Source: Acidimicrobiales bacterium (GTDB taxonomy: Bacteria; Actinomycetota; Acidimicrobiia; Acidimicrobiales; Iamiaceae). Taken from it: a DNA stretch of 39,508 nt. Position numbers and translations under genes: made by a program. The DNA lies in the NCBI GenBank assembly GCA_025463365.1, contig JAOBWM010000057.1, forward strand, positions 1-39,508. The letters run 5' to 3'. Shown piece by piece: positions 1 through 39,508 of the stretch (positions are counted from its first letter, which is position 1; each line of letters starts with the position of its first letter). A model generated the notes under the pieces. That model was not told the origin of the DNA. It made no database searches and saw nothing but the letters and a program-made list of their open reading frames with translations.

Positions 1-2496
1 GTGGCGTTCGGCATCGTGTTGCTGACCGGGTTCGACGGGTTCGAGGACCGCCTGACCGGGCTGCAGCACAGCCGCTTCGCCCCGGTCTTGTTCCTGCTGG
101 GGGTGGTGGCCTGGGGCCTGTTCGTGCTCCAGGACGCCGTGTTGATCGGCGCCCGGCGCGCCACGCTCGTCCCCGCCACCAACGCCGTGTTCTCCGTGCT
201 GAAGATCGCCCTGCTCCTCCTCTTCGCCGTGGTGGTGCGGCGCGAGTGGGGGGTCTTCCTCTCGTGGATCGTGCCGGGCGCGCTCGTCGCAGGTGGCGTC
301 AACCTGTGGCTGTTCCGCCGCGGGCTGGACCGTCCCACCGATGCCCCCGAGGAAGCAGCGACGCTGCGCCAGGTGCTGCGGTTCACCAGCGCCGAGTACG
401 TCGCCGCCCTGCTGTGGCAGACCGCGATCTACCTGACACCGCTGCTCGTCCTCGCTCGGCTCGGGGCCACCGCCAACGCCCACTACTACCTGCCGTCGCA
501 GATCGCCTACGCCCTGTACCTGGTCAGCAGCAACGTCACCGACGCGCTGGTGGCCGAGGGATCCGTCGCCCAGACGGAGCTCGGGCGCAAGGTGCGCCGC
601 ACGGGCGCGCAGGTGGCGCTGCTGATGATCCCGGGCGTGACCGTCCTGGCGCTCGGGGCGCCCGAGATCATGCGCATCTTCGGTGCCGGCTACGGCGGCG
701 AGGCGACGACGACGCTGCGCTTGCTGGCGCTCTCGGCCGCACCCAACGCCGTCAGCACGATGGTCATCGCCGTGGCCCACGTCCGCCAGCGCATGTGGCT
801 GGTGATCTACCTGCAGTCGATGATGGCCGCGCTCACCCTCGGAATCGGATGGGTGCTCCTCGGCCACCACGGCGTGGCCGGGGTGGCCGCCGCCTGGCTG
901 ATCGCCCAGAGCGTCACCGCGGTGGTGGCGGTCGCCATCACCCTCAAGGTCGAGCCGGGCATGAGCCGGAGCTTCCGCATCCAGGCGGTGCAGCGCGCGA
1001 CTGCCCTGCGGGCAGGTCTGGCCCGGCGTCGCGCCCTGCGCCTCGTGCGTTCGCGCCTCGTCGACGTGCCACGAGGCGCGTTGCCCGACGGGCCCGTCGG
1101 ACTCCTGGGCTTCCAGCACGACGTGCTGGTCGTCTCGGCCGGCACCGCGTCGATCCCCTTGGTCGTGCGGGTCGCGATCGGGCGCCAGGGGCGCCGCGGC
1201 ATCGCCTCGCATCGCAACCAGCTCCGGGCCCTGCGGTCCGATCCGCACCTGGCCGAGATCATGGGGCTGATCCCCGAGGTGCTCCTGGCCGATGGGGCCG
1301 CGAACTGGCTCGTCGAGACCGCGGTCCCGGGTTGCTCGGCCTCGGCGCTCGACGGGCCCGATGCCGAGGCTCGGGCGATGGTCGCGGCGATCGGCGCGTT
1401 GGAGCGGCTCCACGCCGCCACGGCCCACCAGCTGATCGCCGGCGCCGACCTCGTCGACCGTTGGGTGCACGAGCCCATCGCCGCCGTCGCCGAGGTCGTG
1501 CAGATCGAGCGGGCCGCCGAGGGGCTGCGGGCCCTGCATCGCCGGCTCACCAGCGAGCTGCTGGGCCGACCGATGTCCGTCGCCCGGCTGCACGGCGACC
1601 CCTCGTTCGACAACCTGTTGTTCTCGGCCGACGGTGGGTCGGTGACCGGGATGGTCGACTGGGAGAGCTCTGGCACCGGCCTCCCCGAGCTCGACATGAT
1701 CGCCCTCGTGCTCTCCCGGCGGGCCCGTTGCGGTGACGGAGAGATGGGCAGCGAGATCATCGACCTGCTCGCCAACGGCTGGTCCGCGGAGGAGCGCGAG
1801 CTGCTCGGGCCGGCATGGTCGGTGAACGCTCACATCCGGCCGACGACGCTCGTCCTGCTGGCATGGATCAACCACGTCGGCGCCAACCTGGCCAAGACCG
1901 AGCGGTACCAGGGCAACGGCTGGTGGGTCCGTCACAACGTGGTGCGGGTGCTGGAGGGCATCGCCGGCGACGGGGTCGGGGCTGCTGCCCTGCAACCGGA
2001 TCCGCTCGCCCCCGACGTCCCGCTCGCCGAGGCGATCCGCGGTCGGGCCCGGCCCGAGCCCGCGGCGCGCCGAGCTCCCGTCCGCCCTGCCCGCATGCGC
2101 GCTGTCGTCGCGCTGGTCGGGGGAGCGAGCTGGTTGGCCTACGCCCTCTCCGCCCCGATGGGCGTGCGCGTCGTCCTCGTGCTGGGTGCAGCCCTGGTGG
2201 CCCCGGCGGTGGCCGTCGGCCGTCTGCTCGGCGCCTCCGGCCCGTTGGTCCGCGGCGTCGTGGGCGCCACCGGTGCGGTCGCCCTCGACGTCGCGCTCGC
2301 CGAAGGGCTCCTGTACGCCCACCACTGGTCGCCGGGCGCGTTCTTGGTGGCCTCCAGCTCGATCGCCTGGGCGCTGTGCTGGGCCCGGCCCCGCCAGGAG
2401 CCCGTCGGCTCCGCTCGCGGCACCGCCCGCGTCGCGGGTCGCGTCGCCGGTCGCGTCGCCGGTCGGCGAGCTGAGCGCGTGGAGGTGCACCGGTGA
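1..2496 (+). CDS. Wzx-like polysaccharide flippase fused to an APH-like kinase domain (5' end missing)
   Basis: The first ~325 residues hold about nine hydrophobic segments typical of a MATE/Wzx-type polysaccharide exporter. Such proteins usually have 12-14 segments, so the N-terminus probably lies upstream and the GTG at base 1 is not a trusted start. Residues ~340-655 form an aminoglycoside phosphotransferase/choline kinase-like domain with catalytic HGD at 531-533, the metal-binding Asn at 538 and a second metal Asp at 553 (VDWE), so it looks active. About three more hydrophobic segments follow (~700-800), then a VAGR repeat and a basic tail. The next gene overlaps its stop (GTGA), indicating an operon. 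Likely role, inferred: export of a surface glycan intermediate coupled to phosphorylation of a small or lipid-linked substrate. The substrate cannot be told from sequence. Confidence 0.8.
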   Translation: MAFGIVLLTGFDGFEDRLTGLQHSRFAPVLFLLGVVAWGLFVLQDAVLIGARRATLVPATNAVFSVLKIALLLLFAVVVRREWGVFLSWIVPGALVAGGVNLWLFRRGLDRPTDAPEEAATLRQVLRFTSAEYVAALLWQTAIYLTPLLVLARLGATANAHYYLPSQIAYALYLVSSNVTDALVAEGSVAQTELGRKVRRTGAQVALLMIPGVTVLALGAPEIMRIFGAGYGGEATTTLRLLALSAAPNAVSTMVIAVAHVRQRMWLVIYLQSMMAALTLGIGWVLLGHHGVAGVAAAWLIAQSVTAVVAVAITLKVEPGMSRSFRIQAVQRATALRAGLARRRALRLVRSRLVDVPRGALPDGPVGLLGFQHDVLVVSAGTASIPLVVRVAIGRQGRRGIASHRNQLRALRSDPHLAEIMGLIPEVLLADGAANWLVETAVPGCSASALDGPDAEARAMVAAIGALERLHAATAHQLIAGADLVDRWVHEPIAAVAEVVQIERAAEGLRALHRRLTSELLGRPMSVARLHGDPSFDNLLFSADGGSVTGMVDWESSGTGLPELDMIALVLSRRARCGDGEMGSEIIDLLANGWSAEERELLGPAWSVNAHIRPTTLVLLAWINHVGANLAKTERYQGNGWWVRHNVVRVLEGIAGDGVGAAALQPDPLAPDVPLAEAIRGRARPEPAARRAPVRPARMRAVVALVGGASWLAYALSAPMGVRVVLVLGAALVAPAVAVGRLLGASGPLVRGVVGATGAVALDVALAEGLLYAHHWSPGAFLVASSSIAWALCWARPRQEPVGSARGTARVAGRVAGRVAGRRAERVEVHR
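2431..2466 (+). repeat. 12-bp tandem repeat, three copies, coding VAGR
   Basis: Three in-frame 12-base units (2431-2442, 2443-2454, 2455-2466), nearly identical, encode three VAGR units in the basic C-terminal tail of the flippase-kinase protein. This may be a slippage-prone tract that varies in copy number between strains. Confidence 0.75.
2481..2485 (+). promoter_or_regulatory. Shine-Dalgarno GGAGG for the second operon gene
   Basis: GGAGG lies seven bases before the GTG at 2493, inside the end of the upstream gene. It fixes that start and supports translational coupling through the GTGA overlap. Confidence 0.7.
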
Positions 2497-5048
2497 GCAC
2501 GGGCACGATCCCCGCGGGCGTCTTCCGGCCGGACCTGGGCCTGGTCCAGGGGACCGAGGTCTTCGCCGATCCCGGCCGCCGTGGCGACGGGTTGGCGGTG
2601 GCGCTGGAGTGGTTGCGGGCCGAGCAGTGGCCCGCCCTCGGGCACGCGATCGTCGGTCCGGCCGACGTGGCGCGCTGGGTCGACTCGGCCGCCGATGCGC
2701 TCGCGCCGACGATCCGGGGCCGGCGGGCTCGTGCCGGGCTCGCCGCGCTGCGGGCCCGCCTCAGCGACGAGCTGCTCGGCGAGACCGTGGTCGTGGGCGA
2801 CGTCCACGGCGAGATCCTTCCCGGCCGCTGGTGGTTCGCCGAGGGTGGCGACGAGATCGCCGCGGTCGACGGGTGGCTCCCGATGGGCCGGAACCTGCCG
2901 GAGGTCGACGAGGTGCTGCTCGTGCTGGCCGCGCGCAACGTGGCGCAGGGGCTGGACCCCGCGATGGTCACCGCCGCTGCGGTCGAGGTGTTGGAGCTGG
3001 GCTGGACCGACGCGGAGCGCGGCGCCCTCGGCTCGGCGACGTCGAGCAACCCCACGCTGTCACCGGGGTCGATCGTGCTGCTCGCGTGGCTGACGGCGGC
3101 GGCCGCCGGCGAGGGGCCGAGCGCGCTCGTTCAGGGACGATCGCACGAGCGGCGTGAGATCCGGTCGTTCCTCGAGACCCTGGCCCCCGAGGCCCGGGCA
3201 CCGCTCGTGGTCCGCGACGACCTGCTCGTGGTGGAGGCGCCCGCGGAGGGCATCGCTGCCGCGGACCGCACGGCCGCCGCGGTCGCGGCGGCTGCCGATC
3301 GTGCCGAGGATCGGGCGCGAGTCCGGCGAGGGTCGCGCCGGACCGTGGCGGGCCTCGCCATCGGATCGGTGCTGTGGCTCGTCGGCACCTGGCACCTCGA
3401 CCCGGGGGCGATGACCGACCTCGGGCTGCTCTCGATCCTGCGCCCGGAGGCCTACCTCGGGCTCGCGGTGCTCATCGCCACCTTCGCCGTCGAGGTCGTG
3501 TCGCCTCGGCCGACCACCTGGAGGCTGGCCGCGCCGCTCGCCACGGTCGTCCTCGTGCTGCACGGGACCCCGGCGTGGCTGTACGGGACGCTCCGGTACT
3601 CCTGGGCGTGGAAGCACCTCGGGATCCTCGACTACATCCACCGCCACGGCAGCGTCGACACGCACGCTGCCTCGCTCGACGTGTACCACAACTGGCCTGG
3701 CTTCTTCGCGGTCAACAGCGCTCTCACCGACCTGTTCGGGCTGCGCGACGCCGTCCAGTACGCGCGCTGGTGGCCCGTCCTGGCCAACCTCGCCGTGGTG
3801 CCGGCGCTGCTGTTCGTGTTCCGCGGGCTGAAGGGCGGCGACGACCGACGGACGGCGTGGACGGCGGTGGCGGTCTTCCTCGTCTCGAACTGGATCGGGC
3901 AGGACTACTTCTCACCGCAGTCGATGGGGTTCCTCCTCTACCTCGTGATCCTCGGGCTGGTCCTCCGCCACCTCCGCACCGGCGCGCCGACCGAGGGCGC
4001 CGCGGCCCGGAGATGGGGACTGGGCGTCGCCCTGCTCGCGACAGCGGCGATGGTCACGAGCCACCAGGTGTCGCCCGTCGTGCTGGTCGCGTCGTTGGCC
4101 GCGCTGGTGGTCCTGCGCCAAGCCCGGGCCAAGTGGTTCCTCGGTGCGGTGCTCGCCATGGTGGTGCTGTGGTCCGCGACCGGGGCACGGGTGTACATGA
4201 CCGGCAACGTCTCGTCGCTGTTCGAGGGGCTCGGCGAACCCGTGGCCAACGCCGACGGCAACCTGGTCGACCAGGGCCACCTCAGCGCCGATCAGGTCCT
4301 GGTGTCGACCATGGGTCGCCTGGCGCTCGTGGCGGTGGTCCTCCTGGCCGGGTTCGGACTGGTGCGGGCCTACCGGCGCCGGGCCGTCGATCTTGCTGCG
4401 ATCGCGCTCGCCGCGGCGCCTGGTGCGCTGCTGTTCGCGAACCGCTTCGGCGGCGAGATCGGGTTCCGCAGCTACCTGTTCGCCCTCCCGTTCCTGAGCT
4501 GGTTCGTCGCGCTGGGCCTCCGCCCGGGCCCGGGCAGCAGCCGGTCCACCCGCCGTCCGGCTCTGCGCGGCGTCGCCGTGTTCGTCGTGACCTCGGTGCT
4601 CCTGTCGGGATTCTTGTTCGGGTACTTCGGCAAGGACCAGTGGTACCGCTTCACGGGTGGCGAGGTCGCCGCCTCGGACTACGTGCTGACCGATGCGGTA
4701 CCCGGTTCGCTGCTCGTCACCGTCACGGCGAACTACCCCGGCCAGTGGAAGGACTACGAGAAGCTCACCTACGTGCCCATCGCCACCGAGCCGGTCGCCT
4801 CGCGGGCGCGGGTCCTGGCCGATCCCGTCGACGTGCTCGCCGGTTGGCTGTCGGAGAGCTCCTACGCGAAGGGGTACATCTTGATCACGCGCTCGCAGGA
4901 GCGCGAGGTCGAGGCGCTGGGGGCCCTTCCCGCCGGTTCGGTGGCGCGCCTGCGGCGGGCCCTCGAGGCATCGCCGCGCTTCCGGCTGGCGTTCGCCTCC
5001 GCTGACGCGCAGGTCTTCGAACTGGTCCCCGATGCCGGCGCCGGCTGA
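2493..5048 (+). CDS. Polytopic membrane protein (GT-C-like) with degenerate kinase-like N-terminal domain
   Basis: 851 residues. Residues ~10-245 align by eye with the C-lobe of the kinase in the preceding gene: HGE at 105-107 replaces HGD, Arg replaces the metal-binding Asn, a later VD and the LPE(V/L)D segment are kept, and no N-lobe is visible. It therefore looks like a pseudokinase remnant. From ~285 there are ten or more hydrophobic segments with a large loop rich in aromatic and charged residues (around DVYHNWPGFF and GQDYFSPQS), resembling polytopic GT-C-type glycosyltransferases or polymerases of exopolysaccharide clusters. A soluble tail of about 150 residues follows. It starts with GTG overlapping the upstream stop and ends 17 bases inside the next gene. 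Glycosyltransferase or polymerase function is inferred from topology only. Confidence 0.75.
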   Translation: MSTGTIPAGVFRPDLGLVQGTEVFADPGRRGDGLAVALEWLRAEQWPALGHAIVGPADVARWVDSAADALAPTIRGRRARAGLAALRARLSDELLGETVVVGDVHGEILPGRWWFAEGGDEIAAVDGWLPMGRNLPEVDEVLLVLAARNVAQGLDPAMVTAAAVEVLELGWTDAERGALGSATSSNPTLSPGSIVLLAWLTAAAAGEGPSALVQGRSHERREIRSFLETLAPEARAPLVVRDDLLVVEAPAEGIAAADRTAAAVAAAADRAEDRARVRRGSRRTVAGLAIGSVLWLVGTWHLDPGAMTDLGLLSILRPEAYLGLAVLIATFAVEVVSPRPTTWRLAAPLATVVLVLHGTPAWLYGTLRYSWAWKHLGILDYIHRHGSVDTHAASLDVYHNWPGFFAVNSALTDLFGLRDAVQYARWWPVLANLAVVPALLFVFRGLKGGDDRRTAWTAVAVFLVSNWIGQDYFSPQSMGFLLYLVILGLVLRHLRTGAPTEGAAARRWGLGVALLATAAMVTSHQVSPVVLVASLAALVVLRQARAKWFLGAVLAMVVLWSATGARVYMTGNVSSLFEGLGEPVANADGNLVDQGHLSADQVLVSTMGRLALVAVVLLAGFGLVRAYRRRAVDLAAIALAAAPGALLFANRFGGEIGFRSYLFALPFLSWFVALGLRPGPGSSRSTRRPALRGVAVFVVTSVLLSGFLFGYFGKDQWYRFTGGEVAASDYVLTDAVPGSLLVTVTANYPGQWKDYEKLTYVPIATEPVASRARVLADPVDVLAGWLSESSYAKGYILITRSQEREVEALGALPAGSVARLRRALEASPRFRLAFASADAQVFELVPDAGAG

Positions 5049-7767
5049 CAGGGCGGCCACCATCGAGGTGGTGGAGCGCGCGGGGTTGGTCGACTTGCTG
5101 GTGCCGTTCGAGGAGGCGCGCCGGCTGGCGGTCGCCGCGGCGTCGGACGGTGAGTGGTTGGATGCCACGCTGCTCGTGGCCGGGTGCTCGCAGGTGGTGG
5201 AGGATCACATCCACCGCAGCGAGGGACTGCTGGACCGGCTCGCCGTGCACGTCACCGGGAACCAAGCGGCGCTCGGTGCTCCGGCCCAGGCCTTGGACCA
5301 CGGAGCCGCCGCCGTGCGAGCCGCGCACCGTGCCCGCCGCCGCGTCGCTGCGCTGCTCCCGTCGCGCGATGCGCTCCTCGAGCTGGCCGTCGACCTGGCG
5401 GCAGCCGCCCTCGGCGGGCCAGCGGTCGAGGACCTGGCTCGCCGGACGAGCGTGGCGCTGGGCCCGGCCGCGTCGTGGCCGGCCACGATCGCCGAGCACC
5501 CACCGCGCCTTCCGTCGTGCTTCCGCAGCTTCGACCAGCACCCGGCTGACGTGGTCTCGCTCGTGGCCCGCTACGCGGACCGCCACCCGGATCGGTCCGA
5601 GCCGGCGCTCGTGGCCGGCATCCGCACCTCGGGCTCCTACCTCGGCCCGCTCGCGGTCGCCGAGCTCCGCCGCCTCGGGTACGAGAGCAGGCTCGTCACG
5701 TTGCGCGCCGGCGAGCGACTCGACCAGGGCCAGGCGGCCGCCGCCGAGGCGTGCGTCGGCGGTCACGTCGTCGTCATCGACGATCCGCCCGTGAGTGGCG
5801 GCACGGTCCGCGATTGCATCCGCACCCTCGTGCGGGCCGGCTTCGGTCCCGACCAGGTCGTGCTGTTGCTGGCGCTGCCCGAAGGGTGGACGCTGGCGCC
5901 GTTCCTCGACCCATACGAGCAGGTCGTGCTGCCCGGCGCCGAGTGGCACGTGCGGACCGCCTTCGATGCGGCGAACCTCGAAGGGGTCGCGGCGCGGTTG
6001 CTGGACCGGTCCGGGCGCACGTTCGTCGGCCCCCTCGCGCCGGCGGACGACCCGGTCGGAGCGGCGCCGGGTGGTGCACCACGCACGCCGCGCGAGCACC
6101 GCCGGGCCGCCTTCGCCGTGCGCGTCGCCGGCCCGGGCGAAGGTGCCGAGATCGATGCCACCCTCCTCGTGCAGGGCACGGGCGTCGGCCTGTTCGGCCG
6201 CCACGATGCCGCGGTGGCGTCGCAGCTCGGCGGCCTCGTCCCGGATGTCCTCGGCGTGGACGACGGACTCCTCTACCAGCTCGTGGGACGCGCCGGACCG
6301 CGGGTGGACCCGGCGATCGATCCCGCCGGAGCGGCCGCCTACGTGCTCGCTCGCCACCGGGCGCTTCCCGTCGCGGTCGATCGCTCGGAGGCCATGCGCG
6401 GCCGGAAGGCGGCGTGGGAGGTGGCGGCCATGATCGTCGGCGCCGCGCTCGGCCGGGCCGACCTGGCCGTGCGGATCCCCGTCGTCGAGCCGCTCGTGCG
6501 GTCGCTGCTTCGCGTGGCCGAGCCCTCGGTGATCGACGGCCGGATGACGGTCGATCGGTGGCTGCCGGCGCTCGGAGGCGACGGCATCGTGAAGGCCGAC
6601 CACGCTGACGGTGCGTTCTCGAACCGCGACCTCTGGAGCTACGACCCTGTGGCCGACCTGGCCGCGATCGGCGACGAGCTCGGTCTTCCCCGCGAGGTGC
6701 TCGCCGAGTGGCTCGCCCAGGGTGGGACACCGGTGGCGCCGTCGCGCTGGTTGCTGCACCGGTTCGTGCATGCCTGGGACCAGCACCGCCTCGGCGCGCT
6801 GGCCCAGCCCGAGTACGGACGGCGCGTCGGCGCCGCGCTGGTCGACCACGTCGGAGCGCTGTTCCTGGCCGATCTCCCGACGCCCTCAGCCGAGACCTCG
6901 GGCCCGTGGTGCGTCGTCGACGTCGACGGCGTGCTCGAGACCGGCGTGCTCCCGGGCGCGTCGGCGCCAGGCCGCGCCGGCGGCCTCGTGCTGCGCTCGT
7001 TGGCCACCCACGGGTTCCGCGTCGTCCCGGCCACCGGCCGCAGCGTGGCCGAGGTCGCGACCCGGGTGGCCGCCTGGGACCTGGCCGCCGGCATCGCCGA
7101 GTACGGCACCGCGCTGGTGATCGGGTCCGAGATCGTCGACCTCCGGTCGGAGGCCGCGGCCCAGCAGGTGGATCGCGCCCGAGCCTGGCTGGAGGAGCAG
7201 CCCGGCATCCTCGTGGACCCGGGCCACCGCCACGCGCTTCGGGCCTGGCGGACCACCGGCTCCGGCGGACGAGGCCCCCTCACGCCGGCGGACGTCACTG
7301 GGGCCCGGGAGGCTGCGGGCGAACCGCTCGTGGCGGTCCCGGGCGACGACCAGACCGACCTCGTGCCCGCCGGCTGCAGCAAGGAGGTGGCCGTTCGTGC
7401 GCTGCTCGCCCGCCTCGATCCCGATCGGGCCGGGCTCGCCCGTCCGCTTGCGCTCGCCGCGGGCGACGGTCCGGCCGACCTCGGTCTCTTGGGCCTCGCC
7501 GAGCTGGCGGTCGTCCCCGGTCACGCCGAAGCCGGTATCCGCGCCCTCGCCACGACCCCGTCGAAGGCTGCCTACCAAGCGGGATTGGCCGAGGGCGTCG
7601 CGTCCCTCGTGGGCCATGCACCAGGTGCGTGCCCGACGTGCCGAGTCGATCTCGAGCCTGCTGCGTCGGCCCTGCTCGCCGCGCTCTCGGTGCGTGAGGC
7701 AGGACCGAGGGGGATCGCGCCGCGCCTGGCCGGTCTCGTCCGCTCGGTCGTCGCCCTCAGGAGGTGA
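5032..7767 (+). CDS. Three-part protein: phosphoribosyltransferase, kinase-like middle, HAD phosphatase
   Basis: 911 residues, no membrane segments. The N-terminal ~330 residues include a type I phosphoribosyltransferase PRPP loop at 247-258 (hydrophobic strand, then DDPPVSGGT). The middle (~360-600) carries HADGAFSN at 524-531 followed by YDPVADLA, similar in layout to the catalytic loop and Asp of APH-like kinases; this assignment is weak. The C-terminal third is a HAD phosphatase of Cof/sugar-phosphatase type: DVD at 630-632, a Thr in the ATGRS segment, Lys 784 and GDGPAD at 811-816, so all four HAD motifs look intact. A CPTC pair sits at 867-870. It overlaps the upstream gene by 17 bases and is probably co-translated. 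PRTase plus HAD suggests making and dephosphorylating a ribosyl-phosphate compound, perhaps a donor or modifier for the surface polymer; this is inference. Confidence 0.8.
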   Translation: MPAPADRAATIEVVERAGLVDLLVPFEEARRLAVAAASDGEWLDATLLVAGCSQVVEDHIHRSEGLLDRLAVHVTGNQAALGAPAQALDHGAAAVRAAHRARRRVAALLPSRDALLELAVDLAAAALGGPAVEDLARRTSVALGPAASWPATIAEHPPRLPSCFRSFDQHPADVVSLVARYADRHPDRSEPALVAGIRTSGSYLGPLAVAELRRLGYESRLVTLRAGERLDQGQAAAAEACVGGHVVVIDDPPVSGGTVRDCIRTLVRAGFGPDQVVLLLALPEGWTLAPFLDPYEQVVLPGAEWHVRTAFDAANLEGVAARLLDRSGRTFVGPLAPADDPVGAAPGGAPRTPREHRRAAFAVRVAGPGEGAEIDATLLVQGTGVGLFGRHDAAVASQLGGLVPDVLGVDDGLLYQLVGRAGPRVDPAIDPAGAAAYVLARHRALPVAVDRSEAMRGRKAAWEVAAMIVGAALGRADLAVRIPVVEPLVRSLLRVAEPSVIDGRMTVDRWLPALGGDGIVKADHADGAFSNRDLWSYDPVADLAAIGDELGLPREVLAEWLAQGGTPVAPSRWLLHRFVHAWDQHRLGALAQPEYGRRVGAALVDHVGALFLADLPTPSAETSGPWCVVDVDGVLETGVLPGASAPGRAGGLVLRSLATHGFRVVPATGRSVAEVATRVAAWDLAAGIAEYGTALVIGSEIVDLRSEAAAQQVDRARAWLEEQPGILVDPGHRHALRAWRTTGSGGRGPLTPADVTGAREAAGEPLVAVPGDDQTDLVPAGCSKEVAVRALLARLDPDRAGLARPLALAAGDGPADLGLLGLAELAVVPGHAEAGIRALATTPSKAAYQAGLAEGVASLVGHAPGACPTCRVDLEPAASALLAALSVREAGPRGIAPRLAGLVRSVVALRR

Positions 7768-10129
7768 AGATGTTGTCGAAGCTGGCGGCGTCGGTGGTGG
7801 TGACGTTGGCGCCCGCCGTGATCCGCATCCGCACCGCGGTGAGGGCGAACGGGTCGGGGGTCGACGTGAGGACCGTCCACGTGCCCGGCGCCGTGGCTCC
7901 CGAGGCGTACTCCCAGTAGAGCCGTCCGGCTGCCTCGCGGAAGCGCAGCCACTGCATCTGCGCCGGCACGTAGGTCGGCCACGACGGCGTCAGGTTGCTC
8001 TCCGGTCCTCCGTTGGCGACCCAGGCGGTGAGGCTGCCGCTGGCGAAGAAGAACGAGGCGCTGTGCGTGGCGTCCAGCCACAGGTACACCGACGTCTCCC
8101 CGTAGGTGGAGCCGCCGACACCGCCGTTCGCCGGCCGCACCACCTGCACCTGCAGCGAGCGACCGGTCTGGTCGTGGGTCGCCGTGCTCTGCAGGGTGCC
8201 GCTCGTCCACGAGCCGGCGGGGTGCGTGATCACGAGCCGCCCACCGCTGGGCACCACCGTCGACCCGTTGGTGATGGTGGTCCACGTCGAGGAGAGCGCT
8301 GACGTGTCGAAGGTGTCGGCTGGGCCGACGCCCGTCGAAGGTGGCGGGGGCGGGGCCGGGGGCGGCGGGGTCGTCGTCGTCGGCAGGGTGGTGATCAGCT
8401 GCTCGATGGACGCGTCCACCGCGGTCGCGTTCGAGAGCGTCAGGTAGTACTGGTTGCCGGTGCCGAGGGTGAACGTGTTGCGGCCGGAGCTGTCGATGGC
8501 GTTGGTGCCCGGGCCGACCTCTCGGAGTGCGGTGTCGCTCGGGCGGATGGCGTCGTACACGGCGACGAGGTCGTAGGAGTAGATCCAGTTGTTCGGGCCG
8601 ACGAAGGCCTCGTAGGCGACGCGCACCGGCGAGGTGGAGGGGTGGGTGCGCGAGATGGTGTCGCCCGTGTGGATCGCATCGCCGACCTCGTAGCCGGCCC
8701 AGACGATCTTGGTGGGCCACCCCGAGGAGACCTGCTGCGCCGCGGCCGGATCGCCGACGAGGTTGTTCTCGCCGGACCGACTCGGGTAGCCGCCACCCAT
8801 GATCACCAGGCGCTTCACCTTGCGCGCCACGAGGTCCTGCCCGCCGAGCGGGCTGGTGGCGTCACCGGGGGAGGCGAGGAGCGCAGCCAGGTTCCCGTTG
8901 TAGCCCGCCTCCACGACGACGACCGATCCGTCGGCCTGGGCGGCGAGCGCTTGGCGGAACACCGTGACCGCCGATGCCGGCGTCGGCGTGGAGGCCGGCG
9001 CGAGCGCGGCGCACGGCTTCACGAAGTCCACGGTGTTGACGTCGGTACCCGTGTTCGGCATCGACGTCCCGATGGGCACGGACGCCGACCCGTAGTAGGC
9101 GGCCACCGCGAGGGCACACCGCCACGAGTTGACGGCCACGTTGGGTCGGCTCGTCCGGGTGTTGAGGCCGATGGCCACGACCTTGGCCTCGCCGCGCAGC
9201 TGGAGGCCGAACGCGGTGGCGAGCGCCCCCACGTCGTCGGCATCGCTGAACAGGTCGGTGTCGACGATCAGGGGCGTCGGCCCTGACCCCGACGGGGTCG
9301 TGGTGGTCGTGGTGGTCGGCGGGGTCGTCGTCGTGGGCGATGTGGTCGTGGTCGTTGTGGTCGTCGTGGCGGCTGGGCGCAACGCGGTCAGGACCGCGAC
9401 CGTCTCGTCCTGCGCCGTCGAGGGCTTGGAGCTCTTGGCGCCCGATGCGCCGGCGGCCGGCTGCACCTGTTGGTCGAGGCTGCCCGAGCGGAACGCGTCG
9501 GCGTCCGCGACATCACCGAGCTCCCCCATCCCGCTCGGCACGGACCAGGTGGAGGCTCGCTTGGCCTTCTTGGTCGACCCAGCGAACGCGGCCACGAGGA
9601 GCGAGCCCGGTTGCGTGGTCGTCACCGATGGTGTCGACGCCGAGCCGGCGGCGGCGGTGGTGTTGCCCGCCGATGCCATCACGGGGGTCACCGTGTCGAC
9701 GCCACCGAAGGCGGCGAGGAAGGCGACGCCTCCGATCGACCGGTCGGTCGACCACGAGTAGGCGCTCTCGCCGGCGACGAACGTGTGGGTGTAGGTGGCG
9801 ATGGCGAGGGTCGACCCGCGGTTCGTGCGCGACGCGAGCACCCACCCGTTCGGCGCGGTGATCGTCGGCTGCGCGGTGGCGCCGAGCCCGAGCGAGGCGA
9901 GCAGCACGTCTCCCGACGCGGCGCCGACCGGTGCCGACAGCCGGATCGTCCGGGTCGATGCTGATCGGTAGGTCACCGTCGTCGCACCCCGGGACGCGAT
10001 GGTGGTCGCCGCCCCTGCGGTGGTCGCAGTGGTGGGCGAACCGGCCGCCGCCAGGCCCAGCGCCACCACGACGGCGACCAGGAACACGACCACATGGCGT
10101 GACCTCAGTGCTGCCGTCGAACCCCTCAC
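7757..10129 (-). CDS. Secreted nucleoside-hydrolase-like multidomain protein
   Basis: The GTG at 10129 gives 790 residues beginning with a clean signal peptide (basic start, ~18 hydrophobic residues, Ala-rich cleavage zone). An upstream in-frame GTG at 10207 would add 26 residues but sits before the likely transcription start. After the signal comes a ~210-residue beta-rich domain, a Thr-rich linker, then an inosine/uridine nucleoside hydrolase-like domain from ~287: calcium-site DTD at 290-292 followed by DADD, then the EAGYNGNLAALL and VKRLVIMGGG segments. A Pro-rich linker leads to a ~180-residue C-terminal domain resembling a concanavalin/LamG-like sandwich. It probably acts outside the cell on nucleosides or another N-glycoside. 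It ends tail-to-tail with the operon above, overlapping by 11 bases. Confidence 0.75.
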   Translation of the reverse strand: MRGSTAALRSRHVVVFLVAVVVALGLAAAGSPTTATTAGAATTIASRGATTVTYRSASTRTIRLSAPVGAASGDVLLASLGLGATAQPTITAPNGWVLASRTNRGSTLAIATYTHTFVAGESAYSWSTDRSIGGVAFLAAFGGVDTVTPVMASAGNTTAAAGSASTPSVTTTQPGSLLVAAFAGSTKKAKRASTWSVPSGMGELGDVADADAFRSGSLDQQVQPAAGASGAKSSKPSTAQDETVAVLTALRPAATTTTTTTTTSPTTTTPPTTTTTTTPSGSGPTPLIVDTDLFSDADDVGALATAFGLQLRGEAKVVAIGLNTRTSRPNVAVNSWRCALAVAAYYGSASVPIGTSMPNTGTDVNTVDFVKPCAALAPASTPTPASAVTVFRQALAAQADGSVVVVEAGYNGNLAALLASPGDATSPLGGQDLVARKVKRLVIMGGGYPSRSGENNLVGDPAAAQQVSSGWPTKIVWAGYEVGDAIHTGDTISRTHPSTSPVRVAYEAFVGPNNWIYSYDLVAVYDAIRPSDTALREVGPGTNAIDSSGRNTFTLGTGNQYYLTLSNATAVDASIEQLITTLPTTTTPPPPAPPPPPSTGVGPADTFDTSALSSTWTTITNGSTVVPSGGRLVITHPAGSWTSGTLQSTATHDQTGRSLQVQVVRPANGGVGGSTYGETSVYLWLDATHSASFFFASGSLTAWVANGGPESNLTPSWPTYVPAQMQWLRFREAAGRLYWEYASGATAPGTWTVLTSTPDPFALTAVRMRITAGANVTTTDAASFDNIFTS
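9297..9369 (-). repeat. Low-complexity Thr-rich linker tract
   Basis: Reiterated GTGGTCGT-like DNA on the plus strand encodes a Thr-rich linker between the N-terminal beta domain and the hydrolase domain of the secreted protein. This is typical of flexible, possibly glycosylated, linkers in secreted actinobacterial proteins. Confidence 0.65.
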
Positions 10130-10209
10130 GCCTTCCGTCTCCCTCTCCCCAGTCGGCCGACGCGCCTTGTGAGAGCGGGGAAAGGCCCCCAGCCGACGGT
10201 CGACCACGC

Positions 10210-10215
10210 AGCGTA
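10210..10215 (-). promoter_or_regulatory. Candidate -10 (TACGCT) for the nucleoside hydrolase-like gene
   Basis: TACGCT fits the actinobacterial TAnnnT -10. It ends two bases before the GTG at 10207, so transcription would begin inside or after that codon. The GTG at 10129 is then the better start, with a leader of about 74 bases. No good -35 was seen. Confidence 0.4.
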
Positions 10216-10234
10216 GTCGATTTCGGGACGAACG

Positions 10235-11230
10235 TTACTCGGGAGGGTCGTCGAGCACGCCGCCGAGCGCCGGGAACACCCTGGCGACCTTGGCGGTGAG
10301 GTAGTCGCCGTAGGTGCCGGACCAGTCGTGGACGCTCGCTCCGTCCCAGCGGCGGGGCGCGTCGTCGACCGGTGCATCGTCGGCGAGCGGCACCGGCAGG
10401 ATCTCGGCACCCCAACCAGGGTCGAAGAAGAAGGGGAACGACAGCCGATCACGGGTGCCGCCAGCGTGGCGGACGCGGTGCGGCGTGGATCGGTAGCGCC
10501 CACTGGTCATGCGGTCGAGCATGTCGCCGAGGTTGACCACGAACGTCCCGTCGACGGCCGGCACGTCGATCCACCCGCCGGGCCCGCGCACCTGGAGCCC
10601 GGGCGTGCCGTCGTGGGCGAGGATCGTCAGGAGGCCGTAGTCGGTGTGCTCGGCCACGCCCCACTCGTCGTCGCCCGCGGGCCGGGCCGGATAGCGGAAG
10701 ATGCGGAAGAGCACGGTGGGATCGGCGGTCAGGTTGCGGTCGAACCAGCCGGCGTCCAGGCCGAGCGCCACGCCCACGTCTCGCGCCAGGAGGTGGCCGA
10801 GCGCGGTCATGGCGTCCATCCAGGCGAGCACGGCAGGCCGCAGGTCAGGTACGGATGCCGGGAACAGGTTGGGCCCGTGCAGCGGTGTCCCGGCCTGGAC
10901 CCGGGGATCGTCGGCGCCCAGCTCGGCGCCGAAGTAGATCCCCTCCTTGTGGTCGGGCCGGCCCGACGTCAGCTCGCCGCCCTCGGGGAACCAGCCGCGC
11001 CACGCCCGTCCGCCGCGGGCCATCGCGATCGCTGCCTTCTCGGATTCGGGACGGGCGAAGAACGTGCGGGCGACGGCATCGAGCCGGGGGAGGAGCGTGG
11101 GATCCACGCCGTGACCAGACACGAGGAAGAAGCCTGTGGCCCGGCAGGCCCGGTCGATCGCCTCGGGGGCGTGGCGGTCGGTGAGGTCGATCACCGGGAG
11201 GTCGTCCACGTCGAGCAGTCTGCCCGTCAC
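10235..11230 (-). CDS. 2OG-Fe(II) oxygenase, isopenicillin N synthase-like family
   Basis: 331 residues from the GTG at 11230. The N-terminus (LPVIDL) and the segment [10 protein letters not shown] match the DIOX_N domain. The double-stranded beta-helix holds the iron ligands HTD (in [12 protein letters not shown]) and the distal His (STPHRV), and the 2-oxoglutarate-binding Arg and Ser lie in RLSFPFFF. All key residues are present, so it should be an active non-heme iron hydroxylase or desaturase of unknown substrate. A longer open frame extends to 11641 but runs into the divergent gene and lacks family similarity, so I reject it. It is divergent from the membrane protein at 11265 with 34 bases between starts. 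Confidence 0.85.
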
Positions 11231-11252
11231 CTGGGGGCAGGCGTTCGTGGGC

Positions 11253-11258
11253 AATGAT
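11253..11258 (+). promoter_or_regulatory. Candidate -10 (AATGAT) for a leaderless transcript
   Basis: AATGAT ends six bases before the GTG at 11265, the spacing seen at many other starts here. Its first base departs from TAnnnT. The 34-base gap also has to serve the opposite gene. Confidence 0.35.
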
Positions 11259-11264
11259 CTGCAG

Positions 11265-13739
11265 GTGAGCTCGGCCGTGGTGGGCGTGGACGAGGCGGTG
11301 GCCCCGGGATCGACCGCGTCGCACGAACACGACGACGACGACCTGCTGTCGGGGCCCGCGTGGGGCCGCCATCCGCTGGACATCGTCCGTCTCGTGGTGG
11401 CGGGCGTCGCCCTGGTGGCGGGCGCCGCGCTTGCCCTGCGCCACCCCACCACCGTCCGCTCCGTGTCGGTGAACCTCGTGGACCTCGTGGCCGACCTCCC
11501 GGGCTGGGTCCGCGAGGTCCTCGTCGGATCGACCCAGCTGCTCGCCCTGCTCGTTCCGGCGGTCATGGCCATCTTGTTGGTCCGGACGCCGCGGATGTTG
11601 GCCACCGCGTTCGGTGCCGCCTTCGCGGCGGCCTTCGCCATGACGATGCTTCAGGGTCGCCTCGACGATGCCGTGCCCCATCGGGTGGTGCTGGCCAACG
11701 CCCGGGCCTCCTGGATCGCCGGCGCCGCCTTCCCGTCGGGCGCGTACCTCGCCGGCTTCACGGCCGTGGTCGTCGTGCTCGGACCGGTGCTCTCGCGGGG
11801 CTGGCGCCGGGCCGCCGTCGTCGGCGTCGGCATCGCCGCTCTCGGCCGGATCCTCACGGCGGTGGCGGTGCCGCTCAACATCGAGGTGACGCTCGCCCTC
11901 GGTGCCGTCGTCGGCTCCGCGACGCTCGCCATCTTCGGCTCGCCCCGGCGCACGGCCAGCCGGCGAGCGGTCCTCGCCGGGCTCACGTCGGCGGGCTTCC
12001 CGGCGGTCGCCATCGACCCGCTCGACGTCGGCGCGGATCACGGCCAGACGTTCGAGGCGGTCACCGCCGAGGGCCACCGGGCCTTCGTCAAGCTGCTCGG
12101 CCGCGACGAACGATCGGCCGACCTCCTGTTCCGCTCGTTGCGCGCGTTGCGCGTGAAGGATCTCGACGACGAGCGACCGAGCTGGTCGCCAGCCGATCTC
12201 GTCGAGCACGAGGCCTTCACCTCGCTGCTCGCCGCCCGTCGCGGGGTCGTCGTGCCGGCCCTGGAGGCGGTCGGCACCACGGCGGGTGGCGACGGGATCC
12301 TCGCCGTCGAGCTGGTCGACGGGGAGCCGCTCGACGCGATGGATCCCGAGGAGATCACCGACCAGCTCCTCGACGAGGCCTGGGCCCAGCTCCGGCTCCT
12401 ACGCCGCCAGGGCATCGCCCACCGGTGGTTCACCGCCACGCACCTGCTCGTCGGCCAGGCCCGCACCGCGTCCGAGGATGAGGCCCCCTCCGATCCGGCG
12501 CCGGCGACGATCACCGTGATCGACTTCCGCTGGGCGGTCCACCAGGCCGACCCGGATCAGCTGGCAGCCGACGTCGCCATGCTCGTGGTCAGCCTGGCGC
12601 TCCTCGTGGGCGCGGAGCGGGCCGTGGCCTCGGCCGCCCGCTCGCTCGACCCGCCCGAGCTCGCCGCGGCCCTCCCGCTCGTGCAGCCCCTCGCCCTGCC
12701 CGACGACCTGCGCGACGCCATCAAGGGCCAGGCCCCGATCCTGCCGCTCGTCCGCAAGCGGCTCCAGGTGGCCGCAGGCAACGTGCCCTACAAGCTCGCC
12801 GACATCGAGCGGATCAGCGTTCGCCAGCTCGTGTCGCTCGTCGGCGGTGTGGTCGCCAGCTACACGCTGCTGTCGTTCGCCTCGAACTGGGCGGACATCG
12901 TCGCCGCGCTCCGGTCCGTCTCGGCAACCGACGCACCGATCCTCGTCATCCTCGCCGCGGTGCCCTACGTGGCGGGGGCGGCCACGTTCGCGTCCGTGGT
13001 TCCGAAGCCGCTGCCGTTCGCGGAGGTCGTCCGCCTGATGGTCGGCCAGTCCTTCCTCAACCGGTTCACGCCCGCCAACGCCGGCGGCATGGCCCTTCGC
13101 ATCCGGTACCTGCAGAAGCGAGGCGTCGACCTCGGCGGCGCCGCGGCCGGCGTGGCCCTCACCAGTGTTGCCAGCGCCATCGGCCAGGTGGTCGTGTTGG
13201 CCACCTTCGCGGCCTGGGCCGGATCGGGCGGCGCCTTCCGCTTCTCGCTGCCGCAGGCCAGCTCCATCGCGGTGGGTGCCGCGGTGGTCGCGGTGCTCGG
13301 TGGGCTGGTGTGGTTCACGCCGGTCGGGCGGCGCGTGGTCGCCCGTCGCGTCGAGACGACGGTGAGGTCGGTGTGGAAGACGCTCCGGGCGTTGTCGCAC
13401 GAGCCCGGCCGCTTCGTCACGCTGTTCGCCACCACGCTGCTCGGCAAGATCGCGGTGATCGCTGCGTTCGCAGCGAGCTGCCGGGCCCTCGATCTCGGCA
13501 TCGCCTTCCCGAAGCTCGGGCTCTTGTACCTGACCGCATCGTCGTTGGCGGCGGCGGCACCGACCCCGGGCGGAGTGGGCGCGGTCGAAGCGGCGCTGAC
13601 CGCGGCGCTGACCGGCGCCGGGGCCCCGCCGGCCGAGGCGCTGTCCGCGGTGTTCCTGTTCCGTCTCGCCACCTACTGGCTGCCCGTACCGTTCGGGTGG
13701 TTCGCGCTCCGCCGCCTCCAGCGATCGATCCTCGCTTGA
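11265..13739 (+). CDS. PAP2-like / pseudokinase / MprF-type flippase fusion membrane protein
   Basis: 824 residues from the GTG at 11265. Residues ~20-220 are membrane segments resembling a PAP2 phosphatase, but the usual PSGH is PSGA (157-160) and the SR..H..D motif is degraded, so catalysis is unlikely. Residues ~230-500 resemble an ABC1/RIO/APH-type kinase. The catalytic loop reads HRW (386-388) instead of HRD/HGD, the metal Asn is His 393, and DFG is DFR (423-425), so it looks like a pseudokinase. The C-terminal ~300 residues are the lysylphosphatidylglycerol synthase membrane region (YbhN/UPF0104), with [13 protein letters not shown] and [11 protein letters not shown] signature segments, the flippase half of MprF. 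Likely role, inferred: lipid translocation controlled by the kinase-like module. The start was chosen because the longer frame overlaps the divergent oxygenase. Confidence 0.8.
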
Positions 13740-13745
13740 GCGGTG

Positions 13746-13777
13746 CCGGTGACCCGGACGCGGCCCCTGGTCACCGG
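13746..13777. terminator. 9-bp perfect inverted repeat between genes (terminator or operator)
   Basis: CCGGTGACC at 13746-13754 pairs with GGTCACCGG at 13769-13777 around a 14-base loop. It begins seven bases after the stop of the membrane fusion gene, with no T-run. A TAGGGT hexamer follows at once (13778-13783), so the element could end the upstream transcript or act as an operator around the -35 of the next gene. Confidence 0.5.
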
Positions 13778-13783
13778 TAGGGT
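13778..13783 (+). promoter_or_regulatory. Candidate -10 (TAGGGT) for the disulfide operon
   Basis: TAGGGT lies just after the inverted repeat and 29 bases before the GTG at 13813. The predicted leader is about 20 bases with no clear Shine-Dalgarno. Confidence 0.35.
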
Positions 13784-13812
13784 CGGCGTCCCGCCGATCC
13801 CCCCTGCTTGCC

Positions 13813-14400
13813 GTGGACACCGACACCGTCACCCTCTTCTTCGCCTTGCTCGCCACGTTGGCCCAGGCCGTCGTGGTGGTGGCCGTCGTGCTCGCGGTGG
13901 GAGGCCGGTTCGTCCCGGCAGTGGCTCGCGCCGGCGTCGCGGCCCGGGCCCAGGTCGGCCCCCAAGCACTCGCCCTCGCTGCCGTGGTCGCGCTGGTGTG
14001 CACCCTCGGCAGCCTCTACCTCTCCGACGGCGGCCACTGGTTCTCGAACGCCCCCGAGTTCCCGCCGTGCAAGTTGTGCTGGTACCAGCGGATCGCCATG
14101 TACCCGCAGGTGGTGGTGCTCGGGATCGCGGCGTTGCGGCGTGACCGGGGTGTGCGCGTCACGGGCATCGTGCTGAGCGTCATCGGTGGCTCGGTGTCGA
14201 TCTACCACCTGCTCGTCGAGCGCTACCCGGCGCTGTCGACCTCCACCTCGTGCGACCCGACCAACCCGTGCGGGATCAAGTGGGTCGAGCGCTTCGGGTA
14301 CCTCACCATCCCCGGCATGGCCCTGTCGGGCTTCGCCCTCATCGTCGTGCTGCTCGCCGTGGCCGACCCACCCGCCCGCCGCCCCGAGGAGACCCCATGA
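13813..14400 (+). CDS. dsbB: DsbB-like disulfide bond formation membrane protein
   Basis: 195 residues with about four membrane helices. The first redox pair is CKLC (Cys 86 and 89), followed by WYQR, the DsbB/BdbC signature. A second Cys pair lies at 147 and 153 in the next extracytoplasmic loop. DsbB-type proteins reoxidise a thiol oxidase and pass electrons to quinone. The gene overlaps the next by ATGA, and that neighbour encodes a membrane-anchored CPHC thioredoxin-fold protein, its probable partner. The start is a GTG with weak ribosome-binding signal. Confidence 0.88.
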   Translation: MDTDTVTLFFALLATLAQAVVVVAVVLAVGGRFVPAVARAGVAARAQVGPQALALAAVVALVCTLGSLYLSDGGHWFSNAPEFPPCKLCWYQRIAMYPQVVVLGIAALRRDRGVRVTGIVLSVIGGSVSIYHLLVERYPALSTSTSCDPTNPCGIKWVERFGYLTIPGMALSGFALIVVLLAVADPPARRPEETP

Positions 14401-15092
14401 CCGCCACTCGACCGTCGGACCAGCAGAGCTCGGCCCTCTGGATCGGGATCATCGTGGTGGTCCTGGCGCTGGGCGTCGTCGCCGTGGTGATCGCACGCGG
14501 TTCCGGTTCGGGATCGGGCTCGACGGCGACGAAGGCCACGGTGGCCCCCGGCGCCCAGGTCTGCGCGAACACCGCGCCCGTCACGAGCGATGGTTCAGGG
14601 GCGCAGGACCTCCCGGCGTTCCAGTCGTCCGCCGGCGACGACGCGCTGTGCGCCACCATCCCCACCATCAAGGGCAAGGACCTCGACGGGAAGTCGATGA
14701 CGATCGGCCCGGCCGATGGCACGGCCAAGGTCGTGATGTTCGTGGCCCACTGGTGCCCGCACTGCCAGCGAGAGGTCCCGCTCATCGCCGCCCACCTGAA
14801 GAAGGTCCCGCTGCCGAGCGACGTCGAGCTCCTCACCGTCTCCACGGGCGTCCAGCCCACCGCGGACAACTACCCACCCAAGGCGTGGCTCGAACGCGAG
14901 CACTGGCCGGCACGGACCCTGGCCGACACCTCAGACAACGCCGACGCCCGTGCCTACGGGCTCACCTCGTACCCCTACTTCGTGGTCGCCGACTCCAAGG
15001 GCCGGGTGATCTACCGCACCAGCGGCGAGATCACCACCGACCAGTTCGATGCGTTGGTCAACGCGGCCCGGACCGGCACCTCGCCCGCCTGA
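14397..15092 (+). CDS. Membrane-anchored thioredoxin-fold protein (TlpA/DsbA-like, CPHC)
   Basis: 231 residues. One N-terminal membrane helix (~11-35) is followed by a Gly/Ser linker and an extracytoplasmic thioredoxin-like domain with the active site CPHC (Cys 120, Cys 123) in HWCPHCQREVP. The cis-Pro region is visible in the LTSYPYFVV segment. CPHC is the DsbA-type redox motif, so it may act as an oxidase of exported proteins recharged by the DsbB-like protein encoded immediately upstream (4-base overlap). Two more Cys (in VCANTAP and ALCATIP) may form a structural disulfide. A longer frame from 14250 exists but lies within the upstream gene; the ATG at 14397 fits the helix and the overlap. 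Confidence 0.88.
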   Translation: MTATRPSDQQSSALWIGIIVVVLALGVVAVVIARGSGSGSGSTATKATVAPGAQVCANTAPVTSDGSGAQDLPAFQSSAGDDALCATIPTIKGKDLDGKSMTIGPADGTAKVVMFVAHWCPHCQREVPLIAAHLKKVPLPSDVELLTVSTGVQPTADNYPPKAWLEREHWPARTLADTSDNADARAYGLTSYPYFVVADSKGRVIYRTSGEITTDQFDALVNAARTGTSPA

Positions 15093-15100
15093 TCCTCGGG

Positions 15101-15117
15101 ACCGGCTCAGGGCCGGT
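15101..15117. terminator. Short hairpin between convergent genes
   Basis: ACCGGC (15101-15106) and GCCGGT (15112-15117) form a six-base stem with a five-base loop across the junction of two convergent genes. There is no T-run on either strand, so it is only a possible bidirectional terminator. Confidence 0.35.
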
Positions 15118-15577
15118 AGATCCGGGCGAGCCAGTCACCGGTGAGCGGCGGCACGCTCAAGGCGTGCGCCGCCGCGAGCAGCCACCACAGCACCTCCGCG
15201 TGATCGGCACCGCCGGGCGCGGTGACCACCAGGCCGCGGCGCGGGTGGTCGGCGACCTTCACCCAACCCGCCGGCAGCACGAGTTGCTGTTCCGCGAGCC
15301 GGGCCAGGGCCTTGGGCCCACTCCCGTGCTCGATGCCGACGGTCGCTCGCCCGCCAGGGGTGGCCGGAGCCGACCACGTGCTGAGGGGCACGGCCTCGCC
15401 CCGCGACGAGAAGATCGCGGCGATGAAGTTCCGCGGCGGCAGCTCGTGGCCCTCCTCGACCGCGGGCAGGAAGTTGATCCAGCCTGCTGCCGCACCAGCG
15501 AGCGCGGCCATCTCCGCCACCACCGGCGTGAGGTCATCCTCGTCGAACTCGAGCTCTTCCGGAGCAGTCACAGCCAC
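15107..15577 (-). CDS. Conserved hypothetical protein, 156 residues
   Basis: I do not recognise the family. The protein is soluble, acidic at the N-terminus and Ala/Leu-rich, with a central strand-rich part (NFIAAIFSSRGEAVPLSTW) and a C-terminal segment rich in Trp, Leu and Ala (EVLWWLLAAAHAL). There are no obvious metal or catalytic motifs. The start was set at the GTG at 15577 because TACGCT lies exactly six bases upstream, the leaderless spacing common here; a GTG at 15601 would lie above that promoter. It is convergent with the thioredoxin gene and downstream of prmA on the same strand. Confidence 0.65.
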   Translation of the reverse strand: MAVTAPEELEFDEDDLTPVVAEMAALAGAAAGWINFLPAVEEGHELPPRNFIAAIFSSRGEAVPLSTWSAPATPGGRATVGIEHGSGPKALARLAEQQLVLPAGWVKVADHPRRGLVVTAPGGADHAEVLWWLLAAAHALSVPPLTGDWLARIYRP

Positions 15578-15734
15578 CGGCCGAGCGTAGGGGAGCGACA
15601 CCCGGGCGCTGTCGTGCTCGTTTCCGTCGGCCGTGGCCAGATTCGGAGCACGAGGCAGAGGCTGTGCCCAGCGCTCCCAGGGCGCTGGCTACGAGCCCGA
15701 TGCCAATGAGGGTCGCAGCGACGTGCTCGACCAT
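15534..15734 (-). CDS. Possible small membrane protein, 66 residues
   Basis: The ATG at 15734 is preceded by AAGGAG with seven-base spacing, one of the best ribosome-binding sites in the window. The predicted peptide starts with a ~20-residue hydrophobic helix (AATLIGIGLVASALGALGTA) and continues with a basic, Cys-containing tail. It starts 38 bases after the prmA stop and its end overlaps the next gene's start by 44 bases in another frame. The tail lacks the look of a conserved domain, so only the first part may matter, or the frame may be fortuitous. Confidence 0.4.
   Translation of the reverse strand: MVEHVAATLIGIGLVASALGALGTASASCSESGHGRRKRARQRPGVAPLRSAGGCDCSGRARVRRG
15584..15589 (-). promoter_or_regulatory. 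Candidate -10 (TACGCT), leaderless start at 15577
   Basis: TACGCT ends six bases before the GTG at 15577. It belongs to the recurring TAnnnT-N6-start pattern of this window. Confidence 0.5.
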
Positions 15735-15741
15735 CAGGTCG

Positions 15742-15747
15742 CTCCTT
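15742..15747 (-). promoter_or_regulatory. Strong Shine-Dalgarno (AAGGAG) for the small ORF
   Basis: AAGGAG on the minus strand, seven bases before the ATG at 15734. It is the main reason to take the 66-residue frame seriously. Confidence 0.5.
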
Positions 15748-15772
15748 GGTGTTGCCATATGGGTCCCGAGTC

Positions 15773-16681
15773 TCAGCGTGTCCAACGCGGGTTCTGGGCT
15801 GCGGTCGTGACCTGTCTCCGCAACGTCACTGCCACCCAGCCGTCCTCAGCGGTGACCTGGACGACGGTCAGCGGGGCCAGGCGGTCGGTGGTGGCCTGCC
15901 AGCGGTCCGCGAGCAGGCCGGACACGACGAGCGTTCCGCCGGGTGCGACCGCGGCGACGAGGTCGGCCGACAGGTCGGCGATGACCGGGGCGAGGAGGTT
16001 GGCGAGCAGGAGGTCGAACGTGGACGGCTCGTCGCTCGTCGCCGCGGCGCTGACGACCTCGGCGAGCGAGCGGGTCGAGGCATCGATCGCGCCGTGGCCG
16101 GCGACGGGCACGGCGTTGCGCGCCGCGTTGTCCCGGACGGCGTGCGGCGACGCGGGGTCGACGTCGATCGCGACGACCGGCGTTGCGCCGAGGAGTGCGG
16201 CGATCACCGACAGGACACCGCTGCCGGCACCGACGTCGAGCACGGACGTGCCCGGGTGCACCAGGTCGTCGAGCAGTGCGGCCACGAGCCGGGTGGTGGG
16301 GTGGGATCCCGAGCCGAAGGTGCGACCGGGGTCGAGCAGCAGGAGTCGCTCACCGTCGCCCGGCGTGGGCGGCTCCAGCCAGGCCGGCACGAGCCACCAT
16401 CGACCGGCGCGCTCGGGCACGGCGAACTCGCGCCACGCGTCGGCACCGTCGTCGGTGACGGGCTCGACGCGGACCGGTGCGTACCCTGCCGCCTCCGCCC
16501 CGTCGGCGGCATCGGCGGCGGGGCCCGGGTGTTCGTAGCCCGCGAGCAGCAGGGCTCGAGGACCAGCCGTCGATCGTTCCTCGATGGCGGCCGCGCCGTG
16601 GGCCCACAGCAGCGCGCTCGCGGCCTCGACCTCGCTCGGGTCCACCTTCACGACGACGGTCGTCCAGCCATCCGTGGGCAC
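15773..16681 (-). CDS. prmA: Ribosomal protein L11 methyltransferase
   Basis: 302 residues from the GTG at 16681. PrmA trimethylates ribosomal protein L11 using S-adenosylmethionine. The N-terminal ~100 residues form the small substrate-recognition domain. The C-terminal Rossmann domain shows the PrmA-typical GRTFGSGSHPTT loop, SAM motif I (LDVGAGSGVLS), the acidic end of strand 2 (VAIDVDP) and NLLAPVI in the catalytic loop position. A frame continuing upstream to 16750 is less likely because TACGGT sits six bases before the chosen GTG. It is divergent from the anti-sigma-type gene. Confidence 0.88.
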   Translation of the reverse strand: MPTDGWTTVVVKVDPSEVEAASALLWAHGAAAIEERSTAGPRALLLAGYEHPGPAADAADGAEAAGYAPVRVEPVTDDGADAWREFAVPERAGRWWLVPAWLEPPTPGDGERLLLLDPGRTFGSGSHPTTRLVAALLDDLVHPGTSVLDVGAGSGVLSVIAALLGATPVVAIDVDPASPHAVRDNAARNAVPVAGHGAIDASTRSLAEVVSAAATSDEPSTFDLLLANLLAPVIADLSADLVAAVAPGGTLVVSGLLADRWQATTDRLAPLTVVQVTAEDGWVAVTLRRQVTTAAQNPRWTR

Positions 16682-16687
16682 GACCGA

Positions 16688-16693
16688 ACCGTA
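16688..16693 (-). promoter_or_regulatory. Candidate -10 (TACGGT), leaderless prmA start
   Basis: TACGGT ends six bases before the prmA GTG at 16681. The spacing would put the first transcribed base at the start codon. Confidence 0.55.
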
Positions 16694-16786
16694 GCGGCGA
16701 CGGTGCCCAGGTCCCGGAGGGTGACCCGAGGGGGTGCTCGTCGTGAACATGGGTGATGAAGCCGGTTCGGGCTCCGTGCCGCGGGG

Positions 16787-16792
16787 TACGGT
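16787..16792 (+). promoter_or_regulatory. Candidate -10 (TACGGT) for the anti-sigma-type gene
   Basis: TACGGT ends eight bases before the ATG at 16801. The predicted transcript is leaderless or has a leader of one or two bases. Confidence 0.5.
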
Positions 16793-16800
16793 CGCCGCCG

Positions 16801-17187
16801 ATGTCCGGATTCCTCGAGCTGGGGCCCACCCCCGACAGCGTCGGCCGCGCCCGCCGGTTCAGCGTGGCCTACGCGCACGACTCCGGCATGAGCGAGGTCT
16901 CGGACACGTTGTCGCTCCTCGTGAGCGAACTTGTCAGCAACGTCGTGCTGCACGCGCGCACGCCCTGCGTGCTCCACATCGAGCGCTCGCGGGAGCGCAT
17001 CCGGGTGCAGGTGCGTGACGGGTCGGACCGCATGCCCGGCTCCACGCAGCGCTCGGACCCCTTCGCCCAGTCCGGGCGAGGCATGGTGCTCGTCGAGAGC
17101 CTCAGCTCGGGACACGGCGTCGACAAGTTGGCCGAAGGCGGCAAGACGGTGTGGTTCGAGCTCCTCGTTCCCGCTGAGGTTCGCTGA
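16801..17187 (+). CDS. RsbW/SpoIIAB-type ATP-binding protein (anti-sigma kinase family)
   Basis: 128 residues forming a single HATPase_c_2 domain. The N-box is visible in SELVSNVVLHA, the G1 box in VRDGSDRMPG and the G2 box in SGRGMVLVESLS. Proteins of this type bind a sigma factor or phosphorylate an anti-anti-sigma factor. No sigma or STAS gene lies beside it, so its target is unknown. The ATG at 16801 fits the promoter and the family's N-terminus; an upstream ATG at 16753 would add 16 unlikely residues. The next gene overlaps by one base (TGATG), suggesting co-translation and a shared function. Confidence 0.85.
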   Translation: MSGFLELGPTPDSVGRARRFSVAYAHDSGMSEVSDTLSLLVSELVSNVVLHARTPCVLHIERSRERIRVQVRDGSDRMPGSTQRSDPFAQSGRGMVLVESLSSGHGVDKLAEGGKTVWFELLVPAEVR

Positions 17188-17639
17188 TGCTCGACCAGCG
17201 CGAGGTGCGCAACGTGGTGCTCGACCACCTGCCGGCCCAGACGTTCGAGGCCGCGGTGTCCTACCTCGGCGACACCTTGCGCGAATGCCAACTCGTCCTC
17301 GTCGGCCGCACCCAGGGCTCCGATCACGATCCCATCCTGTCGGCGTTGGCCGAAGGCTTGGTCCCAGACCTCGAGGAGATCGGCGACGCGTTCGACGCAT
17401 CGTCGGTCATCCAGCTCGACGACGGCAGTCTGCGGCTCGACGGCGAGCTCGAGGTCGCTCAGACCGGCACGCTCGCCCACCTGCAGATGCAGCTCATCCA
17501 GGTCCGGCTCCTCGGCCGTCGCGGGGGGCTGATGGTGCGCAGCGATCCCGACGTCACGCAGCTCCTCGCCTGGATCTGGGACGAGCTGTCCGACCAGCTC
17601 CACGGCCGGCCGCCCCGCCCGTACCACGCCGCCACGTAG
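17187..17639 (+). CDS. Unknown protein co-translated with the anti-sigma-type ATPase
   Basis: 150 residues, soluble, family not recognised. It has an N-terminal helix-rich half (LGDTLRECQLVLVGR), an acidic middle (PDLEEIGDAFDASSVIQLDDGS) and a C-terminal half with a hydrophobic heptad-like stretch (LAHLQMQLIQVRLLG) and a Trp-containing helix (LLAWIWDELSDQL). Its ATG shares one base with the upstream stop, so translation is probably coupled to the HATPase protein. The context suggests a partner, substrate or sensor for that protein; this is inference. Its stop codon forms part of the candidate -10 of the next gene. Confidence 0.75.
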   Translation: MLDQREVRNVVLDHLPAQTFEAAVSYLGDTLRECQLVLVGRTQGSDHDPILSALAEGLVPDLEEIGDAFDASSVIQLDDGSLRLDGELEVAQTGTLAHLQMQLIQVRLLGRRGGLMVRSDPDVTQLLAWIWDELSDQLHGRPPRPYHAAT

Positions 17640-17642
17640 CGT
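17637..17642 (+). promoter_or_regulatory. Candidate -10 (TAGCGT) overlapping a stop codon
   Basis: TAGCGT begins with the TAG stop of the preceding gene. It would give a leader of about 19 bases ending in the sulfatase ribosome-binding site. Confidence 0.35.
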
Positions 17643-17661
17643 TCCCCGAGATCCGGGGAGG
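17643..17661 (+). promoter_or_regulatory. Shine-Dalgarno (GGGGAGG) partly paired in a hairpin
   Basis: TCCCC at 17643-17647 can pair with GGGGA at 17655-17659, which belongs to the GGGGAGG ribosome-binding site of the TTG start at 17668. The five-base stem could reduce translation. Confidence 0.35.
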
Positions 17662-17667
17662 ACGAGG

Positions 17668-19218
17668 TTGCCTGCTGCCAACGTGCTGTACATCACCGTC
17701 GACCAGTGGCGGGGCGACTGCCTGAGCGCGGCCGGCCATCCCGTGGTCCGCACGCCGGCGCTCGACGCCCTCGCGGCGCGGGGCGTGCGCTTCGCCAACC
17801 ACTGGTCGGTAACGGCGCCCTGCGGTCCGAGCCGGGCGTCGCTGCACACCGGCCTGTACGCGATGAACCACCGGTCGATCAACAACGGCACGCCGCTCGA
17901 CGATCGCTTCACCAACATCGCACGCGAGGTGCGAGCGCTCGGCTACGACCCGACGCTGTTCGGCTACACGGATACCAGTGTCGATCCCCGGACCGTCTCC
18001 GATCCGCAGGATCCTCGGCTGTGGGACTACGAGGGGGTGATGCCGGGCTTCACCGAGGGCGTGGTCCTGGCCACGCGCAAGATGGCGCCCTGGCACGCGT
18101 GGCTGGTCGCCAACGGCGTCGAGGTCCCCTCGAACCCCGCCGACCTGTTCGAGGCGATCCCCGGGTATCCGGGCGCCGACGACCACGCGCCCAGCTGGGC
18201 ACCCAGTCGGTTCCCCGCCGAGTTCACCGAGACGGCGTTCCTCACCGAGGCCGTGATCGGCTGGCTCGACCGGCGTCCCGACGACGCGCCCTGGTTCGCC
18301 CACGTGTCCTACATCCGGCCCCACCCGCCGTACCGGGCACCTGAGGGCTACCACGACCGCTACCACCCGGACGAGGGCGATCCGTTCCGTCGCCTGCCCG
18401 ACCGGGCGGCGGAGATCGCGTCGCACCCGATCCACGCCCTCGGTGCCGACCTGGCCGGGTGCCCGCTCGACGAGGCCGAGGCCCGCCAGCTCCGCGCCAC
18501 CTACTGGGGCAACATGGCCGAGGTCGACGACCAGCTCGCCCGCCTGTTCGCCCACCTCGACGCCACCGGTCTGGCCGACGACACGTTGGTCGTGCTCACC
18601 GCCGACCACGGCGACCAGATGGGCGACCACTGGCTGGTGGAGAAGCTCGGCTGGTGGGACGAGAGCTACCACGTGCCTCTGATCGTGGTGGACCCGCGGC
18701 CCGAGGCGGACGCCACTCGTGGCACCGTCGTCGATCACGTCACCGAGTCGGTCGACCTCATGCCGACGCTGTGCACCTGGGTCGGCGCCGAGATCCCGAT
18801 CGCGGTCGACGGTCGCGAGCTCCAGCCGTTCCTCCACCCGACGGCTCCCGACGGCGAGCTCGCGGTGCCCGACGACTGGCGCACCGAGGCCCACTTCCAA
18901 TGGGACTTCCGCGATCCGGTCCAACACCTGGCCGAAGACATCGCGGGGCTCACGATGGAGCAGTGCACGGTCGACGTGCTGCGCGCCGCCGACCACAAGT
19001 ACGTCCACCTCGGCAACGGCGACGCGCTGTTCTTCGACTTCGCCGACGATCCCGACCAGGTGGTCGACCGCATCGACGATCCCGCGTGCGCCGACCGGAT
19101 CTCCGAGGCGCGCAGCCGCCTCCTGTCGTGGCGGATGCGCCACATGGACCGCACTCTCACCGGGACCCGCGTGACCCGCCGCCGGGGCCTGGTCGTGCGG
19201 CGGGACCCGCGGCGCTGA
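17668..19218 (+). CDS. Sulfatase-superfamily hydrolase, phosphonate monoester hydrolase-like
   Basis: 516 residues from a TTG start with GGGGAGG upstream. The alkaline-phosphatase-superfamily metal site begins in VDQWRGD, and the formylglycine motif CGPSR is at 52-56 followed by ASLHTGLY. The second metal-binding region is TADHGDQMGDH. The N-terminal DQWRGD, and the MNHRS...NNGTPLD stretch after the active site, are closer to the phosphonate monoester hydrolase/phosphodiesterase branch than to aryl sulfatases, so the substrate may be a phosphonate, phosphodiester or sulfate ester. There is no signal peptide, so it is probably cytoplasmic. Activation would need a formylglycine-generating enzyme, not seen in this window. 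Confidence 0.85.
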   Translation: MPAANVLYITVDQWRGDCLSAAGHPVVRTPALDALAARGVRFANHWSVTAPCGPSRASLHTGLYAMNHRSINNGTPLDDRFTNIAREVRALGYDPTLFGYTDTSVDPRTVSDPQDPRLWDYEGVMPGFTEGVVLATRKMAPWHAWLVANGVEVPSNPADLFEAIPGYPGADDHAPSWAPSRFPAEFTETAFLTEAVIGWLDRRPDDAPWFAHVSYIRPHPPYRAPEGYHDRYHPDEGDPFRRLPDRAAEIASHPIHALGADLAGCPLDEAEARQLRATYWGNMAEVDDQLARLFAHLDATGLADDTLVVLTADHGDQMGDHWLVEKLGWWDESYHVPLIVVDPRPEADATRGTVVDHVTESVDLMPTLCTWVGAEIPIAVDGRELQPFLHPTAPDGELAVPDDWRTEAHFQWDFRDPVQHLAEDIAGLTMEQCTVDVLRAADHKYVHLGNGDALFFDFADDPDQVVDRIDDPACADRISEARSRLLSWRMRHMDRTLTGTRVTRRRGLVVRRDPRR

Positions 19219-19227
19219 GACGAGGTC

Positions 19228-19264
19228 CGCGAACGTGTCGGGACGGCCATCCGTCAGGTTCGCG
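19228..19264. terminator. Nested inverted repeats after the sulfatase gene
   Basis: CGCGAAC (19228-19234) pairs with GTTCGCG (19258-19264), and inside that loop GACGG (19242-19246) pairs with CCGTC (19251-19255). The structure lies just after the sulfatase stop and has no T-run. A terminator is the simplest reading. Confidence 0.4.
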
Positions 19265-19317
19265 TCACCCTCCTGACAGGCGTCCCGGAGCCCGTTGCCG
19301 GCTGGCAGGCTCGTGCC

Positions 19318-19881
19318 ATGCGCGGCTTCGGACGTCGGTCGGTGAGGCGACTCGGGACACCGATCGAGCCATCACCGACGTCGATCGACGGGCGAGGGGA
19401 GCGGATCCCGCTCGTCTACCGTCTCGTCGCCGACGACCACGGATGGCCGCCGGTCGACGCCGAGAAGCTGTGGGTGGCACCGCAGGGCCACGACCTGTTC
19501 CGCATCGACAACATCCCCTTCTTCGTGCAGAACCTGGCCCAGGGCGACGTGGTTCGGGCCGTTCCTGTCAGCGGCCACCTCCTCCCGCTGAGCCGGGTCA
19601 GCTGGGGCGGCAACCGCACGGTGCGGATCCGGCCCCGGCCCCGCGGACCGATCGGCGAGGACCTGCAAGCGATCTTCGACCTGTTCGTGCCGCTCGGCGT
19701 CGAGGCCGAAGGAGACCCGAGGCACCTCCTCGCCGCGCTCAACGTCCCGGCGCCGCTCGATCCCACGCCGATCCGAGAACTGCTCCAGCAGGGCACGAGC
19801 GACGGCTGGTGGGACCACGAGGAGTCGTGCGTGGACCCGGGCTGGTATCGCAACGAACCGGCCCGCGGCGCCGGGGCCTGA
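19318..19881 (+). CDS. DUF4265 domain protein
   Basis: 187 residues. The central part matches the DUF4265 pattern: EKLWV near the start, a strand followed by IDNIPFFVQNLAQGDVVRA, then a conserved Gly/Arg strand. Proteins of this domain are small, soluble and of unknown function, often found singly or near toxin-type loci. The C-terminal ~70 residues are acidic and end in Trp-rich motifs (DGWWDHEESC) around a single Cys. No operon partner is evident: about 100 bases with inverted repeats separate it from the sulfatase gene. Confidence 0.75.
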   Translation: MRGFGRRSVRRLGTPIEPSPTSIDGRGERIPLVYRLVADDHGWPPVDAEKLWVAPQGHDLFRIDNIPFFVQNLAQGDVVRAVPVSGHLLPLSRVSWGGNRTVRIRPRPRGPIGEDLQAIFDLFVPLGVEAEGDPRHLLAALNVPAPLDPTPIRELLQQGTSDGWWDHEESCVDPGWYRNEPARGAGA

Positions 19882-19903
19882 GGCTGCCGCATAGGCCGAA
19901 CGG

Positions 19904-21286
19904 ATGCATTGCGCGCCGCGGGCCCCGCCATCGCTCAAGGTGACGGCGGCATCCGTCGATGCCGTGGAGATCAGCGACTTCACCCGGGCCGATGTCGCCC
20001 ACCTCTTGCGCCGAGCGGGGTTCGGCGGCACCACCGTCGAGGTCGACGCGCTCGCCGGCGAGCCATCGTGGGTCGCCGTGGTCGACGCGGTGCTCGACAC
20101 CTCGGCCAACCCCCCGGACACCATCCCGGCCCTCGTCGACGACACCGATGACGAGTACTACGGCGCCTGGGTGGCCGCCGTGCACTACTGGCTCGACCGG
20201 ATGGCCACCACGCCCACCCCGCTGGTCGAGAAGATCACGCTCTTCTGGCACGGGGTCCTCACGTCGTCGACCGAAGGGCCGCTCACCCGCCTGGTCTTCC
20301 GCCAGGTCAAGACCTATCGCTCCCTCGGCCTCGGGGACATCCACGCCCTCATGCAGGCGATGGCGATCGACCCGGCGATGCTCGACTACCTCGACAACGA
20401 CGAGAACGTCGCCGAGCAACCCAACGAGAACTTCGCCCGCGAGCTCATGGAGCTGTTCACGCTCGGCAACGCCATGTTCGCCGAGTCCGACGTGATCGCC
20501 ATGGCCCGAGCGTGGACCGGGCACGGCACGACCGACGACGGGGAGCACTACGAGTTCCACGCCGGCGACCACGACAGCGGGACCAAGACCCTCTTCGGCA
20601 TCACGAAGAACTGGAACGGGCCCGCCGCGATCACCGAGATCGTGCGGGGCGTGAAGCAGCCGGTGTGCGCCCGCTACCTCGCTGGTCGCCTGTGGTCGTT
20701 CTTCGCCTACCCGAACCCGTCGGCCACGCTCCTCGACGACCTCCAGGCCGCACTGATCGCCGCCGGCATGAACGTGAAGGCGTTCCTGCGGGTCGCGTTC
20801 CTCCGGCCGGAGTTCCGCCTCGCCACCACGCGAACCGCCCTGGTGCGCAGCCCGATCGAGTGGATCGTCGCGATCATGCGAGCCACCGGCATGGCCTCGG
20901 CCGACCTGCACCCCGAATGGTGGATGGACCGGCTCGGCCAGACCATGTACCAGCCGCCCAACGTGTCGGGCTGGAAGCAGAACGGTGCGTGGATCTCGAG
21001 TTCGGCCCAGTGGGCGAAGGGGTCCTACGCCGACTCGGTGCGTTGGCTCGCGACCGACCCTGATGCGGAGCAGGGGCCTCACCTGTTCGCCGGCATCGAC
21101 GCGTCGACCCCTGCGGTCGCCGCCCAGATCGCGCTCGACCGCTTCGGCGTCGACGACCCCTCCCCGCTGACCCGCCAGCAGCTCCAGGCCTTCGTCGCCC
21201 GGGAACAGGCCGCGGACCGCGGGTGGGCCGTGGCGCCCGGCCTCGTCGCGCTGTGCATGCTCAGCCCCGACTTCCAGCTGGCCTAG
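19904..21286 (+). CDS. DUF1800 family protein
   Basis: 460 residues. The N-terminal segment DVAHLLRRAGFG, the core EKITLFWHGVLT, the EQPNENFARELMELFTLG motif and the C-terminal MYQPPNVSGWK are hallmarks of DUF1800. The function is unknown. Members are nearly always encoded beside a DUF1501 protein, as here (stop eight bases before the next ATG), suggesting an exported complex. There is no clear signal peptide, so it may be carried out with its Tat-dependent partner. The start could be ATG 19904 or in-frame GTG 19940; neither has a good ribosome-binding site, and the conserved domain begins after both. Confidence 0.88.
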   Translation: MHCAPRAPPSLKVTAASVDAVEISDFTRADVAHLLRRAGFGGTTVEVDALAGEPSWVAVVDAVLDTSANPPDTIPALVDDTDDEYYGAWVAAVHYWLDRMATTPTPLVEKITLFWHGVLTSSTEGPLTRLVFRQVKTYRSLGLGDIHALMQAMAIDPAMLDYLDNDENVAEQPNENFARELMELFTLGNAMFAESDVIAMARAWTGHGTTDDGEHYEFHAGDHDSGTKTLFGITKNWNGPAAITEIVRGVKQPVCARYLAGRLWSFFAYPNPSATLLDDLQAALIAAGMNVKAFLRVAFLRPEFRLATTRTALVRSPIEWIVAIMRATGMASADLHPEWWMDRLGQTMYQPPNVSGWKQNGAWISSSAQWAKGSYADSVRWLATDPDAEQGPHLFAGIDASTPAVAAQIALDRFGVDDPSPLTRQQLQAFVAREQAADRGWAVAPGLVALCMLSPDFQLA

Positions 21287-21294
21287 GACGACCG

Positions 21295-23274
21295 ATGGAC
21301 GACCCCGACCCACGCTCGATCCGCCGGCGCCTATCCATCCCAGCCGGCCACATCGCAGGCCAGGTGAGCCGGCGCCGGTTCCTGCAGGGCACGCTCGCGT
21401 CGGGAGCCGCCCTCGGCACCATGGGTGCCCTGCCCGGGATCTTCGACGGTCTCGCCGCCGCGGCCACCCCGCTCGGCGCCACCGAGGGCGTCCTCATCGT
21501 GCTGCACCTCGGTGGCGGCAACGACGGCCTGAACACGGTCGTGCCGATCGGCGACGGTGCGTACCAGGCGGCGCGCGGCGCCATCGCCATCGGGAACCCG
21601 CTCCCGCTCACGAGCAGCTTCGGGTTCCATCCGTCGCTCCCGAAGCTGAAGGCCCGCTACACCGCCGGAAAGGTCGCCGTGGTCCAAGGCGTCGGCCAGT
21701 CCACCGTGAACGACCTCAGCCACTTCTCCTCCACCGCCAGCTGGATGGCAGGTACCGCCGGCTCGAGCCGAACGACAGGGTGGCTCGGCCGCTGGCTCGA
21801 TGGCGTGAGCGGTTCGGTCGACGGCCTGCGCGCCGTCACGATCGGTTCGTCGATCCCGCTCCACCTCGCCGGCCAGCAGGTGGTGGTCACGGCGCTCGAC
21901 ACCGAGGGCGACCTCTTCGGCGCGGACCGTCGCGAGGACTGGATGACCAGCGTCTACGACACCGTCAGCGCCTACGGATCGGGCCCCACCGGCAAGGGCG
22001 TGTGGGCCGACAAGATCGCCAAGGCCGGTGCCTCCTCGGTCGGGCTGGCGACCGAGCTCACCCCGATCTTCACGCCCGAGCTGCCCGACAGCTCGTTGAC
22101 GTCGCAGCTCACGATGATCGCCCGGCTCATCAACGCCGACCTCGGCATCCGCGTGTTCGACGCCTCGCTCGGCAGCTTCGACACCCACGACGGGCAGCTC
22201 GGCGAGCAGGCCGAGCTGTTCGCCGACCTCGATGCCGCGGTCGATGCGTTCTACGCCACGCTGGCCCCGAGCTGGACCCGCCGGGTGGCGATGATGACGT
22301 TCAGCGAGTTCGGTCGGCGCGTCGAGGCCAATGCCTCGGCCGGCACGGACCACGGCACCACGTCGTGCCTGCTCGTGATCGGCGACAACGTGAAGGGTGG
22401 GATGCACGGTCAGTTCCCGTCGCTGACCGACCTCGACGACCGCGGCGACACCAAGGTCAAGGTGGACTACCGGAGCGTCTACGCGTCCGTGCTCGGCGGT
22501 TGGCTCGGCGGGGACGCCACCGCCGTGCTCGGTGGTTCCTACGAGGACCTGAAGCTCTTCTCGGCCACTCCGGGCAAGACGCCGACCGGCCCGATCATCA
22601 CCGGACCGTGGGTCCCGTTCGCCACGCCGAGCGACCTGGTCCGCCAGCAGTACCTCGACTTCTACGGCCGGGTGGGCGACCCCTCGGGCGTCGCCTACTG
22701 GACGTCGAAGCTGACCAGTGGCTCCAGGACCATCCCGAGTGTGATCGATGCCTTCCTGCACAGCACCGAGTTCGGGCGCTCGGTGGCGCCGGCGGCCCGA
22801 CTCGCGCTGGCGGCCTTCGGCACGACCCCTGCCTTCGACGACCTGCTCGCGTGGGCCGCCCAGCTCAAGGGCGGCGCGACCGTGCCGGCCGTCGCCGCGT
22901 CGGTCTGTGCCAAGCCGGCGTTCGCCGCCCGCTACGGGAGCAAGACCGACGCCGCGTTCGTCGCGGCCGCGTACCGCGACATCACCGGGCGCGCCCCCTC
23001 GTCGTCAGCCGCGGCCGGCTGGACCTCCAAGCTGGCAGCCCACACCGCCACCCGGGCCGACCTGGTCGCCGCTCTCGTGGTGGTCCCGGCGGCGGTCAGC
23101 CGCTTCCAGGCCCAGGTGGAGGTCCTCATGACCTACGCCGGGCTCCTCCGGCGCCGCCCGGATGCGTCGGGTTGGACCTACTGGGTCGCCAAGGTGGGAG
23201 GCGGTACGTCGATCCAACGGTTGATCGCCCAGTTCTTCGCCTCCTCGGAGTATCGCCGACGCTTCGCTTCGTGA
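21295..23274 (+). CDS. Tat-exported DUF1501 protein with DUF4214 C-terminus
   Basis: 659 residues from the ATG at 21295. The N-terminus has a twin-arginine signal (SRRRFLQGTLASGAALG). The DUF1501 domain follows with HLGGGNDGLNTVVP near its start and FSEFGRRVEANASAGTDHG in the middle, a sulfatase-like fold of unknown activity. The last ~230 residues carry two or three DUF4214 units (YLDFYGRVGDPSGVAYW, YRDITGRAPS..., YAGLLRRRPDASGWTYW), a helical domain seen in surface and allergen-like proteins. It is exported folded, together with the DUF1800 protein if the usual pairing holds. An upstream extension to 21223 is only a shadow of the previous gene. Confidence 0.88.
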   Translation: MDDPDPRSIRRRLSIPAGHIAGQVSRRRFLQGTLASGAALGTMGALPGIFDGLAAAATPLGATEGVLIVLHLGGGNDGLNTVVPIGDGAYQAARGAIAIGNPLPLTSSFGFHPSLPKLKARYTAGKVAVVQGVGQSTVNDLSHFSSTASWMAGTAGSSRTTGWLGRWLDGVSGSVDGLRAVTIGSSIPLHLAGQQVVVTALDTEGDLFGADRREDWMTSVYDTVSAYGSGPTGKGVWADKIAKAGASSVGLATELTPIFTPELPDSSLTSQLTMIARLINADLGIRVFDASLGSFDTHDGQLGEQAELFADLDAAVDAFYATLAPSWTRRVAMMTFSEFGRRVEANASAGTDHGTTSCLLVIGDNVKGGMHGQFPSLTDLDDRGDTKVKVDYRSVYASVLGGWLGGDATAVLGGSYEDLKLFSATPGKTPTGPIITGPWVPFATPSDLVRQQYLDFYGRVGDPSGVAYWTSKLTSGSRTIPSVIDAFLHSTEFGRSVAPAARLALAAFGTTPAFDDLLAWAAQLKGGATVPAVAASVCAKPAFAARYGSKTDAAFVAAAYRDITGRAPSSSAAAGWTSKLAAHTATRADLVAALVVVPAAVSRFQAQVEVLMTYAGLLRRRPDASGWTYWVAKVGGGTSIQRLIAQFFASSEYRRRFAS

Positions 23275-23330
23275 GATCCGGACGGATGAATTGAGCCAGA
23301 TGGCCCGATGACGGGGAGGTGACGTCGGCG

Positions 23331-23336
23331 TACCGT
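23331..23336 (+). promoter_or_regulatory. Candidate -10 (TACCGT) for the zinc-ribbon gene
   Basis: TACCGT ends nine bases before the ATG at 23346 and rules against the earlier in-frame GTG at 23319. The leader would be two or three bases. Confidence 0.45.
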
Positions 23337-23345
23337 CAAGGTCCC

Positions 23346-23633
23346 ATGCCAGATCGCCTCCGTTCCTTCATCTCGAAGCGATGGCGGGACGCGTTGCGGC
23401 CGGACTCGGACCTGGCCGAGGCCGAGGGCTTGGCCGCCGGTACCGGCCTGCTCACCGGCACGATCGCCCGGACGTCGCACCGGATGCAGGTCGCACCGCC
23501 GTGCCCCATCTGCCACGGAGACGGCGAGATCGTGGTCGTCGACCTCATCGTGCGGGCGACCACCACCCGCTGCATCGATTGCGGTCGCCGCTGGACCACC
23601 CAGGACCTTCCACCAGCCGCCCAACCGAGCTGA
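23346..23633 (+). CDS. Small zinc-ribbon protein, 95 residues
   Basis: The N-terminal half is helical and charged. The C-terminal half has two Cys pairs, CPIC and CIDC, about 30 residues apart, typical of a zinc ribbon. CPIC...GDGE also recalls a DnaJ-like CxxCxGxG knuckle, but only one such knuckle is present. The function is unknown. It precedes the membrane protein and von Willebrand A genes on the same strand with a 55-base gap, so it may or may not belong to them. Confidence 0.7.
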   Translation: MPDRLRSFISKRWRDALRPDSDLAEAEGLAAGTGLLTGTIARTSHRMQVAPPCPICHGDGEIVVVDLIVRATTTRCIDCGRRWTTQDLPPAAQPS

Positions 23634-23688
23634 TCCCACCGGGTTGCTAGGGTCCGGCGCTGGACCGCGCGACCGGGGGGGGGAACGC

Positions 23689-24021
23689 ATGGACGCGACA
23701 ACTCAGCAGAACGTCCGGACACCAGCCGCGACCGTCGGGCCTCCGCTGCTCGTCCTCGCGCTCGCGCTCGCGTCCGTGCTGGCCAGCGTGGCCCTGCTGG
23801 CGGTGGATCGCACCCGAGCCCACGTCATCGGGTACGTCGTCGGCTCGGTCGTCCCGCTCCTGCTGGTCGGGTTCTTCCGCCGCGTCGACCTCGACCGGCG
23901 CCGCAACCCGCGGTACCTGATCAGCCGGGTCGTCCGGCCGGCGTTGATCCTGATCACGGCCGCCGCACTCGTGCTCGCCGCCCTCCACGTGTGGCCCATC
24001 GCCACGGACATGGCGTCGTGA
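23689..24021 (+). CDS. Small membrane protein, 110 residues
   Basis: Three hydrophobic helices (~17-40, ~46-63, ~80-100) separated by a basic loop (RRVDLDRRRNPRYLISR). The ATG at 23689 follows a G-rich stretch usable as a ribosome-binding site, and TAGGGT at 23648-23653 could be its -10. Its stop overlaps the start of the von Willebrand A gene (GTGA), so the two are translationally coupled, and it probably works with that membrane protein. The family is not recognised. Confidence 0.75.
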   Translation: MDATTQQNVRTPAATVGPPLLVLALALASVLASVALLAVDRTRAHVIGYVVGSVVPLLLVGFFRRVDLDRRRNPRYLISRVVRPALILITAAALVLAALHVWPIATDMAS

Positions 24022-26897
24022 TCCGCCGGGCGCTCGCCGCCGCAGCTGCCGTCGTGGTCGTCGGACTCCTCGCGGCGCCCGTCGCCGCCGCGCCGAGCCA
24101 GTCCACGCCGTCCCCGACCGCGAAGCCGGCGTCGGTGCCGGTGACCCCGGACGGGCAGGCCGCCATCGACGACCTCGTCGGGTGTGTGCAGGGCTCGCAG
24201 CACCTGTTGGTGCTCTTCCTGATCGACGAGTCCGCGTCCCTCCAGGGGACCGACCCGCAGAACCGTCGCGTCGACGCGGCCAAGAGCGCGCTCGACAGCC
24301 TGACCGGGCTGGCCAGCGCCGGCGCCGGCGCCCCGAAGGTCGACATCGCCTTCGCCGCCTTCTCCAACAAGTACCGCTTGGTGCGCAACTGGACTGCTGC
24401 TCGGACGAGCAACACGCGGTCGTTGGAAGCGGGCCTGGAGCGGTTCCGGACTCGCAACCACGGCATCGACACGGACTTCGTGAACGCGCTGACGTCTGCT
24501 CGCGCCGCATTGGCCGAACGGGCGGCCACGGTCACCGCCGACGGGTCCACCGCCCCGTGCCGCGCGGTCCTGCTGTTCACCGACGGGGGGTTCGACATCG
24601 CCGTGCGAACCCCAGAGTCGATCGCACGCCTCGGCAGGACCAAGCCCTACGCGCCGGGCATCCCACTGACCAGCGAGGCCTCGGTGCGCCGGGCCGAGGC
24701 GGCCGGTCGCACGGAGCTGTGCCGGGCGGGCGGACTCGCCGACGGGCTGCGAGGCGACCAGGTCACGCTGCTCACCGTGGCGCTCTCGGGCACGCTGTCA
24801 GCCAAGTCGCAGCGCCCGCTCGCGGCGGCCACCGCCGGCAAAGCCGACAACTACAGCTGCGGGACACCGACGCCGAGGCCGAAGGGCGCGTACCTGCCGG
24901 CTTCGGACGTCGACGGCCTGTTGGTGCGGTTCGACGACGTGGCCACGCGCCTCTCGGGCGGCACGCCGCTGCCCGACAAGGCATCCTGCGTCGAGCCGCC
25001 GTGCACGCCGACCAACCGCACGTTCCGGCTCGATGCGAGCTTGCGCCGGGCGCACATCTTCGCCCTCCCGACAGCCGCGGGTGGCGGCGTCGAGATCACC
25101 GGGCCGACGGGCAAGGCGACCATCACCAAAGCCGGCTCGTCGGAGGTGGGAGGCGTCCGCGCCCGTGCCGCTGACGTGGCTGGGCGCGGGTTCGACATCG
25201 ACCTCACGCGGCCCGCCAAGGACGCCCCGTGGACCGGCACGTGGCGGGTCCGGCTGGTCGACGCCGCCGGCAAGACGACCGGCGGCAAGCTCCAGACCTA
25301 CGTGGTGAGCGACCTGGGCGTGCGGATCGTGTCGCCGTCGGCGCTCGAGCGCGGTGCGGCCGCGAAGCTCCAGGCCGAGATCGTGGTCGCCCAGGGGGTC
25401 AAGGTCGCGGCGCTGGTCAAGGCGGCATCCGTCACCATGCGCCTCGACGATCCTGTGACCGGGAGGTCCACCACCGTCGCGCTCGCCGGGCCGCCCACGG
25501 GCCCGTTCGTGGGGGCGTACGCCGTTCCCGCCGCCACCACGGCCAATGCCGTGTCGATGACGGTGACGCTGACAGCCACGTCGGACTCCGGGGCCACGCT
25601 CGTCTCCCAGGCGACGCAGCGCGCCGTGTTCGTGCGGCGGCCCGCCGGATCGGTGCAGTTCGCTCCGCCGGAGCTCCAGTTCCCCTCCATCTCGGGGAAG
25701 GGCTCGACCACCACCAACCTCCTGCTGCTCGGCGGGAGGGCGCAGGGCTGCGTGTGGTTCGGCCCGCCCGCCGTCACGGGACCGGACGCGGCCACGCCCG
25801 TCTCGTTCGAGGTGGATGGCAAGCCGCTTCCCGCCAAGGCGAACTGCATCACCGTGCCGGCCGGCAAGAGCGTCACGGTGGCCGTGCGGGCCGATCCCGC
25901 GGGGCGCGCCGTCGGCTCGGTCCGCGGAACGCTCGCGGTGTACGAGCAGGTGGGCAAGGCCAACCCGTCGCTCACCCAGATCGCGGTCCGCTTCGACCTC
26001 GCTCGTGGCGTGGACCAGACCCGGCGGCTCCTGGTTGCGGCCATCCTGCTCGCGGCAGGGCTGGCCGGTCCCGCGTTGCTGCTCCTGATCCTGAACACGA
26101 TCTCGGCCCGGTTCCAGCAGCTCGATGCCATCGAGGGAACGGTCGTTCCGGTGGTCGTCCAGGATCGCCACCTCACGCGCCGTGCCGGGGATCGGATCGA
26201 GCCGTTCACCCTGAAGGCCAGAGACTTCGGTGCACTGCCCGAGTCCGACAGCAAGCGCTCGTTCCGGTTCGGCGGCATTCGCTTCCACGCTCGCGCCTCG
26301 CGCAACCCCTTCGGGGGCACCCTCGCCCTGGCGGCGCCCGAGGGCGGGGCCGAGAAGCTCAAGGGTGGCGAGGGCAGCCGGGTCGAGCTCGATCCGAGCC
26401 TCGCCGGATCCTGGGTCTTCCTGCTCGATGCCGACCGCACCACCGCCGCCCGCGACCGGCGCGCTGTCGGCACCCTCATCGCGTTCGTGGCCAAGGGTGA
26501 TCAGGGCGACCAGCGGACCCGGATGTTGCGAGACATCGAGGACCGCCTGCCGGCGGTGGCCGACAACCTGAGCGCGTTGCTCCGATCGGCCGCGCCCAAG
26601 GCGCCGCGCAAGGTCAAGCCGGCCGTGACGCCTGAGGCGCCTGAGACGCCTGAGGCGCCTGAGACGCCTGAGACGCCTGAGACGACCGCCAAGGTGACCG
26701 ATGCACCGCCCGAGGACCTGCCCGCCGGCTTCGGCGGACGTGCCGCTGCGCCACCGGCCGGCGCGACCCCGGCCCCGGCCGCTGACGTGCCGGTCCCCAC
26801 CGGCACCGAAGACGGTGACCACGACGGTGACGGCGATGGCCCGGCCAGTCCGCCCGTCGGCTTCGGCGGCGCCAAGCGGCCTCCGTCGGGCAGCTGA
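24018..26897 (+). CDS. Exported von Willebrand A domain membrane protein
   Basis: 959 residues from a GTG overlapping the previous stop. A signal peptide (~1-25) is followed by a vWA domain with the MIDAS motif DESAS (70-74), a later Thr in GIDTDF and the third-position Asp in LLFTDGG. The middle (~340-650) looks like two or three beta-sandwich modules. One membrane helix lies at ~667-695, and the C-terminal ~260 residues are cytoplasmic, ending in a PEA/PET repeat and a Pro/Gly/Asp-rich tail. The layout (extracellular ligand-binding vWA, stalk, helix, internal domain) suggests metal-dependent adhesion or sensing. Neighbours give no clear pathway. Confidence 0.82.
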   Translation: MIRRALAAAAAVVVVGLLAAPVAAAPSQSTPSPTAKPASVPVTPDGQAAIDDLVGCVQGSQHLLVLFLIDESASLQGTDPQNRRVDAAKSALDSLTGLASAGAGAPKVDIAFAAFSNKYRLVRNWTAARTSNTRSLEAGLERFRTRNHGIDTDFVNALTSARAALAERAATVTADGSTAPCRAVLLFTDGGFDIAVRTPESIARLGRTKPYAPGIPLTSEASVRRAEAAGRTELCRAGGLADGLRGDQVTLLTVALSGTLSAKSQRPLAAATAGKADNYSCGTPTPRPKGAYLPASDVDGLLVRFDDVATRLSGGTPLPDKASCVEPPCTPTNRTFRLDASLRRAHIFALPTAAGGGVEITGPTGKATITKAGSSEVGGVRARAADVAGRGFDIDLTRPAKDAPWTGTWRVRLVDAAGKTTGGKLQTYVVSDLGVRIVSPSALERGAAAKLQAEIVVAQGVKVAALVKAASVTMRLDDPVTGRSTTVALAGPPTGPFVGAYAVPAATTANAVSMTVTLTATSDSGATLVSQATQRAVFVRRPAGSVQFAPPELQFPSISGKGSTTTNLLLLGGRAQGCVWFGPPAVTGPDAATPVSFEVDGKPLPAKANCITVPAGKSVTVAVRADPAGRAVGSVRGTLAVYEQVGKANPSLTQIAVRFDLARGVDQTRRLLVAAILLAAGLAGPALLLLILNTISARFQQLDAIEGTVVPVVVQDRHLTRRAGDRIEPFTLKARDFGALPESDSKRSFRFGGIRFHARASRNPFGGTLALAAPEGGAEKLKGGEGSRVELDPSLAGSWVFLLDADRTTAARDRRAVGTLIAFVAKGDQGDQRTRMLRDIEDRLPAVADNLSALLRSAAPKAPRKVKPAVTPEAPETPEAPETPETPETTAKVTDAPPEDLPAGFGGRAAAPPAGATPAPAADVPVPTGTEDGDHDGDGDGPASPPVGFGGAKRPPSGS
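26631..26684 (+). repeat. 9-bp tandem repeat, six copies, coding PEA/PET
   Basis: Six nine-base units of CCTGAGGCG or CCTGAGACG run without interruption and encode P-E-A/T triplets in the cytoplasmic tail of the vWA protein. Units 1 and 3 end in GGCG and the others in GACG. Copy number could vary without breaking the frame. Confidence 0.85.
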
Positions 26898-26904
26898 GGT
26901 CGGA

Positions 26905-27813
26905 TCAGGTCACGGCCATGGCCGTGACGCCGAGGGCGGCCAGCGCCAGCCCGGCGAGCTGGAGCCGGTGGAAGCGCTCGCCCAGGAGCAGGCGCGCCAG
27001 CACGACGGTCGACGCCGGGTAGAGCGACGAGAGCACCGCCACGATCGACAGCAGGCCACGGTGCGTCGCGGCCAGGTACGTGGCGTTGGCGGAGATGTCC
27101 AGCACCCCCGACGCGGCCACCAGGCGCCACGATCCGGCCGCCGGCAGGACCCGGGTGCGTACGCCGCCACCCCCCGCCTGCCGCCGCAGGCCGAGCGCGG
27201 CCAGCACGGCGACCGTGAGGGCCACGGCCACCAACCGAGCGACGAGCAGCGGCCAGAGCCCGGCGTGCTCGGTGGTCGACCCGAGCAGCACGAAGATCAC
27301 CCCGAAGCCCAAACCCGAGACCATCGCGCCCGGCACCGCGTCGCGCGAGGAGCGGGGTGGGGCGACCGGTTCACCGGCCGCGCTTGCCGTGGCCGGTGGC
27401 GCGCCGGCGATCAGGCCCACGGCCACGAGGGCGACGGTGACGCCGAGCAGGGCGGTGGCCGAGGGGCGCTCGCCGTGGGCGAGCCCCCAGCTGAACGGTA
27501 CGACGGCGGCGACCACGGCCGTGATGGGCGCGACGACGCTCATCCTGCCGGTGGCCAGGCCCTGGTAGAGGAAGCCGAGTGCGATCGGCCCGACGCATCC
27601 GGTGGCCACGCCCAGGATCACGTCGTGGCCTGCCGGCGAGGGCAGGCCGCCGACCACCGCCCATCCGATCGTCACGACGGCGAGCAGCAAGGCCGACACC
27701 GCGAACGAGCCGACCACCACCGTTGCCGCGCCCGTGCGCTTGGCGGCCAGCCCGCCGAAGAAGTCGCCGCTGCCGTAGGTCAGCGCAACCAGGAGTCCGA
27801 GCGCCACAGCCAC
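26905..27813 (-). CDS. EamA/DMT-family transporter
   Basis: 302 residues with about ten membrane helices arranged as two EamA repeats, the drug/metabolite transporter fold used for export of amino acids, nucleosides or other small molecules. The first repeat opens with a Gly-rich helix (LTYGSGDFFGGLAAKR); the second ends in helices near LLLGERF, the usual EamA end signature. The start is GTG 27813, exactly six bases after TACCGT, so the mRNA is probably leaderless. It is convergent with the vWA gene (seven-base gap) and divergent from the second 2OG oxygenase. The substrate is unknown. Confidence 0.85.
   Translation of the reverse strand: MAVALGLLVALTYGSGDFFGGLAAKRTGAATVVVGSFAVSALLLAVVTIGWAVVGGLPSPAGHDVILGVATGCVGPIALGFLYQGLATGRMSVVAPITAVVAAVVPFSWGLAHGERPSATALLGVTVALVAVGLIAGAPPATASAAGEPVAPPRSSRDAVPGAMVSGLGFGVIFVLLGSTTEHAGLWPLLVARLVAVALTVAVLAALGLRRQAGGGGVRTRVLPAAGSWRLVAASGVLDISANATYLAATHRGLLSIVAVLSSLYPASTVVLARLLLGERFHRLQLAGLALAALGVTAMAVT
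26909..26928. repeat. 20-bp perfect palindrome at a convergent gene end
   Basis: GTCACGGCCATGGCCGTGAC reads the same on both strands and covers the last codons of the EamA gene, seven bases from its end, next to the vWA stop. As RNA it gives an eight-base stem with a CATG loop on either strand, so it may serve as a bidirectional terminator, or as a protein site. Confidence 0.65.
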
Positions 27814-27819
27814 CGCCGG

Positions 27820-27825
27820 ACGGTA
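27820..27825 (-). promoter_or_regulatory. Candidate -10 (TACCGT), leaderless EamA start
   Basis: TACCGT ends six bases before the GTG at 27813. It overlaps a six-base inverted repeat (27818-27823 with 27834-27839) in the divergent promoter region. Confidence 0.55.
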
Positions 27826-27891
27826 CCGGGGGGCCGTCCCGGGGCCCGAAACCGCCGGTCACCGGGCCGCTCCCGGCCCCGAACAGGCCAC

Positions 27892-27897
27892 TACCGT
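27892..27897 (+). promoter_or_regulatory. Candidate -10 (TACCGT), leaderless oxygenase start
   Basis: TACCGT ends seven bases before the ATG at 27905. An upstream in-frame GTG at 27896 lies inside the hexamer and so is not the start. Confidence 0.55.
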
Positions 27898-27904
27898 GCA
27901 TCCG

Positions 27905-28870
27905 ATGCCACACGAGATCGGCGACGTCGACCTGCTCGCCTTCGAACAAGGGGACGGGCCGGCGCGCCGGGCGGTCGTCGAGGAGCTGATGCGTTCGCTC
28001 GCCACGGGCTTTGCGTACGTGGCCCACGACGTGAGCGAGGATCTCGTCGACACCGCCTATGCCATGTTGGAGGAGTTCTTCTCCCTTCCCGTGGAGGAGA
28101 AGGCGGCGTTCGTGGCGCCCGGCACCCACGGCCAGACGGGCTACACGGGCCTGCTGGTCGAGACGGCCGCCAGCGCCGATGTGGCGGACTGGAAGGAGAT
28201 GCTCAACTGGAGCCGTGACATCCCGGCGGCGCACCCGCTCCGGGCCCGGTATCCCCACCGCTACCACCCGCAGGTCCTGCCCGAGGCGGTCGTGCCCGGC
28301 ATCACCGACGTCCTGAACCGCTTCCACGATGCCGTCGAGGATCTCCAGCGGCGGGTGTTGCGGATCATCGCCGTGGGGATCGGCTGCCATGAGAGCTTCT
28401 TCGAGCGAATGCTCGTCGACGGGTCGACCCTCAGCCGGGCGCTCCACTACCCCCCGATGGCTTCGGCCCCCGACGCGCCCCACGTGTGGGCCGGTGAGCA
28501 CGCCGACATCAACCTCATCACGGCTCTGCCTCGGGCCACCGCGCCCGGCCTGCAGGTGAAGCTCAAGGCCGAGGACCGCTGGATCGACGCGGTTGCGCCC
28601 GAAGGTGGCGCGATCCTCAACACCGGCCTCATGCTCGAGGTCATCACCAACGGGGTGCTGGCGCCGGGCATCCACCGCGTGGTCGCCACCGAGGATCAGC
28701 CTGGGGACCGCTACTCCGTCGTGCAGTTCTGCCACCCGACGCCGTGGACGGTGCTCGCGCCGGTGCAGAGCTGCATCTCGCCCGAGCACCCCGAGCGCTT
28801 CGCCCCGATCGCGGCCTCGGACGCGCTCGATCTCGTCCTGTACGAGATCAACCTGCTCGAGCCGTCCTGA
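27905..28870 (+). CDS. 2OG-Fe(II) oxygenase, isopenicillin N synthase-like family (second copy)
   Basis: 321 residues. The DIOX_N-like domain contains GFAYVAHDVSE and the helix EEFFSLPVEEK. The iron site is HAD (in GEHADINLITAL) plus a distal His (APGIHRVV), and the co-substrate Arg is in DRYSVVQF. All expected residues are present. It is only distantly similar to the oxygenase at 10235-11230, so the two are unlikely to be recent duplicates. The substrate is unknown; bacterial members act on amino acids, peptides or natural products. The stop codon lies within a hairpin shared with the convergent lipase gene. Confidence 0.85.
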   Translation: MPHEIGDVDLLAFEQGDGPARRAVVEELMRSLATGFAYVAHDVSEDLVDTAYAMLEEFFSLPVEEKAAFVAPGTHGQTGYTGLLVETAASADVADWKEMLNWSRDIPAAHPLRARYPHRYHPQVLPEAVVPGITDVLNRFHDAVEDLQRRVLRIIAVGIGCHESFFERMLVDGSTLSRALHYPPMASAPDAPHVWAGEHADINLITALPRATAPGLQVKLKAEDRWIDAVAPEGGAILNTGLMLEVITNGVLAPGIHRVVATEDQPGDRYSVVQFCHPTPWTVLAPVQSCISPEHPERFAPIAASDALDLVLYEINLLEPS

Positions 28871-28887
28871 CGGTCGAGCCGGTCAGG
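28866..28887. terminator. Bidirectional terminator-like hairpin containing both stop codons
   Basis: CCTGACGG (28866-28873) pairs with CCGGTCAGG (28879-28887) with one bulged G and a five-base loop. The oxygenase TGA (28868-28870) lies in one arm and the lipase stop (28883-28885 on the other strand) in the other. No T-run is present. Confidence 0.55.
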
Positions 28888-29848
28888 TGCCGAACAGGGG
28901 CAGGGACGTGCGGCAGGCGACCGGGCGCTGATCGGCGGGGTCGAGGGCGTTGAGGACCACCTGGTACACGTTCGTGTCGTAGACGATGCCGAGGTGGTCG
29001 GTGTAGTCGTTGCTGCACACGTCCTGGAGGGTGATGTTCCTCACGGTGGCGCCCGGTCCGGCGGTGATGAACGCCTGTGTGTACGGGGTGACGACCTCGT
29101 CGTAGCGGGTGGCGATGTTGGTGTAGCTGATCCCGGCGCGGGTCTCGCCGTTGCCGTTCAGGCTCTTGTAGAAGGGCGAGGTGGGCGTGGTCTGCTGCTG
29201 GAGCGACGGCAACCCGATCCAGTTCGTGAGGGCAAAGATCGGATCGATGATCCCGAGGAAGCGGCCGAGGGTGATGAGCCCGCTGGCGGTGGTCGCGTGG
29301 TTCGAAGGGGCCAGGCCCACGACCTTGCCGACCTTGCCGGCACCCCCGATGAGGTTCGCGTAGTAGCGCGACACGGAGCCGCCCTGGGAATGGCCGACGA
29401 AGTCGACCTTGCTGGCCCCGGTGGCGGCGCGGACCTTGTCGGCGAACCGGCCGATCTCGGCGGCGGACGTCGGGATGTCGCCAGTGGCCTTGAACACGGA
29501 CCACGACGATCCGCCGTAGTTGACCGCGAAGACGCAGTAGCCGTAGGAGCGCAGGACCGGTCCGAGCCCGCTCCACGAGTCGTAGGCGTTGCCGAACGTG
29601 CCGTGCACGAGGACCACCGGGTTCGGGTGGGCCGCCGACGGGTGGCAGCTCCAGTTGTTGGTGCCCGACGGATCCCGGTTGGGGTTCCACACCGAGCCCA
29701 GGCCACCCGTGACCAGGTTGGTCGGCTGGCCGAACGCGGGTGACGGGATGCTCCGCGGCGCCGGTGTAGCGGCCACCGGTCCGGCGAGCAGGACCGTGCT
29801 GCTGATGCAGACGACGGCGGCGAGGATCGACTTCGGCAGGTGCTTCAC
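28883..29848 (-). CDS. Secreted lipase/esterase (alpha/beta hydrolase)
   Basis: 321 residues from the GTG at 29848, which has GGAGG six bases upstream; the longer frame to 29947 is rejected because a good signal peptide begins right at this start (basic KHLPKS, hydrophobic core, AxA-type site). The mature protein has the oxyanion segment VVLVHGTFGN, the nucleophile elbow GHSQGG, a likely acid Asp in RYDEVV and the catalytic His in DHLGI, as in bacterial triacylglycerol lipases of the LipA/EstA type. Cys residues in WSCH, GYCV, DVCS and VACR could form disulfides made by the DsbB-type system in this window. It is exported to degrade lipid esters. Confidence 0.85.
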   Translation of the reverse strand: MKHLPKSILAAVVCISSTVLLAGPVAATPAPRSIPSPAFGQPTNLVTGGLGSVWNPNRDPSGTNNWSCHPSAAHPNPVVLVHGTFGNAYDSWSGLGPVLRSYGYCVFAVNYGGSSWSVFKATGDIPTSAAEIGRFADKVRAATGASKVDFVGHSQGGSVSRYYANLIGGAGKVGKVVGLAPSNHATTASGLITLGRFLGIIDPIFALTNWIGLPSLQQQTTPTSPFYKSLNGNGETRAGISYTNIATRYDEVVTPYTQAFITAGPGATVRNITLQDVCSNDYTDHLGIVYDTNVYQVVLNALDPADQRPVACRTSLPLFGT

Positions 29849-29854
29849 GGCGGA

Positions 29855-29859
29855 CCTCC
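29855..29859 (-). promoter_or_regulatory. Shine-Dalgarno GGAGG deciding the lipase start
   Basis: GGAGG on the minus strand, six bases before the GTG at 29848. It supports the shorter reading frame with the signal peptide at its N-terminus. Confidence 0.65.
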
Positions 29860-29921
29860 ACGGACCGCGCGGGCGCGGGCCGGTCTGGCTCAGGCCAGTC
29901 CCCAGGTGCTGGCGCACGGCG

Positions 29922-29946
29922 AGCGTACCCGCTGTGACGGCCGTCA
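29922..29946 (-). promoter_or_regulatory. Lipase promoter with 12-bp palindrome
   Basis: TACGCT (29922-29927) is a candidate -10 giving a leader of about 67 bases. A perfect palindrome TGACGGCCGTCA (29935-29946) lies just upstream, in the spacer region where a regulator could block RNA polymerase. Palindromes of this length arise by chance at this base composition, so the operator idea rests on position. Confidence 0.3.
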
Positions 29947-29989
29947 TACCGATTCCTCGACATCGAACCGTGTCGAGGACCGCCAGCGA

Positions 29990-30697
29990 TCAGACCTCGG
30001 GGCCGACCATCGAGGCGAGGTCGTGCACCAGGTCGGCCAGCTGGGCCTCGATCATCGCGTGGCGCGCGTTGGCCTTGGTGCGGGCGTAGGCGCCGGTCCG
30101 CAGCTCGCCCAGGCGGCGGGCCTCGGCCATGGCCCTCGCCAGGACCTGGTCCTCGGGCACGACCTCGTCGAGGTACCCCGCTTCGGTCGCCCCAGCCGGG
30201 TCGTACACGGCGCCCATGATCGCGGCGGGGAACGCCTTCTTGGTGATGCGTTCTCGCGCCAGCTCCACCGCGAACTTCGGCAGCGGCATGCCGATGGCGA
30301 CCTCGTTGAGGCCGATCTTGGATGCCACGTCAGCGCCGATGCGGACGTCGCACCCAAGCAGCGTCAAGGCACCGCCGGCAAGCGCGTGGCCGGTGCAGGC
30401 CGCGACCGTCGGGAGGCCGAACCCGTAGAGGCGCAACAGCCAGCTCCCGCCGCGGGCGACGAGCGTGCGCATGGACTCCACGCTCTCGGTCATCTCCGCG
30501 AGGTTGAAGCCCGCCGAGAACTTCCCAGGACGTCCGATGATCACGAGGGCCCGGGCCTGCTCGGCGAGCGCGCGGTCGAGCAGTCCGTCGAGCGTCACGA
30601 TCACGTCGGTGGACATGGCGTTGGCCTTGCCGTCGTCGAGCGTGATGACGGCGATGCCGTCGTCGAGCGTGAAGATGGGGACGGGAGCGTCGGTCAT
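29990..30697 (-). CDS. Enoyl-CoA hydratase/isomerase (crotonase) family protein
   Basis: 235 residues. The crotonase oxyanion-hole segments are seen in KFSAGFNLAEM and in the GHALAGGALTLLGCDVRIG stretch. The first catalytic Glu of hydratases is present (IGLNEVAIG), but the second Glu position appears to be Pro/Ala, so simple hydratase activity is uncertain; isomerase, thioesterase or decarboxylase chemistry is possible. The ATG at 30697 overlaps the stop of the upstream protease gene by four bases, yet TACGGT also sits six bases before it, so it may be transcribed both in the operon and on its own. The longer open frame to 31483 is a shadow of the protease gene. Confidence 0.85.
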   Translation of the reverse strand: MTDAPVPIFTLDDGIAVITLDDGKANAMSTDVIVTLDGLLDRALAEQARALVIIGRPGKFSAGFNLAEMTESVESMRTLVARGGSWLLRLYGFGLPTVAACTGHALAGGALTLLGCDVRIGADVASKIGLNEVAIGMPLPKFAVELARERITKKAFPAAIMGAVYDPAGATEAGYLDEVVPEDQVLARAMAEARRLGELRTGAYARTKANARHAMIEAQLADLVHDLASMVGPEV

Positions 30698-31839
30698 GGC
30701 CGAACCGTAGCGAGGCCGGCGCGGGCCACCGTCACGGCTCGGTGCAGCGCGCTCGGATCGACGGTTCCGACGACGCGGCCGCTGGCGTCGATCACGATCC
30801 CGTGGCGGAGGTCGCTCCCCTCCACCTTCTGCAACGCCGGCAGCAGCGGTTCGGCGGGGGAGAGGTGGACCACCCGGTCGATGGGAAACGCGAGCTGGCT
30901 CACCGGCAACGATTCCCTCCGCTCGCTCGGCACGGAGCGGATGGCCGTCGCGGTCAGCAGCGCGGTGACCCGCCCGTCGGTGCCGACCACCGGGTACGCC
31001 TGATCGTCCGGGCCGGGGTTGGCGGTGCGGAGGAAGTCGGCCACGGTGGACCACGGCGCTGCCGTCGGGGGCGCGGGGGCCATGGCCTCTGCCACCGTCA
31101 CGCCATCGAGCAACGAGTAGAGCGGGACGGCTTGCAGCTCGTGCACGGCGCTCATGAGGATGAAGCCGCCGACGACGGCGAACCAGATCCCCCAGGACCC
31201 GACGTTGTGGCGTTGCAGCTCCCGGACGCCGGCGAGGATCAGGCCCGAGCCGGTGGCGATGCCCGTCCACGCAGCCCACCGCATGGCCACCGCCTGGTTG
31301 CCGGTGCGCATCCAGATCAGCGCGGACAGCACCTTGCCGCCGTCGAGCGGGGTCGCCGGGATGAGGTTGAAGGCGGCGAGGGTGAGGTTGAGCACGCCGG
31401 CCCACGAGAGGGTGAAGCCGACCAGGCCGGGAAGGCCGCCGCTCGGGAGCACGTAGGAGACGCACAGGAGGAAGACGCCGCACGCCGCGCTGGCCAGCGG
31501 TCCGACCACCGACACCCGCAACTCGGCAGCCGGGGTGGCGGGAGAGGACTCCATGCGCGTGACCCCGCCGAGCAACGTGAGCGCCATCGAGTGCACCCCG
31601 ATGCCCTCGTCGCGGGCCACGAGGGCGTGACCGATCTCGTGCACCAGCAGCGATGCGAACAGGAGCAGCGCCCCGCCGGCACCGGCGATCCAGTACGCGC
31701 TCTCGGGGAGGCCGGGTTGCTCGAAGGGGAACCGCTTGGTGGCGAGCGCGACCGTGAAGAGGCCGGCGACCAGCAGCACCGTGATGTTCATCCCGACCTT
31801 GATGCCGGCGATCCGCCCGAGCGGGATGTCTGAACCCAT
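30694..31839 (-). CDS. Site-2 protease family (M50) membrane metalloprotease with CBS domains
   Basis: 381 residues. The zinc motif HEIGH is at 67-71 in a membrane helix, and the third ligand lies in the NLIPATPLDGGK segment of a later helix, both intact. About six membrane helices are followed by two CBS domains (~240-380), which usually bind adenine nucleotides. This is the layout of Rip3-type actinobacterial intramembrane proteases, which cleave membrane-bound regulators; CBS domains may sense energy state. The ATG at 31839 has TAGCGT six bases upstream. It is in an operon with the crotonase gene. Confidence 0.88.
   Translation of the reverse strand: MGSDIPLGRIAGIKVGMNITVLLVAGLFTVALATKRFPFEQPGLPESAYWIAGAGGALLLFASLLVHEIGHALVARDEGIGVHSMALTLLGGVTRMESSPATPAAELRVSVVGPLASAACGVFLLCVSYVLPSGGLPGLVGFTLSWAGVLNLTLAAFNLIPATPLDGGKVLSALIWMRTGNQAVAMRWAAWTGIATGSGLILAGVRELQRHNVGSWGIWFAVVGGFILMSAVHELQAVPLYSLLDGVTVAEAMAPAPPTAAPWSTVADFLRTANPGPDDQAYPVVGTDGRVTALLTATAIRSVPSERRESLPVSQLAFPIDRVVHLSPAEPLLPALQKVEGSDLRHGIVIDASGRVVGTVDPSALHRAVTVARAGLATVRP
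30704..30709 (-). promoter_or_regulatory. Candidate internal -10 (TACGGT) for the crotonase gene
   Basis: TACGGT lies within the last codons of the protease gene, six bases before the crotonase ATG at 30697. Confidence 0.45.
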
Positions 31840-31845
31840 GCCGCC

Positions 31846-31851
31846 ACGCTA
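31846..31851 (-). promoter_or_regulatory. Candidate -10 (TAGCGT), leaderless protease start
   Basis: TAGCGT ends six bases before the ATG at 31839. It directly abuts the terminator-like hairpin of the upstream gene. Confidence 0.5.
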
Positions 31852-31877
31852 CCGGCGCCCCTCGACAGGGACGCCGG
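31852..31877 (-). terminator. Terminator-like hairpin after the glycine-rich protein gene
   Basis: CCGGCG-C-CCCT (31852-31862) pairs with AGGG-A-CGCCGG (31867-31877) around the loop CGAC: ten base pairs with one mismatch. It lies 14 bases after the stop of the glycine-rich protein gene and just before the protease -10. It has no T-run, as is common in high-GC genomes. Confidence 0.6.
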
Positions 31878-31891
31878 CACGTGGCGACCGA

Positions 31892-34504
<2,613 letters not shown>

Positions 34505-34547
34505 GGTTCTCCCCTGTCGCCACGTTCCCTTACGACGTACGGTCCGC

Positions 34548-34553
34548 AACATA
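34548..34553 (-). promoter_or_regulatory. Candidate -10 (TATGTT) for the glycine-rich protein gene
   Basis: TATGTT fits TAnnnT and gives a leader of about 36 bases ending in GGGGAG before the ATG at 34504. No clear -35 was seen. Confidence 0.4.
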
Positions 34554-34646
34554 ACCCGTCTGGGCGAGGCACGTCCGAGCCGACCGTGCGCATCGGGCCG
34601 GATGGGTCGGGTAGGCCCGCGGGTTCGCGACACCCGGAGGCGACCC

Positions 34647-35621
34647 GTGACCCGATTCGGCTTCAAGTTGATGTGCGAGCTGCGCGGCCCGCGCGAGCTG
34701 GTGGACCAGGCGGTCGCGGCCGAGGCCGCGGGCTTCGAGTTCGTCGCCATCTCCGACCACATCCACCCGTGGCTGCCCGAGCACGACCACAGTCCGTTCG
34801 CCTGGAGCGTGCTCGGCGCCGTGGCCCACGCCACCAGCGAGCTCGACATCGCCACCGGGCTCACCTGCCCGATCGGGCGGTACCACCCCGTCATCGTCGC
34901 CCAGGCCGCCGCCACGGTGGCCGCGATGACCGACCGGCAGTTCACCCTGGCCGTGGGGGCAGGGGAGAAGCTGAACGAGCACGTCACCGGCGACCCGTTC
35001 CCGGCGGTCGACGTGCGCCACGAGCGGCTCGGCGAGGCCATCGACATCATGCAGGCGATGTGGGAGGGCAGGTGGACGACCGTCCGCGGCAAGCACTTCG
35101 CCGCCGAGGACGCCCGGATCTACGACCTCCCGACGCGAGCGATCGACCTCGTCGTCGGTGTGAGCGGCAACGCCTCGTTGGACCTGGCGGAGGACCACGA
35201 GGCCGACGGGATCATGGCCACGCAACCCGACCCGGCATTGGTCGACGGGTGGTCCTCGCGGGGCGGCGACCGGTCGGCCACGTGGACCGAGGTGCCGTTC
35301 GCCTGGACCACCTCGGCCGAAGAGGGTCGCAAGATCGCCCACGAGCGGTTCCGCTTCGGCGCTCCGGGCTGGAAGGTCATGAGCGAGCTCCCGAACCCGG
35401 TGAACTTCGCGGCCGCCACCGAGACGGTTCGGCCGGAGGATCTGGCTGACTCCGTCCCGAGCGGTCCCGACCCCGAGCCGTACGTCAAGGCCGTCCAGTC
35501 CTACGTCGACGCCGGGTTCGCCAACATCAGCATCGTCCCGGTCGGCGATGACATCGACGGCACGGTTCGCTTCTGGAACGACGACGTGAAGCCCGCGCTG
35601 CGCGAACCTGCGACCGCATGA
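34647..35621 (+). CDS. F420-dependent LLM-class oxidoreductase (FGD-like, TIGR03557 type)
   Basis: 324 residues from the GTG at 34647, with GGAGG about six bases upstream. It has the luciferase-like TIM barrel: FGFKLMCELRGP at the N-terminus, FVAISDHIHPW with the cofactor-site residues, and GAGEKLNEHVTGDPFP, characteristic of the subgroup close to F420-dependent glucose-6-phosphate dehydrogenase. It probably uses coenzyme F420 rather than FMN; the substrate is unknown. The stop overlaps the ATG of a small zinc-ribbon gene (ATGA), so the two are co-translated. Confidence 0.85.
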   Translation: MTRFGFKLMCELRGPRELVDQAVAAEAAGFEFVAISDHIHPWLPEHDHSPFAWSVLGAVAHATSELDIATGLTCPIGRYHPVIVAQAAATVAAMTDRQFTLAVGAGEKLNEHVTGDPFPAVDVRHERLGEAIDIMQAMWEGRWTTVRGKHFAAEDARIYDLPTRAIDLVVGVSGNASLDLAEDHEADGIMATQPDPALVDGWSSRGGDRSATWTEVPFAWTTSAEEGRKIAHERFRFGAPGWKVMSELPNPVNFAAATETVRPEDLADSVPSGPDPEPYVKAVQSYVDAGFANISIVPVGDDIDGTVRFWNDDVKPALREPATA

Positions 35622-35800
35622 GCCTCTGGGACGACGACGAACGCCGAGCCGCCGGCGAACTGGACGGCGACGGCGACGGCCGCGCTCCCATCTGCCCATC
35701 CTGCGGCGTGACCGCCCTGCCCAAGGACCCGAGCAACGTCATCGACACCCGCTTCGTCTGCGAGAACCCCGACTGCGACGCCTACGGCGACGAGCTGTAG
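35618..35800 (+). CDS. Small zinc-ribbon protein, 60 residues
   Basis: An acidic N-terminal half (DDDERRAAGELDGDGDG) leads to a zinc ribbon formed by CPSC and CENPDC, about 20 residues apart. It is co-translated with the F420 enzyme gene through a four-base overlap. Its TAG stop directly abuts the stop of icmF on the other strand. The function is unknown; it could be a metal or nucleic-acid-binding accessory. Confidence 0.75.
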   Translation: MSLWDDDERRAAGELDGDGDGRAPICPSCGVTALPKDPSNVIDTRFVCENPDCDAYGDEL

Positions 35801-38800
35801 CTACACGTTGCGGCGGTAGCGGCCGCCGACCTCGAAGAGGGTGTGGGTGATCTCGCCGAGGGAGCAACAGCGGACGGCGTCCATCAGGACCTCGAAGAGG
35901 TTGTCGCCGGCGAGGGCGGCGGCGCGGAGGCGGTCGAGGGCGGCGGGGCGATCGGCGTTGTGGCGCTCGTGGAACTCGGCGAGGCGGCGGAGCTGGCTCT
36001 GCTTCTCCTCGTCGGTGGACCGCTGCAGCTCGATCTCCTCGTGCTCGTGGCCGGGGTCGTCGCCCTCGGGCGTGGGGGCGAGGAACGTGTTGACCCCGAT
36101 GATCGGGAGCGTGCCGTCGTGCTTGCGGGTCTCGTAGAGCAGCGACTCGTCCTGGATGCGGCCTCGCTGGTAGCCGGTCTCCATGGCGCCGAGCACGCCG
36201 CCCCGTTCGGCGATGCGGTCGAACTCGGCCAGCACGGCCGACTCCACCAGGTCGGTGAGCTCGTCGATGATGAACGAACCCTGGTTGGGGTTCTCGTTCA
36301 TGGCCAGGCCCCACTCCTCGTTGATGACGAGTTGGATCGCAAGGGCCCGGCGAACCGACTCGGCGGTGGGCGTGGTGACGGCTTCGTCGTAGGCGTTGGT
36401 GTGGAGGCTGTTGCAGTTGTCGTAGATGGCGATGAGCGCCTGGAGGGTGGTGCGGATGTCGTTGAACGACATCTCCTGGGCGTGCAGCGACCGGCCGCTC
36501 GTCTGGACGTGGTACTTCAGCTTCTGGCTGCGCTCGCTGGCTCCGTAGCGGTCGCGCATGGCGACGGCCCAGATGCGCCGAGCGACCCGGCCGAGGACCG
36601 CGTACTCGGGGTCCATGCCGTTGGAGAAGAAGAACGAGAGGTTCGGGGCGAAGTCGTCGATCGACATGCCCCGGGCCAGGTAGGCCTCGACGTAGGTGAA
36701 GCCGTTGGCAAGCGTGAAGGCGAGCTGGCTGATGGGGTTGGCGCCCGCTTCGGCGATGTGGTAGCCGGAGATCGAGACGCTGTAGAAGTTCCGCACCTGC
36801 TCGGCCACGAACCACTCGGCGATGTCGGCCATCATCCCGAGGGCGAACTCGGTGGAGAAGATGCAGGTGTTCTGGCCCTGGTCCTCCTTGAGGATGTCGG
36901 CCTGCACCGTGCCGCGGACGTTGGCCAGCACCCAGGCCCGGACCTCAGCGGGATCCTCGTCGGGGAATTGCTCCAACCGCTGGTCGATGGCGGTGTTGAG
37001 GAACATCGCGAGGATCGTCGGCGCCGGCCCGTTGATCGTCATCGACACCGAGGTCGACGGGTCGCACAGGTCGAAGCCGCGGAACAGCACCTCCATGTCG
37101 TCGAGGGTGGCGATGCTGACGCCGGAGTTGCCGACCTTGCCGTAGATGTCGGGCCGCACGTCGGGATCGAAGCCGTAGAGCGTGACGCTGTCGAAGGCGG
37201 TCGAGAGCCGGGTCGCGGGCTGTCCCTCGGACAGGAGGTGGAAGCGCGTGTTGGTGCGGAAGGCGTCGCCCTCGCCGGCGAACATGCGGGCCGGGCGCTC
37301 GCCGTCGCGCTTGAACGGGAACACGCCGGCGGTGAACGGGAAGCGGCCGGGCAGGTTCTCCGACCGCAGGAAGCGCAGCAGCTCGCCGTGGTCGGTGTAC
37401 CGGGGGAGGGCCACGCGGGGGATGTGGCTGCCCGAGAGCGACAGCTTGGTCAGCTGGGTGGTCAGGTCCTTCCCGCGGACTTGGGTGACGTGCTCGTCGC
37501 CCGAGTAGTCGTCGATGGTGGCAGGCCACCCGTCGAGCAGCGTGCGGCTCTCGTCGCTCAACCGGCCGGCAGCTTCGGCCTCGAGCTCGGGGAGCTTCGC
37601 CGCCGCCGTGTCTCCGCCGGTCGCCTCGACCAGCTCCTGCACCGCCCGGACCTGCTGCAGCTCGCGGGCCACCGCCATCTGGTCGGACGTGGTGGCGTGG
37701 TGGGTACGGACGGCCGCGGCGATGTCGGCCAGGTACCGAGCCCGGTTCGCCGGGACGATCGCCGTATCGGCCGAGGAGACCTTGGTGTCGACGCGGGGGA
37801 GTGCGCCGCCCGACCCCTCCAACCCAAGGTCGGTGAGGCGGCGGTGGAGCTCCTGGTAGAGCCCGGTGACGCCGTCGTCGTTGAAGCGGGAGGCCACCGT
37901 GCCGTAGACGGCCATCTCGTCGGGCGCGGAGCCGAACGACTCGGCATTGCGGACCATCTGGCGGCGCACGTCGCGGAGGGCGTCCTCGCCTCCCCGCCGG
38001 TCGAACTTGTTGATCGCCACCACGTCGGCGAAGTCGAGCATGTCGATCTTCTCGAGCTGGCTGGCGGCGCCGAACTCGGGCGTCATCACGTACAGCGACA
38101 GGTCGACGTGGTCGACGATGGCAGCGTCACCCTGGCCGATGACCGGCGTCTCCACGATGACGAGGTCGGCGCCCCAGGCCTTGGCGGCGGCCACGATGTC
38201 GTCGGTGGGCTCGGGCACGACGGTGCCGGCCGTACGAGTGGCGAGCGAGCGGAAGAAGACGATCCCGGGCTCGATCGAGTTCATGCGGATGCGGTCGCCG
38301 AGCAGTGCACCACCACCCTTGCGCCGGGTCGGGTCGATGGCGATCACCGCGACCTTGAGCTTGTCCTCGTGGTCCAGGCGGAAGCGGCGGACGAGCTCGT
38401 CGGTGATCGACGACTTGCCCGACCCCCCAGTGCCGGTGAGGCCCAGCACCGGCACCCGACGGGAGTCGGCCGCAGCCCGCAGTTCGGCGACCTGCACGCT
38501 CGGCATCCGATCGTTCTCGAGGGCGGTGATGACGCGGGCGAGCGCGGCATCGTCGCCGCCGAGGAGGCCGTCGAGGCTCGGCGGCAGTTCGATGGTGAGG
38601 TCGAGGTCAGCCCATGCCACCAGCGTGTTGATCATGCCGGGCAGCCCGAGCGACTGGCCGTCGTGAGGGGAGAAGATCCGCGTCACGCCGTAGGCCTGGA
38701 GCTGGTCGATCTCCGACTTCACGATCACGCCGCCGCCGCCACCGAAGACCTGCACGTGGCCGGCCCCGCGCTCGCGGAGCAGGTCGACCAGGAACTGGAA

Positions 38801-39037
38801 GTACTCCACGTGACCGCCCTGGTAGGAGCTGACGGCCACGCCCTGCACGTCCTCTTGGACGCACGCCGTCACGACTTCGTCGACCGAGCGGTTGTGGCCG
38901 AGGTGGACGACCTCCACACCCTGGCTCTGCAGGATGCGCCGCATGATGTTGATCGAGGCGTCGTGGCCGTCGAACAGGCTGGCGGCGGTGACGAACCGGA
39001 CGGGGTTCGCGGGACGGTGCAGGTCGGGCGTGGTCAC
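35801..39037 (-). CDS. icmF: Fused isobutyryl-CoA mutase (IcmF)
   Basis: 1078 residues from the GTG at 39037, the usual IcmF length. The N-terminal B12-binding domain has DGHD with the cobalt-ligand His 25 and HLGHNRSV. The middle is a MeaB-like GTPase: P-loop GTGGSGKSS (Lys 208), an ETP switch segment and NKFDRRGG. The C-terminal half is the large acyl-CoA mutase TIM barrel. IcmF interconverts isobutyryl-CoA and n-butyryl-CoA with adenosyl-B12, and its GTPase part guards cofactor loading. It serves branched-chain amino acid and fatty acid metabolism. A MarR-type gene diverges from it and probably regulates it. The frame extends to 39289, but that part lies over the regulator gene. Confidence 0.93.
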   Translation of the reverse strand: MTTPDLHRPANPVRFVTAASLFDGHDASINIMRRILQSQGVEVVHLGHNRSVDEVVTACVQEDVQGVAVSSYQGGHVEYFQFLVDLLRERGAGHVQVFGGGGGVIVKSEIDQLQAYGVTRIFSPHDGQSLGLPGMINTLVAWADLDLTIELPPSLDGLLGGDDAALARVITALENDRMPSVQVAELRAAADSRRVPVLGLTGTGGSGKSSITDELVRRFRLDHEDKLKVAVIAIDPTRRKGGGALLGDRIRMNSIEPGIVFFRSLATRTAGTVVPEPTDDIVAAAKAWGADLVIVETPVIGQGDAAIVDHVDLSLYVMTPEFGAASQLEKIDMLDFADVVAINKFDRRGGEDALRDVRRQMVRNAESFGSAPDEMAVYGTVASRFNDDGVTGLYQELHRRLTDLGLEGSGGALPRVDTKVSSADTAIVPANRARYLADIAAAVRTHHATTSDQMAVARELQQVRAVQELVEATGGDTAAAKLPELEAEAAGRLSDESRTLLDGWPATIDDYSGDEHVTQVRGKDLTTQLTKLSLSGSHIPRVALPRYTDHGELLRFLRSENLPGRFPFTAGVFPFKRDGERPARMFAGEGDAFRTNTRFHLLSEGQPATRLSTAFDSVTLYGFDPDVRPDIYGKVGNSGVSIATLDDMEVLFRGFDLCDPSTSVSMTINGPAPTILAMFLNTAIDQRLEQFPDEDPAEVRAWVLANVRGTVQADILKEDQGQNTCIFSTEFALGMMADIAEWFVAEQVRNFYSVSISGYHIAEAGANPISQLAFTLANGFTYVEAYLARGMSIDDFAPNLSFFFSNGMDPEYAVLGRVARRIWAVAMRDRYGASERSQKLKYHVQTSGRSLHAQEMSFNDIRTTLQALIAIYDNCNSLHTNAYDEAVTTPTAESVRRALAIQLVINEEWGLAMNENPNQGSFIIDELTDLVESAVLAEFDRIAERGGVLGAMETGYQRGRIQDESLLYETRKHDGTLPIIGVNTFLAPTPEGDDPGHEHEEIELQRSTDEEKQSQLRRLAEFHERHNADRPAALDRLRAAALAGDNLFEVLMDAVRCCSLGEITHTLFEVGGRYRRNV

Positions 39038-39041
39038 CCTT

Positions 39042-39073
39042 CCAGAATACTTTGGCTTCCAACCTTCTGTCGA
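39042..39073 (-). promoter_or_regulatory. icmF promoter with imperfect palindrome over the -10
   Basis: TCGACA (39068-39073) and TATTCT (39044-39049) lie 18 bases apart as -35 and -10, and the -10 ends six bases before the GTG at 39037, so the transcript would be leaderless. The 14-base imperfect palindrome CCAGAATACTTTGG (39042-39055; 10 of 14 positions symmetric) overlaps the -10, a plausible repressor site. Confidence 0.5.
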
Positions 39074-39108
39074 CCGACCATTTGTCGTCCGACCATCGGG
39101 TGACCGAC
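39069..39108. repeat. Direct repeats in the icmF-marR intergenic region
   Basis: GTCGACCGACCAT (39069-39081) and GTCGTCCGACCAT (39084-39096) differ by one base and start 15 bases apart. A weaker third copy, GTGACCGAC, begins at 39100. They lie between the divergent promoters and may be operator sites. Confidence 0.5.
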
Positions 39109-39112
39109 GGGC

Positions 39113-39118
39113 TACCGT
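39113..39118 (+). promoter_or_regulatory. Candidate -10 (TACCGT), leaderless regulator start
   Basis: TACCGT ends seven bases before the GTG at 39126. Confidence 0.5.
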
Positions 39119-39125
39119 TTCCGGG

Positions 39126-39508
39126 GTGACCCGACCGCTCTCGTTCGATCCCATCGAAGAAGCCGGCCGCCAATGGGATGGGCAGGCCTGGCGCGAGGTC
39201 GGGGCCATGCAGGCGGCCACCTCGATCATGCGGGCCCAGCAGATCGTGCTCTCCCGGGTGGACGAGGCCCTGCGGCCGTGGTCGCTCACCTTCGCCCGCT
39301 ACGAGGTGCTGGTGCTGCTCCACTTCACCAAGGCCGGCACGCTGCCGCTCGGGAAGATGGGTGACCGCCTCATGCTCCACCAGGCGAGCATCACCAACCT
39401 GGTCGACCGTCTCGAGGAGCAGGGCCTGGTGCGAAGGCTCGCCCACCCGACCGACCGCCGCACCACGCTCGCCGAGCTCACGCCCGAAGGACGCAAGGTG
39501 GTGAAGGC
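39126..39508 (+). CDS. MarR-family transcriptional regulator (3' end cut off)
   Basis: The frame from GTG 39126 stays open to the window end (127 complete codons). The winged helix-turn-helix is clear: FARYEVLVLLHF, then LGKMGDRLMLHQASITNLVDRLEEQGLV as the recognition region, and the wing around HPTDRRTTLAELTPEGRK with the conserved DRR. MarR proteins are usually ligand-responsive repressors that act on their own and neighbouring divergent genes, so icmF is the likely target; an acyl-CoA or fatty acid ligand is possible. About 20-40 C-terminal residues are missing. Confidence 0.9.
   Translation, partial: MTRPLSFDPIEEAGRQWDGQAWREVGAMQAATSIMRAQQIVLSRVDEALRPWSLTFARYEVLVLLHFTKAGTLPLGKMGDRLMLHQASITNLVDRLEEQGLVRRLAHPTDRRTTLAELTPEGRKVVK

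Follow-up and report, generated by a model that had tools for sequence, protein, structure and literature searches.

What is made by three large, overlapping genes that bring together a flippase, kinase-like segments, a membrane glycosyltransferase and a phosphoribosyltransferase (PRTase) joined to a HAD phosphatase? The genes open the window, by which we mean the whole stretch of DNA analysed (39,508 nucleotides, contig C81 of an Acidimicrobiales bacterium of the Iamiaceae). An earlier note treated them as a three-gene operon, saw shared kinase-like segments in the three proteins and proposed a surface polymer whose export is coupled to phosphorylation and to a ribosyl-phosphate-derived building block.

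An eight-gene operon on two contigs

The physical tie between the three genes proved to be real: they are co-directional, the first two share a GTGA and the last two overlap by 17 bases (Table 1). The operon itself, however, is longer. Base 1 of the window is a contig end and not a true start, and the first 127 bases of C81 overlap exactly with the end of a second contig, C218, into which gene 1 continues in frame to a full length of 937 residues. The joined operon has eight genes, with its 5' start on C218 and genes 1-3 as the last three, on the same strand. The order is a two-domain GT2, a second GT2, a polysaccharide deacetylase, a FemAB/GNAT protein, GH16, gene 1, gene 2 and gene 3, and successive ends overlap by 4, 1, 4, 4, 16, 4 and 17 bases. 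We joined C218 to C81 on the basis of the 127-base overlap and of the parallel in G010, a genome of the same genus in which the same eight genes are found on a single contig. The surface-glycan setting that the earlier note assumed is borne out by GT2, deacetylase, GH16 and flippase genes sharing one operon. Judged from sequence, the likely task of the operon is to make a surface sugar polymer with ribose in it and to export it.

Codon-usage scoring favoured the frames of genes 1-3 over long antisense open reading frames. As the scoring was trained on these same genes, the independent support comes from G010, which retains the three genes in identical order at 54-58% identity (57% for gene 1 against G010:C35).

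Gene 3 is met from the opposite strand by a divergent nucleoside hydrolase, in which an N-terminal hydrophobic stretch precedes the hydrolase domain and which is probably secreted. The same family lies beside the cluster in G010, G015, L074 and L077. A divergent nucleoside hydrolase adjoins the cluster in all three family members with gene 3, and a search of six family members that lack gene 3 found the divergent type in none. We place this protein outside the operon, to which it is perhaps functionally linked.

Table 1. Features of the operon end and its converging neighbour, in window coordinates.
Feature	Coordinates	Strand	Remarks
Gene 1, flippase - APH kinase - small membrane domain	1..2496	+	5' end outside window
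Flippase part, residues 1-330 of window piece	1..990	+	profile match
APH-type kinase domain, residues about 345-660	1033..1980	+	PF01636 E 1.6e-12
C-terminal membrane segment of gene 1	2095..2388	+	related to small membrane protein family F11/f24
GTGA stop/start overlap, genes 1/2	2493..2496	+	gene 2 GTG start at 2493 within gene 1 stop
Gene 2, pseudokinase C-lobe + GT-C glycosyltransferase (predicted), 851 aa	2493..5048	+	
Degenerate APH C-lobe (putative), residues 17-204	2541..3104	+	E 2.2e-18, APH profile positions 127-319
GT-C domain, residues about 265-851	3285..5045	+	model mostly pLDDT over 90
17-base overlap, genes 2/3	5032..5048	+	gene 3 ATG at 5032; gene 2 end 5048
Gene 3, PRTase - middle domain - HAD, 911 aa	5032..7767	+	model pLDDT 91.3, pTM 0.92
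Type-I phosphoribosyltransferase domain, residues 156-332	5497..6027	+	RTSGxY loop, DDPPxTG PRPP motif
Middle domain, residues 338-622	6043..6897	+	confident model; 285 residues
HAD-IIB phosphatase domain, residues 623-867	6898..7632	+	Z 23.3 to 1wr8_A
Divergent IU_nuc_hydro (nucleoside hydrolase) protein	7757..10207	-	PF01156 E 3.1e-12

Domain composition of the three proteins

The flippase part of gene 1, putatively of the MOP superfamily, was recognised by a profile built from 16 short flippases of related loci (E 1.1e-78). A Pfam scan of the window's piece of gene 1 gave no flippase match, and PF01943 (Polysacc_synt) matched 3 of the 18 members of the flippase family scanned, at best with E 1.4e-7. 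The kinase domain that follows has an intact catalytic loop (HGDPSFDN with VDW), with HGDxxxxN and the metal-binding Asp both present. In an alignment of 25 kinases, which included 11 of the 20 separate kinases and left out nine, H531, D533, N538 and D553 are invariant and the N-lobe Lys is found in 22; Arg takes its place in L067, L108 and the window, where it counts against the explanation that we prefer below. The C-terminal membrane segment matched its related family with E 5.8e-6 among the pooled proteins and 7.3e-9 among a set of six pieces, and in other clusters this small membrane protein is a gene of its own.

Profile comparison supports the reading of the gene 2 N-terminus as a degenerate kinase C-lobe, in a region where the structure model has low confidence; the APH profile was built from the cluster's own kinases. 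The N-lobe is absent and HGEILPGR replaces HGDxxxxN, the first three positions being HGE, HGE and HGS in the window, G010 and G015, with Arg at the Asn position. The remainder of gene 2 is, by its predicted fold, a GT-C glycosyltransferase. Foldseek matched it to ArnT (E 2.9e-6) and AftD (2.1e-5), and VIA-align, with Z 22.6, to yeast OST (429 aligned, rmsd 4.7) and to AglB (445 aligned, rmsd 4.3). Pfam gave no match for gene 2 at E up to 1, nor for the GT-C proteins of L084 and L067 at E up to 0.1. L085 was left out of the GT-C alignment.

The presence of a PRTase and a HAD domain in gene 3, claimed earlier, is upheld by profile matches, by fold matches and by motifs conserved across all 45 relatives aligned (left out of this alignment were L115, L071 as a near copy of L070, and a second PRTase gene that L111 carries). 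By fold and PRPP motif the N-terminal part belongs to the type-I phosphoribosyltransferase superfamily. Its profile, A6, found PyrR (E 2.1e-4), OPRT (3.1e-3) and further PRTases in the PDB, Foldseek found HGPRT (prob 1.00, E 6.6e-3), and R198-T-S-G, Y203, R225, D250 and P253 are invariant in all 45 rows. The two Pro residues of the PRPP motif (DDPP) are unusual. No chain named gPRT or CriT was found among the best 60 of 69 and the best 60 of 63 PDB matches, although a missing match is weak evidence here. In these searches gene 3 showed no link to the characterised ribosyl enzymes, and its phosphatase is HAD-IIB in place of the alpha-helical-cap type, which also counts against the explanation preferred below.

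The HAD domain superimposes on 1wr8_A with 222 residues aligned and rmsd 2.6. D630, D632, G669, R670 and D816 are present in all 45 relatives, K784 and D812 in 44. In the model, strands alternate with helices in the cap region (residues 687-779), and the best matches are of the HAD-IIB/Cof type. Gene 3 as a whole has no clear transmembrane pattern, a single hydrophobic peak and no UbiA match. A Ter-type nucleoside-metabolite PRTase/HAD operon was considered and rejected, as the six gene 3 proteins scanned gave no PRTase_2, TRSP or PELOTA match.

Between PRTase and HAD lies the middle domain, with D502, K521 and D538 invariant in 45 of 45 relatives. A profile search of the PDB returned no matches at E up to 10, the Pfam matches comprised eight families, each in only one of 44 members, and hhalign against the 25 kinases gave a probability of 0.2 percent, similar to the control comparison with the PRTase part. 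The shared kinase-like segments of the earlier note are supported for gene 1 (PF01636) and for the C-lobe part of gene 2; they found no support in gene 3, whose middle domain had no meaningful match in hhalign, PDB or Pfam searches.

Distribution of gene 3 and of the kinase

We located members of the gene 3 family at 56 loci, of which 32 have GT2 genes and 27 deacetylase genes. A flippase is present in 29, and 20 of these also have a GT-C. The earlier note asked whether the three genes co-occur and keep their order in relatives, and took finding them apart as a refutation. The outcome is half of each: flippase, GT-C and gene 3 lie within about 10 kb of one another in 20 of the 56 loci, but the order of the window is kept in only one of those 20. 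At 17 of the 56 loci gene 3 has neither flippase nor GT-C nor kinase nearby, which weighs against a three-gene unit and against the explanation preferred below, although some of these contigs are short. Sequence searches place clusters with the same parts in both actinobacteria and Chloroflexota. In the literature within reach, mostly outside subscription journals, we recognised no description of the cluster or of a flippase-kinase fusion.

The pairing of a kinase with the flippase, seen in the earlier note, is supported. Among the 29 flippase-bearing loci with gene 3, an APH kinase is present in 26, fused in 14, separate in 12 and both in none, and on the kinase tree no fewer than six changes between the two states are required. 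These counts include L068, whose kinase was missed by the profile and taken from Pfam; the kinase piece of L072 is gene 2's pseudokinase, and in L085 the APH domain forms a fusion with GT2 and GT-C. Where comparable flippase clusters lack gene 3, a kinase occurs in 5 of 24 (Fisher p 5.7e-7, with kinship among genomes ignored). That comparison omits G001, G011 and G082, which are on contigs of 4-5 kb, and L151, which has no flippase; with the three counted and L151 kept in, the figures are 5 of 28 and p 3.4e-8.

The kinase and gene 3 are nevertheless separable, as far as their sequences tell. A kinase without gene 3 occurs in G022, G046 and three further clusters, and gene 3 with a flippase and no kinase occurs in L095 and L104, as well as in L094, whose contig ends there. 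That both cases exist is a further point against the preferred explanation. G233, one of the genomes picked up by the phylum-wide sample described below, has on one contig just the HAD-side portion of gene 3 (profile 569-890), which gave no Pfam match in a guessed reading frame, and on another contig a flippase/GT-C cluster without a kinase; this arrangement speaks against a strict link. The short profile matches of L156 and L157 were rejected, as they cover the HAD part only and belong to an ordinary Cof-type protein.

Within the genus, gene 3 is found in only two of 12 genomes (G000 and G010), and the set is thus not ancestral to the genus. In a phylum-wide sample of 396 genomes the gene 3 profile was found in two and the GT-C profile in 22, counts in which misses are likely because matches were accepted at E up to 1e-20 and two candidates were scored per genome.

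A predicted export route and its rivals

Comparison of sequences and structures establishes the gene set, the domain identities, the catalytic motifs, the GT-C and HAD folds, the repeated fusion and the co-occurrence. The explanation that accounts for them best, to which we give about an even chance, is that genes 1-3 are the export end of a surface-glycan operon in which gene 3 ribosylates the glycan and the kinase phosphorylates beside the flippase. The scheme that follows is inferred in all its substrates, in the sequence of its steps and in the link that it draws between phosphorylation and export. Cytoplasmic GT2 enzymes would assemble a lipid-linked glycan, to which the gene 3 PRTase would transfer ribofuranose-5-phosphate from PRPP, and the HAD domain would then strip the 5-phosphate. 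At the membrane, either the glycan or the carrier would receive a phosphate from the gene 1 kinase, the adjoining flippase would carry the lipid-linked glycan across, and the GT-C of gene 2 would add or transfer a sugar outside. The gene 2 pseudokinase may be a degenerate copy of the gene 1 kinase that perhaps holds the two membrane proteins together. The earlier hypothesis survives in outline, while a kinase segment in gene 3 and a fixed gene order found no support.

The ribosyl-phosphate-derived building block of that hypothesis fits the PRPP-type transferase and phosphatase of gene 3. In butirosin O-ribosylation, a PRTase and a phosphatase (BtrL/BtrP) add ribose to a sugar-like acceptor; unlike gene 3, they are separate proteins and act on a small-molecule antibiotic. 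The incorporation of ribose from PRPP has been described before (PMC11127046, PMC10299916), and two-step ribose transfer is carried out by enzymes with other domain types (PMC11127046, PMC10299916, PMC12096443). The dual-domain gPRT-PRP ribofuranosyltransferases of these papers (Hib Bcs3 CriT-CrpP, C. jejuni Cj1432) resemble gene 3 in joining a PRPP-type transferase and a HAD phosphatase in one polypeptide, in being encoded in glycan clusters and in their predicted transfer of ribose-5-phosphate followed by dephosphorylation. However, their phosphatase has an alpha-helical cap (PMC11127046, PMC10299916) whereas that of gene 3 is HAD-IIB with an alpha/beta cap, and it precedes the transferase in Bcs3 and Cj1432, whereas in gene 3 it is C-terminal. 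Gene 3 is also set apart by its transferase, a type-I PRTase like PyrR and OPRT, and by the 285-residue domain between PRTase and HAD.

First among the rivals, and in our view unlikely, is that gene 3 charges polyprenyl phosphate, the polyprenyl-P-ribose-5-phosphate being trimmed by the HAD, flipped and used as the GT-C donor. The model is the three-component pentofuranose system (PPPRS-PRP, a flippase and the GT-C GT136), which PMC11127046 defines by PRPP-dependent charging with a phosphatase, a flippase and a GT-C, so that PRPP-derived ribose, flippase and GT-C are encoded together, as here. Gene 2 resembles GT-Cs that use lipid-linked donors, including AftD and AftA, and gene 3 accompanies a flippase and a GT-C in the 20 loci noted above. 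However, the charging enzymes known so far belong to the UbiA-type membrane proteins, whereas gene 3 is a PRTase with one hydrophobic peak; the three-component system has a four-helix flippase and no kinase, whereas here the flippase is large, of the lipid-linked-oligosaccharide type, and a kinase is present. Gene 3 is also found with no GT-C or flippase nearby.

The kinase and the PRTase might instead make a small non-sugar substituent of the glycan (nucleoside-like or a phosphoalcohol) that the HAD trims, which we hold to be quite unlikely. Type-I PRTases mostly use bases as substrates, the best profile matches of gene 3 are PyrR and OPRT, and APH-fold kinases include choline/ethanolamine kinase, a weak PDB match (E 0.15). 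Yet the recurrent neighbours showed no conserved gene for a nucleotidyltransferase or a ligase, and relatives of the HAD-IIB domain are mainly sugar-phosphate phosphatases.

More doubtful still is that the kinase domains only regulate or scaffold the flippase and leave the glycan unmodified. Mycobacterial MviN, a flippase of lipid-linked precursors with a C-terminal protein-kinase-like pseudokinase, is a known case of such a partnership. The kinase piece of gene 2 is catalytically degenerate, its Arg substitution recurring in three genomes, and in the window's kinase Arg stands where Lys is usual. MviN resembles gene 1 in carrying a kinase-like domain on a flippase, but the gene 1 domain is of the APH family with its catalytic loop intact, all 25 aligned kinases retain the catalytic-loop residues and 22 of them the Lys, and at 12 of the 29 flippase loci the kinase has a gene of its own. 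A chance overlap of unrelated genes, for which the presence of gene 3 in only two of the genus's 12 genomes might speak, is highly improbable and is contradicted by recurrent co-occurrence across Actinomycetota and Chloroflexota and by the repeated fusions.

A catalytic role of the kinase, as in the preferred explanation, has a precedent in K. pneumoniae O7. There, ORF6 is a GT2, a methyltransferase and a kinase resembling AmiN, itself APH-like, and acts on a ribofuranose-containing glycan (PMC11231755). The likeness lies in an APH-like kinase fused to GT2 domains, to be compared with the APH-GT2-GT-C protein of L085. ORF6 serves chain termination for an ABC exporter, whereas here the kinase is fused to a flippase or encoded with one, and no methyltransferase domain was detected in the kinase fusions of the present clusters.

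The natural fusions (flippase-kinase, flippase-kinase-GT-C, flippase-GT-C, GT2-GT-C and kinase-GT2-GT-C) would, if the preferred explanation is right, suggest that the parts form one physical complex. Tentatively, and as something possible rather than probable, the cluster may be a phosphorylation-licensed exporter, in which a glycan kinase repeatedly wired into or beside the flippase forms one export machine with a separately evolved class of PRPP-dependent ribofuranosyltransferase, GT2 and GT-C in two phyla. If the preferred explanation is right, the operon would provide a second, structurally different route for ribofuranose into bacterial polymers, hosted by soil actinobacteria (Streptomyces, Kitasatospora, Amycolatopsis, Pseudonocardia, Rhodococcus) and Chloroflexota, and it would offer a testable case of lipid-linked glycan export that depends on a flippase-attached kinase.

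Structure of the operon

C81, the contig that forms the window, belongs to a high-GC actinobacterial genome whose closest named relative found was an Ilumatobacteraceae MAG. The overlapping ends of the three genes, seen in the earlier note, are confirmed by the coordinates (2493-2496 and 5032-5048). Base 1 is not the start of gene 1: the first 127 bases of C81 are the exact reverse complement of the end of a second contig, C218, and the in-frame continuation there yields a 937-aa protein with a single stop, at its end. Further upstream on C218, five more genes run in the same direction: in operon order, the first encodes a two-domain GT2 protein of 634 aa, the second a GT2-like protein of 422 aa, and the others a polysaccharide deacetylase, a FemAB/GNAT protein and a GH16 protein. 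The successive overlaps along the operon are 4, 1, 4, 4, 16, 4 and 17 bases. The join is supported by the close parallel genome G010, because all eight genes lie there on a single contig in the identical order.

Coordinates of the operon genes and of other features in the window and in related loci
Feature	Location	Strand	Remark
Gene 1	window 1-2496	+	start missing on C81
Gene 2	window 2493-5048	+	
Gene 3	window 5032-7767	+	
Divergent nucleoside-hydrolase-domain protein	window 7757-10207	-	probably secreted; adjoins gene 3 cluster
Same type	L067:12733-15165		as above
Same type	L048:6769-9114		as above
Same type	L074:17248-20202		as above
Same type	L077:7715-9424		as above
LPG_synthase_TM protein	window 11136-13739	+	867 aa; domain at residues 571-854, nothing in Pfam for the first 570
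DUF1800 gene, then DUF1501 gene	window 19940-23274	+	the latter also bears DUF4214 repeats
Single protein with B12-binding, MeaB and methylmalonyl-CoA mutase domains	window 35801-39037	-	resembles fused isobutyryl-CoA mutase IcmF
Flippase-GT-C fusion of G040	L061:8898-11948		no kinase
Flippase-like protein	L168:455-4336	-	1293 aa; C-terminal end resembles a thioesterase/lipase-type domain, as read from the letters

The flippase part of gene 1 matches a profile built from the short flippases of related loci (E 1.1e-78); PF01943 was matched in 3 of 18 members of this flippase family. It is followed by an APH kinase (PF01636, E 1.6e-12) and by a C-terminal membrane segment similar (E 5.8e-6) to a small membrane protein for which other clusters have a gene of its own. 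All 25 aligned kinases retain the catalytic residues and 22 the N-lobe Lys, which is Arg in the window, in L067 (the G010 locus) and in L108.

In gene 2, residues 17-204 correspond to the kinase profile in its C-lobe part only (E 2.2e-18). The catalytic loop there has degenerated: Asn is replaced by Arg alike in the window, G010 and the related genome G015. The structure model has low confidence for this pseudokinase part. In the kinase tree the three pseudokinase pieces form one clade (100/99) adjoining the gene 1 kinases of the window and G010, with support of 100/97 for the set including G022, and they therefore look like a duplicate that arose within this family. The remainder of gene 2 has a GT-C fold, for which the top structure matches were ArnT, oligosaccharyltransferases, AftD and AftA.

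Gene 3 and its neighbourhoods

The structure model of gene 3 is confident (pLDDT 91.3). Its type-I PRTase profile matched PyrR (2.1e-4) and OPRT (3.1e-3) in the PDB, the remaining matches being almost all other PRTases (best 60 of 63 matches), and the HAD-IIB phosphatase domain gave a Z of 23.3 in structure comparison. PRPP-motif and HAD residues are retained in 45 or 44 of 45 relatives. For the 285-residue domain between the PRTase and HAD domains, no recognised relative was found by hhalign against kinases or by PDB profile and Pfam searches.

Searches located the gene 3 family at 56 loci. By the titles of their records, 42 of these are actinobacterial, 10 are from Chloroflexota and 2 from Dormibacterota, 1 is labelled Bacillota and 1 is unidentified; some are the same records as genomes G010, G015, G037, G125 and G144. 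Within up to 10 kb on each side of gene 3, a flippase occurs at 29 of the 56, a GT-C at 21, a GT2 at 32 and a deacetylase at 27; flippase and GT-C are found together at 20, and 17 have no flippase, GT-C or kinase in the stretch examined. The order flippase, GT-C, gene 3 of the window recurs in one of these 20 loci (L067), the order gene 3, flippase-kinase, GT-C in seven, and in G015 gene 3 and the kinase piece of gene 2 point away from each other. Gene 3 is present in 2 of 12 genomes of the genus. Such co-occurrence, with varying order and scattered presence, means that the components belong together, while their layout is free and their distribution patchy. Members of the family also lie in other glycan-type neighbourhoods without the kinase, flippase family or GT-C (L078, L087, L098, L103, L112, L114 and L121).

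Association of the kinase with the flippase

A kinase is present at 26 of the 29 flippase-bearing gene 3 loci. In 14 it forms one protein with the flippase (13 by profile, L068 by Pfam), in 12 it is separate, and no locus has both forms; it was not found at L094 (a contig end), L095 and L104. At 24 of the 56 loci gene 3 directly adjoins a kinase-bearing gene on the same strand, with a 4-base overlap in 10. In the kinase tree of 39 rows the fused state requires seven changes, counted without direction, at least six of which are forced by well-supported branches. Other fusions were also seen: flippase-kinase-GT-C in a single reading frame (G022), flippase-GT-C in G040 and several Streptomyces-like genomes (L158-L162, again no kinase), GT2-GT-C (L070 and L102 by Pfam, L120 by eye) and kinase-GT2-GT-C (L085).

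Among flippase clusters lacking gene 3, the kinase occurs in 3 of 19, plus two of five relatives (present in G022 and G046; none in G051, G044 and G040). It is thus rarer there than beside gene 3 (26 of 29; Fisher p 5.7e-7, a guide only, since related genomes stand in both groups). The association of the kinase with gene 3-bearing flippase clusters is strong, but not strict.

Predicted function

The incorporation of ribofuranose from PRPP in two steps, by a phosphoribosyltransferase and a HAD phosphatase, is established for Gram-negative polysaccharides (PMC11127046, PMC10299916, PMC12096443). Gene 3 is predicted, by fold and motif, to have both required activities. Its phosphatase type and domain arrangement differ from those of the published two-step enzymes, and for this reason we predict that it works as they do but do not claim membership of their family. 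The glycan kinase published for Klebsiella pneumoniae O7 is similar to the APH-like AmiN, is fused to GT2 domains and has a ribofuranose-containing glycan as its substrate (PMC11231755). The kinase's role, the ribose acceptor, the sequence of steps and what the middle domain does are all inferred.

Next to the cluster in the window, G010, G015, L074 and L077 stands a protein, probably secreted, with a divergent nucleoside hydrolase domain. Nine family genomes were searched: this type is present in all three that have gene 3; of the six that lack gene 3, half carry an ordinary nucleoside hydrolase and the other three carry none. This pattern, seen in two lineages only, fits a ribosyl-containing product.

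The cluster is real, conserved and functionally coherent. We regard it as a new variant among PRPP-dependent glycan ribosylation systems; its most unusual feature is the repeatedly evolved link between kinase and flippase.
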